From positions 310,001-374,000 of the forward strand of contig NZ_CP108549.1 of the NCBI RefSeq assembly GCF_036010325.1: a stretch of 64,000 nucleotides of DNA, in the 5' to 3' direction. The stretch is from Streptomyces sp. NBC_01210 (GTDB lineage Bacteria > Actinomycetota > Actinomycetes > Streptomycetales > Streptomycetaceae). The position numbers and the translations under genes were made by a program. Positions 1-64,000 of this stretch are shown here, in pieces (within the stretch, counting starts at the first letter, position 1; every line of letters begins with the position of its first letter). Under the pieces are notes generated by a model, which searched no databases, was not told the origin of the DNA, and saw nothing but the letters and a program-made list of their open reading frames with translations.

Positions 1-161
1 ATAGCCGCTGGCTATGCCACGTGCTCCCGGGCAATCGCAATGCGCCACGCCCGGAGCATCGCCTGAGTGGGACGCGTATGGAAGCCCGCGCGAACCCGCT
101 CCTGCTGCACTCCTCCGGTCAGTCGGCGATGTGGTTCGACGATGCCCAGTCCGCCCCCCAC

Positions 162-714
162 TGCAGAACAGCAGCCTGCCTTCCGCGTCCGTGACGACCA
201 TGGACTTGACGGCGTTCTGCATGTTCTTGCCGGAGATGAACTTGTCCCGGTCCTTGCGTCCCGCGGCCGGGCGGCGCACCCGGATCTCGGTGCCGTCGAT
301 GATCCCGGTCTGCCCGCTCGCGCCGAGATGGTCGATGACCTCGGCGAGGCTACGCAGCCTGGTGCCGGGTGCGACGGTGCAACCGCGCGCCGCCAGCAAC
401 GGTCGCACTTCACCGATTGCGCGCGTGATGGTGGAGCGGTCGACACCGAACCAGCAGGCCAGCACATCGTGCGCGACACCGTGCCGCAGGTGAACGAGGG
501 CGGCGAGCAGCCGGTCGACGAAAACCAGCTTGTGCTTCGCCCCGGCCTCGACCGCCCGGCCCCGGGGGCGCGACGCAAGCACGGCCTGGTGCCGGTCGTA
601 CCACAACGGGCCGACCTCCGCGACGAGTTCAGCAATCACATCCGGCGACAAGCCGGTGATCCGCTGGCTCCCAATGATCGCTGCACGCGCCCAAGTACCC
701 ACCACGCAAACCAT
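162..714 (-). pseudogene. IS5-family transposase, 3' truncated
   Basis: Reading leftward from an ATG at 714, the frame stays open with good similarity to the intact transposase at 2434-3390: the same N-terminal block (ITGLSPDVIAELVAEVGP), the HTH segment CWFGVDRSTITRAIGE, and the first catalytic aspartate in a GTEIRVRRP context. Similarity stops abruptly after the residues LLFC; the remaining bases to position 1 do not match the family. The C-terminal DDE half is therefore missing and the protein cannot be active. The break is probably a rearrangement point. Confidence 0.75.
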
Positions 715-830
715 GATCAACGATCACGGCTTCACCCAGCCACCGCCAACCGTGCACGAGCTCGTAAGGGCTTGCAGGGAATCAAGGTGTTGCTTCCCGT
801 CCTGAGGCTCGTTGAATCTCAATGACGTTG

Positions 831-1700
831 TCAAGCAGCCGATGGCGGGGCGAGAGTGTAAAGGCGATGGTCGCGGAGCATGGCCCAGAGCACGTCAACG
901 CGGCGTCGAGCCAGAGCGAGTACGGCCTGGACGTGACGTAGGCCTTCTGCACGTTTACGCAGGTAGAAATCCCTGGAAGGGCCCGGATACATCATGGCGC
1001 TCTGGGCGGAGAGGTAGAACACCCAGCGCAGGCGGACGGTCGTAGCGTTTGGGCCGGTGCAGATTGCCGGTTCGACGCCCGGAGTCGCGCGGTACCGGGG
1101 CGAGGCCGGCGTGTGCCGCCAGGCGGCCGGCGTCACGGTAGGCCGACAGGTCCCCGGCGACCGCGACGAACTCGGCACCCAGGATGGGGCCCATGCCAGG
1201 CAGCGATTCGATGACCGCCGCGCGTTCGTCGGCACGGAAGGTGTCCCGGATCTCCCGGTCGTTGACCGCGATCCGCTCGTCCAGCTCCAGCAGCTGGTGC
1301 GCGAGTTCTGCCACAAGGGCCGCGGCGCGGGTTTGCCCGGGCAGCGCGGTGTGCTGCTGGTCGGCTGCGGCCATGGCTTTCTCCGCCAGCCGCCGGGGAC
1401 TGCGGACCTTGCGCCGTTCGAGCCACGTGGTCAGCCGTTTGACGCCTATGCGACGCAGGCCGGCCGGGGTTTGATAGCGCGTGAGCATGGTCACCGCGCC
1501 CTTGGAACGGGCGAAGTCAAAGGCTCGTTCCAAGGCTGGGCTGATGCCGCACAACAGATCCCGCATCCGGTTGATCAGGCGGACCCTCTCCGCGATGAGG
1601 TCGCGCCGGTTGGCGGTCAGTAAGCGGAGGGTGCAGGTCTCCTCGGCCGGGAGGGTGATGATGGTGAAGTCCCGGCGGGCGCGGGCCATGTCGGAGCACC
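831..1700 (-). pseudogene. IS110-family transposase remnant
   Basis: The frame carries the coiled linker (LRLLTANRRDLIAERVRLINRMRDLL) and the Transposase_20 C-terminal domain with ESLPGMGPILGAEF and LAAHAGLAPVPRDSG, both typical of IS110. The N-terminal DEDD catalytic domain is absent. Near 1040 the frame shifts; the true C-terminus (RWVFYLSAQSAMMYPGPSR) continues in another frame to a stop at 831. The 5' side is replaced by an oppositely oriented ISAzo13 fragment that begins within about 10 bases, so one element has been cut by the other or both by a deletion. Confidence 0.8.
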
Positions 1701-2361
1701 GGCTCTTCTCGCACATCACCATGAACTGGCGCGGCCGCCCGTTGACCAGCCACGAAGTCATCGTCCAGTCCATCGCCGCGACCACCACCCGCACCGGACT
1801 GCATGTGAGTGCCGCACTCGACACCAACACCTACCCCACCGGAGTCCGCATCGGTGACGCAGAGATGTCGGCACTGCCGCTGACCCGGCACGCTTTCCAT
1901 GGCGACTGGAACTATGCCCTGCACCCGCAGGTCCGCCCCGCCGTCCCGCCGTCCCGGCGGCCCGGGCTCCGCAGGCACCGGCCCCGCGGTGGGACCAGGC
2001 CCTGCTGTCCGATCCCGCCCTGACCGGCATGTCCCGGCAACAACTGGACGCCCTTACCAGGACTTTGCCCCTGGACGGCGATACCCGGCGCGGCCGTCCG
2101 CCCCGGCTTGCCTTCCCCGACCAGGTCCTGGCCACCGTGCTCCATCTGCGCGTCAATCTGGCCGCGGAGCCCCTCGCCGTACTGTTCGGCAGCAGCCGGA
2201 CCGCGATGCACCGCACCCTTCTGAAGAACAGAAAACTGTTCGAGGGACACGGCATCACCATCCCACCCGCGACGACGCCACCCGTCGTCCTCGCTGCCCT
2301 CCAGGCTCGGGTCCTCGACCAAACCGGCGAGTCCCACAACAAGATCAAGACAACGTGTTAA
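1693..2361 (+). pseudogene. ISAzo13-family transposase C-terminal remnant
   Basis: The translation EHRLFSHITMNWRGRPLTSH, followed by the block ending in HAFHGDWNYALHP, is the characteristic ISAzo13 transposase core. A frameshift near 1935 moves the downstream domain (SDPALTGMSRQQLDALT, then FPDQVLATVLHLR) into a second frame that ends with TAA at 2361. The downstream part resembles the HTH-like tail found after the core in streptomycete members. The first two thirds of the protein are missing. Non-functional relic. Confidence 0.7.
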
Positions 2362-2381
2362 TGATCTGCAAGCCCTAACGA

Positions 2382-3442
2382 CCTCGTGCGTGATTAGCGT
2401 GAGGCCGTGTCGGGCTCGTGGCCGGTGTTGTGATCACGTCTTTGCGGTGTGCAGTGCGAGTGCCTTGGTGTGTTGGGTTGCTTGTTGGTCGGTCAGGAGG
2501 CCGGCTGCTGCGCGGATGGTGTCGGGGAGGTTGTCCCGGCGGGTGTGGTGTCGGGCGAGGGCTCGCCAGTTCTTGAGGTGGGCGATGCCGTGTTCAACGG
2601 GGATGCGTGCTGAGGAGTAGGCGAAGAGGGCGGCTTCGTGGTGGGCCATGAGCCATTGCAGATGTTCGAGGTGTTTGCCGCGGCGTTTTCGTGGTGGTGT
2701 GACGACCTGGCCGTAGGTCTGTGCTGCGAGTCCCTGGTAGCCGGCATCGGCGAGGATCTGCAGGTCGATGGTGTCGGCGAGGAGGTCGACCAGGCCGGCA
2801 TCGCGGGCTTGGGTGATGTCGGCAACCGATCCGGCCCGCACCTCGCCGCAGAACAGTAACTGTCCGCGTTCATCGGTGAGGACGAGGGCTTTCATTGCGT
2901 TGATGCGGCTCTTGCCGGAGATGAAGCGGCTGCGTCCGCCGCGATGTGCGGAGGGCCTGCGGACCCGGATCTCGGTGGCGTCCATCAATGCGGTCTGCCC
3001 GGTGGCACCGAGATGAGCGATGACGTCAGCGAGCGTTCGCAGCCGCAGTCCGCCCTCGATGCGGCAGCCGCGGTCGGCGAGCAAAGGTCTGATCTCGCCG
3101 ATCGCGCGTGTAATCGTGGAGCGGTCGACACCGAACCAGCAGGCAAGGATGTCGTGGGTGACAGCGTGCCGAAGGTGGACCAAGGTGGCCAGGAGCCGGT
3201 CGACGAAGACCAGCTTGTACTTCGCACCAGCGCCCACAGCTCGACGACGCGGACGGTCAGCCAGCTCGGCATCTCTTCGGGCCTGCCACACCGGCCCCAA
3301 CTCGGCCACCAGATCGGCGATCACGGCCGCCGAAAGTCCAGTGACGCGACGCTCCGACATGATCAACTCGCGTGCTTCAACCCCCACCACAGACAGCCCA
3401 ACGACCCAGCTCAGCCGTCGTCACCGCTAATCACGCACGAGG
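2382..3442. mobile_element. Intact IS5-type insertion sequence
   Basis: An 18-bp perfect terminal inverted repeat (CCTCGTGCGTGATTAGCG at the left, its complement at 3425-3442) encloses a single full-length transposase gene on the minus strand. Length is about 1.06 kb, normal for the IS5 family. I see no convincing target duplication outside the repeats. It is the best-preserved element in the left part of the window and could be active. Confidence 0.85.
2434..3390 (-). CDS. IS5-family transposase, intact
   Basis: DNA-cutting DDE transposase of 318 aa that mobilises the surrounding element. An N-terminal helix-turn-helix (HTH_Tnp_4-like, CWFGVDRSTITRAIGEIR, about residues 85-105) is followed by a DDE_Tnp_4-type catalytic domain. 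The first Asp lies in ALMDATEIRVRRP, the second in ILADAGYQGL and the Glu in ARIPVEHGIAHLKNW, spacing typical of the group. The frame is uninterrupted. An internal ATG at 3360 is an alternative start, but the first ATG aligns with the start of the related copy at 162-714. Transcribed alone inside the IS. Confidence 0.88.
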   Translation of the reverse strand: MVGVEARELIMSERRVTGLSAAVIADLVAELGPVWQARRDAELADRPRRRAVGAGAKYKLVFVDRLLATLVHLRHAVTHDILACWFGVDRSTITRAIGEIRPLLADRGCRIEGGLRLRTLADVIAHLGATGQTALMDATEIRVRRPSAHRGGRSRFISGKSRINAMKALVLTDERGQLLFCGEVRAGSVADITQARDAGLVDLLADTIDLQILADAGYQGLAAQTYGQVVTPPRKRRGKHLEHLQWLMAHHEAALFAYSSARIPVEHGIAHLKNWRALARHHTRRDNLPDTIRAAAGLLTDQQATQHTKALALHTAKT

Positions 3443-3500
3443 CCGTAAGAGCTGTCCCGTAACTGCTGATCACGGGCGAGATGATCTTGATGTGGCTGGT

Positions 3501-3629
3501 GTGATCACGGCGTCGGAGCCGTCTTGGATAGCCCCGTTCAGCGGGCTGAGCCCGCGCCAGTTCGGCAAGCTGGTGACCGTGCTGCGACGCGAGGGTGCGG
3601 ACGGGGTCCGCTCCCCGACGACGCACTAG
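3501..3629 (+). pseudogene. IS5-type transposase N-terminal fragment
   Basis: The reading VITASEPSWIAPFSGLSP and the following QFGKLVTVLRREGADGVR match the N-terminus of a second common streptomycete IS5-type transposase. Similarity ends about 35 codons in. The bases just upstream (about 3440-3500) look like the terminal sequence of that element. A partial echo of the same end lies at about 25965-25990. Confidence 0.6.
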
Positions 3630-3673
3630 ACCTGATCACGCCCGTCAGGTGAGAACGCTCGAGCCCCGATCCG

Positions 3674-3865
3674 TCAGCGCACGCCGGCCACCTGCAGAGT
3701 CGGTCCGACATCGCATGACGCGGCATGCCGTGCGCATGACGTGTGCGTCTCCTCTATCGCTTGTCTTCGGTCCTCCCACAGAGAGGCGGCGGTCCCCAGC
3801 AATGCCGTCGAGACGGCGATGATGGACGCGACGATGATCAGTGCGAGCGAGACTTCCCTCTCCAA
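3674..3865 (-). CDS. Possible small membrane protein
   Basis: An open frame with a TTG start carries one strongly hydrophobic segment (LALIIVASIIAVSTALLGT) followed by a charged tail; about 63 aa. I recognise no family and there is no clear ribosome site. It ends against the LysR remnant on the other strand, so it may itself be part of a larger broken gene. Confidence 0.25.
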   Translation of the reverse strand: MEREVSLALIIVASIIAVSTALLGTAASLWEDRRQAIEETHTSCARHAASCDVGPTLQVAGVR

Positions 3866-3877
3866 CGTGACTAGCGG

Positions 3878-4596
3878 GTGTTCCCGCTGGCCGAGGAGGC
3901 CGTCGCGGCGGTCCAGCAGCTCAGCGGTCTGCGCACCGGGCGCATCATGGTGGGCGGGTCGACCACGGTGGGCACCTACCTCCTGCCCGACCTGATGGCC
4001 TCCTACCGGTCCCGGCACCCGGGCATCGAGGGCCACATCTTCGTCGGGAACAACACGGCGGTCATCGAGCAGCTGCTCAGCGGCGGCATCGGGATCGCGG
4101 TGGTCGCAGGCGCCCCCGCCGACCAGCGACTGCTCTCCGAGGCCTTGCTCGAGGAGCACCTGGTCACGGTCGCCGCTCCCGGCCACCCGCTCGCCGGGGT
4201 CGCATCCTTGACGGCCGACATGCCGGCAGGCGAACGCCTCATTCTGCGAGAGCCGGGATCTCAGACTCGCGAGCTGCAGGAGCGCGCCCTCGCCGGCTGG
4301 GGCGTCACAGAGACGTCGCGAGCCGAGGTGTGGGGTCCGGAGGCGGTCAAGCGCTGCGTGGCCGCCGGACTCGGCATCTCCTTGATCTCCGAGCACGCCG
4401 TCGCCGAGGACGTCCGGGCGGGGACGCTGTCGCTCCTGGGGATGGAGCCTGCGCCGCAGACTGCCCGATCACTCTTCTGCGGCGCCGGAACCGGCTGCTT
4501 TCCGCAGCCGAGCTGGCCTTCGTCCAACTTCTGCGGGAGCAGCACGCCTGGCCAGAGCGCGTGCTCGACTCACCGGTCCCCAACGGCGAGCGGTGA
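3878..4596 (+). pseudogene. LysR-family regulator, 5' truncated and frameshifted
   Basis: The translation begins in the linker helix and runs through a LysR substrate-binding domain (RIMVGGSTTVGTYLLP, then PGIEGHIFVGNNTAVIEQLL, LILREPGSQTRE, GISLISEHAV). The N-terminal winged HTH, about 80 residues, is missing, so it cannot bind DNA as a normal LysR protein. After PQTARS (about 4470) the family sequence continues in another frame as ITLLRRRNRLLSAAELAFVQ and ends with TGA at 4596. Such regulators are often of the CbbR/CysB-like type, but the effector is not predictable. Confidence 0.75.
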
Positions 4597-4672
4597 GAAC
4601 ACGCAGCCGTCCGATCCCCGGCCCCGCTCTCGTGCCCGTCAGGCCGGAACGGGGCCAGGAGGCCCCCTGGCC

Positions 4673-4712
4673 GGATCGAAGTAGTACATCCCGGGATGTA
4701 CTACTTCGATCC
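4673..4712. promoter_or_regulatory. 40-bp perfect palindrome
   Basis: The left half GGATCGAAGTAGTACATCCC is followed directly, with no spacer, by its exact reverse complement. It lies in the gap between the LysR remnant and the next gene, about 180 bases upstream of that ATG. No T-tract follows, so a terminator is less likely than a dyad operator, a recombination site or the fused ends of a lost element. Confidence 0.8.
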
Positions 4713-4891
4713 GACGACTCCCCGGGTGGGTCTGCAAAGCCATCCTGGGCGGGACGCGGCATGTCCGTGCAGGAAGGCAGCCTGAAGAGGATGAAGCAGC
4801 TGATGCCATCCGCACCTCCTGGGGGAGACCATCCCCTCATCCGTGGCCGGCTGCCGTTGTGTGCAATCCGGCCCCCGACAGGAGCGACCCG

Positions 4892-5392
4892 ATGACCGCA
4901 TCCCCGCCTTCACCCCTCCCCATCAACGCCCTCCGCGGATTCACCGCGTGCTTCCTCGCACAGATGGACGCCGAGGCGGCCATCCACCAGGCCGAAGGCG
5001 CCCGGGCTGCCGCCGAGCGGGCCCGGCAGGAGGGGCTCCTCGCGGTCGACCACGCACTGGCCGCCGTAGCGGGCTTCCCGGCCACCCTCGCCTTGGTGCT
5101 GGACGGCTCCTCCTTTCGCGGATACCCGACCGCCGCCGACGGCGACGGCCGGCAGATACCCCCCTCCGCCGCGGCGGACCTGGGCGAAGGCCTGTGGCTG
5201 CACCACACCCGAGTCGCCGCTTCCGCGATCGCTCCCACGCGTGACGTCACCACGCTTGTGGCACCGCACGCCGTGGACGGCTACCAGCTGATAGCGATCA
5301 GCGACGACGCCTCGCTGGCCCGCGCGCTGATCGGTCTCGGGCTGCACCACGGACGGGGCTGCTCCGAGGCGTTCATCCCGCGTCAACGCTGA
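4892..5392 (+). CDS. Hypothetical protein, 166 aa
   Basis: The ATG is preceded at good spacing by AGGAG, better than the upstream in-frame ATG at 4859. The first third is alanine-rich and helical (DAEAAIHQAEGARAAAERAR) and is followed by mixed alpha/beta sequence; no signal peptide or membrane segment. The tail contains RALIGLGLHHGRGCSEAF. I do not recognise a family. It lies 293 bases upstream of the nitrilase gene on the same strand and might be cotranscribed, but nothing shows this. Confidence 0.6.
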   Translation: MTASPPSPLPINALRGFTACFLAQMDAEAAIHQAEGARAAAERARQEGLLAVDHALAAVAGFPATLALVLDGSSFRGYPTAADGDGRQIPPSAAADLGEGLWLHHTRVAASAIAPTRDVTTLVAPHAVDGYQLIAISDDASLARALIGLGLHHGRGCSEAFIPRQR

Positions 5393-5685
5393 GAGCCGCC
5401 CTATACAGCCCGAAGGGCTCGGGCGACGGCCCGGTCTGCCGTCTCCCGGCATCCCGCAGCGGTGCTTCTGCGCAGCATTCCACTCAAGAGGAACGTCGCC
5501 GCAGCCTAGGCCTGCACCGTCCCGTCACGCTCGCCCCGCCGCCACGGCTCCGCCCGAAAGGCGCGAGCGGGTTCCCGCTCGTTCCGCCGCCGTCGCCGCA
5601 CCTCCCGGCGCGCCCGATTCTCGCCGCTTCTCCCGTGAAGGCCGCATTGCGGTCGCAGAACGCACCCTGACAGAGGACTGACCCC

Positions 5686-6561
5686 ATGCGCACGCTGGCC
5701 ATCGCAGCCATCCAGACCGCCCCCGCCTTCTTCGACTCCGAGGCCACCTGGCATCGTTTCGCCGACCGCGTGCGTGCCGTCTGCTCCCTGTTCCCCCACG
5801 TCCAGATGGTCGTGGTCCCGGAACTGCTACTCGCAGCCGAGGCACCGTTGGAGGCCCGTGCCGACTGGATGCAGGAGGCTGCCGTCCCCATCCCCGGCCC
5901 GCTCACCGACCGGATCTGCGATCTGGCCTGGGAGACCGGCCTGTGGCTGATCCCCGGCAGCGTCTACGAGCTGGCCGACGACGACAAGATCTACAACACG
6001 GCCCTCGCCGTCTCCCCCCAAGGCGAGATCGCAGCGCGGTATCGCAAGGTTTTTCTCCGACAGCCCTACGAACAGACCGCACCCGGCAGCGATTTCGTGG
6101 TCTTCGACGTTCCCGAAGCCGGCCGGATCGGGCTCGCGATCTGCTGTGACGGCTCGTTCCCCGAGACGGCACGGCAACTCGCCTGGCTCGGCGCCGAAGT
6201 GATCGTTCAGCCCTCGCTCACTGCCCGCGACCGGGACATGGAGCTGATCTGCGCGCGGGCCAACGCGTGGACCAACCAGCTCTACATCGTGAACCTCAAC
6301 GCCGCCTCCCCGGCCGGCCGGGGCGCGAGCGCGATCGTCGACCCCGAGGGCGTCATCCGCCAGCAGAGCGGAGCCGGCGAAGAAATCCTGGTGGACATCC
6401 TCGACCTGGATGCCGTCACCCGCGCTCGCAGCCACGGCGCGGCCGGCCTGAACCGGCCCTGGGCTCAGCTCGCCCGCCACGGAAGCCAGGTCAACCTGCC
6501 GATGTATGCCGCAGGCATCACCCCCGCGCCATGGCAGCAGGATCTCCCCGCCGCACACTAG
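5686..6561 (+). CDS. Carbon-nitrogen hydrolase (nitrilase superfamily)
   Basis: Cytosolic hydrolase of non-peptide C-N bonds (amide, carbamoyl or nitrile), 291 aa, a normal length. The Glu-Lys-Cys triad is visible: E46 in VVVPELLLA, K121 in ARYRKVFLR, and C153 in GLAICCDGSFPE. The sequence spans the whole single-domain fold. The best guess is an aliphatic amidase/omega-amidase-like or polyamine-pathway enzyme; the substrate cannot be read from sequence. A GAGG-like ribosome site precedes the ATG. It lies alone between an unknown gene and a gene-free stretch, so no pathway context is available. Confidence 0.85.
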   Translation: MRTLAIAAIQTAPAFFDSEATWHRFADRVRAVCSLFPHVQMVVVPELLLAAEAPLEARADWMQEAAVPIPGPLTDRICDLAWETGLWLIPGSVYELADDDKIYNTALAVSPQGEIAARYRKVFLRQPYEQTAPGSDFVVFDVPEAGRIGLAICCDGSFPETARQLAWLGAEVIVQPSLTARDRDMELICARANAWTNQLYIVNLNAASPAGRGASAIVDPEGVIRQQSGAGEEILVDILDLDAVTRARSHGAAGLNRPWAQLARHGSQVNLPMYAAGITPAPWQQDLPAAH

Positions 6562-7303
6562 GCCATTCCGTCCGACGCCTACATCCGCCGCCTGGGCGCG
6601 GGGGCGTCGCTGAGCGCACCGCGGGCCCGAGCGCAACACTGCACCGCATCGGCAGGGCCGTTATCGCGCGGCGCTGACCTGGCGGAACTGCGGGCGCGCC
6701 TGCCTTCGTCCACGCCCTCGTGCGATGGGGCCGCAGCATCCCGACGCCAAGCGGGAACTCGAGGCGAAAGGCTCCGCCTGCTGTGCCGGGCCGCCGTCGA
6801 GCGCCTGCCTGCAGCGGGACCGGAGGCCGCTGAGCACCCCGCCTCGATGCCGCAAGACAACCGGTATCGCCCGTGGCCTCCGAAGAGCCTGTGCGAGAAC
6901 GCTTTGAAGTCCAGCCGCCTCCCGTCCGTTCGCCGCCGAGGCGGTCATATGAAGCCTTCGACCGTTGGGCCGGGCACCGTACTCGCCGATGACGAGCAGC
7001 AGCCGCTTCCGCCTTCGGACGGCCGCACTGACGGTCGGTCGCATGCGTCTGGCGGTCCTGACTACAACGGTTTGCGTCTATCAGAGCCTTACGGGGTTCA
7101 CGAATCCTGGGACGGGCCAGAAGGGGGCCGCAGCTGATCGGCTGCTTCCTCCCGGCTGTCTCTGCGCACGCAAATGCCGTTGCCTTCACTCGCGATGACG
7201 TCGCCAAGCTGCCGTTCAGCACCAGCATTTTCGGCATCGATCCTGGTTCAGCGCAGATTTCCCACAGGAGTGGCAGGCATGGGGGATCAGTGGAGGACGG
7301 GCG
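6562..7303. other. Gene-poor stretch
   Basis: I see no frame with convincing family similarity here. Several short frames exist but have no matching ribosome site. A weak candidate start (AGGAG then ATG at 7279) lies just before the IS481 insertion and would read MGDQWRTGA into the element, so an N-terminus of a lost gene may have been interrupted. Confidence 0.4.
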
Positions 7304-7307
7304 CTAG

Positions 7308-8374
7308 GTATAAAACTGCCGGACGTTGTTGACACCTGGGTCTCCTACCACTACGGAGATCTGGCATGCCCCCTTCAGTCAGACTGCAGCAGGACCGTCA
7401 GGCCCAGCGACGCCTGGCGGTCCTGCGTCACGCCGAGGAAGTCACCGGAAACGTCTCACTGACCTGCCGGTACTACGGGATCAGCCGCAATTGCTTCTAC
7501 AAGTGGCAGCGGCGTTACCAGGAAGAAGGCCTTGACGGCCTGCGCGACCGCTCCAGCAGGCCCCACCACTGCCCCCACGCCACCCAGGCCGATGTGGTCA
7601 ACAAGATCGTCCATCTGCGGCAGAACTACCACTTCGGGCCAATGAAGATCAAGATGTACCTCAAGCGGTACCACGACATCGAGATCGCCTGCTCTGCGGT
7701 CTACCGCATCCTCAAAAAGCTGGGCATGAATCGGCTGCCTGCCTCCCAGCGCTACAAGCGCCACGACAAGCGCTACACCCGCTACGAGAAGCAGCTGCCC
7801 GGCAACCGGGTCCAGGTCGATGTCAAGTTCATCGAACCGGTCGGCGTCCCGGCCGAGACCTCCGCCCCGGCCCCGGTCACCGGCAAGCTTCCGAAGGCAC
7901 GGCGCCGAGCCAAGTACTACCAGTTCACCGCCATAGACGACTGCACCCGGCTGCGGGTGCTGCGTATCTACCCGCGGTGCGACCAGAAGACCGCCATTCA
8001 GTTCCTCGACTACCTCCTGGAGCGCTTGCCGTTCCGGGTCGAGGTGATCCAGACCGACAACGGCGCGGAGTTCCAGTCCGCCTTCCACTGGCACGTGCTG
8101 GACAAGGGCATCGCCCACACCTACATCAAACCGGCGTCCCCGCACCTCAACGGCAAGGTCGAACGCTCCCACCGCATCGATGCCGAGGAGTTCTACCGCA
8201 TGCTCGCCGGCATCGTCATCGATGACACCGGCGTCTTCAACGACAAACTCCGCGAGTGGGAGGACTACTACAACTACCATCGCCCGCACGGCGCTCTCGG
8301 TGGCCAAACTCCCTACGAACGCCTCAAGCAGAAGACCCAGACCCGGGTGTAACCCAGCTCCGGCAGATGCACAC
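7308..8374. mobile_element. IS481-type insertion sequence flanked by CTAG
   Basis: An imperfect inverted repeat of about 28 bp begins CTGCCGGA at 7316 and at 8366 on the other strand. It encloses one intact transposase gene. CTAG occurs just outside both ends (7304-7307 and 8375-8378), which fits the known preference of IS481 for NCTAGN targets and its duplication. Length is about 1.07 kb. Confidence 0.75.
7366..8352 (+). CDS. IS481-family transposase, intact
   Basis: A 328-aa DDE transposase. An N-terminal HTH (CRYYGISRNCFYKWQRRYQ, residues about 35-55) is followed by a linker and an rve integrase core. The catalytic acids are visible in VQVDVKFIEP (first Asp), IQTDNGAEFQ (second Asp) and HLNGKVERSHR (Glu). 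The GALGGQTPYERL tail is typical. The frame is complete from ATG to TAA and probably expressed from the IS end. It separates the nitrilase region from the IclR gene. Confidence 0.9.
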   Translation: MPPSVRLQQDRQAQRRLAVLRHAEEVTGNVSLTCRYYGISRNCFYKWQRRYQEEGLDGLRDRSSRPHHCPHATQADVVNKIVHLRQNYHFGPMKIKMYLKRYHDIEIACSAVYRILKKLGMNRLPASQRYKRHDKRYTRYEKQLPGNRVQVDVKFIEPVGVPAETSAPAPVTGKLPKARRRAKYYQFTAIDDCTRLRVLRIYPRCDQKTAIQFLDYLLERLPFRVEVIQTDNGAEFQSAFHWHVLDKGIAHTYIKPASPHLNGKVERSHRIDAEEFYRMLAGIVIDDTGVFNDKLREWEDYYNYHRPHGALGGQTPYERLKQKTQTRV

Positions 8375-8455
8375 CTAGTACGAGGCCGCTGACGAAGTAC
8401 CCACCGGTAGTGAATGGGAACCCCGGTCGTCGACGCCGAACGAGGGAGAACATTC

Positions 8456-9225
8456 ATGGTGCAGTCGGTACAGAGAGCGGTCCCCATCCTCAGGGAGCTC
8501 GCCACGGCGGGACCGAGGCTCGGCGTCACCGACCTGGCCGAGCGCCTGGATGTCGCCAAGCCGACTGCCCACGCATTGCTGCGGACCCTTGAGGGCGAAG
8601 GCATGGTGCTCCAGGACGCGGAGACGGGCAAGTACTGTCTGGGGCCCGGACTGGTGCAGCTGGGCAACGCCTACCTGGGCACCCAAGAACTGCGTACCCG
8701 GGCTCTGACCTGGGCGGACTTGCTGGCCACGCGTGTGGGTGAGGCTGTATGGGTGGGGCGGTTCTCACCGGTGACCAGGCACTGGTGGTGCACCATGCCT
8801 TCCGGCCCGGAGGGTCGGTCCAGGTCTCGGAGGTCGGCACGAGCATCCCCTGGAACACGTGCGCGTTGGGCAAGGCCGTGGTCGCGCATGCGCCCCAGGC
8901 GCTGCGCGACCAACTGCTGGCGGGCGAGCTCGCGGTGCCCACCGGGGCCAGCATCGACGATCCTGCACGGATGGCGCGGGAGCTCGAGCAGATCCGGGCG
9001 ACGGGATATGCGGTGGAGGACCAGGAGGCGGCCGTGGGGGAGGCCGGCATCGCCTCCCCGGTGTACGACAGCTCCGGACCGGTGGGCGCCATCGGCGTGG
9101 TCGGCCCGGTCGAGCGACTGCTCGCCGGGCCGGTGCGCGTGGAGCTGGCGGTCGCTGTGCGCGAGGCGGGACGCAGCCTCTCCCGTGACCTCGGCGCGCC
9201 CCGGGGAGCCGGGGGACGTGCCTGA
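8456..9225 (+). pseudogene. IclR-family (GylR-like) regulator with one frameshift
   Basis: A good ribosome site (GAGGGAG) precedes ATG at 8456. The first frame gives an IclR winged HTH (VTDLAERLDVAKPTAHALLR, residues about 22-42) and runs to GEAVWVG. The effector domain continues in the next frame as VLTGDQALVVHHAFRPGG, then CALGKAVVAHAP, and ends at 9225. One missing base near 8757 (GGGCGG) explains it. The sequence resembles glycerol-operon regulators, which repress uptake genes, but no glycerol genes are adjacent. It could be a recent mutation or a sequencing indel. Confidence 0.8.
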
Positions 9226-9302
9226 TCATCTCGGGGCAGGTGGACCGGGCGCGGTCCGGCTGCGCTGACCAGCGTCTGCAGGCAGGCGGAGTGCTGCAGA
9301 GC

Positions 9303-9332
9303 AGAAGGCCCCGGCGATCGCCGGGTCCTTCT
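9303..9332. terminator. Bidirectional hairpin terminator
   Basis: AGAAGG and CCTTCT flank the 16-base palindrome CCCGGCGATCGCCGGG, giving a long GC-rich stem. It lies between the 3' end of the IclR gene and the 3' end of the minus-strand gene beyond, so it can serve both. Confidence 0.7.
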
Positions 9333-9361
9333 GTACGAGAGTGCGGGTCCGCCGCGGGCGC

Positions 9362-9748
9362 CTACCCCTTCCAGAGGGTGATGACGGCGGCGTGGGTGTC
9401 GATCGTCGCGTGGCGGCGGCGCAGCTTGGCGGCGTCGGTGCGGGCGCCGGCGACGGCGGAGGCGAGAGCCGCCTGCGCGGTGGTCGCCGCGACGACGAAG
9501 GTGTGGCTGCCCGACCGGCCGTCCCCCGTGGTGATCGGCATCGTGACGCTCCACAACTGTTCGGGCACTGTGAACTGATGCGAAGGGCTGTGGATCGGGG
9601 CCGTGGTCATCTCGCCCGTGGGGGAAGGGGACGGGGAGGTCCTGGAGGGCGGGGTGGGGCGACCGGGGGCGAAGTGGTCCGTATCGAGGGTGGCGGCTGC
9701 GCGCAGGAACGGGTCGTTGGTGAGGCCGTGTGCGGTCAAGGGAAACAC
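9362..9748 (-). CDS. Hypothetical protein
   Basis: The frame reads about 128 aa from a GTG and ends at the terminator. An internal ATG at 9612 (MTTAPIHSPSHQ) is an alternative start. The middle is proline/serine-rich and the last 75 residues look like a compact domain (LWSVTMPITTGDGRSGSHTF, then alanine-rich helix AATTAQAALASAVAGAR). I recognise no family. Because conjugation-gene debris follows 1 kb away, it could be a passenger of an integrative plasmid; that is inference. Confidence 0.5.
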   Translation of the reverse strand: MFPLTAHGLTNDPFLRAAATLDTDHFAPGRPTPPSRTSPSPSPTGEMTTAPIHSPSHQFTVPEQLWSVTMPITTGDGRSGSHTFVVAATTAQAALASAVAGARTDAAKLRRRHATIDTHAAVITLWKG

Positions 9749-10080
9749 TCCGGATGTGGTGGCGTGGGGTGCGGCACGATCGGGGTTTCGCCTGTGTGGG
9801 GTGCGGCACCTATGGGGTCCTGCGCGCCGATCGATCGGGCTTCGAACCGTGATCTGCGGCGGTAGAACCACAGTGGCCCGCAGCGGGGTGCAGTCACATC
9901 TGGCTAGGGATGGCATCTGCCGTACGGCCGTGGACGGACGGGACTCCCGGCTACCGCCGGAGGAGTACGACCGGTCCGGACGAGGCCGCCCCCAGCCCCG
10001 CGAGAACCTCTTCCGCGCACCGTGCAGGCACAAGGGTCCGCCTGCGGGTGTCCGGCGCGTGGGTGGTCTAGTTTCGGAGC

Positions 10081-10440
10081 ATGGGAGAACGGGCCAAGGA
10101 CTGGCTGATGGTGCTCGGGGGGTCTGCGCGGTGATGCTGGCCCTGCCTGCCTTGGTCAGAGGCCAGCCGCTGGTCTGGACGTACGCGGCGTCCACTGTGG
10201 CCAGCTGCGCTGTGCTGCCGTGGTGCCGACGGTGGCCGCCGCTGGCGCTCGCGGGAGCACTGCTCTTCTCGCTGGTGTCCGTGTACCTCACCGCCTTGGT
10301 GTTCCCGGCGTGCATCCCCGTCCTGATCGCGCTGTACATCGTGGGTTTGACCGGAGCGGTCCGGACGTCAGGTGGTCTGCACGGGCGTGAGCGTGGTCTC
10401 AGTGTTCGTGGTCGTCCAGGCGGCACGACACGTGCCGTCC
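10081..10440 (+). pseudogene. Sensor histidine kinase N-terminal membrane domain, broken
   Basis: Across two or three frames the sequence encodes hydrophobic segments typical of the membrane-spanning N-terminus of streptomycete two-component sensor kinases (MLALPALVRGQPLVWTYAAS, then LAGALLFSLVSVYLTALVF). The ATG at 10081 runs only 17 codons before a frame change, and another shift near 10370 leads to GVSVVSVFVVVQAARH. No kinase domain or partner response regulator follows. Confidence 0.5.
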
Positions 10441-10659
10441 TTCGACTGTCCAGGTGGCCCGGGTCGCCAATCACTGGGAGGCCGCCATCGCCTCCCACGC
10501 GCTGAACTTCCCTCACTGCGATCACTGGAAGGGCGACATCCGCACAGGCGTGGTGCGGCGGGCGGCGGTGAGGGTGGCGCTCCAGATCGGTCCGTAGGAG
10601 GCCTTGTACGACAGCTGGCCCGGCGGTGAAGAAGACCGGAGACAGGGCCTGCGCTGCTG

Positions 10660-11322
10660 GTGGGTGACCTCGTTCACCGAGATCCCCAAAGATGCGCTGC
10701 CGACTGTCCTCAACCCGCTCGCCCGCCTCGCATCCTCCCCCGTCATCAAAGCCTTCCTCGGCTCCCCCGTCGGCAGCTACGACATCCGACGAGCCATGGA
10801 TGACTCCCGGGTGGTGTGGATCTGCCCACCCGGTACCGGCCCCACCGACCGGCTCCTGATCTCCCTGCTGGTTCGCGACATGCTCCGTGCAGGCCTCTCC
10901 CGCCGCGACATGCGGGAAGCGGACCGGACTCCGTTCCGTCTCTACCTCGACGAACTCATCTCCCTGGACGGCGCCGCGTCCTCCACCCTGGCTGAAATCA
11001 CGGAGCAGCTGCGCAAGTTCAGTGTCCGGATGCACGGCATGACGCAGCTGCTGCACCGGCTCAGCCCCGACGTACGCACAGCGCTGCTGCAAAACGCGTC
11101 CTATCTGTCCACCACCGCCGGGTCGGTTGAGGCGATCCGGCACATCACGAGTGAGTGGGGGAGCAAGTCGATCCGGCGGAGGCCGCCGAGCTCGACTACC
11201 TGTATATCGTCGCCGGAGCGAAGGGCGCCGCCAAGGTGCGGTTCGACCAGAAGGGCGGGCTCGGCACCGCCGCCCTGCTGGACTGGGTCAACGGGATCGA
11301 CGTCGCCTGGAACGCGGCCTGA
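10660..11322 (+). pseudogene. Conjugation / type IV coupling-type ATPase, C-terminal part
   Basis: The reading EIPKDALPTVLNPLARLASS, SRVVWICPPGTGPTDRLLIS and the Walker-B-like FRLYLDELISLDGA, followed by LRKFSVRMHGMTQLLHRLSP, match the C-terminal half of TraG/VirD4-like DNA-transfer ATPases in actinomycete mobile elements. The N-terminal nucleotide-binding half is missing. Near 11160 the frame shifts; a plausible tail (AELDYLYIVAGAKGAAKVRF) ends at 11322 and may or may not belong to the same protein. Remnant of an integrative conjugative element. Confidence 0.65.
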
Positions 11323-11338
11323 AGCGGCCGCGCAACCA

Positions 11339-11575
11339 TGTCTGCCCCCCTCGCCATGGTGATCTTCAGCTGGATCGCGATCGTCATTCTGTATCTCGCT
11401 CTGGCCGCTGTGCTGCGCGAAGTGCGGATGCTGCGCCGGCAGGTGATGCTCGCGCCGCGACCGCGGCGCCGCCGTCCGAGCTGATGCTTCCCACGTCGTT
11501 CGTGGAGCGCATCGCTGAACCCGGCCGAGAACGCACGGTGCTGGTTGCCGACTCGGGCTGCCCGCTGTGCCGGTA
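11339..11575 (+). pseudogene. Membrane-anchored thioredoxin-like protein, N-terminal fragment
   Basis: ATG then a single N-terminal hydrophobic helix (FSWIAIVILYLALAAVL) and a basic stretch, then after a frame change SFVERIAEPGRERTVLVADS followed by CPLC. The CxxC at the end of a beta strand suggests a TlpA/MauD-type redox protein. It is cut immediately after CPLCR, where the selD remnant begins on the other strand. Confidence 0.45.
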
Positions 11576-11589
11576 ACGCGGCCGCCTCC

Positions 11590-12332
11590 CTCGCCGAGAG
11601 TGCGACACCCGTCCGGACCAGCTTGTAGAGATGACCCAGCAGACCAAATCCCGTGACATCAGTGGCACATCGCACCCCCGCCGAAACGGCGGCCGCGCTC
11701 GCGCGGTCGTTGAGCTCCGTCATCGCCGCGACCGCCTGCGGGAATCCTCTCCCGTGGCCTTGTGCCGGGTGTTGAGCACCCCGATGCCGAGCGGTTTGGT
11801 CAGCGAGAGCGGCAGACCAGGACGGCCGGAGTCGTTTCGCAACAAGTGGTCGAGATCGACGACGCCGGTGACCGCCATGCCGTACTTGGGCTCTGCGTCG
11901 TCCACGCTGTGCCCCCCACAGACCGGGCAGCCCGCTTCGCCCGCGGTGTCGGCCCCGCCGCGCAGGACTTCCGCAGCCAGCTCCATGGGCAACGTCTCGC
12001 GGGGCCAGCACAACAGGTTGACCGCCACCACCGGACGGCCACCCATGGCATACACATCGGACAGCGCATTGGCCGCCGCGATCCGGCCCCACGTGTACGG
12101 ATCGTCCACGACGGGCGTGAAGAAGTCGGTGGTCGACACCACGCCGCGCGACGAGTCGATGGCGACCACGGCAGCGTCGTCCCCGTACTCCGCGCCGACC
12201 ACCAGGTGCGCCGAAGGCATGGCCAGGCCTGCGAGCACCTCTTCCAGCTCCCCCGGCGGAATCTTGCACGCACAGCCACCGCCGCGCGCGTATGTGGGTG
12301 AGGCGAATCTCGGTGCCGTTGGTCGAGTCCAT
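11590..12332 (-). pseudogene. selD: selenide, water dikinase (SelD), broken
   Basis: SelD makes selenophosphate, the selenium donor for tRNA-Sec charging. From ATG at 12332 the sequence reads MDSTNGTEIRLTH; an extra base near 12300 then shifts the frame to YARGGGCACKIPPGELEEVL (catalytic Cys and Lys present). It continues through GDDAAVVAI and the AMGGRPVVAVNLL block. A second shift near 11760 moves to FPQAVAAMTELNDRASAAAV and TDVTGFGLLGHLYKLV, after which the last third is missing at the junction with the redox fragment. It diverges from tRNA-Sec, selA and selB, the usual selenium-island arrangement. As written it cannot make active enzyme. Confidence 0.88.
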
Positions 12333-12380
12333 AACTCCAGCAGAACACACTCAGTCCCCACCCAGGAAGGCCCTCAGCTT

Positions 12381-12476
12381 GGAGGCGTCCGGCGCATGGT
12401 GGCGCGCCGCGGTCTTCAAAACCGACGTGGCCGGTTCTCCCGGCCAGGCGGGTTCGATTCCCGTCCGCCTCCGCCA
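12381..12476 (+). tRNA. selC: tRNA-Sec (anticodon TCA)
   Basis: The 96-base sequence has the features of bacterial tRNA-Sec. The acceptor pair is GGAGGCG with CGCCTCC, and the CCA is encoded. The anticodon loop CTTCAAA reads TCA (12416-12418), and there is a long variable arm (TGGCCGG paired with CCGGCCA) and the T loop TTCGATT. It decodes UGA as selenocysteine. It lies 23 bases upstream of selA and probably shares its transcript. Confidence 0.93.
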
Positions 12477-12499
12477 AACTTCCACCACGGGAGCCATCG

Positions 12500-13783
12500 A
12501 TGACTGATCCGCGGCGTCACATTCCCCGCACCGATGCACTGCTCGCCGCGCCGGAACTGCACTCCGCCATTGCCCACTTGGGACGAACCGCGGTCAAAGG
12601 CGTCGTCAAGGCCGCGCAAGAGCGGGTCAGACGAGACGAGATCGACCCGAGCGAGGTGCTCGCCGAGGTCCTGCGGACCCTGCCGGAAACCGCGAACAGC
12701 CTATGGGCAGTGATCAACGCAACGGGCATCGTCGTGCACACCAACCTGGGCCGCGCCCCGCTGTCGGCCGCGGCCGTCGACGCCGTCGTCAGTGCCGCCG
12801 GGTACACCGACGTCGAGTTCGACCTTTCCTCGGGCACCCGTGCACGCCGCGGTCGCGGGGTGCACGAGGCGTTGCTGGCGGCCTTGCCCGAGGCCGGCGA
12901 TGTACACGTGGTGAACAACAACGCCGCCGCGCTCGTGCTCTGCGCGCTTGCCCTGGCCGACGGGCGGGAGATCGTGGTCAGCAGGGGCGAACTGGTCGCC
13001 ATCGGCGATGGTTTCCGGCTGCCCGAGCTGATGGAGAGTACCGGCGCTCGGCTGCGCGAGGTTGGTACGACGAACCGGACAACGCTGGATGACTACACTT
13101 CGGCGGTCGGCCACGACACCGCGTTTGTACTGAAGGTGCATCCGTCCAATTTCGTGGTGACCGGTTTCGTGAAGTCGACCGACGTCGCCGCCCTGTCCGC
13201 ACTGGACGATCCGATCGTCGTCGACGTCGGCTCCGGGCTGCTGCGGCGCGACTTCGCGCTGCCCCAGGAGCCGGATGTGCAGAGTGCATTGCAGGCCGGC
13301 GCGGCACTGGTGACCGCGAGTGGGGACAAGCTGCTGGGTGGCCCCCAAGCCGGCCTGATCTTCGGCGATGCCGGTCTGGTAAGGCAGTTGGCGCGGCATC
13401 CACTGGCTCGTGCGCTCCGGACGGACAAGCTGACGCTGGCCGCGATGGAGGCGACCATTCGCGGACCGCGCCCACCGGTCGTGCAGGCGCTGCACGCCGA
13501 GCCTGCCGAACTGCGGGCGCGCGCCCAGGCGATGGTGGCTCAGTTGTCCGACTTCGGCGCGCGCATCGTCGCCTCGACGGCCATGGTCGGTGGCGGCGGC
13601 GCGCCGGAAGTCGCGCTTCCCAGTGTGGCGCTCAGCCTGCCCGCGCGGTACGGCGCCGCGCTGCGCGTCGGCAGGCCGCCGGTTGTGGGCCGGGTGATGG
13701 GCAGTCGTTGCCTGCTCGATCTGCGCACGATCGATCCACGGCAGGACAACCAGGTCGTCGTCGCCGTACGGTCCGTATCATGA
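12500..13783 (+). CDS. selA: L-seryl-tRNA(Sec) selenium transferase
   Basis: PLP enzyme that converts seryl-tRNA(Sec) to selenocysteyl-tRNA(Sec) with selenophosphate. Full length at 427 aa. Visible landmarks are VINATGIVVHTNLGRAPLS (residues 71-89), the EVGTTNRT motif (187-194) and the PLP-binding Lys K277 in VTASGDKLLGGPQAG. A GGGAG ribosome site lies just before ATG. Its last codons overlap selB by ATGA, so the two are translationally coupled; tRNA-Sec lies directly upstream. Confidence 0.96.
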   Translation: MTDPRRHIPRTDALLAAPELHSAIAHLGRTAVKGVVKAAQERVRRDEIDPSEVLAEVLRTLPETANSLWAVINATGIVVHTNLGRAPLSAAAVDAVVSAAGYTDVEFDLSSGTRARRGRGVHEALLAALPEAGDVHVVNNNAAALVLCALALADGREIVVSRGELVAIGDGFRLPELMESTGARLREVGTTNRTTLDDYTSAVGHDTAFVLKVHPSNFVVTGFVKSTDVAALSALDDPIVVDVGSGLLRRDFALPQEPDVQSALQAGAALVTASGDKLLGGPQAGLIFGDAGLVRQLARHPLARALRTDKLTLAAMEATIRGPRPPVVQALHAEPAELRARAQAMVAQLSDFGARIVASTAMVGGGGAPEVALPSVALSLPARYGAALRVGRPPVVGRVMGSRCLLDLRTIDPRQDNQVVVAVRSVS

Positions 13784-15552
13784 TCGTCGTAGCCACGGCC
13801 GGACATGTCGACCACGGCAAGAGCGCTCTGGTCCGCGCACTCACCGGTCGTGACCCGGACCGGCTCGCCGAGGAGCGCCGCCGCGGGCTCACCCTGGATC
13901 TCGGATTCGCTCGGTGCGACCTGCCGAGCGGGCGGCGGGCCGCCTTCGTCGACGTACCGGGTCACGAGCGGTATCTGCAAACCATGCTGGCCGGACTCGG
14001 CCCCGTCCGTGCCGCGCTGCTGGCAGTGGCCGCGGACCAGGGCTGGGCCGCGCAGACCGCCGAGCACGCCGACGCACTGGCCGCCTTCGCCGTGCCGCAA
14101 CTGCTGCTCGTGATCACTCGCTGCGACCTGGCCGATTCCGAGCCCACGGCGGCCATCGCCCGTCGTGAGCTGCTCACGCGCGGTCTCCCAGCCCTGCCCC
14201 CGGTGGCGACGAGCGCGCACACCGGCCAGGGTCTCGATGCGCTGCGCGCCGCACTCGACCTGCTTTCGCCGGCGCTCCCACCCAGCCCGGGACCGGTGCG
14301 GCTGTGTGTGGACCGGGCCTTCACGGTCTCGGGCGCGGGCACCGTCGTGACGGGCACCCTGCTCGGTGGAACTCTTCGCGTCGGGGACCGGCTTGAGCTG
14401 TGCCCATCTGTCGAGGGGCCGAGTGCAACCGTCCGGGAGCTCCACGTATGCGAGCGACCCGTGACCGAGGCCTCGGGTCCCACACGCGTCGCGGTCAACC
14501 TCCGCCGCGTCCCCCGCGACGCCGTGCCCCGCGGCAGCGCCCTGCTCACTCCGGACGCTTGGGTCACCAGCACGCTGGCTGATGTCCGACTGCATGCCCT
14601 CGGCGCGGATCCACCGGCGCTGCCCAGCGAGGTGATGTGCCACCTCGGCACGGCCCGTCGCCCGGCCCGGCTGCGCAGGCTCTCCGGCGACCTCGGCCAG
14701 CTCCGGCTGTCCGCACCGCTACCGCCGCATGTGGGAGACCGGCTCGCGGTGCGCGACCCCGCGACTCGTGTGGTGCTGGGCGCAACCGTGCTGGATCCGA
14801 TGCCCGAGCGCATTGCCGACCGCGGAGCGGCAGGGCGGCGCAGGGCCGCTCTGGAGTCCGCGACCGGGCAGCCGCTGCTCTCCTCCGAGCTCAAGCGCCG
14901 CGGTCTGGCCCGCGGCGTGGATCTGCGCCGACTCGGTATCCCCTTGCCTGCCGTCGATCGGCCGGAGCAGGAATGGTTCATCGATCCCGAACACTGGCGG
15001 CAGCTCGCCGAACAACTGCTGAGCCTGGTCCGGACCCACAGCGAACAATCCGTCACCGCACCGGAACTCAGCAGGGATCAGGTACGAGAGGCGCTCACTC
15101 TCCCCGACTTCCGAGTGATCGACCTCATCCTCTCGACCCGGCTCAGGGAACAGCTCGGACGCATCGGTATGGCTGACGCCCCACTGCCCTCCGGACTGAA
15201 CAGAGTCGCCGAGACCGCTCAACGGGAACTCGCTGCCGCAAGATGGCGAGCGCCAACTGCCGAGCGGTGGCGTGAGCTCGGGGTCAACACGGCCGAACTC
15301 CACGCGCTGGCCTGGCACGACGTGCTCGTACGACTGGCACCGAACGTCTACCTCACGCCCGAAGCGATTGAGCAGTCCCTCGCCGTACTCCGAGATCTGC
15401 CCGTTCCCTTCCGGGTAAGCCAGGCGCGAACCGCCCTGGCCGCACCTCGGCGAGTTGTCGTACCGCTGCTGGAACACCTCGATCGTCAGGGGATCACCGA
15501 AAGAATCAGCGACGACGGCCGCCGACAATTGCGCGGACCGGCGCCGGCGTGA
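13780..15552 (+). CDS. selB: Selenocysteine-specific elongation factor
   Basis: GTPase that delivers Sec-tRNA to the ribosome at UGA codons marked by a SECIS hairpin. 590 aa, normal length. The start at the ATGA overlap with selA gives MIVVATAGHVDHGKSALVRA (G1). LTLDLGFARCDL, DVPGHERY (G3) and a G4 variant VITRCD follow. After the EF-Tu-like domains come the C-terminal winged-helix repeats (for example LSSELKRRGLARGVDLRRLG and PFRVSQARTALAAPRRVVV) that bind SECIS. The frame is intact, in contrast to selD. Confidence 0.96.
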   Translation: MIVVATAGHVDHGKSALVRALTGRDPDRLAEERRRGLTLDLGFARCDLPSGRRAAFVDVPGHERYLQTMLAGLGPVRAALLAVAADQGWAAQTAEHADALAAFAVPQLLLVITRCDLADSEPTAAIARRELLTRGLPALPPVATSAHTGQGLDALRAALDLLSPALPPSPGPVRLCVDRAFTVSGAGTVVTGTLLGGTLRVGDRLELCPSVEGPSATVRELHVCERPVTEASGPTRVAVNLRRVPRDAVPRGSALLTPDAWVTSTLADVRLHALGADPPALPSEVMCHLGTARRPARLRRLSGDLGQLRLSAPLPPHVGDRLAVRDPATRVVLGATVLDPMPERIADRGAAGRRRAALESATGQPLLSSELKRRGLARGVDLRRLGIPLPAVDRPEQEWFIDPEHWRQLAEQLLSLVRTHSEQSVTAPELSRDQVREALTLPDFRVIDLILSTRLREQLGRIGMADAPLPSGLNRVAETAQRELAAARWRAPTAERWRELGVNTAELHALAWHDVLVRLAPNVYLTPEAIEQSLAVLRDLPVPFRVSQARTALAAPRRVVVPLLEHLDRQGITERISDDGRRQLRGPAPA

Positions 15553-15774
15553 CACACCCGCGTGAGAAGCCCGCTTCCGTTCGGCGAGTGAGGACCGGGC
15601 GAAGCCGCTGAACGCGTGGGCCGCCTCGTCCGCGTCGGCCATGGACTGCATGATTGTGCCGTGCCCGGCGACGAACGGGCGAGTTGAGGCGCCAGCGCGG
15701 CGCCCTCGGCCGCGCCTCCAACTGTCGCAGCGCCTCCGGCCAGGGCTCCATCGGCGACAGCGGCCGCGCCATAG

Positions 15775-16200
15775 ATGCGCGGAGTGCGCGGTTTCAGCGA
15801 CCCCACCGCCCTCCGGCAGGAGGAGCGCAACCTGCCCGTCTTCTTCCAGCGGTGCGCGGACCACGAGAACGGCTGCGAACTGCCCTTCAACCTGATCACG
15901 GCCGAAGGAGACAACAGCAACGGCGTCGGCATCGAAGGGCTCGGAATGGGCAAGGAGAGAGACTACGGCACCTGGAACCATGGCCGGATGGACGGCTACT
16001 GCCCTGTGCACAAGGGCGGCTCTGACCAGATATCAGAAACGCTCTACCCTCTCGGGGGCGGCGAGTTCAGTGAGCTGAGCCATGGTATGGGTTACTTCAC
16101 CCGCACAGAGATGCCCTTCTACCATGCGCTCGCCAACTCGTTCACGAGCGGGGACAACTACTTCCAGTCCACGTCCACACAGACCAACCGAATCGCTTGG
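15775..16200 (+). pseudogene. Phospholipase C / phosphoesterase fragment
   Basis: RGVRGFSDPTALR, NHGRMDGYCPVHKGG and GYFTRTEMPFYHALANSFTS are landmarks of the bacterial phosphoesterase family (PF04185) that includes non-haemolytic phospholipase C. The export signal and catalytic N-terminus are missing upstream, and similarity ends after STQTNR near 16190 just before a strong hairpin. Degraded secreted enzyme gene. Confidence 0.65.
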
Positions 16201-16243
16201 TGGCGGTCAGCTGTACCAACAGGGCCTCGGCGACGCAACTCCC

Positions 16244-16282
16244 GACGGTGGGGGTACGGACGAAGTCCGTACCCCCACCGTC
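16244..16282. terminator. Strong hairpin terminator
   Basis: GACGGTGGGGGTACGGAC and its exact complement are separated by only GAA, an 18-bp perfect stem. It lies 105 bases beyond the stop codon of the protease gene on the minus strand and just after the phospholipase remnant on the plus strand. Confidence 0.8.
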
Positions 16283-16386
16283 GCATCCGCCTCAGTGGCG
16301 CCATCGGCAATGTCAGGGGCTGCCGGTTACAGACATGTGCCCCGGGCCCTTGGGGCCGGACAACGAAATCGGTCCGGCTCGGAGCG

Positions 16387-17310
16387 TCAGACGATGTCGA
16401 GTCCGTAGGCGCTGAGCGCCTCCGTAACAGGCTGGTAGAAGCTGGTGCCGCCCTGGGAACAGTCGCCGCTGCCCCCAGAAGTCACGCCGAGCGCGGTACT
16501 TCCTGAGAACATTGCCCCGCCGCTGTCGCCTCGTTCGGCACAGACGGTGGTCTGAATCAGACCGTAGACCGTGCCTTCCTGGTAGTTCACGGTCACGTTG
16601 AGGCCGGTGACCACGCCGCTGTGGAGGCCAGTCGTGCTGCCGCTGCGCTGGACCGACTGGCCGACATAGGCGTCGCCTGCGCCGGTGATGTCACGGTAGG
16701 TGCCGTCGTAGAGATAAACCCGGCCGTCCGCAGCGGCGGCGCTGGTAAGCCGAACGGCGCCGTAGTCGTTGTCGGGGAAGCTGGAAGCGGCAGTGGAGCC
16801 CAGAGTTGAGGTGAGCGCGCTGTCCCCGTACCAGGTGCTGCCGAGGTTGGTGCAGTGACCGGCCGTGAGAGCGTAGTAGTTGCCGGTTGTGTGGCTGAGG
16901 AGGTTGAAGCCCAGAGAACAGCGTCCGCCGGAGGAGTGGATGCCCTCCCCGCCCGCCATGAGCTTAGACAACGTACCGGGCATCCGCTTGATCTGAAGGG
17001 AATCGGCATGATGGCCGGCAGCCTTCTTGATCGCCTCTATCTCAGCAGCCGAAACAGAGTCATCGGCAGTGACCACAACTCTGCCCGACACCGTGTCCGT
17101 GTACCAGGCAATGCCCGTCACGTCCGTATCGAGTACGGCGTCGCTCACCAGAGCGAGCTGCGCCATGGTGGGCCGACTGCTGCTGCCTGCTTCAGCCACG
17201 GCGACCGGAGCTGTGACCATGAGCACAGCCAGCAGTGCCGATGCGACGGCAATGATCCGCCCTGGCCTCTGCGGCGTGCCGCGGAGATTCGAAAAACGCG
17301 AGAAGTTCAC
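16387..17310 (-). CDS. Secreted S1 serine protease, streptogrisin/alpha-lytic type
   Basis: A 307-aa secreted chymotrypsin-like protease. The GTG start is set by a GGAGG site 5 bases upstream. A basic N-terminus and hydrophobic core to about residue 39 (ending PVAVAEAG) form the signal peptide. A propeptide to about residue 119 acts as folding chaperone, and the mature enzyme begins near [17 protein letters not shown]. The triad is H152 (LTAGHC), D182 (DNDYGAV) and S263 (GDSGGA); cysteines 131/153 and 257/284 match the two conserved disulfides. It is monocistronic with a strong terminator downstream. Confidence 0.94.
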
Positions 17311-17704
17311 TTGATCCTCCTGTGGGGGTGGGGAAGCCGGGAAGCCGTGCCGCTGATGCGACCGGCCAGCACTCGGATTGAGTACCGCCTCCGCTTCGAA
17401 TGTGTTGCAGGGGCTGAGGCGTTGGAGTCTTGGGCTGCTGCCGGAGCGGGGACAAGAGAACTTTTCGGCCACCCAGCGGCACGCGCCCCAGCGGTTTGTA
17501 CCGGGTGGGGTGCGAGGTGGCCGGAGGAGGCCACAAGTCAGGTCAGGAGTGGATGAATCCACTGACATGGTCGTCCGACCACGGGCGAGGGCGCGCCGCG
17601 CCCTTCCCGGCTCAAGGGCGCGGGGAAGATGAGCAATTCGTCGTTGCCGCCGACACAGCGGTCTCTTCCTGCCTGCCTCGCTTGCTCTGGTGCGCTCCCG
17701 CGTC
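17311..17704. other. Gene-free stretch upstream of the protease
   Basis: It must hold the protease promoter at its left edge. I see no convincing coding frame and no clear -35/-10 pair. The right edge is the IS5-type element. Confidence 0.4.
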
Positions 17705-17707
17705 TAA

Positions 17708-18789
17708 AAGAGCGTTCGTCCGTGGGTTCGTGTTTGATCCCGGGCTTATGCATCACGCCAGTTGAGGGTCGATTCATGGGCGAGTCTGCGGCTCATCAGG
17801 TCGATCATCGCGAGGTGCATCATCGCTTCGGAGCGGTGGCGGTGGGTCTCGTAGTCGCGGGCGAGGCGGCGGTGGTGCATCAGCCATCCGACGGTCCGCT
17901 CGACGGTCCAGCGTCGAGGCAGGACCTTGAATCCTTGGACGGCAAGGTCGCGTTGGACGACGTGGACGTCGATGCCGAGGCGGGCACCGTGGTCAATGGC
18001 CGTGGTGCGGTATGCGGTGTCGGCCCAGGCCTTGGTGATGCGTGGGTGGGCGGCGGCGATCTGGGAGAGCAGGTGGACTCCGCCGGCGTTGTCGGAGACG
18101 CTGGCTGCGGGTGACCGCGACGGCGAGGAGCAGGCCGTGGGTGTCGATACCGAGGTGGCGTTTGCGGCCGACGATCCGTTTGCCGGCATCGGTGCCCTGC
18201 TCGGTTCGGTGCAGTTGGCGGAGGTGTTGATGCTCTGGGAGTGCAGCACGCGCTGGGCTCCGGGTTACAGCCTTCGGCTGCGCGGACCATGCGTCGCAGT
18301 AGGGCGTTGAGCTGCTCGAAGACGCCGTCCTTCTGCCGGCAGGCGAAGTAGCGGTAGGTGGTGGGCCAGGGTGGGAAGTCGTGCGGCAGGTAGCGCCAGG
18401 GGATGCCGGTGCGGTCGACGTAGAGGATGGCGTTCATCAGCAGGCGCTGGTCATGCTCGCACGGGCGGCCGATGTCGAGGCCCCTACCGCGGCGCTCGGC
18501 CCGCCAGGCGGACAGGACCGGTTCGATCAACTCCCAGCGGGCGTCGGACAGGTCACTTGGATAGCGACGGTGTGCGGCCGTGTTTGGGTAGTACTACGCG
18601 ATGCCATCCACCCGTGAGGGCGTGAACAGGGGTGAAGGGAGGCATCGTGGGACCAGGCAGGAGCAGCAGGCGCGAAACAGACGGCATGCCGTGGCACCGG
18701 CCCCGTCGTCCTCACGAAACGCCATCCGTCTCAGTCTCCCAGCCTCTGGAATCCTCCTGAAAATGGATGAGACAGGCCGAAACGCTCTT
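17708..18789. mobile_element. IS5-type element, copy 1 (decayed), TAA flanks
   Basis: The ends begin AAGAGCGTT on both sides and TAA lies directly outside each end (17705-17707 and 18790-18792), consistent with a TNA-type target duplication. The internal transposase is defective. The right end directly adjoins copy 2, which has the same terminal bases. Confidence 0.65.
17746..18581 (-). pseudogene. IS5-family transposase, copy 1
   Basis: Homologous throughout to copy 2 (19008-19847). The position matching the ATG of copy 2 is ACG here. The first frame runs YPSDLSDARWELIEPVL and NAILYVDRTGIPWRYLPHDF to about 18235, then the frame changes. The DDE part (NAGGVHLLSQIAAAHPRITK and RRWTVERTVGWLMHHRRLAR) ends at 17746 in another frame. 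At least two frameshifts plus the lost start make it inactive. Confidence 0.8.
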
Positions 18790-18792
18790 TAA

Positions 18793-19886
18793 AAGAGCGT
18801 TTTGTCCTGGCGAGGTTGTTTGGTGGTGTTTTAGGGCCCGGCTGAGGTGGGGCCGCTGAGGCAGGCAGGTCCGATGCGGCGGATGCGACGGGTGTCATCG
18901 TTGGTTGGCCCGTTTCCGTCAGTTCGCTCCTGTCTGATCCCAAGGCGCCCCCGCTTGACCTCCTTTGCGCCCTGGGGACACGGCGCGCTCGGCGGTACTA
19001 CGGAAACATGACGCGACATCGCCCATATCCCAGCGACCTCTCCAATGCACGCTGGGAGCTGATCGGGCCCACGCTCACCACCTGGCGGACCGAGCGCAGA
19101 GACAAGGGCCTGGACATCGGCCGCCCGCCCGAGCACAACTTGCGCCGCATCATGGACGCCATCCTCTACGTCGACCGCACCGGCATCCCCTGGCGTTACC
19201 TGCCACATGACTTTGCGCCGTGGAAGACGGTCTACGGCTACTTCGCCGCCTGACAGAAAGAAGGCGTCTTCGACCAGCTCAACGGCCTTCTGCGTCGTTT
19301 GGTGCGGGAGGCCGAAGGCCGCGACGGCGAGCCAAGTGCCTGCGTGCTGGACGCGCAGAGTGTGAAGACCTCCGCCAACGTGCCCGCGACCGGCCAGGGC
19401 ATTGACGCCGGCAAGAAAATCGCAGGCCGCAAGCGCCACATCGGGGTCGACACCCTCGGTCTGCTGCTGGCCGTCTGGGTCACCGCGGCGAGTGTCTCTG
19501 ACAACGTCGGCGGCATGCACTTGATGTCCCACATCGCCGCCACGAACCCCCGCGTGACCAAGACATGGGCCGACACCGGCTACCGCACCAAAGCCATCGA
19601 CCACGGCGCCCGCCTCGGCATGGACGTCGAAGTCGTCCAACGCGACCCCGGCGTCAAAGGATTCAAAGTCATCCCCCGGCGCTGGGTTGTCGAGCGGACC
19701 TTCGGCTGGCTCATGCACCACCGCCGTCTCGCTCGCGACTACGAAGCCCACCCGCACCGCTCCGAAGCCATAATCCACGTCGCGATGATCGACCTCACAA
19801 GCCGACGACTCACCCGCGAAACCACCCCGAACTGGCGCGACACCTGAACCTCGAACCAAACAACCTCGCCAGGACAAAACGCTCTT
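18793..19886. mobile_element. IS5-type element, copy 2, 33-bp perfect ends
   Basis: A perfect inverted repeat of about 33 bp (begins AAAGAGCGTTTTGTCCTGGC at 18792 and at 19887 on the other strand) bounds a single transposase gene. It lies head to tail against copy 1 with only the shared TAA between. The right outside triplet is TCA, so the flanks do not match as a simple duplication. Confidence 0.8.
19008..19847 (+). pseudogene. IS5-family transposase, copy 2, one in-frame UGA
   Basis: The frame encodes the full transposase: N-terminal Tnp domain (YPSDLSNARWELIGPTLT, then VDRTGIPWRYLPHDF), DDE residues in VLDAQSVKTSAN, TWADTGYRTKAID and RRWVVERTFGWLMHH. The only defect is TGA at 19251-19253, between YFAA and QKEGVFDQL, where relatives have Trp or Arg. 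The ends of the element are perfect, so loss of function is recent or conditional on read-through. Confidence 0.82.
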
Positions 19887-19927
19887 TCAGACGGTGTCAT
19901 ATGTGGTGATCACTCGCTGAGTTGTGC

Positions 19928-20365
19928 ATGGGGCGGGGCACGTGGAGTTGGATCGTTCCGGACGGCTTGTCGGAGATCGCCAGGCCGTTGATTCCGCAGG
20001 ACCAGGTGCGGCCGCAGGGCGGGGGAACGCCGAACGCGCCTGATAAGACAGTGTTCGCTGCGATCATCTATCTGCTGGTAAGCGGGCGCGCCTGGCGGGT
20101 TGTGCCGCCGTGCTTCGGGTCTCGAAGTCGACCTCGATCGGCAGGCTCTGTGCGGGATCCGGTTCGTTCTGCGCACCGGAGTCCAGTGGGAGTACGGCCT
20201 CAGGAACTGGGCCTCGGATCGGGGATGACGTGTCGGCGCCGTGCCGTGTGGAACGAGGCCGGGAGTGTGGGACACCGGCTGCACGCCGCCCTGCAGACGA
20301 AGCTGCGGTCGGCCAAGCAGCTGGACTGGTCGCAGGCGGTGATCGACTCGGAGCAACGGCTGTGA
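19928..20365 (+). pseudogene. IS5-type transposase N-terminal remnant
   Basis: GTWSWIVPDGLSEIARPLIP, followed by KTVFAAIIYLLVSGRAWR, is the N-terminal domain of another IS5-type transposase. After a frame change near 20108 (RVSKST) only scraps remain (LHAALQTKLRSAKQLDWSQA). Its left end lies against copy 2. Confidence 0.6.
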
Positions 20366-20399
20366 TCGACGCCGACTCGTGTGCATGCATATCCGACTA

Positions 20400-20700
20400 T
20401 GAGTCCCTTCGTCCGCGGAGCGGGTGTGGCCAGTTCCGTGCGGTCCGACTTCCCTATCTGCATGACGTTACCGCGATGCCCTGGCTTCTGACCTGCACCT
20501 TTGTCCACCTCTTTGTTGGGGCCACCCAAACTTTGGCGAGAGGGCGGCAAACGACCGTCAAAAGACTGCAGCTCTCCAAACCTGTAACGGCGGATCGATT
20601 CTCGGACTGCGTAGGCTCACGTGCGGACAGGTCGGTGAACCTAGTGGGTTCCTCTTTTGCTGGGTATATGTCCTGGTGGCGGGGTAGTTGAGGGTGCTCG
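20400..20700. other. Gene-free stretch
   Basis: I see no supported gene. It lies between the IS5 and IS630 remnants. Confidence 0.4.
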
Positions 20701-20717
20701 GGGGCGGGTGCTGGACG

Positions 20718-20955
20718 ATGGTCTTACGGGCACGACCGGGGCGTGACGAGGACGAACGGGCCGTCGTTCGTCGATTGTCGCGGGCGCGGAAGGCTCCGCG
20801 CGATGCAGTGATGCGGGCCCGGATGATCGAGCTGAGCTGGTCGGGGCTACGGGTGCCGGTGATCGCCGTGGAGCTGGACTGTAGCCAGAAAATGGTCCGG
20901 TGCTGGCTGCACCGCTTCAACCGCTCAGGCCTGCAAGGGATCGAGGCCGTCTTCT
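20718..20955 (+). pseudogene. IS630-type transposase N-terminal fragment
   Basis: From an ATG the frame encodes the HTH half (ARKAPRDAVMRARMIELSWS and SQKMVRCWLHRFNRSGLQG). It matches one IS630 subgroup and diverges after about 78 residues. The DDE half is absent. Confidence 0.6.
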
Positions 20956-21055
20956 CGCGTCCCTGGATCCTCCTGGGCCGACGCTACCGCCGTACGCGGC
21001 GCGCGGCCGCTTCCCGAGGAGGTTGTCCGTCCGCAGCGGTCGAACAAAAGTGAAA

Positions 21056-21081
21056 GGCAAGGAGGTCACCAACTCCTTGCC
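21056..21081. terminator. Hairpin, possible terminator
   Basis: GGCAAGGAG and CTCCTTGCC pair across an 8-base loop, about 100 bases upstream of the glycosyltransferase start and just after the IS630 fragment. The following bases are only weakly T-rich. Confidence 0.45.
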
Positions 21082-21181
21082 ACTCTTAACTCATGGCGGA
21101 CTGGGAGGCTTGCGGCAAGGACCCCTTCGTGGCGCAGAATCTCCGGCCGAGGCCAGAATCTGCGGAAGTGGGGGTCGCGAA

Positions 21182-22421
21182 GTGCGTGTGTTGTTGTCGA
21201 CGTATGGGTCGGGCGGGGATGTCCAACCGATGGCGGGACTCGCGGTACGGTTGCGGGAACTCGGCACGGAGGTTCGGGTGTGCGCGCCGCCGGACGAGGA
21301 GTTCGCGAAGCTTCTGGCCGGTGTCGGAGTGGAGCTGGTGCCGGCGGCCGAGCCGGTGCGCACGTTGGTGAAGGGGGCGGCTCCGCTGCCGCCGGAGGGC
21401 CTGCCCCAGCGCGCCGCCGCGCTGGTCGCCGCGCAGTACGAGGCGGTTGCCACTGCGGCCGAGGGACGTGACGCGGTGGTGGCGACCGGCCTGGTCCCGG
21501 CGGTGTCCGGGGCACGCTCGGTGGCCGAGCAACTGGGCATTCACTTCGTGTACGTGAGCTACTTCCCGACCATGCTGCCGTCGCCTCACCACGCGCCGCA
21601 CCCGCTGCCGATGTGGCCGTTCCCATCGGACATGACCGAGAACCGGGAGCTGTGGAAACTGAACGCCCACAGCTTCAACGCGCTGTACGGCCCAGGGCTC
21701 AACGCTCACCGGATGTCGATCGGCCGGCCACCGGTGGACGACGTCCGCAGCTACGCCTTCACCGACCGGCCCTGGCTGGCGGCGGACCCTGTCCTCGCCC
21801 CATGGCTAAAGTCGGCGGACCTCGACGTCGTGCAGACCGGCGCGTGGAACCTGCCGGACGAACGCCCGCTGCCGGCCGACCTGGTGGCGTTCCTGGAGGC
21901 CGGCGATCCACCGGTGTACGTGGGCTTCGGCAGCATGCCCATGCGCGAATCGCAGACGTCGCCCAGGTGGCCGTCGAGGCGGTCCGCGCGCAGGGCCGCC
22001 GCGCAGTCGTCGCCCAGGGCTGGGCCGACCTGGCCCTCATCGACGACCACGACGACTGCTTCGCCGTCGGCGAGGTCAACCAGCAGGCACTGTTCGGCCG
22101 GGTGGCCGCCGTCGTGCACCACGGCGGCGCGGGCACCACGACGACGGCCGCCCGGCCGGCGCGCCCCAGGTGGTCGTACCCCAGATCGTGGACCAGCCGT
22201 ACTGGGCTGCACGGGTGACCGAGTTGGGCATCGGCGCGGCACACGACGGACCGACGCCGACCTTCGAGTCCCTGTCGGCCGTGCTCAAGGTGGCCCTGAC
22301 CCCCGAGACCCACACCCGAGCGACCACCGTGGCCGGCACCATCCGCAGCGACGGGGCGACGGTCGCCGCGAAACTGCTGCTCGACGTGATCAGCCGAGAA
22401 AGGCCGCAAGTGTCCGCATGA
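21182..22421 (+). pseudogene. MGT-family glycosyltransferase with two frameshifts
   Basis: GT1-type enzyme that moves an activated sugar to a small-molecule acceptor (macrolide, glycopeptide or flavonoid type). From GTG at 21182 it starts VRVLLSTYGSGGDVQPMAGL, typical of antibiotic glycosyltransferases, then LRELGTEVRVCAPPDEEFAK and [12 protein letters not shown]. Near 21950 the frame shifts to [20 protein letters not shown] and [14 protein letters not shown] (donor-binding signature). Near 22160 it shifts again to [20 protein letters not shown] and ends at 22421. About 413 codons would be restored, full length. Converges on the esterase; possibly a drug-modifying pair. Confidence 0.82.
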
Positions 22422-22611
22422 ACCACACGGGATCGTCGAGGCAGGGACAGCCCGACGCCGGGCTGCACCAGCAACTCGGCATGCCGGAAGAGACCGGCAT
22501 GTTCAGTGGCATCACCCGCGGCAACAGCCCGACGTCGTACCCACCGGCGAACAACAGCACCGCCCTCCACGATCATTCTGTTGGAGTTCCTAGTGGGGAT
22601 GACGGTTCTGG

Positions 22612-24164
22612 TCATGGTGTGTCCTTGAGGGAGCACGTACTTGGGCTGGGTACGGCGGGCCGGGCCCAGGCCAGTCGTTCCTCGCCGCGAGGGTCGTCGA
22701 GCCGGGTCCATTCGGCGTCGATGCGCATCGTGGCCCGGGGATCGTTGTCGTACTTGTCCCAGCCGGGGTGGCCGGTGGTGGCGAACCGGACCCAGGTGTG
22801 GTGCATGCGGGCGGCGAGGTCCGCGGGGGCTCGTCGGGGCCGAGCAGGCCGTCGGGTCCGTGCAACCGGGGCAGATGTGAGACATCGAAGACGAAGGGCA
22901 GCTCCATCGTGTGGGTGGCGCCGAGCTTTCCGTCCAGGGCATGGGAGCGCCATGCGAACTCGTAGCAGAAGGTGGCGGATTCGGGGCGGGCGGCATGTGC
23001 TTCGGCCAGGGCCCAGCTGCCCGTGTCGAACAGCGCGTCGCCCAAGATGGCGGAGCGCAGCTCGCCGAAGGACGCCGTGGGGCCTGCCTTCCTGTACGTC
23101 TCGACGAGCTGCGCCGGATTCGGGTGCGAGCGCGCCGCCTCGGCGTCGACGTCCGTGGCGGTCGAGGTGGAGTACTTGCCCACGGGGACCAGGTAGAGGT
23201 TGCCCTCCTCGGTGTTGGTCCCGATGAGCAGGTCGATGTGGGTGCTCGGGCCGGCGGCGACGGATTGGGCGGGCTGTGCGTCGAGGACCAGGCTGAAGGG
23301 GCTGAGCCCGACCAGCGGGTCGCCGTGCGTCTCGATCTGCAGGTCGATGCCCGCGAGCCGGGAGGCGGCCTCGAGCAGTCGCTCGTCGGAGACCTCTGCG
23401 AAGGCGTCGGCTCGGGGCTCGATGCCCAGTGTTTCGGCCGCTGCCCTGGTGACGCGGGTGTCCTGCTCGGTCGTGAACGCGCCCAGTCCGCTGCCGCTTT
23501 GGACGATTGCGCGGCGGAAGAGGCCCATGGCTTCGGGGTGGCGAGGACGCCGCCGACGATGGTTGCCCCAGCCGACTGCCCGAAGAGGGTGACGTTGTGC
23601 GGGTCACCGCCGAAGGCTGCGATGTTCTCCTGGACCCAGCCCAGCCCAGCCCAGCGCTGCGACGACGTCGAGGAGACCGCGGTTGGCGGGTGCTCCGGGG
23701 ACGTGGAGGAACCCGGCAATGCCGAGCCGGTAGTTGAGGGCGACCAGGACGACGCCGTCGCGGGCGAAGGCGGAGCCGTCGTGCATCGCGGACCGCGTCG
23801 ATCCGGCAACGAATCCGCCGCCGTGGACGAACACCATGACGGACAGGCCGCCGCTCGCGGCTGCGGGCGTGAAGACCTTGACGGTGAGGTAGTCCTCCCC
23901 GCGGCTCCAACCGGAGCCGAAGTAGAGGGACATGTCCACGCTGCCGAGCTTGCGCTCGGTTTGCGGCGCGTTGGGCCCCGGCGCGGCGGCATCCCGTACG
24001 CCGTACCAGGAGGCGTGCGGCTGCGGCGGCGCGAATCGGCCGGCGCCGTGGAGTGGGGCGGCGTAGGGGATGTTCAGGAAGGCGGCGGTGCCGCCCTGGC
24101 GCAGGCCGCGGACCGCTCCCTGAGCGGTGGGCACGACCGGGTCGTGATGGTGGTACACAGTCAT
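22612..24164 (-). pseudogene. Type-B carboxylesterase with several frameshifts
   Basis: Alpha/beta-hydrolase of the COesterase family (PF00135). AAGGA precedes ATG at 24164; the product starts MTVYHHHDPVVPTAQGAVRG and contains the oxyanion segment [13 protein letters not shown]. Near 23640 the frame shifts to [20 protein letters not shown] (nucleophile Ser), again near 23560 to [16 protein letters not shown] and the acid-residue region, and once more near 22830 to [20 protein letters not shown], ending at 22612. Catalytic elements are all present but in different frames. Convergent with the glycosyltransferase. Confidence 0.82.
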
Positions 24165-24304
24165 TCCTTTCTGCAGGCCTGAGTCTGGGCGGGGCGAAGG
24201 GTGTGCGGCAATTGACGGCGAACTCGCTTGCGTCGCGCGACTTCGACAGCGCCACGCCCGCCGGCCCAGGTGCGCGGGGATCAGGCGGACTGTTGCCGGC
24301 CGCC

Positions 24305-25149
24305 CCTCCCTCATCCATGCCGTGGGTGAGGCGAGCGCCTGCGGTATCCGCGGGCCGCTGGTCCACGGCTGGGCCGACCAGCGGTGGACTCTGGCCCGAG
24401 TAAAGACACTGTTTGGCCGACTGTTCCACGTGACCTACACAGTCGAAGGCACATGGCGCCTTCTGAAGCGGCACGGCTGGTCGTGGCAGCAGCCGTGCCG
24501 CCGCGCGATCGAGCGCGACGACGCGGCAGTGGACCTGTGGAAGAAGGAGGTCTGGCCGCGGGGAAGAGCGCCGCGGCGGCGTGCAACGGCTGGATCGTCT
24601 TCGAGGACGAGGCCGGCCAGTCGATGGCGCCGCCGCGCGTCAGAACCTGGGGCCGCACGGGCTGCACCACGGTCGTTCGAGTGCGGGCCCGTGGCTCGGG
24701 TCCAGTCTCGATGGCGGGGATGGCCTGCTACAAGCCCGGAGAGCCATGCCGCCTGATCTACGCCGTCCGCGAGTGCACCGGACGCAAGGATCAGCCGAAG
24801 GGCTTCGGCTGGCGTGATTTCCGTGACCTGCTGGTCCGCACCCGCATGCATCTCGGCGGGCCGATCGTACTGGTCTGGGACAACGTCCGCATCCACCCAC
24901 CGCGCCCTTGCGCGGGTCCTTCGCTGCGAACAACGACTGGCTCACCGTATTCCAACTGCCCACCTACGCACCCGATCTCAACCCGGTTGAAGGCGTGTGG
25001 TCCCTGGTCAAGCGCGACCTGGGCAACCTCGCAGCAGCCGATCGAAGCCAGATCACCAGAGCCGTAAAGCGCAAGCTGAAAACCTGCAGTACCGGTCACA
25101 GATGATCAACGGCTGCGTGAGCGGTACCGGCCTGGCCCTCGAAAGTTGA
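24305..25149 (+). pseudogene. IS630-family transposase, C-terminal two thirds
   Basis: HGWADQRWTLARVKTLFGRL, GWIVFEDEAGQSMAPP (first catalytic acid), IVLVWDNVRIH and TYAPDLNPVEGVWSLVKRDL (DDE end) are clear IS630 landmarks. The frame changes near 24550, 24905 and 25083; the natural end LQYRSQMINGCVSGTGLALE stops at 25149. The HTH half is missing upstream, where the esterase promoter region lies. Confidence 0.78.
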
Positions 25150-25167
25150 TCACACTCAACGAGTCGA

Positions 25168-25842
25168 CTACATGGAGCCGAAGTATCGGTCCCACCAACT
25201 GGACGGCCATTCAGGGAGTGTGGGATGCCGACGCTCGCCGTCGTACCGCACTTCGAGCAGCTCTTCGGGGACCACCACGTATCCCAGGTCGATGAGAGCT
25301 TGCTCCACCCTTGAAAAGTCTCCGGCGTCCAGTTCGCCCTGCGCCTGCGCGTCATCCGTGCTGAGGAAGGCCCCGGGGTTGTCAGCCGACACCAGAGCTA
25401 GAGACCCGAACTTGCTCACACACACCACGATCCGTGTCCCGCACACCGTCGCCTCCGCAGGGACAACGAGGCGACCGTACTGACTGGAGTCCTGGGTGTC
25501 CCGCTCAGACGTGCAACTCATCCCGAAGTCGCCCTCCAGTCTGGACACCAGACATCCGAAAGGCACGGCGAGTGCGGTCTTGCTGTAGCCCTTGGGCCAC
25601 TCCAGCCACTCCGGGGCATCCAGCTGACGCAACAACGTCATCAGATCCGGTTCTCTCTCCACCATCCGCCCATCCTGGCGCGAAAAGGCAACGCTGGTCC
25701 ATGCGGTTCCTGGTGCTGCCAGAGCCGACATCACACGTTCAAGTTCAGTAGCTCCGGTCGGCGACCAGACGCCGTTTGCAGCCCACCTCGGGGAAACGGT
25801 CCTGGCGGCGCGGGAAGAGAATGAACCGAACACCGGCCGCAT
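25168..25842 (-). CDS. Hypothetical protein, about 224 aa
   Basis: The chosen ATG gives MRPVFGSFSSRAARTVSPRW; the longer in-frame extension upstream resembles IS-end sequence, so I exclude it. The product is soluble and acidic with a C-terminus PEWPSSWWDRYFGSM. I do not recognise the family. The aromatic WWDR(Y/F)F ending is common in small streptomycete proteins next to toxin-immunity genes, but that is only an impression. It converges with the IS630 remnant. Confidence 0.5.
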   Translation of the reverse strand: MRPVFGSFSSRAARTVSPRWAANGVWSPTGATELERVMSALAAPGTAWTSVAFSRQDGRMVEREPDLMTLLRQLDAPEWLEWPKGYSKTALAVPFGCLVSRLEGDFGMSCTSERDTQDSSQYGRLVVPAEATVCGTRIVVCVSKFGSLALVSADNPGAFLSTDDAQAQGELDAGDFSRVEQALIDLGYVVVPEELLEVRYDGERRHPTLPEWPSSWWDRYFGSM

Positions 25843-26087
25843 CGCACTGGAGGTCACGTTCGCCTCCGGTCGTGTTCGTTGTGAGAGCTGGGCTGGGGGA
25901 CCTCCGCCTGTCCACGTGAGGATCCTGGGCTCGCCAGGAGGCGATGTGATGATCTCGTCGTAGCTGGTGATCACGCCGTCGGAGCCGTCCTCATCCGGTG
26001 ACAGCGACAGTCCCTGAGGGACGTGCACCCGACGGACCGTTCAAGCAGTAGACGCGTTGGTCGCGATGGCGGTCCCGTGGGTGTGGG

Positions 26088-26273
26088 GCCGACGCCAAAG
26101 CCCACTACCGGCGCCGTCGCGACAACCACGCAGACTGGCACGCCGCCGCCCAGCGCAACCTCTTCAACGGCATGATCGGCCAGCTCTACCACTGCCTCCA
26201 GCAGAGTCATCGATGCGACGAGGCACTGGCCTTCCCAGCTCCACCCGACGAGGTGGGCACAGCGGTCGCATAA
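26088..26273 (+). pseudogene. IS110-family transposase C-terminal scrap
   Basis: In one frame the sequence reads DAKAHYRRRRDNHADWHAAA, then RNLFNGMIGQLYHCLQQSHR and ends ALAFPAPPDEVGTAVA with TAA. This is the conserved C-terminal tail of streptomycete IS110 transposases. Everything upstream of it is missing. Confidence 0.6.
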
Positions 26274-26312
26274 CCAGAGGCGGTATCTCACCGGCAGCGA
26301 TCAGGAGCATGC

Positions 26313-26864
26313 CTAGCGCGGCAGGCGGCCCAGCACAGCACGGAACCTCTCCCGCCCTGCCGTGACGCTCGCGTCCCACAGGCCTGAGGCGTCACCGCTC
26401 AGCGAGAGGGACTGGAGCCGTTGTTCCTCGGCGAGAAGGCCGGCACCCGCCACGTTCTGGTCCAGCATCCCCATCGCGGTGAGCGCCGCATGGCCGCAGG
26501 ACACCGCGTCATCAGCGCTTCCCGAGCCGTGGGCTAGCAGGGCATACCGCAGGCAGAGGACAGCGAAGAAGGCGTACGTGTCGGCGACATCAGTGATCCC
26601 CTCCTCGTCCGGCCGAAGCTCCGGGAACCGCTCCAGCAGGCGTACGCGCTCGGCGGCGTCGGCGAACCGCCGGTCGGCATACCAAAGATCGCGCACGGAC
26701 TCCGCATAAAAGTCCACGTCGGATGCCCGCCCCGGCGCGCCCGCCCGCAGGCCCACGAACAGTGGCGCCATGCGTTCGGTGCAGGCGGAGACATACAGGC
26801 GAATCGCCTCGCCGCCCCCGTCACGAAGCGCCTCCGCGACGGCCTCCTCCACCAACGTCTCCAC
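26313..26864 (-). CDS. Hypothetical protein, 183 aa
   Basis: Clean frame from ATG, acidic and helical, with a middle segment of alpha-helical repeat character (YAESVRDLWYADRRFADAAE, then AFFAVLCLRYALLAHGSGSA). No signal peptide or membrane helix. I recognise no family. The adjacent minus-strand gene upstream overlaps its first codons in another frame, so the two may have been separate elements joined by decay. Confidence 0.55.
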   Translation of the reverse strand: METLVEEAVAEALRDGGGEAIRLYVSACTERMAPLFVGLRAGAPGRASDVDFYAESVRDLWYADRRFADAAERVRLLERFPELRPDEEGITDVADTYAFFAVLCLRYALLAHGSGSADDAVSCGHAALTAMGMLDQNVAGAGLLAEEQRLQSLSLSGDASGLWDASVTAGRERFRAVLGRLPR

Positions 26865-27138
26865 GTCCCACCCTCATTCCCGTTCGAGCAGATCGACAGG
26901 CTACACAGCAGGCTGACGGCCACAGCTTGACGAGTGAGGACCCTGCGGTGTCTGGATAGCCCCGTTCCTCCGCCACCCGCTCCCAGCTCTCGTCAGCTCC
27001 CGCATACAGGGCCGTCCAGCCGACGGGGCGCACGTTCTCCGGCAGGTGTGTGATGCTGCCGGACTCGGCGATACGGGTCGACAGGGTCAGGATGCTGACG
27101 GTCCGGCTGACGTTGTCGTCGCAGCGGGGTGCGCTCAT
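26821..27138 (-). CDS. Hypothetical protein, possibly truncated
   Basis: From ATG the first 75 residues look like a real protein (TVSILTLSTRIAESGSITHL, then PVGWTALYAGADESWERVAE), while the tail becomes a low-complexity Gly/Arg run and overlaps the next gene, so the natural C-terminus may be lost. It follows a hairpin leader almost identical to the one in front of the neighbouring gene at 27566. Confidence 0.4.
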   Translation of the reverse strand: MSAPRCDDNVSRTVSILTLSTRIAESGSITHLPENVRPVGWTALYAGADESWERVAEERGYPDTAGSSLVKLWPSACCVACRSARTGMRVGRGDVGGGGRRGGAS

Positions 27139-27171
27139 CAGGGGTGCCCCTTCTCGGGGTGTGTTCTCGGC

Positions 27172-27192
27172 GCGGGGGTGCCACTCCCCCGC
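27172..27192. promoter_or_regulatory. Hairpin leader, copy A
   Basis: GCGGGGG and CCCCCGC pair across TGCCACT. It lies about 35 bases upstream of the minus-strand ATG at 27138. An identical hairpin lies upstream of the next minus-strand gene. Confidence 0.6.
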
Positions 27193-27240
27193 CGCCGGTG
27201 GTGCGGGCCCCGCCGCCGGTGGTGCGGGCCCCGCCGCCGG
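27191..27240. repeat. Tandem repeat, 21-bp unit
   Basis: The unit GCCGCCGGTGGTGCGGGCCC plus C occurs twice in exact tandem with a partial third copy, in the gap between two small genes. Confidence 0.8.
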
Positions 27241-27259
27241 ATGGGGCGGGGCAAGGGCG

Positions 27260-27566
27260 TCAGCCCCAGGTGACGCGCAGGCCTCGGGCCTGGGCGTACT
27301 CGGCGAGCTCGCGCAGCTCGTTGAGCCGCGCCGGGGGTAGCCCTCGGAGCGGCCGCAGGCGGTGAAGCGGCCGTCCGTGACCGCGGGCGCCCGGCGTCGG
27401 CGGGGTCGAGGGCGAGGGCGAGCAGGACGCGGCCGAGGAAAAGCCGGGCAGCGTCCTCATCTCCGTACGGCTCGGCGTATCCGAGGGAGTCCAGCACGCG
27501 GGCGGCGTTGGAGTTGTTCATGTTGACCGGCTCGCCGGTGAGTTCGGCGGTGAAGGTGACCGACAT
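27260..27566 (-). pseudogene. Small conserved hypothetical protein with frameshift
   Basis: The start is well supported (GAGAGGAG before ATG). The product opens MSVTFTAELTGEPVNMNNSN and continues RLFLGRVLLALALDPADAG; then the frame shifts and ends LNELRELAEYAQARGLRVTW with TGA at 27260. It looks like a small family of about 100 aa found repeatedly in streptomycetes, function unknown. It is divergent from the P450 gene. Confidence 0.55.
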
Positions 27567-27605
27567 GCCGGGGCTCCTCTCGGCGGGTGGGTGTTTCCGG
27601 CTGCG

Positions 27606-27626
27606 GCGGGGGTGCCACTCCCCCGC
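27606..27626. promoter_or_regulatory. Hairpin leader, copy B
   Basis: Same GCGGGGG / TGCCACT / CCCCCGC hairpin as at 27172, here about 40 bases upstream of the minus-strand ATG at 27566, within a longer direct repeat. Confidence 0.6.
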
Positions 27627-27819
27627 CGCCCGGGCGGGGCGCAGCCGGTGGGCCGCACCCCGGCGGCCGGCTTCCCGGCGGAAGGGCGGCAGGATCCGGG
27701 GCGTTCCCGGAAAGTGGCTATGCCGAGGCGGGCTGTCACCGGGTGCGCCTGCTCCCGTACAGTCCGTGGTGCCGGTGCGCCGTTACGGCCAAGCACAGCG
27801 GTTGACCAGGAGAAGAATC

Positions 27820-29151
27820 ATGGACCCCGAAGCCAGTCTCGGCTCCCTTTCGCACGTTCCCGGAATGGGGCGGCCGGTCCCCGAAGCCGAGCCTGGACTC
27901 GTGCAGCGGTGGCGTTCGGGGGGAGGTGAACTGGTCGAGCTGCTGTCCCAGGTGCGCGAGCGGTTCGGCAGCATCGCCGTGTTCCGCCTCGGGCCGGCCC
28001 CCACCGTTCTCGTCACCGACCCGCAGGCGGTCCAGCACGTACTCGCCCGGCACCCGGAGCGGTACGTCAAGCGCTCCCACCGCGCCCGTCTGCTGATCGG
28101 CGACGGAGTCCTCGCCGCCACCGGTGCGGCGTGGAAGCGCCAACGCCGCTTGTTGCAGTCCCAGTTCACCGGTACCGGGATGCGCCGCTACGAACAGCGG
28201 ATCACTGAGGCTGCCAGGACCACCGCCGGGCGCTGGGGCGGGTACGCCCGTACCGGGCAAACCCTCGATGTCGGGCGGGAGATGCGCCGCTTCGCCCTGG
28301 ACGCCATCTGGCGCTCTCTTACCGGGCACCCCCTCGATGACGGGACCGAGCGCGAACTGGCCGCCGTGGCAGCCGTGGCAGCCGCCCTTCCGACGCTGCC
28401 CGCTGATGTCACCGACGCCCACGACGCCGTTGCCGCCGATCTCGCCCGGATCGATGCGGTCGCCCGGCACGCCATCGAGGCCGCCCGCGGCGGGGCGGTC
28501 GGCCCCGACGGCCCGGGCCTGCTTCACGTCCTGATCGACGCCGCCAACGAGCGCCCCGAGTACACCGACCGGCTGATCCGCGACGAGCTGGTCACGTTGC
28601 TCGTGGCTGGGCACGAGACCACCGCCACCACCCTGACCTGGCTCTACCTGCTCCTCGACCGGTACCCCGCCGCCCGCGAACAAGCTCTCGCCGCCGGCGA
28701 CGAAGGCTCGGCGCAACGCCGCCAGGCCATCCAGGCTCTGGTCCACGAGACGCTCCGGCTCTACCCATCCGCCTGGATCCTGCCCCGCCACGCCACCGAG
28801 GACGACACCCTCGCCGGCTACACCGTCGAGGCGGGCACCGACATCCTGATCTGCCCGTACCTCACGCACCGCGATCCTGAGCTGTGGCCGGACCCAGAGC
28901 ACTTCGACCCTCGGCGCTTCATCACCCCGAACGGCCGGCCTGCCCACCCGGGCGCCTACTTCCCCTTCGGCATCGGTCCCCGCGCCTGCCTCGGTCTGCA
29001 ATTCGCTCTCCGCGAATCGACGGTCCTGCTCGAACACCTGCTGCCAGTCCACACCCTGGCCTTCTCCTCCACCCCCACGAAGGCGGCGTACGGCATCACC
29101 GTCCGCCCCGACGGCCCCACCCCCGCGACCTTGGAACCGCCACGCACCTGA
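27820..29151 (+). CDS. Cytochrome P450 monooxygenase
   Basis: Haem-thiolate oxygenase, 443 aa, soluble bacterial class needing ferredoxin and reductase from elsewhere. The start has AGGAG 7 bases upstream. Helix I carries the canonical AGHETTATTLTW, helix K has HETLRLYPSAW (ExxR), and the haem loop is FPFGIGPRACLG with the Cys ligand at about residue 390. Substrate unknown; overall resemblance is to terpene- or lipid-oxidising bacterial P450s. It is isolated from the other two P450s by more than 13 kb and has no obvious partner gene. Confidence 0.93.
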   Translation: MDPEASLGSLSHVPGMGRPVPEAEPGLVQRWRSGGGELVELLSQVRERFGSIAVFRLGPAPTVLVTDPQAVQHVLARHPERYVKRSHRARLLIGDGVLAATGAAWKRQRRLLQSQFTGTGMRRYEQRITEAARTTAGRWGGYARTGQTLDVGREMRRFALDAIWRSLTGHPLDDGTERELAAVAAVAAALPTLPADVTDAHDAVAADLARIDAVARHAIEAARGGAVGPDGPGLLHVLIDAANERPEYTDRLIRDELVTLLVAGHETTATTLTWLYLLLDRYPAAREQALAAGDEGSAQRRQAIQALVHETLRLYPSAWILPRHATEDDTLAGYTVEAGTDILICPYLTHRDPELWPDPEHFDPRRFITPNGRPAHPGAYFPFGIGPRACLGLQFALRESTVLLEHLLPVHTLAFSSTPTKAAYGITVRPDGPTPATLEPPRT

Positions 29152-29418
29152 AGTGGGCCATGAGGGAAACGGCACGGAGGAAGGGCAGCACATACTCAGA
29201 GAAGGTGGTGCCCTAGCGCCCCTCCCACAGCACCCATCACAACGGCTCGGCGTTGCGCCCGCCGGAGCGGGACCGCGGGCCGGCCAGCACCGGCTGCCAC
29301 TCCGCGACACAGGACAGAGCGACCGCGGCCTCGCGGGCCCGCAGATTCCACACGCCATACCCTTGGGGAAAGCGGATCTTCCAGTTGCCCGGGCTGAGGC
29401 TGGCCGGACGGCGCACAC

Positions 29419-29745
29419 AGGCTGCCGCTGTCGACGGTGCGGCCCGCGCCGAAGCTGAACCTGCACGGGACGGCTCCGGCGGGCAGCACGCTCACGGTGC
29501 CGCTGAAGCTGAGCGGCGCGGCCGCAGCGGCCGGGCAGGTAGCCGCGCTGACCGTGAACGTCTCCTACGACAGCGGCCGGACCTGGAAGCCGCTCACCGT
29601 GACGACCGACGCGAAGGGGGCGCGCTCGGTGAGCGTGAAGCACCCGGCGACCGCCAAGGCCGTGTCCTTCCGGGTGGACCTGAAGGACAAGGGCGGCAAC
29701 ACCGTGCGCGAGACGATCACGAACGCCTACCGGCTCGCTCCGTGA
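29419..29745 (+). pseudogene. Subtilisin-type (S8) peptidase C-terminal fragment
   Basis: The frame reads LTVPLKLSGAAAAAGQVAAL and TVNVSYDSGRTWKPLTV, ending GNTVRETITNAYRLAP. It is the beta-rich C-terminal extension seen in streptomycete secreted S8 proteases. The catalytic domain is missing; the preceding 250 bases after the P450 hold nothing I can support. Confidence 0.6.
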
Positions 29746-29793
29746 GGTGACCCTACGACGGTGACCGTTGCCCGGCGCGGTTGAACCCTCCCG

Positions 29794-29821
29794 CCTGGTC
29801 CCCGCAGCTGCGGGGACCAGG
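29794..29821. repeat. 28-bp perfect palindrome
   Basis: CCTGGTCCCCGCAG is followed without spacer by its exact reverse complement. It follows the S8 protease remnant by 49 bases, so it may be its former terminator. Confidence 0.7.
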
Positions 29822-30201
29822 CAGGATCCGCGTCCGGTTGACCGGCATGTAGTACTGGGCGAAACGGGCCGAATGCGCGGGATCGACAGCGTGCGGGTTG
29901 GTTGGGCTTCCCGGGCCGCGGGTTGCCCTCTGCAACCGACACAGGGCTGGGTGGCCTGTCCGACGCCAAGACGGCTGATGAGCCGGCCCGGCCTCTTAAT
30001 CGCCCGCTTCCCGCAGGCCTGCCTCCGGGCCGACCGCAGCTCCGTCCTCGACCAGGAGGGAACGAGCGAGCCGCCATGCAGGGCGAACTCCGCCACGGGA
30101 CGCCCGTACTCACGCAGAGCCTGGAAGGGGCAGCTCGGTTCCCGGCCGGAGCGGGACGGCACGGGGCCTTCAGCGAACCCTGATGCCGTCCGGCACCTGG
30201 A

Positions 30202-30337
30202 GCGCGGGGAGCCACCCGTGGACTTGATCCAGTAGATGACCTGCGCGGGGCCATCCCGCGGCCGCAAGGAGCAGCGCGCGAGTGCGACACGAGTGGAGCG
30301 TTCGTCGGGATCATCCCCGCAGGCGCGGCGTGATCAA
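30202..30337. repeat. Degenerate repeat-like blocks at about 61-bp spacing
   Basis: A block at 30309-30336 (GGATCATCCCCGCAGGCGCG and following) resembles type I-E CRISPR repeats of actinobacteria. Weaker look-alikes end at about 30215 (GCGCGGGGAGCCAC) and 30272 (GGCCATCCCGCGGCCGCAAG), with spacing close to 61 bases. The blocks differ strongly from each other and no cas gene is in the window, so this is at most a relic. Confidence 0.2.
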
Positions 30338-30512
30338 TCCGCTGACCTGTGAAAGTGCCAGACACCGAGAGCCAGGCCCCAGTCCCCTGGGTCCGGCTCT
30401 TTGTCGATATCCGGCACCCCGCCCCGCCAGGCAGCCGGCTCTCGCCTTCGTCTCGCCGCAATCACCGGCGAAGGAGGAGGATTGGGGGTGAGCAAGTGAA
30501 GGGAGGCCCGTC

Positions 30513-30692
30513 ATGAAATCCGGCGCCTCGGATGCAGATTACGACACCTTGTATTCACACACGCCGTCGCAGGCGGAGGGCGAGCGCGACGAACCGAGCG
30601 GGCGCAGTGCCATGGAGGTGCACCCGGACGTGCCCAGGACTGAACCGTCGCAGGCCGAGGGCGAGCGGGTGGACGACAAACCGACCAGGTGA
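30513..30692 (+). CDS. Small acidic hypothetical protein, 59 aa
   Basis: A strong ribosome site (GGGAGG) precedes ATG. The protein is hydrophilic and acidic and contains a short internal duplication (TPSQAEGERDE and EPSQAEGERVD). No family recognised; probably intrinsically disordered. Confidence 0.6.
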   Translation: MKSGASDADYDTLYSHTPSQAEGERDEPSGRSAMEVHPDVPRTEPSQAEGERVDDKPTR

Positions 30693-30986
30693 TCTCCGCG
30701 CCGGGAATCGACGGAAACAGGAGCACGCCACATTTCGGCCTCACGCAGCTGTGCGGCCAGACCCCGAGGTCCCCACCGACGCGGCCCGCGACCTGGTGAA
30801 GCAGACACTCGCGGGCAGAGTAGACGTCCGTCAGATCGCGCGAACGCTCAAGAGCTGGACAAGCTGACCTCGGACCGAGCCTCTGATCGCGGCACCACCA
30901 GAAGAGATGAGTACGCGGACTCAGGCTCCCTGTCGGCCCCTGCGCGATGATGAAGATCACCTCGCCGTCCGAAACGCAGGAGTTCC

Positions 30987-31644
30987 GTGCTCAGCCGCGT
31001 CGCCGCCGCCATCGTCCCCCCTCGGCCGTCTGACGACGTCTGCCGAACTGGCCACCGTCCCGGCCCCCGGCATCCTCGTTGCCAACCACACATCCCTGGC
31101 TGACCCCGGCATCGTGCTGGCCGCTCTGCGCCGGATGGACATCGAACTCGTCATCCTCGCCACCGCTGGCCTGTGGCGCATCCCCGTCCTGCAGTACCTC
31201 CTGGACCGCGACGGGCACGTCCCCGTCTACCGCCGCACCACCCATGCGGCCGACGCCCTGGAAAAGGCCGCGGCAGCGCTCGACGCCGGCCGCCACGTGC
31301 TCATCTACGGCGAAGGGCGCCTGCCGCGCCGCAGAGACGCCGCCGAAGCCACTCCCGACTCCTTCCGCAGCGGCCCCGCACGCCTCGCCTTCGCCTCCGG
31401 CGCGCCCATCATTCCGATCGGCCAGGCCGGAGCCCGCCGAGTCACCTCGGGCAGTCGTACCAAGCAGGTCGTAGGGCTCCTCACGGCCCCCGCCCGCCGT
31501 CCCCGCCTGCACGTGCACGTCGGCGCCCCGATTCACCTGCCCGCCGAGATTTCGACGGCTAGCGCGGCCACCCACCAGGCCGTCACCGCTGCCTGGCGAA
31601 CCGCCGCCCGGCGCCTGGGCGAGCCCGCAGCGCTCGCGGCCTGA
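30987..31644 (+). pseudogene. 1-acylglycerol-3-phosphate acyltransferase-like protein, frameshift near start
   Basis: PlsC-type acyltransferase for membrane phospholipid synthesis. AGGAG precedes GTG at 30987, whose frame reads VLSRVAAAIVP. A run of six C at 31016-31021 then shifts it, and the main frame continues GRLTTSAELATVPAPG, VANHTSLADPG (HX4D catalytic motif), LLDRDGHVPVYRR, LIYGEGRLPRR and PIIPIGQAGARR to TGA at 31644. About 218 aa if repaired. An alternative is translation from ATG at 30907 in the main frame without a good ribosome site. Confidence 0.75.
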
Positions 31645-31762
31645 TCAATCGTTCCGCGCTGCTGGGTAACGGGCAGATGCCGAGGTCGGGGTGCCGGATG
31701 GGCGCGAAGGGGACCAGATAGCGTCCCTGCCGGCAGCTGGCCATTGGGGAGGGGTACAGGTC

Positions 31763-32503
31763 GTGAGGGTGGGACGGCGCAGACTGGCTTCCGCGGGTGC
31801 GGCGGCGGTAATGGGCGGGGCATTGTTGTCCGGGTACGGGGCGGCACCCTTCTCTGGAGCCGCATCAGGGAACGCGGCGCTTACGGAGGCGTTGTCATCC
31901 GCTACGTGGGGGATTCAGGTGCGGACGAGACAATGAATCAGCAGCTGGAGATCGAGAACGTCTATCGAGGGTCGGTGGTCCCGGTCCTGTCCTTCAGCGC
32001 GCTCGACAAGAACCGTCAGGTGCTGCCGCAGGTCAAGGTGAGCACGGTGTACGGAAGCGACCGGGGCAATCTGGTGGCGCCGTACGTACGGGACGAGCAT
32101 CGACATCCTGCGGTTCTCCGGCCCTGGAGAGCATGACGTGTCGGATGTCCGTGTGACGGTGCAGAGTACGGCCGTCGCCAAGATGCCCGCCGGGATGAAC
32201 GAGGTGACGACTCAGGCATTGGACGGCAAGGGCCGTGCGATCACCAGGTTCGAGCGATTCTCGGGGGTCAGGCTTACCAACAAGGATGACCACCCGGTCT
32301 TCGCGCGGATCGTCTATTTCCTGTGGGACCAGCCGCCCAAGGGCGTCACCCAACAGGCCGTCGAGGTAACCGCGGTCGGCGGCCTGACGGTGCTACCGGC
32401 TCATGGCACTGCCGTGGTACAGGTGACTGGAGGTGCGGCCGCTGCCGGCGCACGCAATTCCAACGGCCCGGCGGTGAGCATCAAGGCCTACAACTCGCAG
32501 TAG
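31763..32503 (+). pseudogene. Secreted lipoprotein-like protein with frameshifts
   Basis: GTG start, then a signal sequence (RRRLASAGAAAVMGGALLSG) in which the lipobox Cys seems replaced by Tyr (SGYG). After a shift near 31890 the sequence reads DETMNQQLEIENVYRGSVVP and VKVSTVYGSDRGNLVAPYV. After another shift near 32090 it reads DILRFSGPGEHDVSDVRVTV, then ALDGKGRAITRFERFSGVRL and a C-terminus at 32503. Function unknown; the beta-rich pattern suggests a cell-surface protein. Confidence 0.6.
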
Positions 32504-32624
32504 CTTCAACAGGCTTGCAGTGTCTGCCGCGCAGGAAAGCACCGCAAGTCGGCGGGTGAGAGGTGATGCCGCGCGAAATCTGGTTCGGCACAGGCTGCCC
32601 GTACCGTAGAGTTCTGTTCACCGA

Positions 32625-32698
32625 CGCGGGGTGGAGCAGCTCGGTAGCTCGCTGGGCTCATAACCCAGAGGTCGTGGGTTCAAATCCCGCCCCCGCTA
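32625..32698 (+). tRNA. Initiator tRNA-Met (anticodon CAT)
   Basis: 74 bases without encoded CCA. The acceptor CGCGGGG has an unpaired first base, and the anticodon stem carries the three consecutive G-C pairs (GGGCTCATAACCC) that mark initiator tRNA. The T loop is GTTCAAAT. Followed at once by a strong terminator. Confidence 0.93.
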
Positions 32699-32702
32699 CT
32701 CA

Positions 32703-32748
32703 ATACGACTTCGGGCCCGGCACTTTCGCGCCGGGCCCGAAGTCGTAT
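32703..32748 (+). terminator. tRNA terminator hairpin
   Basis: ATACGACTTCGGGCCCGGC pairs perfectly with its complement across an 8-base loop, a 19-bp stem starting 4 bases after the tRNA. Confidence 0.85.
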
Positions 32749-32869
32749 GCCCGCCCGTGCCGGTGTGCGCGACGACGCGATCGGCGCGCCATCCGCCGAT
32801 TCGGCGGTGAGCTTGCCTTCGTCGCCGCACAGTGCGGCCCGCGCGGCTCCGCGTCCGATCGGCCACAAG

Positions 32870-33440
32870 CCGTACGTCCCGGGGCAGATCACCACCCGCA
32901 TGGGTCTGACCGAGGCCATGCGCAGGGTGCGCCGGGAGGCCAGGTCCCCGTCCCTGCGGTCCCTCGAGCGCGAAGGCGCCGGGGAGCTGCCGCGTAACAC
33001 ACTTGCCCCTCGCTCTCGCCGGCGAACGGCTGCCCACCGCCCGACTCCTGGCCGCGTTCCTGGCCGCCTGCCGCGCCTCCCGGCCGGTCACCGAGGCGTT
33101 GACGGCCGCCCGCGACCGCCTCGCCCCCCGCACCCGGCCACAGGTCCGGCCCAGGGCCTACCCCTGCCCCGACGCCGACCCGCATTCCAGGAGGCCCTCG
33201 AGCGCCAGGAACGCAACGAGGAGATCAAACGAAGACCGGTCAGCTCCGGGAACCAGACGACTACGAACTCCTCGGCCTCACCTACCTCCACGACCGCTAC
33301 AGCGACGCCGAGATCCAAGCCTGGGAGGCCGAAATAGCCGAGGAAGAGGCGCGGAAGGCCGCGAACCCGACCCGGACCCGCGTCGACCTGAAGGAACTCG
33401 CCGCCCGTGTCCGCACCGTCGGCCCCCGAATTTCGACGAG
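32870..33440 (+). pseudogene. Broken regulator-like gene and helical protein fragment
   Basis: In changing frames the segment encodes VPGQITTRMGLTEAMRRVRR and LPLALAGERLPTARLLAAFL, reminiscent of the N-terminal HTH region of streptomycete XRE-type proteins. It is followed by FQEALERQERNEEIK and PDDYELLGLTYLHDRYSDAE with a charged helical tail. At least three frame changes. I cannot say whether it is one gene or two, but it has coding character. Confidence 0.35.
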
Positions 33441-33639
33441 CTGCGGCCGCAGTCACAGACCCCGCCAGTGTGGCTGAGTGCTGCAGTCGGCCACTTTGAG
33501 CGTCATAGTGGACCCGGTTCCGGGTGGCAGCGTTGGGGCGATCGGGTTACTGGTGGCGGGGGTGAGGTTGAGCACCACGGCGATGGCAGGGGGATGACGG
33601 GCGGCCGCATGGACGTGTGAGGCGTGCGGCGGCGCAGTG

Positions 33640-34000
33640 CCCCAGTCCGAGGAGGAGACCACGGCTGCTGCCGTGCGAAGGCACGCACGTGCGACCAGTC
33701 ATCCACCAGCGAGTGTGCGCAGGGAGAGGCCCGGAGGGAGCGCGCAGCGGTGGCACACCCCCGAAGACCGCGAGCGTGAGGAGGAACGCAAACGGGGTCA
33801 GGAACGCAAGCGGGAGCGCGGGCTCCCCCGTCGTGCCGAACCAGTCGCCCGTAAAGAGCACGGCGCCAGCCAGGCACGAGGACCCGCACCCGGCTGGGTC
33901 GACCACACGGGCAAGCCACGGTCGACGGGCGCGGCGCGCCGTCGGACTGGCACGCAGACTGACCTGGAGTGGGACCGCATCAAGACCGGGTGCCGGCTGG
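33640..34000 (-). pseudogene. Possible small membrane protein remnant
   Basis: One minus-strand frame has strong third-position GC bias and hydrophobic sequence (AVLFTGDWFGTTGEP, then LPLAFLTPFAFLLTLAVFGG), suggesting part of a two-helix membrane protein. The frame decays on both sides. No family assigned. Confidence 0.25.
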
Positions 34001-34009
34001 CACCATAGC

Positions 34010-34357
34010 GGCAGTGCTCGGGTTCGTCCTAGTGGGAGTGTTCGGTGAGCACGGGTACTGCTGGAGGAATCCGGACGCCGGGCCGGGCATTGCGCAACGG
34101 GTTCACGCGGTGCTACGAGGTCGGGGGAACCGTGGTTGACGCGGTTCTGCCTACACGGGCGCTGTGCTGATCGTGGGCGGAGTGCTGGCCAACATCGGAG
34201 CGCTCGTGTGGGCTTCCGCCCCTCGGTTCGAGGCTGGTGAACGGCAACGAGCATCAAGGCCATAAAGAGCACCCAAAGATCCTCGTTCGGCCAGCACCGG
34301 CGGGACAGGGCGACTGCGGGAGGCCCAGGAGCAGTTCGTGCACGGGGAAATCTCCTG
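34010..34357. other. Gene-poor stretch
   Basis: No supported gene or site seen. Confidence 0.3.
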
Positions 34358-34555
34358 GTGGCCTACTGCGCAACTCGTGAATGGGACAAAGCAATCGAGG
34401 AGATCGGGCAGTTCCTCGCCGGCGCCCCCAGCAGCTCACGCATCCGCGAGGCACTCAACGACCTCAAAGAACTCCAGGGAGCCCTGGCCATTGACCCATC
34501 CCTGATACAGCCACTTCGCGAACGGCTGGATGCCGCAGCGGACCAGGACACCTGA
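34358..34555 (+). CDS. Short helical protein, probably a fragment
   Basis: GTG start without a clear ribosome site; 65 aa, wholly helical (REWDKAIEEIGQFLAG, then REALNDLKELQGALA), like a pair of TPR-type helices. It may be the C-terminus of a larger lost protein. Confidence 0.35.
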   Translation: MAYCATREWDKAIEEIGQFLAGAPSSSRIREALNDLKELQGALAIDPSLIQPLRERLDAAADQDT

Positions 34556-34752
34556 TTCGTCCTCAGCCCTGCCAGCCGCCGCCTGTCTGGCCAACCCACC
34601 TCTTGCCCATGAGTGACGAGGCAGTGATGCGTGAAGGAGATTCGGCGAAGGAGACACTGGCTGACGCGGCTTATGACACCGCAATGTTCGGAGCAATGTC
34701 ACCGTGATCGACTCATCAAAGTGCCATCGAGCAGGGCAGACCTGTCCACTCA

Positions 34753-35031
34753 TCAGTGACACGCAAACCCGAACACCCCACTGGCATCCCACCGCTGCCC
34801 CGGCTCCAGGAGAAGGGAGTCGAGCATGTCCACCACCACGGCCTGGCAGGACAGGCTCGAAGTCGCACGGCCATCGGTCACCTGGGTAACAGCCGCCGCA
34901 TCCGGATCGCCGTACACCTCGGCCACCCACTGTCCGTCATCGGCCTCGCGGTCCACCGGCAGGTAGGTGTGACCGTAGGTGTGCACGCGGTGTTCCCGCT
35001 GGCCCTGTACCGGATGCACAGGCCAGCGCAC
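34753..35031 (-). CDS. Small conserved hypothetical protein, about 92 aa
   Basis: Probable GTG start; the sequence RVHTYGHTYLPVDREADDGQ and AEVYGDPDAAAVTQVTDG looks like a compact beta-rich domain, with a C-terminal helix (CQAVVVDMLDSLLLEPGQRW). Small streptomycete proteins of this kind occur on plasmids, often near DNA-transfer genes; function unknown. Confidence 0.5.
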   Translation of the reverse strand: MRWPVHPVQGQREHRVHTYGHTYLPVDREADDGQWVAEVYGDPDAAAVTQVTDGRATSSLSCQAVVVDMLDSLLLEPGQRWDASGVFGFACH

Positions 35032-35110
35032 GCCCTGGTGATCGCTTAACGCCCGGCAGAGCCTGAGGGATGAGTCGTACCAGCGGCCACTCGCCCGGAC
35101 GGCGGGCAGG

Positions 35111-35335
35111 TCAGCGGTTGTTCCCGTTCGAGTTGCAGTTCCAATAGCCCTTGTGCCAGTGGTGGTGACTGTCGTACCAGCCGCTGTGCCACGAGCAGCC
35201 CGTGGGAACCGAGACGGTCGTCGTGGCGGGGGCGGCTGCTGCGGCCGTGCCCGCCACTCCGATTGCGGTGCCGCCGGCCAGCAGGAAGCTGGCCGCGACG
35301 CAGGCGAAGGCGCGCTTGGCGCGATGTGCTCGCAT
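35111..35335 (-). CDS. Small secreted protein, 74 aa
   Basis: A basic start, a hydrophobic core (CVAASFLLAGGTAIGVAG) and an Ala-rich cleavage region predict a Sec signal peptide. The mature part of about 35 residues is rich in His, Trp and Ser (CSWHSGWYDSHHHWHKGYW) with two Cys that could form a disulfide. GAAAGAG precedes ATG. Function unknown; metal binding by the His cluster is possible. Confidence 0.65.
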   Translation of the reverse strand: MRAHRAKRAFACVAASFLLAGGTAIGVAGTAAAAAPATTTVSVPTGCSWHSGWYDSHHHWHKGYWNCNSNGNNR

Positions 35336-35616
35336 GGCTCTGCTCTTTCTTCCACGTTCTCGCGCTGTCCCAGCACGAAAGGGATGGCCGCGGCCTCACG
35401 CCGAAGCGTGGGGTCCGGCGATGGCTGGATGGTGCCGCTCAAAGATCGATGCGGCGCTGTCGTCGAGGTCGCCGCGTGAAAGCGAGGGACGCACGTCTCC
35501 CGGCTGCAGGCTCACCGTTGCGGGAGCTCGTCGCGGGACGTGTCCTGAATCGCGACCTCACCTCTTTCGACGGTAGCGGCCTATCCGCTGACAGGCACCT
35601 CGAGCCCACAGCGCGA

Positions 35617-35652
35617 GAGCCCCTCCGGCAGACTCAGCTGCCGGAGGGGCTC
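35617..35652. terminator. Strong hairpin terminator
   Basis: GAGCCCCTCCGGCAG and its exact complement are separated by six bases, a 15-bp stem. No obvious gene ends directly before it; it shields the following plus-strand gene. Confidence 0.7.
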
Positions 35653-35718
35653 TACCTGTCGTGACCGCCCTCACGCCGCCAGAACAGCGGCGCGGCGATG
35701 TCGTGCTGCCGGATCTGT

Positions 35719-35985
35719 ATGGCCGTGGACCCTGCGCCCCTGGTAGCCCGTCCTGCGTCCGCTGAGAGCCGTTGGCCGGACGCCGACCTTTGGCAGGACT
35801 TCGAGGACAGCGCGCCGGACAGCGAGGCGGACGCTCTGATTACCCCGCCGACCGCCGAGGACATGCGCGCAACGCTGGCCGTTCTCGCTGCCCGGCATGG
35901 CCGAACCGTGACCGGTCGCGTGGTGGCTGACCATTTCGGAGTCAGCGAACGGACCGGACGCCGGTATCTGGCAGTGACCGCATGA
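35719..35985 (+). CDS. Small HTH-ended protein, possibly a plasmid spread protein fragment
   Basis: ATG at 35719, 88 aa. An acidic first half is followed by a helix-turn-helix-like end (GRVVADHFGVSERTGRRYL). The ending resembles DUF2637/SpdB-type proteins of streptomycete conjugative plasmids, which have such a tail after membrane segments; the membrane part is absent here. It could equally be a small DNA-binding protein in its own right. Confidence 0.45.
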   Translation: MAVDPAPLVARPASAESRWPDADLWQDFEDSAPDSEADALITPPTAEDMRATLAVLAARHGRTVTGRVVADHFGVSERTGRRYLAVTA

Positions 35986-36149
35986 CGAAGCCCCCTAGGG
36001 TCGGCCTTAGCTAGGGCCCGTCCGACGGGTCGCATGACGGGTCCACCGGCGAATCGTTGCGCTTCAGTGTGAGGCGAAGGCAGCTCGCTCATCCGGGCGC
36101 CTTGACTGGCCTCACCCTGACCTATCGCTGACGGACACGGCTCCCACTT

Positions 36150-36263
36150 CTACTTCTTGTGCTTGCCATCTGACGGAGGCGGGGGCGGCACCTGCCCGTC
36201 CGAGTTCCCAGGCGGCGGCTTCCCCTGCGACGGGTTAGCCGACGGCTCTTCATGCTTGCCCAC
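36150..36263 (-). CDS. Small Pro/Lys-rich protein, 37 aa
   Basis: GTG is preceded by GAAGGGGG at good spacing. The product is hydrophilic (GKHEEPSANPSQGKPPPG then SDGQVPPPPPSDGKHKK). Such short proline-rich, lysine-ended proteins recur in streptomycetes; function unknown. Confidence 0.5.
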   Translation of the reverse strand: MGKHEEPSANPSQGKPPPGNSDGQVPPPPPSDGKHKK

Positions 36264-36756
36264 AATGCCCCCTTCATCTCTCGTCGTGCGTCCGAGCCCA
36301 TGTTGACTGACACTCAGGGTGCGCCGGTAGACGGCATCATGGAAGGTCCTGCGGCTCTGGGCCTCACCGGCGGCAGCCAGGAGTTCGGCCCAGATGTCCC
36401 GGCGCTGGGAACGGCGCCATCGCCGGTGTTCCGTGCGGGCTTGGGTACGCGTCCAAGGCTCACCACGTCCGGCTTGCGGTGGCCAGCCCGGAGCTGCAAG
36501 GACCGCGTCTTCCCTGCGACGGCGCAAGGACCGTGCCTTCGTACTGCAACGGTGCCTGTCGTGACGGTGGGGCAGGTCGTTCGTTGATGTGGTTGCGGGT
36601 GGGAACCTTACGGATGTCAGGGTGTGGGCGGGCGAGTTGAGGACTGTGCGCGAGCCTGGGAAGTGGCGAACTCGCGGGTCACTCCCACGGCAGGGAACAA
36701 CGAAACCGTCAGATTGCGTGGTCGGTCCTTCAGAATCCGCGAACTCGCGGAGGTTG
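36264..36756. other. No supported gene
   Basis: A minus-strand frame has a helical segment (RDIWAELLAAAGEAQSRRTF) that may be part of a lost protein. Nothing can be assigned. Confidence 0.3.
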
Positions 36757-36819
36757 GGCATCGAGGGCGCCCATGAGAAGGGCGGCGTCGAGGGACAGAT
36801 CGGCTACTACCGACGTAAC
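36757..36819 (+). pseudogene. IS21 (IstA) scrap
   Basis: GIEGAHEKGGVEGQIGYYRR matches the highly conserved GAHEKGGVEGEIG segment of IS21 transposases. Only about 20 codons remain. Confidence 0.6.
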
Positions 36820-36857
36820 CCCACGTGATGGTCACCGCCAGACGAAGTCCGTACGGG

Positions 36858-37059
36858 GATACCGGCGTCCACCGCCTATGTCAGCCACGTCCTCGACGCC
36901 TGCGGCTTCCCGGCCCGCATGATCCGCTGCACTCGACTGCTCGACCTGGTCAACACCATGGATCCCAAACTCGTCGCCGCCGCGTTCGGCATGGACGCCG
37001 AAGCCACCGTGATCTATCTGGCAGACCACGTCGATAAGGGCCGTTTGCCGGAGCGGTGA
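36858..37059 (+). pseudogene. Integrase-like C-terminal fragment
   Basis: The frame ASTAYVSHVLDACGFPARMI, RCTRLLDLVNTMDPKLVAAA and FGMDAEATVIYLADHVD ends with TGA. This resembles the tail of a streptomycete family of integrase-like proteins that ends with an RTxRLADL...DPKLVA..FGM pattern. The catalytic domain is missing. Confidence 0.45.
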
Positions 37060-37076
37060 AGACCAGGCATTGGTGG

Positions 37077-37463
37077 TTACTGAAGCCGCAGGACGCCAGG
37101 GGCACGATCCTCGAAGATCGTGATCAGCCAGTCGAAGACGGTCGGTCCGTGCTCTGTACGCGCCGCAGCCAGATCCGCGCTGACAGCAAAACGGTTCGTG
37201 GGATGGCACCGTGAGAGGCGAATTTCCAGCTGGCGAACCGTCTCCGGATAGCCCAGATACTCGCGAGACTCCTGGTGGTCACGCCATTCAACAGCGTAGT
37301 CATCGTCGTCGGGCTGCCCGAAGCCACCGCTGAGGCAGTCAGCGAAGGCGTCGAGGTTCTTGCCGAAGTAGCCTCCAGGACCGCTGACCGCCTCGCCGAT
37401 GAGCCGCCAGAAGTCTTCCAGCGTCCTCACCTCGGTGCCGTCCAGCACGTATATCGCCGTCAC
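37077..37463 (-). CDS. Barstar-family RNase inhibitor
   Basis: 128 aa with a GTG start. The barstar fold signature is visible: IYVLDGTEVRTLEDFWRLIG, then the GYFGKNLDAFADCLSGGFG loop that binds the barnase active site, and a C-terminal VFDWLITIFEDRA helix. Such proteins neutralise barnase-like ribonucleases inside the cell. No barnase-type toxin gene is near it, so it is either an orphan immunity gene or part of a lost toxin system. The longer upstream reading frame adds only Arg-rich sequence and is unlikely. Confidence 0.85.
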   Translation of the reverse strand: MTAIYVLDGTEVRTLEDFWRLIGEAVSGPGGYFGKNLDAFADCLSGGFGQPDDDDYAVEWRDHQESREYLGYPETVRQLEIRLSRCHPTNRFAVSADLAAARTEHGPTVFDWLITIFEDRAPGVLRLQ

Positions 37464-37493
37464 AGCACGCAGGATACGTCGAGCTCGAACCGC

Positions 37494-37575
37494 GCGTTCA
37501 CCGTCGCCACCGACATCCCGGTCTACTTCTGCAACCCGGCCAGACCCTGGCAACGCGGCTCCAACGAGAACACCA
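37494..37575 (+). pseudogene. IS30-family transposase scrap
   Basis: VATDIPVYFCNPARPWQRGS followed by NENT is the conserved catalytic-end segment of IS30 transposases. About 27 codons; the next bases switch to a different, unrecognised frame (EDGFEDRFAARQAHIDALRA). Confidence 0.6.
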
Positions 37576-38092
37576 GCGCGCCGACGCGAACACCCCGGTC
37601 GCCGAGGACGGGTTCGAGGACCGGTTCGCCGCCCGCCAGGCCCACATCGACGCCCTGCGCGCCCAGTACAGTGGCCCCGGCGTACCCGGGCTGCAGGAGA
37701 GCGACCAGGAGGGGCTCACGGAGCGGCTGGAGGGCCGTGACACTCCCGAGGCAGAGCCGGTGGGGGGCGCCCCCAGATCCATCCACCGACTTCTGTCATG
37801 GCATCATCAGCCGTGCGCGGCACCGCTGGACCGCACGGGCGCACGCCGTGTCCAGAGCTCGAAGCTCGAGAGGAAAAACGCGTCACCGTGCGGCAGCTCA
37901 TCCATCGAGGTTCCCGAATCCGACGGGCCCGTGGGGGCAGAACGTGCGAGGACCTGCCGGCACCCAGCGCCACCGGTCTTTCTACAGACCTCGCACGGTC
38001 GGAGGTGTCGTAGGGGTCAACACGGCACCGACCGGACCACACACGTCCTGCCCGAGCGACCACGCCGCCCCGGGCCCATCAGAGGTCCAGAA
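37576..38092. other. Mosaic stretch without a supported gene
   Basis: A helical fragment (FAARQAHIDALRAQYSGPGV, then QEGLTERLEGRDTPEAEPVG) lies at the left. Nothing recognisable follows. Confidence 0.3.
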
Positions 38093-38117
38093 CCTCTAAT
38101 TGCTTACGAATTAGAGG
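38093..38117. promoter_or_regulatory. AT-rich dyad
   Basis: CCTCTAATT and AATTAGAGG pair around GCTTACG. It is unusually AT-rich for this DNA, so it may be an operator or an att-like site; no gene starts close enough to assign it. Confidence 0.4.
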
Positions 38118-38546
38118 TGTCGGCGAGCGAAAAGGGCTTGCCCACGGGGCCTGAACAGGCAAAACGCTCAAGATCGAGAAAGGGGGTTCACACCTCCGGC
38201 AGTACCTCCGATGCAACCGTGGATCCCCTGTGCAGGCAACTGTGCAGACACCTTTGGGTGCAACCCTCTCCCCCAGCAGGCTTGCCCAGAAGTCACCGGC
38301 CACCCAAGTCGCCGAAGCGGCCGACGAACTCGGCCAGGTGCCGGCGTTGACGCCTCTCTTCAGCGAGCTGCCGGGCGAGCTGCGCGCGGTCGATGCAGGA
38401 CTCCACGGCATCGAGCACCAGACGCTGAAGCGCGGCCGGTTCCATATTGGTAGGTCCGGCTATTGGAACCTGCGGAGCTACTCAGGTTGATCTTGGTTGC
38501 CACCTGGTGAGTCTGAGGTCGCGTAGCCAGGTCTTGACGTCGGTTC
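38118..38546. other. Stretch with a possible coding fragment
   Basis: One frame near 38300-38430 has coding-like sequence (AEAADELGQVPALTPLFSEL, then GELRAVDAGLHGIEHQTLKR) but no start or recognised family. Confidence 0.25.
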
Positions 38547-38910
38547 GGCGTCACCGACTTCTTCGCCTCGTACTGCGAGGCGCTGGGCGATCGTCGCAGG
38601 ATGCTGAACGCCGCGATGCGTAACCACTGCCGGCTGCTGGCCAATCCCGGCCCGGCCCGGGCGCTGATGGTCAGTCGGTCGCCTGCCCGGCGAACCCGCA
38701 AGGTACGGGCCGAGTGCCACGCGGCGTGGGCACAGGTGATGGCGGCGCTGGTGGCCGAGCGCCGCCCCGACCGGCCGGTACCGCCGATGGCCGGTACCGC
38801 CGCGATCGGGGCGGTCGTGCATCTGCCGGCCACCGCCATCAAGGAGGGCCGGGACCTTCCCTCGATGAGCGGCAATCCTGGCCGACACCGCCTACCATCT
38901 GCTGCCGGCC
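38547..38910 (+). pseudogene. TetR-family regulator C-terminal remnant
   Basis: TDFFASYCEALGDRRRMLNA, then HCRLLANPGPARALMVSRSP and a helical tail (AECHAAWAQVMAALVAERRP) look like the ligand-binding half of a TetR-type repressor. The HTH is missing. It converges on the hydrolase gene and may once have regulated it. Confidence 0.4.
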
Positions 38911-38923
38911 TGACGGCCCGGCC

Positions 38924-39643
38924 TCACTTCAGGTGCCGACCGAAGAACCGGCCTCCGTCCTCCACCTCGAACCACGGGGTGCCGACGTGCCCGCCCAGAT
39001 TGGCGTGCAGCGTCTTCTCCTTGCTGCCGAAGGCGTCGAACAGGTCCAGGGCCCGCTGCCGGGGGTTCCCCTCGTCGTCCCACTGCAGCAGGAACAGCAG
39101 CGGAATGGTGACCTGCCGGGCCTCCTCGCGCTGGGCGCGGGGCACGTAACCCCCGGCGAAGAAACCGGCGGCCGCGATGCGCGGCTCGACCACCGCCAGC
39201 CGAATGCCGACGGCGGTCCACCCCGAGTATCCGACCGGGCCGCCGATCTCGGGCAGCGAAAGGAGGGCGTCCAGGGTGGTCCGCCATTCCGGGACCGCCT
39301 TTTCGACCAGCGGGCCGATGAAGGACTCGAAGATCTCATCGACCGGCTCGCCGGCCTGCATCGCCCGGCGGAGGTCGGCGCGGGCCTGCTCGTCGGCGGC
39401 GGAACGGGGCCGGTCACCGCACCCGGGAGCGTCGATGGCAGCCACCGCGTAGCCGTACGCCGCGGAGTGCCGGGCCCGGGCCACCAGCCGGGATTCCCCC
39501 TTGGGCAGGCCGTTGTTGTGGGCCATCAGGATCAGCGGAGCCGGTGCGGATCCAGGCGTCCACAGGGTGCCGGGGATCTCGCCGAGGGTGAATTCGCGCT
39601 CGAGGACGCCGTCGTCGAGGCGCTGCTCGGAAGTGAAGTGCAT
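38924..39643 (-). CDS. Alpha/beta hydrolase (dienelactone-hydrolase-like)
   Basis: 239 aa, cytosolic. The fold order is clear: APAPLILMAHNNGLPKGESR (oxyanion-hole strand), AAIDAPGCGDRPRS, the nucleophile S140 in GPVGYSGWTAVG, PLLFLLQWDDE with the acid residue, and the late His in NLGGHVGTPWFE. The nucleophile elbow is GYSGW rather than the usual GxSxG, so the last Gly is replaced. Substrate unknown; small esters or xenobiotics are likely. Confidence 0.85.
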   Translation of the reverse strand: MHFTSEQRLDDGVLEREFTLGEIPGTLWTPGSAPAPLILMAHNNGLPKGESRLVARARHSAAYGYAVAAIDAPGCGDRPRSAADEQARADLRRAMQAGEPVDEIFESFIGPLVEKAVPEWRTTLDALLSLPEIGGPVGYSGWTAVGIRLAVVEPRIAAAGFFAGGYVPRAQREEARQVTIPLLFLLQWDDEGNPRQRALDLFDAFGSKEKTLHANLGGHVGTPWFEVEDGGRFFGRHLK

Positions 39644-39958
39644 GGTCGTGCCTTTCAGGAGTGCTCTTGAACGGCGCTCCCGGACGACCTATCGCCCGAC
39701 CGTGACCCCGGAGGGGAGCACCCATGTCCATACTGTGTTCACGGGTACCACCTCCTCGTTCTCTCGCACGGCCTCCGGAAAAGTAGCAGTGGTCGCCGTG
39801 CTCCGCCAACGGGTTTTTGCGGAGGCTCCGTGGCCGGATGCCGCCCCACCACATAGGACACGGTCTCAAGCCACCGCACTTCCGCTACGCAGGGGCACGC
39901 ACAGCGACGGGCATGGCCATCGCGAATCAGTGCTGCTGGACGTGGTGGTCCGCTCATC
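39644..39958. other. Gene-free stretch
   Basis: It lies between the start of the hydrolase gene and the terminator of the KS-ACP operon. I see no supported gene; the hydrolase promoter should be near 39650-39720. Confidence 0.35.
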
Positions 39959-39987
39959 GGGGTCCGCGCCGTCACAGTGCGGACCCC
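39959..39987 (-). terminator. Terminator of the KS-ACP operon
   Basis: GGGGTCCGC and GCGGACCCC pair across 11 bases, 63 bases beyond the stop codon of the ketosynthase gene. Confidence 0.6.
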
Positions 39988-40049
39988 GGTCTGTACGGGG
40001 TGAGGCCCTCAGGACTGTTGGGCTCCAATGCGGTTTCCCCCGCACCCAG

Positions 40050-41279
40050 TTATGGGAAGTCGGTTGTGAACAACAGGACGGCGTTCTGGCCACCGAAGCC
40101 GAACGAGCAACTGAGGCCCGCGTTCTGGGCTACTGGGCGCGGTCGGCCGGCGACGATGTCCAGCTTGTGATCGCCGTCCTGGCCCTCGAAGTTCGCCACG
40201 GGCGGCACTGTCCGACGGCGCAGGGCGAGGACCGTGTACGCCGCCTGGATCGCACCCGCCGCCCCGAGAGCATGGCCGATCACGCCTTTGGCGGCCGTCA
40301 CGGGCGGCATGTCCTTTCCGAAGACCCGGGTGAGAGCCGCAGCCTCGGCCGCGTCGTTAAGCGGCGTGGAGGTGCCGTGCGCGTTGACGAGGCCCACGTC
40401 TCCCGGAGCGCACGCCGCGTCATTGAGTGCGGCGCGGATGGCCCGGACCGCTCCGTGCCCGTGCGGGTGCGGGGCCACCGGATGGTGTGCGTCCACGCCG
40501 GCGCCGTAGCCGCGCAGCAGGGCCTGGACCGGTGCCCTTCGGGCGCGGGCGTGGGAGAGACGTTCCAGTACGAGGACGGCGGCGCCCTCCCCCAGCACGA
40601 AGCCGTCCCGTGCCGCGTCGAACGGCCGACTGGCCAGCTGCGGGTGTTCGCGCCTCCGGGACAGCGCCCGCATCCGGGTGAAGCAGGTGGCCGTCATACG
40701 GGAGCGCGCGGACTCGCTTCCGCCGGCCAGCACGATGTCACACGTCCCGGACCGCAGCAGGTCCCGCGCGACACCGATCGCGGTCGCGCCCGAGGCACAG
40801 GCGCTGGACGCGGTGAAGTTCGGCCCCTGGGCGCCCAGGTCGATCGCGACCTCGCCCGCGGCCATGCTCGGCACACTGCGCGGCAGCGCGAGCGGCGAGA
40901 CCCGCTCGGGCCGGTCCGCGCCGAGATGGCAGAACTCGGTGACGTACGTACTGAGGCTGTTGGACCCGACGCCCAGCACGACCCCGACCCGCTCCGCCGG
41001 CCACGTGCCGGCATCCAGCGCGGCGTCGGCGACGGCCCGTCGGGCGGCGGTCAAGGCGAACTGGATGAACCGGTCCACGCGCCGGGCGAGCGACCGGCCG
41101 AGTTCGGCCGCAGCGTCGAATCCGGTCACCTGGCAGGAGAAGTCGACGGGCAGCCCGGCGAGTTCGGGGTCCGGAGCGGCCAGTGAGCGGCCCTGGCACA
41201 GGGCGGCCCAGTTCGCGTCCGCCGTATGCCCCGCCGGAGTCACCAGGCCCAGCCCGGTGACCGCGATCTCAGGCCGCAT
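40050..41279 (-). CDS. Beta-ketoacyl-ACP synthase (FabF/KAS II type)
   Basis: Condensing enzyme of 409 aa that extends an ACP-bound acyl chain with malonyl-ACP. The Cys-His-His triad is complete: C161 in TASSACASGATAIG, H301 in VNAHGTSTPLND and H336 in AAKGVIGHALGAAGAI; the C-terminal GFGGQNAVLLF is normal. Its ATG overlaps the end of the ACP gene by 11 bases, so the pair is translationally coupled. It is not in a fatty-acid operon (no fabD, fabH) but stands back to back with a terpene synthase, which suggests a dedicated role in a secondary pathway. Confidence 0.93.
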   Translation of the reverse strand: MRPEIAVTGLGLVTPAGHTADANWAALCQGRSLAAPDPELAGLPVDFSCQVTGFDAAAELGRSLARRVDRFIQFALTAARRAVADAALDAGTWPAERVGVVLGVGSNSLSTYVTEFCHLGADRPERVSPLALPRSVPSMAAGEVAIDLGAQGPNFTASSACASGATAIGVARDLLRSGTCDIVLAGGSESARSRMTATCFTRMRALSRRREHPQLASRPFDAARDGFVLGEGAAVLVLERLSHARARRAPVQALLRGYGAGVDAHHPVAPHPHGHGAVRAIRAALNDAACAPGDVGLVNAHGTSTPLNDAAEAAALTRVFGKDMPPVTAAKGVIGHALGAAGAIQAAYTVLALRRRTVPPVANFEGQDGDHKLDIVAGRPRPVAQNAGLSCSFGFGGQNAVLLFTTDFP

Positions 41280-41538
41280 GCTCGAACGCCCGCGCCGCCT
41301 CGCCGAGCGTGGAGGCCGGGAACAGGTCCAACTCGCCCTCGGCCAGGACGATCCCGAACTCCTGCTCCGCCGCCACGACCAGTTCCATCAACGACAGCGA
41401 GTCCATCCCGAGGCTTTCGAACGTCGTCGCGGCGGTCAACTGCTCCGGCGCCACCTCGACATCGAGATGACCGGTCAGCAGGGCGACGAGCCGCTCGGGC
41501 AATGCCCGCTCCATATCCGTTTCCGCTGCCTGTGTCAT
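41269..41538 (-). CDS. Acyl carrier protein
   Basis: 89 aa with GGGAG before ATG. The phosphopantetheine attachment serine is S47 in FESLGMDSLSLMELV; helices before and after match the four-helix ACP fold (ALPERLVALLTGHLDVEVAP, then AAEQEFGIVLAEGELD). It should be activated by a phosphopantetheinyl transferase encoded elsewhere. First gene of the two-gene KS operon, divergent from the terpene synthase. Confidence 0.93.
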   Translation of the reverse strand: MTQAAETDMERALPERLVALLTGHLDVEVAPEQLTAATTFESLGMDSLSLMELVVAAEQEFGIVLAEGELDLFPASTLGEAARAFEHAA

Positions 41539-41837
41539 TGTGATCTCCCATTCCGTCGAATCACGCGATCTTCGCAGTAGCAATGACTGTGACATTGCAC
41601 GCCCGGGTTACGGGGCCGGTTGCGAAGTCACGCCCCACACAACGCCGGAAGTCCTACAAGGTCACGAACTACCGATTCAATGAAGATACTTCGGCGTACT
41701 CGGACGCAAGATCACCGTGGGGCGCACGGCGCCTTCCGCGCACGCTCGCCCGTTGGAGTGGACCCTCCGGGGCGGCATTGCTGTGCGCAATCTTGCTAAC
41801 GCACCATCTGTGGAGTCGAGCGAAGGAGCAGCCGAGC
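41539..41837. promoter_or_regulatory. Divergent promoter region of the terpene cluster
   Basis: The 299-base gap separates the ACP-KS operon from the terpene synthase-P450 operon and must hold both promoters. I see no clear -35/-10 pair. The frame of the terpene synthase is open back to 41583, but that sequence does not look like protein, so the start is placed at the GTG after AAGGAG. Confidence 0.5.
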
Positions 41838-42845
41838 GTGACGCGAACCGAAGCGGTGTTCACCATCCCGTGGCCCCTGCGGGTCAACCCGCATCTGGAT
41901 CAGGCACGCGAAAGCGCGCTCGCCTGGATGCGGAGATTCGGCCTGCTGGACGGCGAGCAGGCCGCGGAAGACTTCGTCGATTGGCGACTGGCCGAAGTGG
42001 CCGCCTTCTTCTATCCCAACGCCAGTGCCGAGGACTGCTGTACGGCGGCGCAGATGATGGGCTGGTACTTCCTGCCGTTCGACGACCAGTTGGACGGTGA
42101 GATCGGCCGTGATCCCAGCACGGTGGCGGCTGTCTGCAACGCCCTGATCGGCATCGTGCACGGCGCGACCGGCCCGCAGCCGCACGATACGCCGACGGTG
42201 CGGGCCTTCGCCGATCTGTGGAGCCGGATGGTGCGGGGGATGTCCCTGCCGCTGCGCACGCGCGTGGCGTTCAACTGGACGTCGTACTTCTCCTCCCAGG
42301 TGACGGAGGCGATCGACCGCACGACGGGATTCGCCTACCACGACTTGGCGGACTACTTCTCACTGCGGGCCTCCACGACGTGCGCCTTCGGTCAGAACGA
42401 CCTGGGCGAGAAGTGGGGCGGCACCGAGGTGCCGCCGGAGCTGTGGCACCACCCCGTGCTGCAGCGCATGCGGCAACTGGGCGCCGACGTGGTCGCGTTG
42501 AGAAACGACTCCATGTCGCTCAGGCACGAGGACGTCACCGGCGGCCACAACGCGATCCACCTCATTCAGCGCAGCTGCGGCTGCACGCGGCACGAAGCTC
42601 TGGTCGAGGCGTCCCGCCACGCTCAGCAAAGGGTCGACGAACTCGTGGAGTTGGAGGAGAGGGCTTTGTCACGACTGCTACGGGCCGTCGACCAGAGTCA
42701 GCGCGCGGCGCTGCGCGGATACGCGGACATCATTCATGACTGGATCTGCGGTGACTACGAATGGGAGCGGATCACCACACGGCACGACGAGCACCGCGTC
42801 ATGCCCGACTGGGCGTCCGGTCTGCTCGTGAGCGCGGGGGGCTGA
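41838..42845 (+). CDS. Class I terpene synthase
   Basis: Cyclises a prenyl diphosphate, most likely farnesyl or geranylgeranyl diphosphate. GTG start with AAGGAG at 8 bases; 335 aa, the normal single-domain bacterial size. Both metal-binding motifs are intact: DDQLD at residues 82-86 (LPFDDQLDGE) and the NSE triad N223, S227, E231 in ALRNDSMSLRHED; the C-terminal DWICGDYEWERITTRH matches the usual helix-J end, with His in the RY position. The following P450 begins 3 bases after the stop codon. Product cannot be predicted. Confidence 0.92.
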   Translation: MTRTEAVFTIPWPLRVNPHLDQARESALAWMRRFGLLDGEQAAEDFVDWRLAEVAAFFYPNASAEDCCTAAQMMGWYFLPFDDQLDGEIGRDPSTVAAVCNALIGIVHGATGPQPHDTPTVRAFADLWSRMVRGMSLPLRTRVAFNWTSYFSSQVTEAIDRTTGFAYHDLADYFSLRASTTCAFGQNDLGEKWGGTEVPPELWHHPVLQRMRQLGADVVALRNDSMSLRHEDVTGGHNAIHLIQRSCGCTRHEALVEASRHAQQRVDELVELEERALSRLLRAVDQSQRAALRGYADIIHDWICGDYEWERITTRHDEHRVMPDWASGLLVSAGG

Positions 42846-42848
42846 GCG

Positions 42849-44228
42849 ATGGCGACCACAAGCCTCCCGGCATCCCTCGTTCCCGCCCCGCGCGCACCCG
42901 GTGCGCTGCCCGGCGTGGGCCACCTGCGGCAGTTGCTCGTCGACCCCACCCGGTTCCTGGCCCGGCTGCCGTCTTACGGCGACCTGGTGGAGATCCGGCT
43001 CGGTCCCCGCCCCACCTATGTGGTCTGCAGTCCCGAATTGGTCTCCGAGATCCTGGTGCGCCGCCACCGCGACTTCGACAAGGGCGGCCCCTTCTTCGAC
43101 AACATCTCCGAGTTCTTCGGAGACGGCCTGGCGACCTGCCCCAATGCCAAGCACACCCGGCTGCGCCGCCTGACCCAGCCGGCCTTCCACCCGAGCAAAC
43201 TGCCCGGGTACGCGGAGCTGGCCGGGCGCGAGATCACAGCTGTCACTCAGAAATGGCGCGAGGGACAGGTCCTGGATGTGCGCCGGCTGATGCAGGAACT
43301 CGCGATGCGGATCACCGTCTCGACGATGCTGGCGTCATGGTTCGCCGACACAGGCGCGGACGCCGACACGATCGGCCGCACGCTGGGTGACGTGGACGTC
43401 CTGGTCAGCGGCGCGTTCCTGCGCATGGTCGTGCCCGGCATCGCCCGCCTCCCGCTGCCGACCAACCGGCGTTACGCACAGGCCCGGGAGTCCTTGTACG
43501 CGCATATCGACACGACTGTCGCCGCCTACCGCCGGGCCGGTACCGACCAGGGCGACCTGCTGTCCATGTTCCTCGCCGAGGACGGTGACGGAAACGCGCT
43601 GTCGGACACGGAAGTACGCGAGCAGGTGATGACCATGTTCATCGCCGGTATCAGTACCACGGCCGCGATGCTCGCCTGGACCTTGTACTACCTCTCGTTG
43701 GACGACGATCTCGACGCGGCCGTCGCGGCCGAGGCACAGCAGGTGTGCGGCGGGGGCCTCGCCCGGCACGAGCACCTTCCGCAGCTGCCGACCCTGATGG
43801 CCGTGGTGACCGAGGCCTTCCGGATCAGGCCCTCCGCGTGGCTGTTCAGCAGGACCACCGTCACGGACACCTCCTTGGGCACCTACCGTGTGCCCGACGG
43901 TGCCGACATCCTGATCAGTCCGTACATCATTCACCACCGGCCCGATCTCTTCCCCGAGCCCGACCGGTTCGACCCGGGGCGCTGGACCGGCGACGGACGC
44001 ACGTGGGCCAAGGCCGAGCGGGCGATGGAGTTGGTGCCCTTCGGAACCGGGACCCGTAAGTGCATCGGACACGACTTCACCGTCATGAACGTCATGCTGT
44101 CCCTGGCGTCCATCCTGGCCGACTGGAAGCTCACCCCCGCCACGTCCCGCCCGGTCACCCTCATCGGGCGCAGCATCATCGAACCCCGCAACCTCGACCT
44201 GCGCCTGCACCGCCGCCAGGTGTCCTAG
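42849..44228 (+). CDS. Cytochrome P450 with altered helix I
   Basis: 459 aa, placed directly behind the terpene synthase and almost certainly cotranscribed; the expected role is oxidation of the cyclised terpene. The haem loop VPFGTGTRKCIGH has its Cys near residue 405, and the ExxR motif is TEAFRIRPSAW. In helix I the usual AG-x-(D/E)-T-T reads FIAGISTTAAMLAW, so the acidic residue of the proton-relay pair is Ser. The N-terminus (PGALPGVGHLRQLLVDPTRF) resembles pentalenene-oxygenase-type P450s. Confidence 0.93.
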   Translation: MATTSLPASLVPAPRAPGALPGVGHLRQLLVDPTRFLARLPSYGDLVEIRLGPRPTYVVCSPELVSEILVRRHRDFDKGGPFFDNISEFFGDGLATCPNAKHTRLRRLTQPAFHPSKLPGYAELAGREITAVTQKWREGQVLDVRRLMQELAMRITVSTMLASWFADTGADADTIGRTLGDVDVLVSGAFLRMVVPGIARLPLPTNRRYAQARESLYAHIDTTVAAYRRAGTDQGDLLSMFLAEDGDGNALSDTEVREQVMTMFIAGISTTAAMLAWTLYYLSLDDDLDAAVAAEAQQVCGGGLARHEHLPQLPTLMAVVTEAFRIRPSAWLFSRTTVTDTSLGTYRVPDGADILISPYIIHHRPDLFPEPDRFDPGRWTGDGRTWAKAERAMELVPFGTGTRKCIGHDFTVMNVMLSLASILADWKLTPATSRPVTLIGRSIIEPRNLDLRLHRRQVS

Positions 44229-44255
44229 CAGGGACTGCGCCGCTGTCCGCCGCGC

Positions 44256-45518
44256 CTACTCAGGCAGCGCGCGGTGGACAGCCCGCTCGATGGCGTCGGC
44301 CAGGTCGTCGGTCTGCCGCGCGGTGAACCAGTCCGCCGCCATGACCACAGTGATGTCGAGGCCCACCGTGTCGTCCTGGCCGCCGGTGAGAAAGACCGAG
44401 GGCAGGGGGCCAGGGGGAAGGGCGCACCCGTCGATGGGGTCCGACCTCAGGTCCGGGGGAAGCAGCAGCGGCGGGGTCTTCGTCATCAGGTTGCTGACCA
44501 GGACGCTGATCGGAGCGTGCGCCACTTCGTCCATCAGCTCGGCGGTCGCGGCGATGGCCTTCTGCACCGTGTTGTTCAGGACCGCTTCGCGCAGCTGCTC
44601 CAGTACGCGGCGTCCGATGTCGACCGGATGGAAGTCAGGCCCCACCTCGACCACGGCCTGCGAGGCGGTGGCAGCCAGCACCATCTCGTGCGGGGACATG
44701 GGCGGCCTGAGCCGCCGCCGGAGATCCAGAGTGGACAAGCACGTCATGGGGACGGCTTCGTCCGGGTGAGGCGACTGCGAGTGAACCGCGCGCAGTGCGA
44801 TGCCGCAGACCAGTGCGTGCAGACTCATGCGTGCCGCCTTGGCCTGGCACGTCAGTTGCTCGACCAACTCGGCGGACAGCCGCACCTGTCGCCTGTGGAC
44901 GCCGGCTTGCGCCGGCGTGCCGTGGCCGGCTGCGAGGGCGGGAATGCACGCGGGGACCATGTCCCGCATCTTCGCCGCGCGGTCCCTGAGGAAGTCGTTC
45001 AGCTCCTCGGCGGAGAAGCGGGCGCGGAAGTGTTCCTCGACGGGGCGGGGCAACCCGGCGGTACGGGGCGGCAGCACAGGCGTACGGCCGGTGACGCGTG
45101 CGCTGTAGCTGCGCCACAGGGTGTGCAGCAACGTCAGCGCACTGACGCCGTCGCTGATGGCGTGGTGAACCGACAGGGCCAACCGGTAGCGGTCCTCCGC
45201 CTCCTCGGTCACGACGGCCCTGAGCAGCGGCGTGTCCGGCGCGTAGGGCGCCCCGACCTGTTCGATGCCGTCGGTCACACCAAGACGCGGGCCGGGCACC
45301 GACGGGTCCAGCCGCAGGACGTGACCCTGATCCACGGCCACAATCCGCGCGGACAGCACAGGGTGCAGGACGAGCAGGTCCCCGACGGCGGCCGCCAATG
45401 CGTCGAGGTCGAGCCGACCCCGCAGCCGCTGGCTGAAATAGATCGGCGTACCGAACGAGGCGAAGGCCACCTCGCTGGCCGCGAGCGGGCGTTCCTCCAC
45501 CACAGTGGCGTCGGTCAA
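44256..45518 (-). CDS. Condensation/PapA-type acyltransferase
   Basis: CoA- or ACP-dependent O-acyltransferase of the condensation-domain superfamily, like mycobacterial PapA enzymes. The TTG start is chosen for its AGGGAG site 6 bases upstream; an in-frame ATG about 75 bases further out lacks one. The HHxxxDG motif is intact (SVHHAISDGVSA, residues 118-124). Downstream sequence (AELVEQLTCQAKAARMSLHA and a VLVSNLMTK segment) fits the second half of the pseudodimer. About 420 aa, the PapA size, too short for an NRPS module. Likely esterifies the oxidised terpene. Convergent with the P450 before it and divergent from the next. Confidence 0.85.
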   Translation of the reverse strand: MTDATVVEERPLAASEVAFASFGTPIYFSQRLRGRLDLDALAAAVGDLLVLHPVLSARIVAVDQGHVLRLDPSVPGPRLGVTDGIEQVGAPYAPDTPLLRAVVTEEAEDRYRLALSVHHAISDGVSALTLLHTLWRSYSARVTGRTPVLPPRTAGLPRPVEEHFRARFSAEELNDFLRDRAAKMRDMVPACIPALAAGHGTPAQAGVHRRQVRLSAELVEQLTCQAKAARMSLHALVCGIALRAVHSQSPHPDEAVPMTCLSTLDLRRRLRPPMSPHEMVLAATASQAVVEVGPDFHPVDIGRRVLEQLREAVLNNTVQKAIAATAELMDEVAHAPISVLVSNLMTKTPPLLLPPDLRSDPIDGCALPPGPLPSVFLTGGQDDTVGLDITVVMAADWFTARQTDDLADAIERAVHRALPE

Positions 45519-45827
45519 GATGATCTCCCTGCAGAGGCCGCGGGCCAGCGCCTTGGTCACCGCCGAGACCGACACGGTCGGCGCCCGCGCCATGATGATC
45601 GTGCACTGTCGGCGGTCACCACAATGCCGGCCGCCCCGGTTCACTCCGTCGGGTCTTCGCACGTCAACGGTGCCGGACACGCTTCAGCCGAACGACTCAA
45701 AAGGCCACCCCGACGGTGCGGTATCCCACCAAACAGTGCGCCGGTCCGGCCCCGCACTGATTAGACACGTTCCCGGGCAGCGGCCGCTGTTGACCCCACA
45801 GCCTGTGCGGAAGGAACCCATTCACCC
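45519..45827. promoter_or_regulatory. Divergent intergenic region
   Basis: It separates the acyltransferase from the second P450 operon and should hold two promoters. GGAAGGAA lies about 10 bases before the P450 ATG. No clear operator or promoter seen. Confidence 0.4.
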
Positions 45828-47186
45828 ATGAGCAGGACACAATCCGACTTCCGATTCGCGGATGCATCGGGCGCGTTGCCGGGACTGGGGCACACACTGC
45901 CCATCTGGAGAACGCCGCTGTCCTTCCTCTCCTCTCTGCCAAGCCAGGGGGACCTCGTACGCGTCCGACTCGGGCGGCAGCCCGTCTACCTGGCCTGTCA
46001 CCCGGAGTTGGCCGATCAGGTGCTACGGGACTCACGCACGTTCGACAAAGGGGGCCCGGCTCACGACGAGGTGCGCGAGCTTCTCGGGGACGGAATCGTC
46101 ACGTGTCCGAACGCGGCGCACAGGCGGGTACGGCGCCTGGTCCAGCCCGCGTTCCAGCGCACCCGCGTCGCCGGGCACATCACCACCATGGCCGCCAGGG
46201 CCGACGCGATGACCGGTGCCTGGCGGTCCGGGGTTCCGCTCGACGTGACGCGGGAGATGACGGACATGGCCATGACGATCGGGGTACGCGCGATGTTCGC
46301 GGCGGAGATCGCCGAGCACTACCGGGACGAGACCCACGCTTGCCTCGACGCGATCATCAAGGGCATCCACCGTGAGGCGTTCGCCTCGGCGCTCGGGGTG
46401 CAGTGGCTGTTCCGCCACCGTACCCGGCGGTTCCACGGGACGCTGGCCAGGTACAAACAGGTCGTCGACGAGGTGATCACCGCCTACCGTCGCTCCGACG
46501 CGGAGCACGCGGACATCCTGTCCATGCTGCTGGCGGCCCGCGATGACGACGGCGAGCCCATGAGCGATCACGAGGTGCGCGAGAACGTCATCAACATCTT
46601 TGCCGCGGCGACAGCGCCGGGCCACGCCAGTGCAATGGCGTGGGCCCTGCATCTGCTCGACCGCCATCCGGACATCGCCCGTGGTGTGCAGCAGGAGATC
46701 GACTCGGTACTCGCCGGCGATCCGCCGGACGAATCGGCCGTGGCGCGTCTGGAACTCACCCGGCGTGTCGTCCTGGAGACGCTGCGGCTGTACCCGCAGA
46801 GCTGGCTCCTCACCCGCTGCGTCGCCACCCCTGTCGAGCTGGCCGGGCGGAGTCTGCCACCGGGGACCAGCGTGGTCGTCAGCCCTTATCAACTGCACCG
46901 CCAATCAGGCCTCTTCCCCGACGCCGAGCGATTCGACCCCGACCGCTGGGCGGACGGCACTCCCGGCCCGCGCGGTGCATACATCCCGTTCGGCAACGGC
47001 TCCCGCAAGTGCCCCGGAGACACATTCGCACTCACCGAGATCGTCGTCGTACTCGCCCGGGTCCTGCAGAACTGGATCCTCCGCGGGAAAGCCGGATCCT
47101 CGGGACCGATGGTCCCGCGCGTCACCACGATGCTGCAGGCCCCACCACTGATGATGACGCCTCATCTGCGCGGCTCCAGGTCATGA
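45828..47186 (+). CDS. Cytochrome P450 lacking the helix-I acid-alcohol pair
   Basis: 452 aa; same subfamily as the preceding P450 by N-terminus (GALPGLGHTLPIWRTPLSFL) and by the FDKGGP segment both share. The haem loop is IPFGNGSRKCPGD with the Cys near residue 395, and ExxR is LETLRLYPQSW. Helix I reads FAAATAPGHASAMAWALHLL: where most P450s have AG-x-E-T-T, this has A-T-A-P-G, so both the acid and the Thr are missing. First gene of an operon with the ABC transporter; its stop overlaps the next ATG (ATGA). Confidence 0.92.
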   Translation: MSRTQSDFRFADASGALPGLGHTLPIWRTPLSFLSSLPSQGDLVRVRLGRQPVYLACHPELADQVLRDSRTFDKGGPAHDEVRELLGDGIVTCPNAAHRRVRRLVQPAFQRTRVAGHITTMAARADAMTGAWRSGVPLDVTREMTDMAMTIGVRAMFAAEIAEHYRDETHACLDAIIKGIHREAFASALGVQWLFRHRTRRFHGTLARYKQVVDEVITAYRRSDAEHADILSMLLAARDDDGEPMSDHEVRENVINIFAAATAPGHASAMAWALHLLDRHPDIARGVQQEIDSVLAGDPPDESAVARLELTRRVVLETLRLYPQSWLLTRCVATPVELAGRSLPPGTSVVVSPYQLHRQSGLFPDAERFDPDRWADGTPGPRGAYIPFGNGSRKCPGDTFALTEIVVVLARVLQNWILRGKAGSSGPMVPRVTTMLQAPPLMMTPHLRGSRS

Positions 47187-47821
47187 CCGCTCCACCCACC
47201 GCCGCCGAAACTGCCCTCAGCGCGCGGGACATTCACAAGGCATTCGGCAACCACGTCGTACTGGCCGGCATCGACCTCAGCGTCCGCTCCGGCGACATCG
47301 TCGGCATCGTCGGGGAGAACGGCGCCGGCAAAAGCACCCTCCTGCGCATCCTGTGCGGAGACCTGCGCCCGGACAAGGGCAGCGTCACGATCGGAGGCAC
47401 CCTCAGCCACTGCCCCCAACACCCCGTACTCAACAACGCCCTTACACCATTCCAGCACCTGTGCCTGTTCAAGGAGGCCTTCCGGCTGCGAAACCTGGAC
47501 CATGCCCACGAAATGATCGACCAGCTCGCCTTCGCCGACCATCTGCACGTTCCCGTCAAAGTCCTCAGTGGCGGAACACGGCAAAAGCTCAACCTCGTCC
47601 TCGCCCTCATACACGATCCCGACGTGGTGCTGCTGGACGAGCCCTACCAAGGCTTCGACTGGCAGACCTACCTGGCCTTCTGGGACCTCGCCACCGCCCG
47701 TCGCGCGGCCGGGCGCACCACCGTCGTCATCTCCCACCTCGCGTACGACATCGACCGCCTGGACGCCGTCATCCAACTCACCCGCAAAGTGGCCGTCATG
47801 ACCAAGGGAGCCGGCCTGTGA
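47183..47821 (+). CDS. ABC transporter ATP-binding protein
   Basis: 212 aa ATPase subunit. Walker A GENGAGKST, Q-loop at CPQHPV, signature LSGGTRQK, Walker B VVLLDEPYQGFD and the switch His in VVISH are all present. Start is fixed by the ATGA overlap with the P450. It should drive the membrane protein encoded next, probably exporting the cluster product or giving self-protection. Confidence 0.92.
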   Translation: MTAPPTAAETALSARDIHKAFGNHVVLAGIDLSVRSGDIVGIVGENGAGKSTLLRILCGDLRPDKGSVTIGGTLSHCPQHPVLNNALTPFQHLCLFKEAFRLRNLDHAHEMIDQLAFADHLHVPVKVLSGGTRQKLNLVLALIHDPDVVLLDEPYQGFDWQTYLAFWDLATARRAAGRTTVVISHLAYDIDRLDAVIQLTRKVAVMTKGAGL

Positions 47822-48600
47822 GGGCCTATCGCATCGCGGCCCGCTACAACCTGGCCGAACTCGCCAAGAACACACTCGCCGCTCTCCTGCTGGCTGTCCT
47901 CATCCCTCTGTGGATCCTCGCCGCGCCACAGACCTTCGCGCCCGCTCCTCTGACCTTCCGGCTGCGCGCGACCGGCCAGACACTCACCGCCTCGACAGAC
48001 CACGTGGGCATGATCCACGGTTGCCTCGGCGTGGTCATGCTCCTGATGGCCTTCCTCACCTTCAGCGCCGCCCGCCAGGCGGGCCCCTTCGACCGCCGGC
48101 TCACCGCGGCCGGCTACCCGCGCACTCCGCTCCTGCTGGCCAAGGCGACCTCGCTGCTCTCGGCCGCCGCGCTCGTTGCCCTGTACACCACCGTATGGAC
48201 GCTGGCCGTATGGTCGCCCCGCCACCTGGAGTTCCTGTGGCTCGGGCTCGTCACCGCGTGCCTCGTCTACGGAGCGCTCGGCCTCGTCCTCGCCCTCTTC
48301 CTGCCCGGTGAACTCGAGGGCATGGTCGTCATCTTCGTCAGCAGCAACCTCGACCTGCTGCCACAAAGCCCCCTGGTCAACCCCGATCCGCACGGGTTCC
48401 TGGGCCCCTTGCTCCCGATGTACGGCTCCATGCAGACCTGCCTCGCCGCGGGCTTTGCTCCCACGACCACGCTCCGACCTGTAACCGCAAGCCTCACGTG
48501 GACCGGCGCCCTCACCCTCATCGCTCTCCTCGCCTTCTGGGGCCGCACCCGCAGGCGGCAGCCCCGTGACACTTCACACTGGGCTCCATACGGCGGCTGA
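47818..48600 (+). CDS. ABC-2 type transporter permease
   Basis: 260 aa with six hydrophobic segments (for example TLAALLLAVLIPLWILAAP, VVMLLMAFLTFSAAR and LEFLWLGLVTACLVYGALG). GTG start overlaps the ATPase stop (GTGA), so the two subunits are translated in step. It resembles small ABC-2 permeases of antibiotic-export systems. Last gene of the cluster; IS debris follows. Confidence 0.88.
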   Translation: MRAYRIAARYNLAELAKNTLAALLLAVLIPLWILAAPQTFAPAPLTFRLRATGQTLTASTDHVGMIHGCLGVVMLLMAFLTFSAARQAGPFDRRLTAAGYPRTPLLLAKATSLLSAAALVALYTTVWTLAVWSPRHLEFLWLGLVTACLVYGALGLVLALFLPGELEGMVVIFVSSNLDLLPQSPLVNPDPHGFLGPLLPMYGSMQTCLAAGFAPTTTLRPVTASLTWTGALTLIALLAFWGRTRRRQPRDTSHWAPYGG

Positions 48601-48729
48601 ACACGCGAGCGTCTGGCACATGGCGACCTCGGGCGCGCCTCCACGTCGCTTCGGCCCCTGGGACTGCAGCGCGCCCCGGTGCGGGGGGGGCGCCCTTCGG
48701 TGCGAGCAGCTGCTGGACGCGGCCACGGT

Positions 48730-48825
48730 GTCCGAGCAGCTGTCCTCGACGCCGGCCGTGAGCACCGGCTGCGCGCCGAGCAGGCCATGGACGCGCTCAA
48801 CCGCCGCTTCGGCTCCGGCCCCGTG
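48730..48825 (+). pseudogene. Possible Y-family polymerase tail fragment
   Basis: The reading REHRLRAEQAMDALNRRFGS followed by GPV resembles the C-terminal end of ImuB/DinB-like proteins. Very short and uncertain; joined directly to the ISL3 remnant. Confidence 0.2.
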
Positions 48826-49701
48826 GACCTCGGCCAGGCCGCTGAACGGTGTGTCGCCGACCACCGAGGCTGCCTGCGGGGCACGGCGCCCGAGCCGGCC
48901 AGCCCAGTCGAGGAGCCCCAGGAACCCATCGGCATCTCAGGTTCGCCGTGGCCAACCGGCCACCGGTTTGCCGACCGGACCCGAGCCAAGCACGCGGCCG
49001 TCCACGCACTGCTTGCCGCTGGCCACAGCCGCCGCGCGATCCAACGCCACTTCGGCATGACCTACCGCACCGTCAAACTCCCCGCCGACGCGGCCAGCCC
49101 CGAAGACCTCTTCCGTGGCCAATGGCAGGGGCGCCCTTCCGTCCTCGATGCGTACAAGCTCTATCTGGATGACCGCTGGAATCAAGGGTGCACCAACGCC
49201 TGGAAGGCGTGGGAGGAGACCGTGCCGATCGGCTATACCGGAAGCTACCAGCGAGTTCGCGCCTGCTTCCGCACAAAGCGCCTCTCGACAAACCCACTCA
49301 CTGCACCGCCGCCCGCACCTCGCACCGTCGCAGGCTGGATCCTCCGCCACCCCGACACCCTCACCGAGGTCGAACAGCTCCGGCTCAAGGCCGTCCTGGT
49401 CCACTGCCCGGCACTGGAAGCCCTCACCAAGCACGTCCGGCCCTTCGCACAAATCCTCACCCAGCGCCAAGGCCACCGGCTCCCCGAGTGGCTCGACGCC
49501 GTCCGCAACGACGACCTGCCCGGCCTCCACACCCTCGCCGCCGGCATCGACCGCGACCGCGACACCGTCATCGCCGGCCTCACCCTGCCCGGGAACTCCG
49601 GCGTCGTCGAAGGACACGTCAACCGGATCAAGATGCTCAAACGGCAGATGTTTGGCCGAGCAGGATTCCAGCTCCTCCGCAAACGGGTCCTGATGTCCTG
49701 A
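48826..49701 (+). pseudogene. ISL3-family transposase, 5' truncated
   Basis: The frame is open from GQAAERCVADHRGCLRG through the middle HTH (HSRRAIQRHFGMTYRTVKL), SVLDAYKLYLDDRWNQGCTN and the catalytic end (GNSGVVEGHVNRIKMLKRQM, then FGRAGFQLLRKRVL). The zinc-finger N-terminus and first DDE part, about 150 residues, are absent. Related ISL3 pieces lie at 53310-53552 and 63653-64000. Confidence 0.8.
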
Positions 49702-49796
49702 TCACCAGCCTCAGCCGAGCCAGCAGGGAACTCGATGGCGTCACCTTTGGCGCCTGTGGAAAGGTGCTCGCCACAGCCACCAACGAAGAGACCGAG

Positions 49797-50306
49797 ATGA
49801 ACCACGACGACGCTCTCGAGCAGCTCAGCCACATTGCGCGTGAGAGGGCGTTCGGCCGACATGTTGGATCCGACCGTCTCATCCAGGTGGGGTTGGACGC
49901 ACTGATGGCCGCTGTTGAGAGCCCTTCGCTCGCCATGCTGGCCGGCCTCTTGCGGAGCGAAGAACCGGAAGCCCCAGCTCTCTTCGACCAGGTCCTGGAG
50001 GAGCTCGGACTCCTCTTCCAACCGCCAGCCGACCCCCGGGCCGCGAAGTGGGCCATGGCCTACTGGATCGCCGGTCAGATCGCGGACGGATCTCTCGATC
50101 CCGCTACCGGCACCCATCTGATCTGGGCCGATGTCGCCTATGACCTCAACTATCCCGAAGAACTGCGACCACTCGTCTCGTGCGCGCTCAACCTGGATGG
50201 CTGGGACGAGAGCTGGGGCGTCTCCGTCGAGGCGCTGAAGGAAGAGGCGATTGAGGCAGCTGAACAACTCCTGAGCAAGCAGCCGCCGGGAGAGCAGAGG
50301 GACTGA
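49797..50306 (+). CDS. Hypothetical protein, 169 aa
   Basis: ATG with GAAGAGA upstream. Soluble, acidic, helical; contains SLAMLAGLLRSEEPEAPALF, AAKWAMAYWIAGQIADGSLD and a C-terminus rich in Glu/Gln. A decayed relative of its first half lies at 54161-54445 next to the reductase gene. I do not recognise a named family; the repeated occurrence suggests a lineage-specific accessory family. Confidence 0.6.
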   Translation: MNHDDALEQLSHIARERAFGRHVGSDRLIQVGLDALMAAVESPSLAMLAGLLRSEEPEAPALFDQVLEELGLLFQPPADPRAAKWAMAYWIAGQIADGSLDPATGTHLIWADVAYDLNYPEELRPLVSCALNLDGWDESWGVSVEALKEEAIEAAEQLLSKQPPGEQRD

Positions 50307-50526
50307 CTGTAGGTCCATTCGCCGTTGACTAGCTCATCTGCTTGCCGTCAGTCGTCATACTCCGTACGCGCGTCACGGAAGTTGAGCCAGAACCGAGTAG
50401 CGACAGCAGATGTACGCGTCACCGAGCAGAACGCGGATGGCGGCGTGTTCGATGTTCATGAGAAAAGACAGCGGCCGTGGGGCGGCCGGCCCGCAGTCGC
50501 ATCCTCCGGTCGAGAACTGTGCTCGA

Positions 50527-50889
50527 TCACAGCCAGGTGGTGGCCAGCCAGACGATTACGGCCGTCGTGGCGATGAGCCCGAGGTTGAGTGTGATCCGGC
50601 GGTCTTCGCCGGTCAGGTGGACGGCGATCGCACCGATCTGCAGGAGCACGAACCCGATGGCCGCGGCCAGTGCCAGCCAGAGTGCGATGCCGGTCAGCGG
50701 CGGCAGGATCAGCCCGGTCGCGCCGAGTATTTCGACCGTCCCCAGCGCCCTGACTGCGGGCAGGGGTATGCGGTCGACCCAGGCCATCATCGGGCGGAGT
50801 TGATCGCGGCCGCGAATCACTTTCATCGCGCCTGCATAGAGGTAGAAGAGGGCGAGCAGTCCGGCGACGATCCAATATGCGATGTTCAT
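50527..50889 (-). CDS. DoxX-like membrane protein
   Basis: 120 aa with four hydrophobic helices (IAYWIVAGLLALFYLYAGAM, VEILGATGLILPPLTGIALW, LALAAAIGFVLLQIGAIAVH and LNLGLIATTAVIVWLATTWL) and the short MKVIRGRDQL loop typical of DoxX-like proteins. Probably linked to redox or quinone balance in the membrane; exact role unknown. An ATG 9 bases upstream is an alternative start. It lies downstream of the broken cupin gene in the same direction and may be its operon partner. Confidence 0.8.
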   Translation of the reverse strand: MNIAYWIVAGLLALFYLYAGAMKVIRGRDQLRPMMAWVDRIPLPAVRALGTVEILGATGLILPPLTGIALWLALAAAIGFVLLQIGAIAVHLTGEDRRITLNLGLIATTAVIVWLATTWL

Positions 50890-51034
50890 GATTCCCATCC
50901 ACGGTCACCGGTTGCGGGTGACCCGTCGATTCCCAGGGCAACCCCTGGAGAAGGCTGGCCATTGTCTGAGTGACCCGGCAGTTGAAAGGTGGAGCGCCCG
51001 GCTGCGCCGGTCGGGCGGTGCCATGCCGCTGGCC

Positions 51035-51527
51035 TCAGGTGAGGTCGGTGGCGGGCTCGGTCGCGTAGCGGCTCATCGCATGGATGCTGGCCCGGTGCGT
51101 CAGCGGCTGGCCGCTGGCGATCGCGTTCTGGAGGTCTCGGAAGTACTGCACGTACAGGTCGGGGGTGAATGTGCTGAGCATGACGGCGAGTTGGTCGGTC
51201 AGGTTGGCGAAGGTGTGGGACGCCGGGCGGGACCACCACGAGCGTGCCCGTGGAGGCGTCGTAGTCCTTGTCCCCGACGGTGAACCGCACCGTGCCGGAG
51301 ACGATGTAGAAGCCCTCGTCGTGCTGGGCGTGGCGGTGCTGCGGCGGTCCGGGGGTGTGCGGGGCGAGGACGGACTCGGCGATTCCGAGGCGGTGCCCGG
51401 TATGGCTGCCGTCTTCGAGGACGCGCATGCGCGTGGTGCCGATGACGATCGTCTCGCCGTCGTCGGGACCGACCACCGATACGGCGGGGTCGGCCTGCGG
51501 TTCGCTGGTCTTCGCTTCGTCGGTCAT
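51035..51527 (-). pseudogene. Cupin-domain protein with a frameshift
   Basis: Starts MTDEAKTSEPQADPAVSVVG and carries the cupin metal-site motif PPQHRHAQHDEGFYIVSG and the second motif VVVPPGVPH. Just after that, two bases appear to be missing (near 51215) and the natural end FANLTDQLAVMLSTFTP, then YVQYFRDLQNAIASGQPL, follows in another frame to TGA at 51035. Divergent from a LysR gene with a dyad between them, so it was probably its target. Likely a small-molecule binding or quercetinase-like protein. Confidence 0.8.
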
Positions 51528-51582
51528 GCTCCGAGTGCACCGCTCGGGCACTGCGACTGTCCAAGACCCATTCCGCAACGCT

Positions 51583-51599
51583 GATACCTTGTGGGTATC
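51583..51599. promoter_or_regulatory. LysR-type operator dyad
   Basis: GATACC and GGTATC pair around TTGTG, 9 bases upstream of the LysR start and in the gap to the divergent cupin gene. It fits the T-N11-A pattern of LysR regulators. Confidence 0.7.
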
Positions 51600-51607
51600 G
51601 TTGCAGC

Positions 51608-52459
51608 GTGGAGCTACGTACCCTGCGCTACTTCGTGGCGGTCGCTGAGGAACTCCACTTCGGCCGGGCCGCCACTCGACTGCACATGAGCCAGCCGCCG
51701 CTGAGCCGGGCGATCAAGCAGCTGGAGGCCGAGGTCGGTGCCCTGCTGTTCGCCCGCTCGCCTGCCGGCATCACGCTCACCCCGGTGGGCGCAGTGCTGC
51801 TCGATGAGGCGCGGGCCCTGCTCGACCAGGCCGACCGGGTCCGCGCACGCGTGACCTCGGAGGCCGGCGTCGCGACCATCACCGTCGGCATCCTGGGCGA
51901 CAGCACCGACCCGGGAGTGACCAGGCTGGCCGCCGCTTACCGTCGAAGCCACCCCGGCATCGACATCCGCATCCGCGACACCGACCTGACCGACCCGACC
52001 TGCGGGCTGCGCGCCGGACTGGTTGACGTCGCCCTGACTCGGGCGCCGTTCAACGAGACCGCCCTGACGGTGCGTGAACTGCGTACCGATCCGGTGGGTG
52101 TGGTCCTGCGCGCCGACGATCCGATGGCCCGCCGCGGCCAGCTGCAGCTGGCCGACCTGGGCGACCGCCGCTGGTTCCAGTTCCCGCAGGGAACCGACCC
52201 GATCTGGCAGTCGTACTGGAACGGCGGCGAGCCGCGCGAGGGCCCAGTGGTGCGCGTCGTCCAGGAATGCCTACAGGCCGTGCTGTGGAACGGCACGGTC
52301 GGCTTGGCCCCGCTCGGACACGACCTGCCCGCAGAGCTGGCCGCGGTGCCGCTGATCGACATGGCGCCAAGCCGAGTGGTGGCGGTGTGGAACGAGAGTG
52401 ACACCAACCCGTTGATCCGATCGTTCATCGAGATCGCGACAGCCGCGTACCGCCACTGA
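51608..52459 (+). CDS. LysR-family transcriptional regulator
   Basis: 283 aa, complete. N-terminal winged HTH (LHFGRAATRLHMSQPPLSRA, residues about 17-36), linker helix, then a periplasmic-binding-like effector domain (ITVGILGDSTDPGVTRLAAA to VAVWNESDTNPLIRSFIEIA). The GTG start lies just after the dyad. By position it should control the divergent cupin-DoxX pair and itself. Effector unknown. Confidence 0.9.
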   Translation: MELRTLRYFVAVAEELHFGRAATRLHMSQPPLSRAIKQLEAEVGALLFARSPAGITLTPVGAVLLDEARALLDQADRVRARVTSEAGVATITVGILGDSTDPGVTRLAAAYRRSHPGIDIRIRDTDLTDPTCGLRAGLVDVALTRAPFNETALTVRELRTDPVGVVLRADDPMARRGQLQLADLGDRRWFQFPQGTDPIWQSYWNGGEPREGPVVRVVQECLQAVLWNGTVGLAPLGHDLPAELAAVPLIDMAPSRVVAVWNESDTNPLIRSFIEIATAAYRH

Positions 52460-52688
52460 GTACCTAGCAATCGGTGCTGCCGCAGCTCGTGAACAATTCG
52501 AATGCGGCGGCCCTCGGGACTGCCTCCCGAAGTGGTGAACATCTGCTGTCCATTCTCGGGTTCTGGCTCAACTTCTGTGACGGATGACAGCCAGTCACGG
52601 CTATGTGCCGGGTAGGCACCTGGGAGCTTGGTGGTGGATGCCATGATCGGGTGTGCATGACTGACGAGGGCAGCGACGGGGAGGGTGA

Positions 52689-53291
52689 GTGAAGCGCTAC
52701 ACAGCCGATCACCTTCGGGTGGTTGTGTTTGAGGAACACGTGCGGGCCCGCCCAGCGATGTATTTCCGGGTCGAGCGCGACAGTCCTGAGCTTCCCACCG
52801 AGGTGCTTCAGCAGGTGGTCTGGGACGCACTGCACCGCCGCGACGGCGCGCATGGACAGATCCGTGTCGAGATCGGATCTGACCTCAGCTTCACGGTGGA
52901 GGACGATCAACCCCACAGCGCCGACCAACAGGGAAGACCTCTGCCCGGATTCTTCGATTCCCTGCTCGACAAAGCGCGATGGGCTCCCGCCGCAGCTGCC
53001 GCACTCAGCGGCCGTACGGTTATCGAGGTCTGGCTGGACTTCCACGGCTACCGCCAGGAGCTGGCCCGGACGACGCCGACCGGCACCTGGGAAGAGTTCC
53101 CAGCGCCCAAGCCGTACGGAACCCTGACTACCTTCTACCTGGACCCCGATTACTGCGGTCCCGGCGAGGCAATCGCCTGGGCTCTGCGCCCCGATGAATT
53201 GCACGGTGAAGCATGCGAGGCCCATCCTTCACCCACGACGTTCCCGATCCACGATCTTCGCTCCAAGGCCGAGGACTCAGCTAGCGAGTAG
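52689..53291 (+). CDS. GyrB-like ATPase-domain protein, stand-alone
   Basis: 200 aa with GGGGAGG before a GTG. The opening VFEEHVRARPAMYF resembles the HIRLRPGMYIG motif at the start of gyrase B/topoisomerase ATPase domains, and VLQQVVWDALHRRDGAHGQI matches the following helix carrying the ATP-binding Glu/Asn, although the Asn position is not conserved (VVWDAL). The rest is shortened. It may be a degenerate GHKL protein or a GyrB decoy; function unknown. Confidence 0.5.
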   Translation: MKRYTADHLRVVVFEEHVRARPAMYFRVERDSPELPTEVLQQVVWDALHRRDGAHGQIRVEIGSDLSFTVEDDQPHSADQQGRPLPGFFDSLLDKARWAPAAAAALSGRTVIEVWLDFHGYRQELARTTPTGTWEEFPAPKPYGTLTTFYLDPDYCGPGEAIAWALRPDELHGEACEAHPSPTTFPIHDLRSKAEDSASE

Positions 53292-53309
53292 CACCCTTCC
53301 TCCGCCACC

Positions 53310-53552
53310 ATGCTCACTGAGCGCCAGGGCCAACGGCCTCCGGACTGGCTCGACGCCGTCCGGAAGGAAGACCTACCCAGCCTCCACACGCTCGGCATCG
53401 ACCGCGAACGCGACGCCGTCATTGCCGGTCTGACCCTGCACTGGAGCACGGGCATCGTGGAAGGGCACGTCATCCGGATCAAGATGCCCAAGCGCCAGAT
53501 GTTCGGCCGCGCGGGCTTCAAGCTGTTACGCAAGCGGGTACTACGCGCCTGA
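53310..53552 (+). pseudogene. ISL3 transposase C-terminal fragment
   Basis: TERQGQRPPDWLDAVRKEDL, GIVEGHVIRIKMPKRQM and FGRAGFKLLRKRVLRA correspond to the end of the ISL3 remnant at 48826-49701. Only the last 80 codons remain. Confidence 0.75.
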
Positions 53553-53572
53553 GGCAGCTGAATGAGTTCTGG

Positions 53573-54115
53573 CTACTTCAAGAGCCGGAAACCGGGCTGT
53601 TGGGCCCACGCTCTGAGGAACTCCGCCGAGCCGTACGCGGCTGGCCACGGATCGGTCATCGTTGCGACGATGCCCGGAAGGCCGGCCACGATTGGCACCT
53701 GGTCCTCGCGTAGTTCGGCGTTGGCGACGCCGCCGATCACGTCCATGACGGCGGCGGTCAGCAGGGCCGTGACGACGTGGTCGACGGAACTGTTGCTGAA
53801 CGCGATGACGTCGACGGCGTGGGTCGGGGTGAAGCCGACGAGAGGTTTCTGGTCGACTTCGTCAGCGTGCTCGGCCTCGAAGATGGCCTCGTCGCCGATG
53901 CCGGCCCCCATAAGAGAGACCAGGACCGGCCGGCGTCCGTCGACGCCCCCGGTGTCCGTGATGCCGAGGCTCTCCGCGTGAATGTTCAGGTCGTACTCGC
54001 CGACCCGCTTCTCCTCAAACCGTGCAGAGGAGCGAGCCAGAAATTCGCGGAGCCGCTCGATCGCCGTGCGGGGGACAGTCACCGCCAACTCGATCACCAA
54101 CACCGGTCCACTCAT
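53573..54115 (-). CDS. DUF6368-type protein
   Basis: 180 aa, uninterrupted. It opens MSGPVLVIELAVTVPRTAIE and has a mixed alpha/beta pattern with PVLVSLMGAGIGDEAIFEAE and a Trp-rich end. I place it in the streptomycete DUF6368 family by its overall sequence; function unknown. No close operon partner. Confidence 0.65.
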   Translation of the reverse strand: MSGPVLVIELAVTVPRTAIERLREFLARSSARFEEKRVGEYDLNIHAESLGITDTGGVDGRRPVLVSLMGAGIGDEAIFEAEHADEVDQKPLVGFTPTHAVDVIAFSNSSVDHVVTALLTAAVMDVIGGVANAELREDQVPIVAGLPGIVATMTDPWPAAYGSAEFLRAWAQQPGFRLLK

Positions 54116-54160
54116 GGCTCGGAGCGTAGCCAGCCGGGGCTGCCATCCCCAACCGATTAC

Positions 54161-54445
54161 TCAGCGTGCCCGCGCCACAGAAGTTGAGCCTGAACCCGTT
54201 CTCGTGAACAGAGCCACGTCAGAGATGGCGATCCAGTAGGCCATGGCCCACTTCGCGGCCCGGGGGTACATCCGGCGGGTGAAAGAGCAGTCCCAGTTCG
54301 TCCAGGACGTGGTCGAGAGCTCAGGCGCTTCGGGCTCCTCACTCCGCAGGAGACCGGCGAGCGTGGCGAGTGAGGGACTGTGGACGCCGGCGACCAGCGC
54401 GTCCAGCCCCGCCTGGATGAGGCTGTCAGAACTGGACTCAGACAT
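54161..54445 (-). pseudogene. Decayed relative of the 49797-50306 gene
   Basis: LIQAGLDALVAGVHSPSLAT and LAGLLRSEEPEAPEL match the first half of the protein at 49797 almost residue for residue; AAKWAMAYWIA reappears after a frame change. The ATG overlaps the stop of the reductase gene. Confidence 0.65.
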
Positions 54446-55016
54446 GCAGGGTGGGCTGGTAGATGAGCTCTTGGATGTGGCCGTCGAGCGTCCGGCGCTC
54501 GATCAGCTCGAGGTCGAAGTCGGCCGCACCCTGGAAGATCGGGTCCAGCCCGGTCTGACCGGTGATCACAGGGAAGAGCGTCACCTGGACGCGGTCGACC
54601 AGACCGGCGGCCATCAGTGCCCGGTTCATCAACAGGCTGCCGTGCGAGCGCAACGGTGCCTCGGACTCCTCCTTCAGCCGAGCGACGACGTCGACGGCAT
54701 CGCCGCTCACGACGTTCGCATCCGGCCAGTCGAGGGATCCTTCCAGTGTGGTCGACACCACCGTTGCCGGCAGGCTCCTCATCCGTGCGACCCATGGGTC
54801 ACGCACCTCTGACTCCTCGGTGCTAGAAGCCAGCATCCGCGCGAACGCCCGATACGTGTTGGCCCCGAGGACCATCCGCTGCTCCTCGCCGTACAGGGCG
54901 AGGCGGTGGGCGAGGAGCTCGGGGCCTTGCTTGCCCCAGTAGCCGGTCCAGTTGCCGCTGGCAGCGCCGAAGCCGTCGAGGCTGGAAAAGACGTCGAATA
55001 TGTAGGTAGCGGTCAT
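54438..55016 (-). CDS. Dihydrofolate-reductase-fold protein (RibD C-terminal family)
   Basis: 192 aa. GAGGAGAG precedes ATG. The N-terminal strand MTATYIFDVFSSLDGFG, the nucleotide-binding block EEQRMVLGANTYRAFARMLA, and GSLLMNRALMAAGLVDRVQV with LFPVITGQTGLDPIF are typical of the RibD_C/YyaP family of NADPH-dependent reductases. Substrate unknown, probably a pteridine- or pyrimidine-like compound. Confidence 0.85.
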   Translation of the reverse strand: MTATYIFDVFSSLDGFGAASGNWTGYWGKQGPELLAHRLALYGEEQRMVLGANTYRAFARMLASSTEESEVRDPWVARMRSLPATVVSTTLEGSLDWPDANVVSGDAVDVVARLKEESEAPLRSHGSLLMNRALMAAGLVDRVQVTLFPVITGQTGLDPIFQGAADFDLELIERRTLDGHIQELIYQPTLHV

Positions 55017-55410
55017 GATGCTCTCCTCGAGTGCGGGCATGTCAGAGATACAGACTGGCAACCACGGCGAGACTCATCGCCCTTGGACTCCTGGAGTCCG
55101 GCCGCCCCCGGATGCGGCCCCAGGGGCTTTACCACGGCCAAGAAAGGGGAAGGTCAGCGTGATCGGCGACGCGGCGGGCGAGAAGAAGTGCGTGGTACGC
55201 CGATCCACAGGTCTTGACTATTCCTCTCGAACCGAGTCGCTACTGGCGTACAAAACCACTCGCCACCTCGTTCAGCTCAAGCTCGGCCCGTTGGTTCCGT
55301 TGGTTCCGGTGTCCGGGGCAGCTTGTTGGACGGAGCCCGTCCGGAGCCCTTCGCACGTCGACCGGGCGGGCCACCTCATCGACCTGCTCGCGCGAACCAC
55401 TCTGCCGGGT
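55017..55410. other. Gene-free stretch
   Basis: No supported gene. The reductase promoter should lie at its left edge. Confidence 0.35.
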
Positions 55411-55605
55411 TCAGGCAGTGCGCAGTACGGCGACCACTTTGCCGAGAATGGCCGCGTCATCGCCGGGGATGGGTTCGTACGCCGGATTGTGCGGCATCAG
55501 CCACACCCGGCCGGCGTCGCGTCGCAGCCGCTTGACGGTGGCTTCGCCGCCCAACTGGCGGCCACGCTGTCGCCGTTCTCGGCATCGGGCTGGCGCCTCA
55601 CCGTG
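55411..55605 (-). pseudogene. LexA-like repressor C-terminal fragment
   Basis: Read leftward: AENGDSVAA, then after a frame change [20 protein letters not shown] and [20 protein letters not shown] with a stop at 55411. This is the end of the LexA self-cleavage domain with the catalytic Lys in TVKRL. The DNA-binding domain and the cleavage site are missing, so it is a relic of an extra lexA-type gene. Confidence 0.7.
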
Positions 55606-55606
55606 A

Positions 55607-55770
55607 CTCGAACCTGCGCGACGAGCACAACCAGCTGCGTACGGACGTCAAGCAGCTGGCGCGCGTAGTCCACGTGCTGGAGGTCGAGAACCAGCAGCTG
55701 AGGCAGTCGGCCGGGAAGGACGGCGTGGTCCGGGCGTTCCCAGTTCAGCAGCGTCCTCCCGCCCGGTGAC
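55607..55770 (+). pseudogene. DUF6262-like coiled-coil fragment
   Basis: [20 protein letters not shown] and HVLEVENQQLRQSAG are the coiled-coil tail seen in small proteins (TnpC/DUF6262) that accompany tyrosine-recombinase transposons. No recombinase genes are adjacent. Confidence 0.45.
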
Positions 55771-55849
55771 AAGGGCAGCAGGTCATGGGCGCGGAGCACC
55801 GTGAACTCCGGCGGGAGCGGAGCCCAAGAGCTGGGCGGTCCCGTCAGAG

Positions 55850-56210
55850 GCCGGGGTGCCCGCGCCGGCACGTCCGCTCCGTTGGGATCCGACGGGCGCC
55901 CGGGTCACGAGGTCGGGCACCGTCGTGCCGGTGGGCTGGGTGACGACGATGTGCGCCGCCTGCGCCGCGACCCCCGAGCCTCGATCGCCGTCGCCGCCTC
56001 GGTGGGTGAACACGAACGCTGGGCATCGATCGCGGGCGCCGTCACGGCCGAACTCGACGGAGCCCACGACCTGGCCTCCCGCCCGGCCGCCCGCTACTGG
56101 GACCTCGACGACCCGACCCCCGCCGCCCGACCTGGCCGGAATCCTGGCCGAGGACCAGGTCCGCCTCGTCCTCCACCCGGAGACCGTGAACCGCTACGCG
56201 TACGGACCGC
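55850..56210 (+). pseudogene. Flavin/F420-binding PNPOx-like oxidoreductase remnant
   Basis: In shifting frames: RVTRSGTVVPVGWVTT, then DDVRRLRRDPRASIAVAASV, HERWASIAGAVTAELDGAHD and RPAARYWDLDD, ending ILAEDQVRLVLHPETVNRYA. This is the split-barrel fold of PPOX-class F420- or FMN-dependent enzymes. At least two frameshifts. It abuts the tail of the TetR gene. Confidence 0.6.
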
Positions 56211-56915
56211 TCAGCGACCCAGCCGGGCCGCGAGCCCGTCGAGCACGCAGTCCAGGCCGAACGCGAACTCGACGTCGGGGTCGAGTTCCTCGGCTTCGAG
56301 GACGCGGCGGGCGAGCATCGGGTGTTCGCCCGCCGCGAGGACCTCGCTGATGTAGGGGCCGACGCTGCGCTGCCACTCCTCCTCGCTGAGCCCGGTGCGC
56401 CGCTCCGCGCGTCGAAGGGCCTGCTGGGCGGCGACCGAACCCAGCACGTACGCGTGCACGGCGCCGAGCGCCTGCGAGGCCATGGTGATGTTGGGAGTGA
56501 GCGAGACGGCGGCGCGCAGCGCGGACTCGGACCGCCGCAACGAGTTGGGGCCGAGCGCGGGCCTCCCCGCCAGTTCACCCGCCAACCAAGGATGCCGCAG
56601 CAGCGTCGCACGCAACGCGTGCGCGACCGCCCCCAGATCGGCACGCCAGTCCTCAGCGGACTCGGGCAGCGGATCCTCGCCCTGCGCCGCGTCGACCATC
56701 AGGTCCACCAACTCGTCGCGGTTGGTGATGTACCGGTAGAGCGAGGCAGTCCCGGAACCGAGATCACCCGCGACCCGCCGCATCGAAACCGCCGCCAATC
56801 CCTCCGCGTCCGCGACGGCCAGCGCGGCGGCCACGTACTGGTCCACCCCAGGCGCGCGTCGACGCGGCTCGGGGCGCGGCCGGGTCCACACCGACGAGGG
56901 AACGGGTTCGGTCAT
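56211..56915 (-). CDS. TetR/AcrR-family regulator
   Basis: 234 aa with AGGAAAGGAA before ATG. The N-terminal HTH is clear (GLAAVSMRRVAGDLGSGTAS followed by LYRYITNRDELVDLMVD), and the rest is the helical TetR_C ligand domain (WRADLGAVAHALRATLLRHP). Divergent from the FAD monooxygenase with only 56 bases between start codons, so it very likely represses that gene and responds to its substrate. Confidence 0.92.
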   Translation of the reverse strand: MTEPVPSSVWTRPRPEPRRRAPGVDQYVAAALAVADAEGLAAVSMRRVAGDLGSGTASLYRYITNRDELVDLMVDAAQGEDPLPESAEDWRADLGAVAHALRATLLRHPWLAGELAGRPALGPNSLRRSESALRAAVSLTPNITMASQALGAVHAYVLGSVAAQQALRRAERRTGLSEEEWQRSVGPYISEVLAAGEHPMLARRVLEAEELDPDVEFAFGLDCVLDGLAARLGR

Positions 56916-56935
56916 CGGGGCGGTTCCTTTCCTCG

Positions 56936-56965
56936 TTGACCCGCATCCTACCTTCTGGCTACGGT
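56936..56965 (+). promoter_or_regulatory. Promoter of the FAD monooxygenase gene
   Basis: TTGACC and TACGGT are 18 bases apart, and the ATG follows the second box by only 6 bases, so the transcript is probably leaderless. GTATCC occurs twice around the start and may be part of the repressor site. Confidence 0.5.
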
Positions 56966-56971
56966 GTATCC

Positions 56972-58552
56972 ATGACGGAGACAGCGTATCCAGAAGTACC
57001 GGTGCTCGTGGTCGGAGGCGGCAGCGTCGGCCTGCTCACCGCGGCGCTGCTCACCCACCACGGCGTCCCCGCAGTGCTCGTCGAACGCCGGTCCGCGCCA
57101 TCGGTGCACCCACGTGCCACCGGCATCGGACCGCGCACCGTCGAGGTCCTCCGCGAACTCGGGCTCGACACCGCCGTCGACGACGTCGCGGTCGACCTCC
57201 GGGGCGCCGCGGGCAAGGCGGTGGCGCGGACCGTCGTCGAGATGGGCGCGGGCGACGTCGTGACCGTGCCCATGCCGACCCCGTCCGCCGACGAACTGGA
57301 CATGACGCCGTTCAGACTGCGCGGCGTCTGCGCCCAGGACCGGCTCGACGCCGTCGTGGCAGCCGACCTGGCACGCCGCGGAGCGGACCTGCGCTGGTCG
57401 ACCCGCCTGGTCAGCATCGCGCAGGACGCCGACGGGGTCGACGTCGAACTGGAGGGACCCGACGGCCGCTACTCGCTGCGGTGCACGCGCGTAGTCGCCG
57501 CCGACGGCACGCACAGCACCGTGCGGACCGCGCTCGGCGTGGGCACCTCCGGGCCGGGCGACCTGGGCAAGTCGATGATCAACATCCTGTTCCGCGCCGA
57601 CCTCCGACCGCACCTGCGGGGAATGTCCTTCGCCACCTGCACGATCACCACGCCGGAGGCGCCCGGCCTGCTGGCCACCGTGGACGGCGAGACGAACTGG
57701 GTCTTCCACGTCCCCTGCGACGTCGACGGCGGCGAACGCCCCGAGGACTTCACGCACGAGCGCTGCGCCGCGGTCGTCCGGCTTGCGGTCGGCGATCCCG
57801 ACCTCGACGTCGAGGTGCGCAGCGTGCTCTCGTGGCGGCCCCGGAGCGCAGCGGCCGAAAGCTTCGCCGTCGGCCGCGTGTTCCTCGTGGGCGACGCCGC
57901 GCACACCGTGTCGCCCCTGGGCGCGTTCGGCCTCAACACCGGGGTCGGCGACGCGCACAACCTGGCGTGGAAGCTGGCCACCGTCCACCACGGCGAGGCC
58001 GGTGCCGGGCTGCTCGACACCTACGCGCACGAACGTGAACCGGTCGCCGCGGCGACGCTGGACCAGGCGATGCGCAGGCTCGCCGACCCGGAGCTGCACT
58101 GGGGACGCGGACCCGAGGCCGACGCCGCCAGGGCGGCGGCGGGAGTGTGGGCGGCGCCGGTCGTGCACCTCGGCCAGAGGTACGACTCGGCCGCCGTTGT
58201 CGACCCGCGGCCGGAACTCCCGTCCACAGTGGACCTGGTGCTGGACGGGTCGCCGGGTTCACGGGTGCCCCACGCGTGGATCGACGGGGTTTCCACGCTC
58301 GACCTGGTGGCGTCCCGGTGGACCCTGCTGGTGGGCGTCGCCGGCGAGCGCTGGCTCACCGCCGCGGCGGACGTCGGACTCCCCGCGCACCGCGTCCCGG
58401 TCCCGTGGCTCCCCGACGAAGGGGCCCTGCTCGTCCGTCCGGACGGGATCGTCGCGATGCGCGCCACGGCGTCGGCGACGGATCCGGCGCGGTTCCTCAC
58501 CGAGGTCTTGGACCAGGTGCTGGCCAGGCCGGTCCGGCTGCCGAGCACCTGA
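56972..58552 (+). CDS. FAD-dependent aromatic monooxygenase
   Basis: Group A flavoprotein hydroxylase of 526 aa, of the class acting on aromatic polyketides and drugs such as rifampicin or tetracyclines. Motifs: FAD GxGxxG in VLVVGGGSVGLLTAALL, the DG motif in RVVAADGTHSTVRTALG and the GD motif in GRVFLVGDAAHTVSPLGAFG followed by NTGVGDAHNLAWK. The C-terminal thioredoxin-like extension is present. Regulated by the divergent TetR gene; ends in a strong hairpin. Whether it inactivates an antibiotic or builds one cannot be told. Confidence 0.93.
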   Translation: MTETAYPEVPVLVVGGGSVGLLTAALLTHHGVPAVLVERRSAPSVHPRATGIGPRTVEVLRELGLDTAVDDVAVDLRGAAGKAVARTVVEMGAGDVVTVPMPTPSADELDMTPFRLRGVCAQDRLDAVVAADLARRGADLRWSTRLVSIAQDADGVDVELEGPDGRYSLRCTRVVAADGTHSTVRTALGVGTSGPGDLGKSMINILFRADLRPHLRGMSFATCTITTPEAPGLLATVDGETNWVFHVPCDVDGGERPEDFTHERCAAVVRLAVGDPDLDVEVRSVLSWRPRSAAAESFAVGRVFLVGDAAHTVSPLGAFGLNTGVGDAHNLAWKLATVHHGEAGAGLLDTYAHEREPVAAATLDQAMRRLADPELHWGRGPEADAARAAAGVWAAPVVHLGQRYDSAAVVDPRPELPSTVDLVLDGSPGSRVPHAWIDGVSTLDLVASRWTLLVGVAGERWLTAAADVGLPAHRVPVPWLPDEGALLVRPDGIVAMRATASATDPARFLTEVLDQVLARPVRLPST

Positions 58553-58555
58553 ACA

Positions 58556-58579
58556 GGGGCGCCTCGACGGAGGCGCCCC
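58556..58579 (+). terminator. Terminator of the monooxygenase gene
   Basis: GGGGCGCCT and AGGCGCCCC pair across six bases, 4 bases after the stop codon. Confidence 0.8.
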
Positions 58580-58587
58580 CTTCGCGG

Positions 58588-58810
58588 CTAGAGCTTCGTC
58601 GTGCTGACGTGGAAGTTCGAGGAGTACGCGTGCACTTCCTTCTTCGGACCCCAGCTCGTCTCGTGCCCGCCGAAGAGCGTCGAGAAGAAGACGCCCTTGA
58701 AAGGGATTCCGGAGATGCCGGGAGCGGACTTGCTCGACAGCACCTGCTTGCCGTCGTACCAGACGGTAATCTGACCCGTGGACCTGTTCACCGACTGGGT
58801 GACGCCATGA
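58588..58810 (-). pseudogene. Polysaccharide-lyase-like C-terminal fragment
   Basis: VTQSVNRSTGQITVWYDGKQ and GVFFSTLFGGHETSWGPKKE with the end SSNFHVSTTKL match the C-terminal jelly-roll of secreted fungal/actinobacterial polysaccharide lyases. The rest is replaced by an IS3 fragment. Confidence 0.55.
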
Positions 58811-58905
58811 CGCCGTCCGAGTGGGCTGAGTTGCGACATCTGCGCAAGCACGTCCGCGAGCTGGAGCTGGAGAGGGAAATCCTGCGCAAGGCGGCGCAGT
58901 ATTTT
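58807..58905 (+). pseudogene. IS3-type OrfA C-terminal fragment
   Basis: TPSEWAELRHLRKHVRELEL followed by EREILRKAAQYF is the leucine-zipper end of an IS3-type OrfA. HTH part and OrfB are missing. Confidence 0.65.
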
Positions 58906-58917
58906 GAGAACACCGGG

Positions 58918-59229
58918 CGCGAAGTCGGTATCAACGACTGGGGCGCTCTCGCCGCCGCCGTGTACCGGCACGCGTACGAGCTGCACGCCGGTGAACCCTT
59001 CTACGTCGAAACCCGCGTCGCGCCGCGGTCCTGCTGCAGATGTTCGTCGCCACCGCGCCGCTGACCGACTACAACGGTCTGGTCGGCAGCGCTCTGGCCA
59101 TCCCCTACCTGCGCGAGTCCGGCGAGCCCGTCACCCCCCGGCGGCATGACCCAGCTGGTCACAGGCCTTCGAAACGACACCCTCACCCTGCGCGAGGTAG
59201 CCGCCCAGCTGCGCGCCTGGGCCAGCTGA
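58918..59229 (+). pseudogene. Fic/Doc-type toxin-like gene, frameshifted
   Basis: In three frames: NDWGALAAAVYRHAYELHAG, then LLQMFVATAPLTDYNGLVGS and LAIPYLRESGEPV, ending GGMTQLVTGLRNDTLTLREV with AAQLRAWAS and TGA. The order and length match small Doc-like toxin proteins of streptomycete toxin-antitoxin pairs, though the HPFxxGNGR catalytic motif is not recognisable. No antitoxin gene is adjacent. Confidence 0.45.
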
Positions 59230-59394
59230 CCCGCCCCACGGCACTGGAGACGCAGCCGGGGCCACGGCCAGACCCCGGCGAGCGAGAGAACGGCCGGGTG
59301 CCGCAACCTCGTCGGCGGCCAATGGCTCCCCTGACTCCCCCGGCAGATTCAGCCGGAGCAGACAGCTGGTGCTGCCCGGCGGGCCGGCTTCGTG

Positions 59395-59690
59395 ATGTGG
59401 GCGATCGTCGCGAGTTCCTTCGGCGCCTTCGGCGGTTCACGCCCCACAACGTGTCGTCGCCAACCCAGTAGCAGCCGTGGAAGTACCGGACCTCGTGGGT
59501 GCGGTGGTAGGTGGCCGGCACCCGGTCGGGACGCCCTGGTTCAGCCCAGCCCAGCCCGCGCCTGCGGTGGGCCGAATGCCGCGCGGGCCGTACTCGTCAA
59601 AGGCGAAGACCCGGTCCGGGAAGCGGTGCAGGACGTGCTCGATGCGGTCGAGTTTGGCGTCGCGCTCGGGCTCCGGGGATTCGACAGCGG
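59395..59690 (-). pseudogene. IS630-type transposase fragment
   Basis: Read leftward: DAKLDRIEHVLHRFPDRVFA, FDEYGPRGIRPTAG, then in another frame ATYHRTHEVRYFHGCYWVGD and DTLWGVNRRRR. It matches the middle of the IS630 transposase at 62227-63075. Confidence 0.7.
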
Positions 59691-59694
59691 CTGC

Positions 59695-60111
59695 AGCAGA
59701 TCGTGCGCCGGGGCAGCGCGTGGCCAGGCGGGTGACGTGCCCGCTTTCGAGCACGTCATGGCTGGGCTGCGTGTTCCGAGGGAGGTCGGCCGCCCGCGCA
59801 CTCGCCCGGTGAAGGTGCTGGCTGACCGCGCCTACTCGTCCCGGGCCATCCGCGAGCACCTGCGAAGCCGCGGGATCAGGGCTGTGATCCCACAACCCGC
59901 CGACCAGATCGCCAACCGCAAGCTCAAAGGCCGCCGCGGCGGCCGCCCTCCTGGCCGCGGCCGCGAGGCATACAAGCAGCGCAACACCGTCGAACGATGC
60001 ATCAACCGCCTGAAGAACTGGCGCGGCCTGGCCACCCGCTACGAGAAGACCGCCACCATCTTCAAAGCCGGCCTCCACATCGCGGGCATCTTCATCTGGT
60101 CAGCGAGATGA
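59695..60111 (+). pseudogene. IS5-family transposase C-terminal half
   Basis: VKVLADRAYSSRAIREHLRS, RGIRAVIPQPADQIANRKLK and NTVERCINRLKNWRGLATRY are the second Asp to Glu region of an IS5-type DDE transposase; the frame ends naturally at TGA. The N-terminal half is lost. Confidence 0.75.
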
Positions 60112-60189
60112 TCCGGGGGAATCGGCTTCGGGCCTTTCCGCAGAATCGGCGCGCCGGGCGCTTTAAACGCAGGGGCCGGGCGGCCGAGG

Positions 60190-60327
60190 GCTCGAGGTGG
60201 AGCTGCTCGATCGCCTCGATCACGAACCAGGCGAGGTGGTCCTCGGGCAGCCAGTCGCGCAGGTCAGGGGGCTACAGGGGTGCAGCAGCGCTTGGTCTCG
60301 ATCGCATGTGAGGATGTTCTGTGGCAT
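60190..60327 (-). pseudogene. IS1182-family transposase N-terminal scrap
   Basis: From ATG at 60327 MPQNILTCDRDQALLHP, then after a frame change PPDLRDWLPEDHLAWFVIEA. This is the highly conserved IS1182 N-terminus. Nothing of the catalytic domain remains. Confidence 0.65.
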
Positions 60328-60386
60328 GCCCCGATGGTCCAAAACGGCCTGGACAGCAAAGGTTTGTGCGACAGCCTCCTCGAGAA

Positions 60387-60683
60387 TCAGGTGCCAGAGT
60401 TGTCGACGAACCCCACGATATCGAGATATTCGATTTTGGGCGGGACGCCATAAATCCCCGTCACCTTGTCGACGAGCTCCTCTGTGAAGAAGGCGCGGCC
60501 TTTCTCCTCGTCATCCCACACGTAGAAGTTCCTTGCCTGAACGCCGTCTTCGTCGAGCATGAAGCTCTTGAAGCGAAGGCCGGCCATGCCTTCGAACGGT
60601 CCTCGGAGTTCGCCGGCAATCTTTGCGATAGTTGAACGATCGAACTTGTCGGTCTGCGCGAAAGTCACGAGCACGCCGATCAT
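60387..60683 (-). CDS. Small dimeric-barrel monooxygenase-like protein
   Basis: 98 aa with AGGAGG at ideal distance from ATG. The pattern IGVLVTFAQTDKFDRSTIAK, FKSFMLDEDGVQARNFYVW and RAFFTEELVDKVTGIYGV fits the ferredoxin-like YdhR/ABM-type alpha-beta barrels that bind small aromatic compounds or oxidise them without cofactors. No neighbour gives a substrate. Confidence 0.7.
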   Translation of the reverse strand: MIGVLVTFAQTDKFDRSTIAKIAGELRGPFEGMAGLRFKSFMLDEDGVQARNFYVWDDEEKGRAFFTEELVDKVTGIYGVPPKIEYLDIVGFVDNSGT

Positions 60684-60944
60684 CGGGCCTCCTATCGATC
60701 GAGTGATGATAGCGGCGGATCCTAGTACACGCGGCCGGAAATTCTGGTCGTCAGGCCGCGAGTCGGAGGTACGGCTCGCGGTCGGCGATGCGGGCCAGGA
60801 GCGCGTCGAGCTTTGCGTGCGTGAACGCCTGCTCGAACGGGCGGGCGATTTGGCGGTGCAAGGACACCTGTCTTCCCCCGCGCCCCGGCGGCCGGGCAAT
60901 AGCCCTGCCTCCCGAGGGTTTGCTGATCCGGAAGAAGCGGCCTA

Positions 60945-62248
60945 GTAGTGCTTCGTTGGGTCGGGGGCTGTCTTCTTCTGCTGGGTGTGGTGGGCAGGGG
61001 GCGTCCGCAGGTGGTGCAGGTTCCGGCCCAGCACCGCAGGAGGTCCTGGATGGCGTCGAGGACGTGGTAGAGAGTCAGGCCGGTGTATGGGCTTTGGGGT
61101 GGAGCCGGTGGAGGGTGAGGAAGGCCTGGGCGGCGGTGACCAGGGTGACGTGGTGGTGCCAGCCCCGCCAAGTGCGGCCTTCGAAGTGGTCCAGGCCCAG
61201 GCCGTGCTTGAGTTCGCGGTAGTCGTGCTCGATGCGCCACCGCATCTTCGCCCACCGCACCAGATCCTCGATCGGTGTGGCGGCGGGCAGGTTGGAGGTC
61301 CAGTAGCCGGTCGGGGCAGTCTCATCGGAGGGCCACTCCACCAGCACCGTCCGGACCGGCAGGACTCCGTCCCACTCGTAGTGACCGCCGCCTGCTTCCT
61401 GGGCGGCCCGCAGAGCCTGCTTGCCCGCCGGCCGCACCCTCAGCAGGGCAAAACGTGACGTCATCGGGCCCTTGCTGCCTTCACGCCAGGTGACCTCGGC
61501 ATAGCGGGAGACCGGTAGTTCGGCCGCAAGGCGGGGCAGAGACCGTGGCGAGCTGCGATAGCGCGGCAGCGTCGGCGGCCCGAGCCCGCCATAAGCCGGT
61601 TGGTGCGGCTCGGCTGCCTCCGGGTGGGCGACCTCCTTGCCCGTCAGCGCCACCACATAGGACAAGCCCCGCTCCTCCAGGGCGAGGCGGAACGGCGTGC
61701 TCGCTCCGTACCCTGCGTCGGCCACCACCACCCGAGCGGTCAGCTGCCAGTCGGCGAGCGTGTCCAGCAGGCCAAGCGCCAGACGCCACTTTTCCTGGTG
61801 TCCGACCCCCGGCCGGGACCCCGGCTGCCCGGCAGCGGGCCGGGTTGTCGGTCCATTCCCGGGGCAGATTCAGCTGCCAGTTCAGGGGGCAGGAAGCGGT
61901 GTCGGTGGCCGCGTGGACGCTCACCGCGACCTGGCAGTTGGCCGCTTGCCCACCGCTCCGCAGTACTGGCGGGCCACCCCCACCGACCGGGTGCCGCACT
62001 TGGGGAACGACACATCGTCGACCACCCACACCTCAGGCGTGATCAACCCGGCCAGGCGTTCAGCGATCCGCCGCCGCACCGGCAACGGGTCCCACGGCGA
62101 CTGGTTCACAAACTGCTGCAGGGCCTGCATGTTCCCGTCCGGCAGCCGCTCGGCCATCGGCTGGATCGACTTGCGCCGCCCATCCAGCATCAGGCCCCGC
62201 AGATAACACCCGCCCCACCGACGCTGATCCCGCCGCGGGAGCGAGGCG
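60945..62248 (-). pseudogene. IS701-family transposase, truncated and frameshifted
   Basis: Read leftward: DQRRWGGCYLRGLMLDGRRK, ERLPDGNMQALQQFVNQSPW and VWVVDDVSFPKCGT (first Asp). Frame changes follow to VVVADAGYGASTPFRLAL (second Asp) and EDLVRWAKMRWRIEHDYREL (Glu). A stop at 61075 precedes the natural C-terminal Cys motif (CWAGTCTTCGRPLP). The first 40-50 residues are replaced by IS630 sequence. Confidence 0.8.
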
Positions 62249-63075
62249 AAGCCACCACCCGCCCGCGCAAGCTCGGGCAGCCCTTCACCCGCTGGTCGCT
62301 GCGCAAACTCGCCGCCTACCTGCGCAAAGTCCACGGCCGGGTGATCCGCATCGGCCGCGAAGCCCTGCGCTGCCTGCTCGCCCGCCGCGGCGTGACCTTC
62401 CAGCGCACCAAGACGTGGAAGGAGTCCACCGACCCCGACCGCGACGCCAAGCTGGACCGGATCGAGCACGTCATCGAGCACTTCCCCGACCGGGTCTTCG
62501 CGTTCGACGAGTTCGGCCCGCTGGGTATCCGCCCTACCGCGGGCAACTGCTGGGCCGAGAAAAGCCGGCCCGACCGGTTGCCGGCGACCTACCGCCGCAC
62601 CCACGGTGTCACCTACTTCCACGGCTGCTACTCCATCGGCGACGACAGCCTGTGGGGCGTCAACCGCCGCCGCAAAGGCGCCGCGAACACCCTGGCGGCC
62701 CTGAAGTCGATCCGAGCCGCCCGTCCCGACGGCGACCCGATCTACGTGATCCTGGACAACCTCTCCGCCCACAAGGGCGCCAAGATCCGCCGCTGGGCGA
62801 AGAAGAACAAGGTCGAGCTGTGCTTCACCCCGACCAACGCCTCCTGGGCCAACCCGATCGAGGCCCACTTCGGGACGTTGCGGCAGTTCACGCTCGCCAA
62901 CTCCGACCACCCCAACCACATGGTTCAGACCCGCGAACTGCACCGCTACCTGCGCTGGCGCAACGCCAACGCGCGCCACCCGGCTGTGCTGGCCGCCCAA
63001 CGCCGCGAACGTGCCCGCGTCCGCAGCGAGAAGGGCGTCCGCTGGGGTGGCAGGCCCTTGGCCGAGGCTGCATGA
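62227..63075 (+). pseudogene. IS630-family transposase, N-terminally truncated
   Basis: The frame is open from TRWSLRKLAAYLRKVHGRVI through VFAFDEFGPLGIRPTAG (first Asp), IYVILDNLSAHKGAKI (second Asp) and TNASWANPIEAHFGTLRQFT (Glu) to TGA after GRPLAEAA. The catalytic domain is complete, but the N-terminal HTH of about 100 residues is missing where it runs into the IS701 remnant. Confidence 0.8.
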
Positions 63076-63107
63076 CCCTCTGCATCACTGCTGGGAAACA
63101 ACCTTGA

Positions 63108-63608
63108 TCATGGTGTCGGAGCCGGCCCCGATTCCACAGTCGTGAAACCTTCCTCGACATACAGACGGCGTGCCCGATTCGCCCGCTCTACACTCAGACA
63201 GATCCGGGTGACGCCGCTTCCGGCCGCTCGCCGGGCCATCTCGGTCAGCAAGGCGTGCCCCACTCCCTTGCCCCGCCACGCTGGGACGACTCCCAGCGAC
63301 AGTTCCGGGATGTCCGCTGCCACGAAGCCGTAGCCGGGATCGTCAGTGCCGAACAGGCGCAGCCACACCGCGCCGATCGGTTGTCCACCCGGGTCGACCG
63401 CAACCACTCCGAGATCACCCGGCTGGGGCCACCCCTCGACATAGTGCGCTGTCCGACGGTCCCCGAGAACCTGATCACGGCTGGCCACCTCCCGAGCAGG
63501 GTCCCAGTTCACAGCAGCCACCAGCATGTCCACGAGGAACTCCGCATCGTCACTGGTGGCTGCGCGCAACGAAAAACCAATGTCGCGCCCATACCGCAGA
63601 TACTCCAT
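63108..63608 (-). CDS. GNAT-family N-acetyltransferase
   Basis: 166 aa. Acetyl-CoA binding motif A is visible in LSLGVVPAWRGKGVGHALL (RGKGVG), with the preceding strand DDPGYGFVAADIPE and the late helix VERANRARRLYVEEGF. The chosen ATG gives MEYLRYGRDIGFSLRAATSD; the upstream in-frame extension is unlikely. Acceptor unknown, amine or antibiotic. It stands alone between IS remnants. Confidence 0.85.
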   Translation of the reverse strand: MEYLRYGRDIGFSLRAATSDDAEFLVDMLVAAVNWDPAREVASRDQVLGDRRTAHYVEGWPQPGDLGVVAVDPGGQPIGAVWLRLFGTDDPGYGFVAADIPELSLGVVPAWRGKGVGHALLTEMARRAAGSGVTRICLSVERANRARRLYVEEGFTTVESGPAPTP

Positions 63609-63652
63609 GACCAGCCGCCAGGAGGCACATCCCACCCGGCGAACCGTCCCGG

Positions 63653-64000
63653 TCACAGCACTAGGTAGGGCTTGTAGGGGTCCAGCTGGCTGGGCCGTGG
63701 TTGTCGCCGGCTTCCGAGCAACTGCTCTGGGTATTCCGTGCGGGCGCATCGGCGGACCGTGTTGGCGCCCATGTGTAATTCTCGGGCGATCTCCCGGATG
63801 CCGTGTCCTTGGTCGAGGAGGGCGTGGACGATGGCGTGACGTTCACGGATGCGGGTTTCGATCGGAGACATCTCCTTCGCCGACGGCGGTTCGGAGGAGA
63901 AAGGAATATCCGGCCGGTCACCGGGACCAGAACCCGGTCGTCGCAGGCATTCGTTGTGCCGACGCACGCATTGTTCGATCGCGGTGCCGAGGTTTTGCCA
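63653..64000 (-). pseudogene. ISL3-family transposase middle fragment, runs off the window
   Basis: The frame is open to the window end (WQNLGTAIEQCVRRHNECLR) and contains the inserted HTH (IREIARELHMGANTVRRCAR) followed by QLDPYKPYL, where similarity ends. Same family as the remnant at 48826-49701 but a different subgroup. Confidence 0.7.

Follow-up and report, generated by a model that had tools for sequence, protein, structure and literature searches.

What kind of molecule is made by a gene block in which a ketosynthase (KS) and its own acyl carrier protein (ACP) stand beside a terpene synthase, and do these genes serve a single pathway? The block in question lies in Streptomyces sp. NBC_01210 (GCF_036010325.1, contig NZ_CP108549.1), within positions 310,001 to 374,000 of the forward strand; this stretch of 64,000 nt is referred to here as the window, and coordinates are those of the window. 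The answer that we favor, with a modest balance of probability on its side, is a discrete, horizontally moving cluster of ∼8.5 kb for an exported, oxidized sesquiterpene ester.

Organization of the gene block

Eight genes, all present as open reading frames, occupy positions 40050–48600 (∼8.5 kb) in the order ACP-KS (minus strand), terpene synthase-P450a (plus), PapA-like acyltransferase (minus) and P450b-ATPase-permease (plus). A preliminary description of this DNA had reported an eight-gene block with one gene on the opposite strand; all eight frames are indeed open, but three genes (KS, ACP and acyltransferase) are on the minus strand and five on the plus strand. Its starting point of 39959 also needs correction, as the conserved block begins only at ∼40040; the right edge is the permease, which ends at 48600. 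The tight spacing that it described was borne out, with P450a starting 3 bases past the synthase stop (42849 versus a stop end of 42845), an ATGA overlap between P450b and the ATPase gene at 47183–47186, and a GTGA overlap between the ATPase and permease genes at 47818–47821. None of the eight genes encodes a ketoreductase, dehydratase, enoyl reductase, malonyl transferase, FPP synthase or regulator. Ten other open reading frames sampled from the window included three that were transposase-like, and the rest included SelA, SelB and a flavoprotein.

Two divergent intergenic regions separate the gene groups. The 299-nt region between the ACP and synthase genes (41539–41837) is open in the window, yet was judged non-coding because frame-breaking indels occur in both relatives, and its identity to these two relatives is 75–84% versus 92–94% in the flanking genes; we infer that it is a two-way promoter region for the ACP and synthase genes. 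The 309-nt region between the acyltransferase and P450b genes (45519–45827), of which positions 45594–45827 are 81–85% identical with 6–7 gaps, is likewise a candidate promoter region. Scanning for sigma-70-type promoters yielded none; terminator-like sites numbered four, versus 2.3 expected.

Terpene synthase and cytochromes P450

The synthase gene (41838–42845, plus strand) encodes 335 amino acids from a GTG start preceded by AAGGAG, both conserved in frame in relatives, and most listed homologues are also ∼335 amino acids long. A 420-residue form with an N-terminal extension, starting at 41583, was rejected in favor of GTG 41838 because its codons 1–85 hold frame-breaking, mostly single-base indels in two relatives. 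The metal motifs, which had been described as intact, are so (DDQLD and NDSMSLRHE), and the R177 sensor is also present; across the family, each key residue of the DDxxD, NDxxSxxxE and Arg sensor elements is found in 24 or 25 of 25 members, the exception being the divergent protein P0167. The structural model (pLDDT 90) has an α-helical class I fold with cucumene synthase as the best PDB match and TMq values of 0.81–0.88 for the top five matches. By motifs and predicted fold, the protein appears to be a class I bacterial sesquiterpene synthase, and use of FPP is predicted.

Class I bacterial sesquiterpene synthases typically have a C-terminal Arg-Tyr pair, in place of which the window protein has R315 H316. 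At position 316, the 25 family members have His (13), Asn (9), Tyr (1) or another residue (2), so that Arg-His or Arg-Asn is found in 22 of 25. The cucumene, isoafricanol and pentalenene synthases, its best PDB and NCBIfam neighbors, share the fold, DDxxD, NSE and the R177 sensor; the window protein is 28–38% identical to the listed structures of cucumene synthase and pentalenene synthase, and its score against the isoafricanol synthase equivalog (NF041624) is 210.2 of 500 bits. The synthase, both P450s and the PapA-like protein all fall under the equivalog or subfamily cut-offs of their nearest NCBIfam families.

Profiles of pentalenene oxygenase and albaflavenone synthase (CYP170A1) are the best for the two P450s, which nevertheless score below the equivalog cut-offs (340 and 380 bits against NF045812, the pentalenene oxygenase equivalog, with a cut-off of 800). 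P450a (42849–44228, plus strand), for which pentalenene oxygenase is the nearest profile, has the I-helix sequence AGISTT. P450b (45828–47186, plus strand), unlike these oxygenases, lacks the usual AGx(D/E)T motif and has one extra residue at that point in all six copies examined; the I helix of the window copy reads AAATAPGHAS. Its best PDB match is 3dbg, listed as a putative P450, which we take to be CYP170A1. NBC_01483 and S. barringtoniae carry a different P450b allele from the one in the window. The P450 comparison covered 20 loci, less four in which the motif search gave no frame.

The KS-ACP pair as a candidate acyl-supply module

The FabF-type KS (409 amino acids; 40050–41279, minus strand) has an intact Cys-His-His triad (Cys in ACASG, His in HGTST and GHALG). 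It passes the KAS II subfamily cut-off (NF005589, 405.1 versus 387 bits) and lies under the FabF equivalog cut-off (TIGR03150, 426.2 versus 493.75). The ACP (89 amino acids; 41269–41538, minus strand), whose gene overlaps the KS start by 11 nt, retains the phosphopantetheine Ser in GMDSL. A recent origin of the KS as a copy of another KS in the same genome was ruled out, the next best being 55% and 42% identical.

The pair is part of a wider Streptomyces family. At 13 KS-family loci fetched outside the cluster, an ACP relative adjoined the KS in 10, an acyl-ACP desaturase lay close to it in 7 and a type III PKS did so in 5; because 6 of the 13 had no desaturase match and 8 had no type III PKS match, the lipid association of this KS family is partial. 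Five of these loci (L099, L107, L109, L110 and L111) are desaturase-ACP-KS-type III PKS cassettes with adjacent KS and ACP genes that are 79–85% and 61–72% identical, respectively, to ours. In contrast to the cluster, they carry the desaturase and type III PKS, with MMPL in four of five, and have no match to PapA, P450a or P450b at an E value of 1e-4. No described function was found in the accessible portions of the open-licence literature for KS-desaturase cassettes, nor for the S. coelicolor ACP/KS loci. The neighbors at the outside loci fit an acyl-supply role, and the pair looks like an acyl-supply module common to lipid-type cassettes rather than part of a polyketide hybrid.

One alternative is that the KS and ACP make a short, unreduced β-ketoacyl (acetoacetyl-like) unit and that the PapA-like enzyme transfers that unit. 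In its favor, the KS and ACP are the sole carrier-type genes, and no reductive enzyme is found among the eight. However, chains bound to a carrier can be reduced by the fatty-acid enzymes of the host, and the desaturases found near KS relatives in 7 of the 13 outside loci belong to a class of enzymes that act on long chains, so we regard the short unit as unlikely, though worth keeping in view.

Acyltransferase and ABC transporter

The proposed acyl transfer would fall to a PapA5-type O-acyltransferase of the condensation superfamily (420 amino acids; 44256–45518, minus strand). The reading frame is open upstream to 45680, and TTG 45518, which matches 420-residue homologues, is most likely the start. 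The HHxxxDG motif claimed for this protein is intact as HHAISDG, and a PapA_C domain and the condensation fold are present as well. The model (pLDDT 78.5) best matches PapA5 (1q9j), the mycobacterial phthiocerol dimycocerosyl transferase; further down the matches are SgcC5 and TRI3, which esterify alcohols. Despite the motif, domain and fold shared with PapA5, the protein scores 154.4 of 396 bits against the NCBIfam PapA5 subfamily (NF006787), and its putative donor is a stand-alone ACP beside a terpene synthase. In a plasmid search with the PapA-like protein, NBC_01483 was the sole record to exceed 60% identity. When 394 genomes from the class, and likewise 394 from the family, were searched, a single useful PapA relative was gained, in genome G854.

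The assignment of an ABC exporter held in part. The ATPase (47183–47821, plus strand) has intact Walker A (GENGAGKS), LSGG and Walker B motifs, but the permease (47818–48600, plus strand) is only weakly ABC-2-like, its ABC2_membrane domain falling below the Pfam cut-off (21.7 versus 26.9 bits; E value 0.00017).

Conservation, selection and probable transfer of the cluster

Five loci read in context, the window among them, have synthases of 88% identity or more, and all five share the eight genes, their order and their strands; two of them (S. monashensis and S. barringtoniae) match each other at 99% over 12 kb, and further close synthases exist beyond these five. Since the genes and their order are shared by five of five loci, we conclude from these comparisons that the conserved order is more than chance. 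Homology of the block stops at its outer genes, with short flank matches present. Comparison of the window with three relatives (L039, L044 and L046) gave dN/dS values of 0.12–0.38 across all eight genes (24 pairs; permease over the first 241 codons only), including 0.34 for PapA against L039; the PapA values for L039-L044 and L039-L046 were left out because of a stop upstream of the start. By this measure, the cluster genes are under purifying selection. Host-genome segments of rpoB, gyrB and parE-like genes served as yardsticks; the cluster genes compared, with exceptions including P450b, were less diverged than the gyrB and parE-like segments, which suggests that the cluster moved by horizontal transfer.

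The possibility, raised in the preliminary description, that the KS-ACP pair and the synthase never co-occur elsewhere is ruled out by four other Streptomyces loci (two near-identical) in which they are adjacent. At a fifth other locus (G033), the synthase beside the KS-ACP pair is internally deleted, with its core gone, and P450b changes frame; the available sequence of this locus breaks off within PapA, at two contig ends. Two further loci have a 69–71% identical synthase together with P450a but lack KS-ACP within the 33 and 28 kb fetched, so that, as judged from these genomes, the pairing is not obligatory; the locus with 28 kb fetched (G854) also has a PapA homologue (62%). For the same reason, PapA may have an acyl donor other than KS-ACP. 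A partial synthase match of 50% occurs in G291.

The G854 locus would be expected if KS-ACP were a hitch-hiking lipid module outside the terpenoid pathway and PapA used acyl-CoA. Yet KS-ACP lies beside the synthase in all five close clusters read (two near-identical) and is under purifying selection, it shares the 299-nt divergent region with the synthase, and in the KS tree the nine KSs assigned to the cluster form one group (SH-aLRT 85; computed without the 326-residue KS fragment P0091 and with one L073 letter, where the match overran the gene end, set to X). We consider hitch-hiking improbable.

In another scheme, KS-ACP would extend a carboxylated terpenoid itself through a C-C bond, and PapA would close an ester or lactone. 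Two P450s could make an acid, and condensation-type enzymes can close rings; however, the eight genes include no ligase that could put a free acid onto the ACP, and the KS family often accompanies lipid enzymes, which makes this scheme very unlikely. The adjoining transposase piece and the damaged G033 copy might hint at a silent relic on a chromosome arm, but this is scarcely credible given eight open frames, the low dN/dS values and open copies on other contigs, one of them a plasmid.

Proposed pathway and comparison with known clusters

Gene families, motifs, conserved order, purifying selection, the transfer signal and the KS-ACP family form the sequence basis for the favored sesquiterpene ester. 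The cluster probably makes a sesquiterpene, oxidizes it, adds a fatty-acid-like group and exports the product. Host FPP would be cyclized by the class I synthase, and P450a and P450b would oxidize the skeleton to give at least one hydroxyl. The KS and ACP, with host malonyl-ACP and reductive fatty-acid enzymes, would build or lengthen an acyl chain on the ACP, from which the PapA5-type enzyme would pass it to the terpenoid hydroxyl for export by the ABC pair. Each catalytic step, the fatty-acid-like chain and the feeding of PapA by the ACP are predicted from gene content. The acylated, oxidized terpenoid proposed earlier thus remains the best fit, with KS-ACP and synthase adjacent in four other loci, but the pairing is looser than it implied and KS-ACP points to acyl supply rather than a polyketide hybrid.

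If this pathway is correct, then in bacteria type II acyl-carrier chemistry and terpenoid cyclization are connected by a stand-alone enzyme that forms esters. At 8.5 kb, the unit is small enough for whole cloning, and it would make it possible to test directly whether dedicated ACPs serve as donors for PapA5-type enzymes outside mycobacteria. The natural variants (two P450b alleles, and loci with and without KS-ACP) provide a ready-made comparison, and the P450b lineage offers a way to test oxygen activation without the usual I-helix residues. A bolder, doubtful version is a mobile plug-in: a lipid-type KS-ACP from phenolic-lipid-like cassettes might have moved to a terpene cyclase, with the PapA5-type enzyme joining the chain to the oxidized skeleton and an exchangeable P450b, lacking the I-helix acid/threonine motif, performing unusual oxidative chemistry, the products being an unrecognized class of exported bacterial sesquiterpene lipids.

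In agreement with the earlier statement that no characterized pathway has exactly this set, no described equivalent with the same gene set was found in the parts of the open-licence literature available to us. The net cluster of S. netropsis (PMC10055836) shares a sesquiterpene synthase, genes for oxidation and netA, an acyltransferase gene with which no new product was seen when it was introduced individually; the text on that cluster contains neither 'acyl carrier' nor 'ketosynthase'. The pha cluster of S. phaeochromogenes OSK-123 (PMC12860625) shares a terpene synthase, a P450 and a 3-oxoacyl-ACP synthase gene. It was set aside as the same system because its gene content differs: the text on it uses none of the terms 'acyltransferase', 'acyl carrier' and 'ABC transporter', and the cluster has mevalonate genes and protoporphyrinogen-oxidase-like enzymes.

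Organization of the block

The block at 40050–48600, in a window at 310–374 kb of the main contig (9.08 Mb; whole genome 9.2 Mb), contains eight genes, all of which were open by translation and by Pfam and NCBIfam scans, as the preliminary description had claimed. An acyl carrier protein (ACP) gene and a FabF-type β-ketoacyl-ACP synthase (KS) gene overlap by 11 nt on the minus strand. Next, on the plus strand, come a class I terpene synthase and a P450 (P450a), followed by a minus-strand PapA5/condensation-type acyltransferase (PapA) and then, again on the plus strand, a second P450 (P450b), an ABC ATPase and an ABC-2-like permease, the last a weak assignment. Translation also bore out the described 3-base spacing between synthase and P450a and the ATGA and GTGA overlaps joining the last three genes. 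From this layout, we infer four transcription units and two divergent intergenic regions.

The synthase was taken as a predicted protein of 335 aa beginning at GTG 41838, because nucleotide alignments with two relatives (the NBC_01483 plasmid locus, L039, and L040) are broken across 41583–41837, where 4 and 7 positions are gapped, chiefly by single-base indels, at 84% and 78% identity. By contrast, 41838–42845 is free of gaps (94% and 92% identity), and an AAGGAG upstream of the GTG is conserved. Most listed homologues are also ∼335 aa long. The acyltransferase, read from TTG 45518, aligns with 420-aa homologues.

Distribution of the block

In a search of 392 genomes of the genus, with four candidates scored per genome listed, 71 had synthase matches at E 1e-40. 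The window synthase and those of genomes G302 (79%) and G033 (71%) were set apart from the other matches; the next full-length match was 40% identical (G040), and a 50% match in G291 spanned only 163 residues. A plasmid search found NZ_CP109439.1 (Streptomyces sp. NBC_01483), whose synthase is 78.5% identical when the long ORF is compared and 93% identical across the 335 aa; 25 relatives of the synthase were listed from the protein set; and a scan of genome contigs gave four loci, in S. barringtoniae (L044), S. monashensis (L045), S. huiliensis (L046) and S. diastatochromogenes (L047). All named loci having the block are from Streptomyces. Three proteins of Kitasatospora LaBMicrA B282 (KS 88%, PapA 78% and synthase 65% identical), apparently encoded on one 74,360-nt contig, suggest one more cluster.

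Among seven synthase-bearing loci (the window, L039, L044, L045, L046, L042/L047 and L076), P450a follows the synthase in all, and a PapA homologue is near the synthase in six. The preliminary description held that a KS-ACP pair never found with the synthase elsewhere would speak against a hybrid cluster; the KS-ACP pair and the ABC pair are both adjacent in five of the seven, window included. The two loci without KS-ACP, L042 of G033 (synthase 71%) and L076 of G854, from another genus of the family (69%), have a second P450 different from that of the block. A conserved protein, EF-hand-like as judged by eye, adjoins this synthase-P450a-P450c form (L042 14338–14874; L076 14342–14878). G033 also has a second locus with homologues of KS, ACP, P450a, ABC and PapA (L073 11471–15509; L074 2776–6571), in which the synthase match is restricted to residues 1–32 and 318–335, P450b changes frame near residue 102 and PapA is cut by two contig ends; the genome carries both a core-deleted cluster copy and a separate synthase-P450a-P450 locus.

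Lineage of the KS-ACP pair

In a tree of 132 KS sequences, a single branch separated the nine assigned to the cluster from all others (SH-aLRT 85, or 95 when the Kitasatospora row is omitted), four of the nine (P0023–P0026) being assigned by a presumed common contig with PapA or synthase matches or loci. They are nested in a wider, mostly Streptomyces KS family, and the next KSs of the source genome are 55% and 42% identical to that of the block. At E 1e-140, 14 of 121 genomes had a KS match; at E 1e-180, two further sets of 80, which cover 160 of the 271 remaining drawn genomes, had 4 and 3. Of 13 KS loci fetched outside the cluster (KS 67–85% identical), 10 had an ACP relative no more than 300 nt from the KS, and the fetched 16–19.5 kb contained relatives of an acyl-ACP desaturase (7 of 13), MMPL (6) and type III PKS (5). 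When eight proteins from three of these loci were scanned with Pfam, seven were confirmed as carrying desaturase, MMPL or chalcone/stilbene-synthase domains. None of the 13 had a PapA match at E 1e-4 or a synthase of the block's family. The favoured reading of the KS-ACP pair is an acyl-supply module that the terpene block took up, a direction that we infer.

A Streptomyces cassette of acyl-ACP desaturase, ACP, KS and type III PKS recurs at L099, L107, L109, L110 and L111, with MMPL in four of the five and the L107 desaturase in two frames; no function for it was found among the open-licence papers listed. L099 also has a distant terpene-synthase match (4591–5512; 25%, two frames) ∼4 kb away. 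L104 (10901–16786) has a 68% identical KS, no detected ACP and, by eye, a condensation-like ORF and several P450s downstream, within ∼6 kb of the KS.

Synthase, acyltransferase and proposed route

The synthase model (pLDDT 90) best matched cucumene synthase. The class I metal motifs, described earlier as intact, and R177 are conserved in the family. Such terpene synthases usually have an Arg-Tyr pair; 22 of 25 family members have Arg-His or Arg-Asn there. The suggested PapA-like HHxxxDG acyltransferase was likewise supported, with PapA5 as the best match of its model (pLDDT 78.5, the best of five; the others 46–72) and the second His and Asp of the motif invariant in 13 of 13 acyltransferases.

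Family knowledge suggests a route to what would be an exported, oxidised sesquiterpene ester. Counting against this route, the eight genes include no reductive chain-building enzyme, some sets of synthase, P450a and PapA lack KS-ACP, and the KS family is linked to lipid enzymes at only part of its loci. Among the open-licence papers listed, none describes this gene set by its title and start of abstract, two of the listings showing 25 of 463 and 15 of 294 papers; the set may be described elsewhere. One passage on isoafricanol reports no derivatives known at that time (PMC6604706).

Boundaries, probable transfer and selection

In pairwise blastn, homology among relatives stops at the outer genes of the block, except between S. 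monashensis and S. barringtoniae, whose shared sequence extends further (12 kb at 99%); the flanks gave a few short matches (64–71%), one of them on a transposase piece at 49.5 kb. Between the window and G302, dS was 0.19–0.24 for KS, synthase, P450a and PapA, versus 0.26, 0.41 and 0.45 for segments of rpoB, of gyrB and of a second, gyrB-like (parE-like) kind; against G033, KS, ACP and P450a gave 0.18–0.21 and the rpoB, gyrB and parE-like segments 0.30, 0.40 and 0.54. Measured against this small control of three housekeeping segments, the divergence of these cluster genes is well below that of both gyrase segments and a little below that of rpoB, which points to horizontal transfer. Not every gene fits (window versus S. 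barringtoniae, the near-identical neighbour of S. monashensis: P450b 0.43, permease 0.29), and divergence at the loci that lack KS-ACP exceeds that of the housekeeping segments (synthase dS 0.64 for G033, 0.73 for G854).

Window dN/dS against L039, L044 and L046 was 0.12–0.38 in 23 valid gene pairs and 0.34 for PapA versus L039; maxima elsewhere, up to 0.45, were for P450b between other relatives and PapA versus L076 (0.43). An ISL3-type transposase piece (48679–49701) lies directly right of the block, and a 212-nt sequence resembling it (70%) adjoins the extra P450b of G302.

P450b

Between the window and L039, dS was 0.43 for P450b and 0.29 for the ATPase, versus 0.11–0.16 for the other six genes (KS, ACP, synthase, P450a, PapA and permease). 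P450b proteins fall into two allele groups, one uniting the window with S. huiliensis (86%) and the other NBC_01483 with S. barringtoniae (93%), with 73% identity between the groups. Together, the dS excess and the allele groups read as exchange of a P450b allele with part of the ATPase. An extra P450b paralogue lies beyond the KS in both S. monashensis and S. barringtoniae.

P450b retains the heme-binding Cys and ExxR. I-helix residues of P450s serve oxygen activation; the P450b I helix reads AAATA(P/A)G(H/R/P)AS or TAATA..., with one residue inserted, in all six copies examined (two 99% identical). Among 20 P450 loci fetched from the source genome, a frame was obtained for 16, of which 14 have the usual Thr and none the insertion. 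Another P450 with an open frame (27508–29151) is 28–34% identical to the cluster P450s compared.

Other features of the window

A selenocysteine set at 12381–15552, ∼322–326 kb from the contig start, consists of tRNA-Sec followed directly by SelA (12500–13783) and a SelB-like factor (13708–15552). Two similar ORF segments ∼4 kb apart (49188–50306 and 54161–54445) share, by eye, SPSLAxLAGLLRSEEPEAP, and the second appears frame-shifted.
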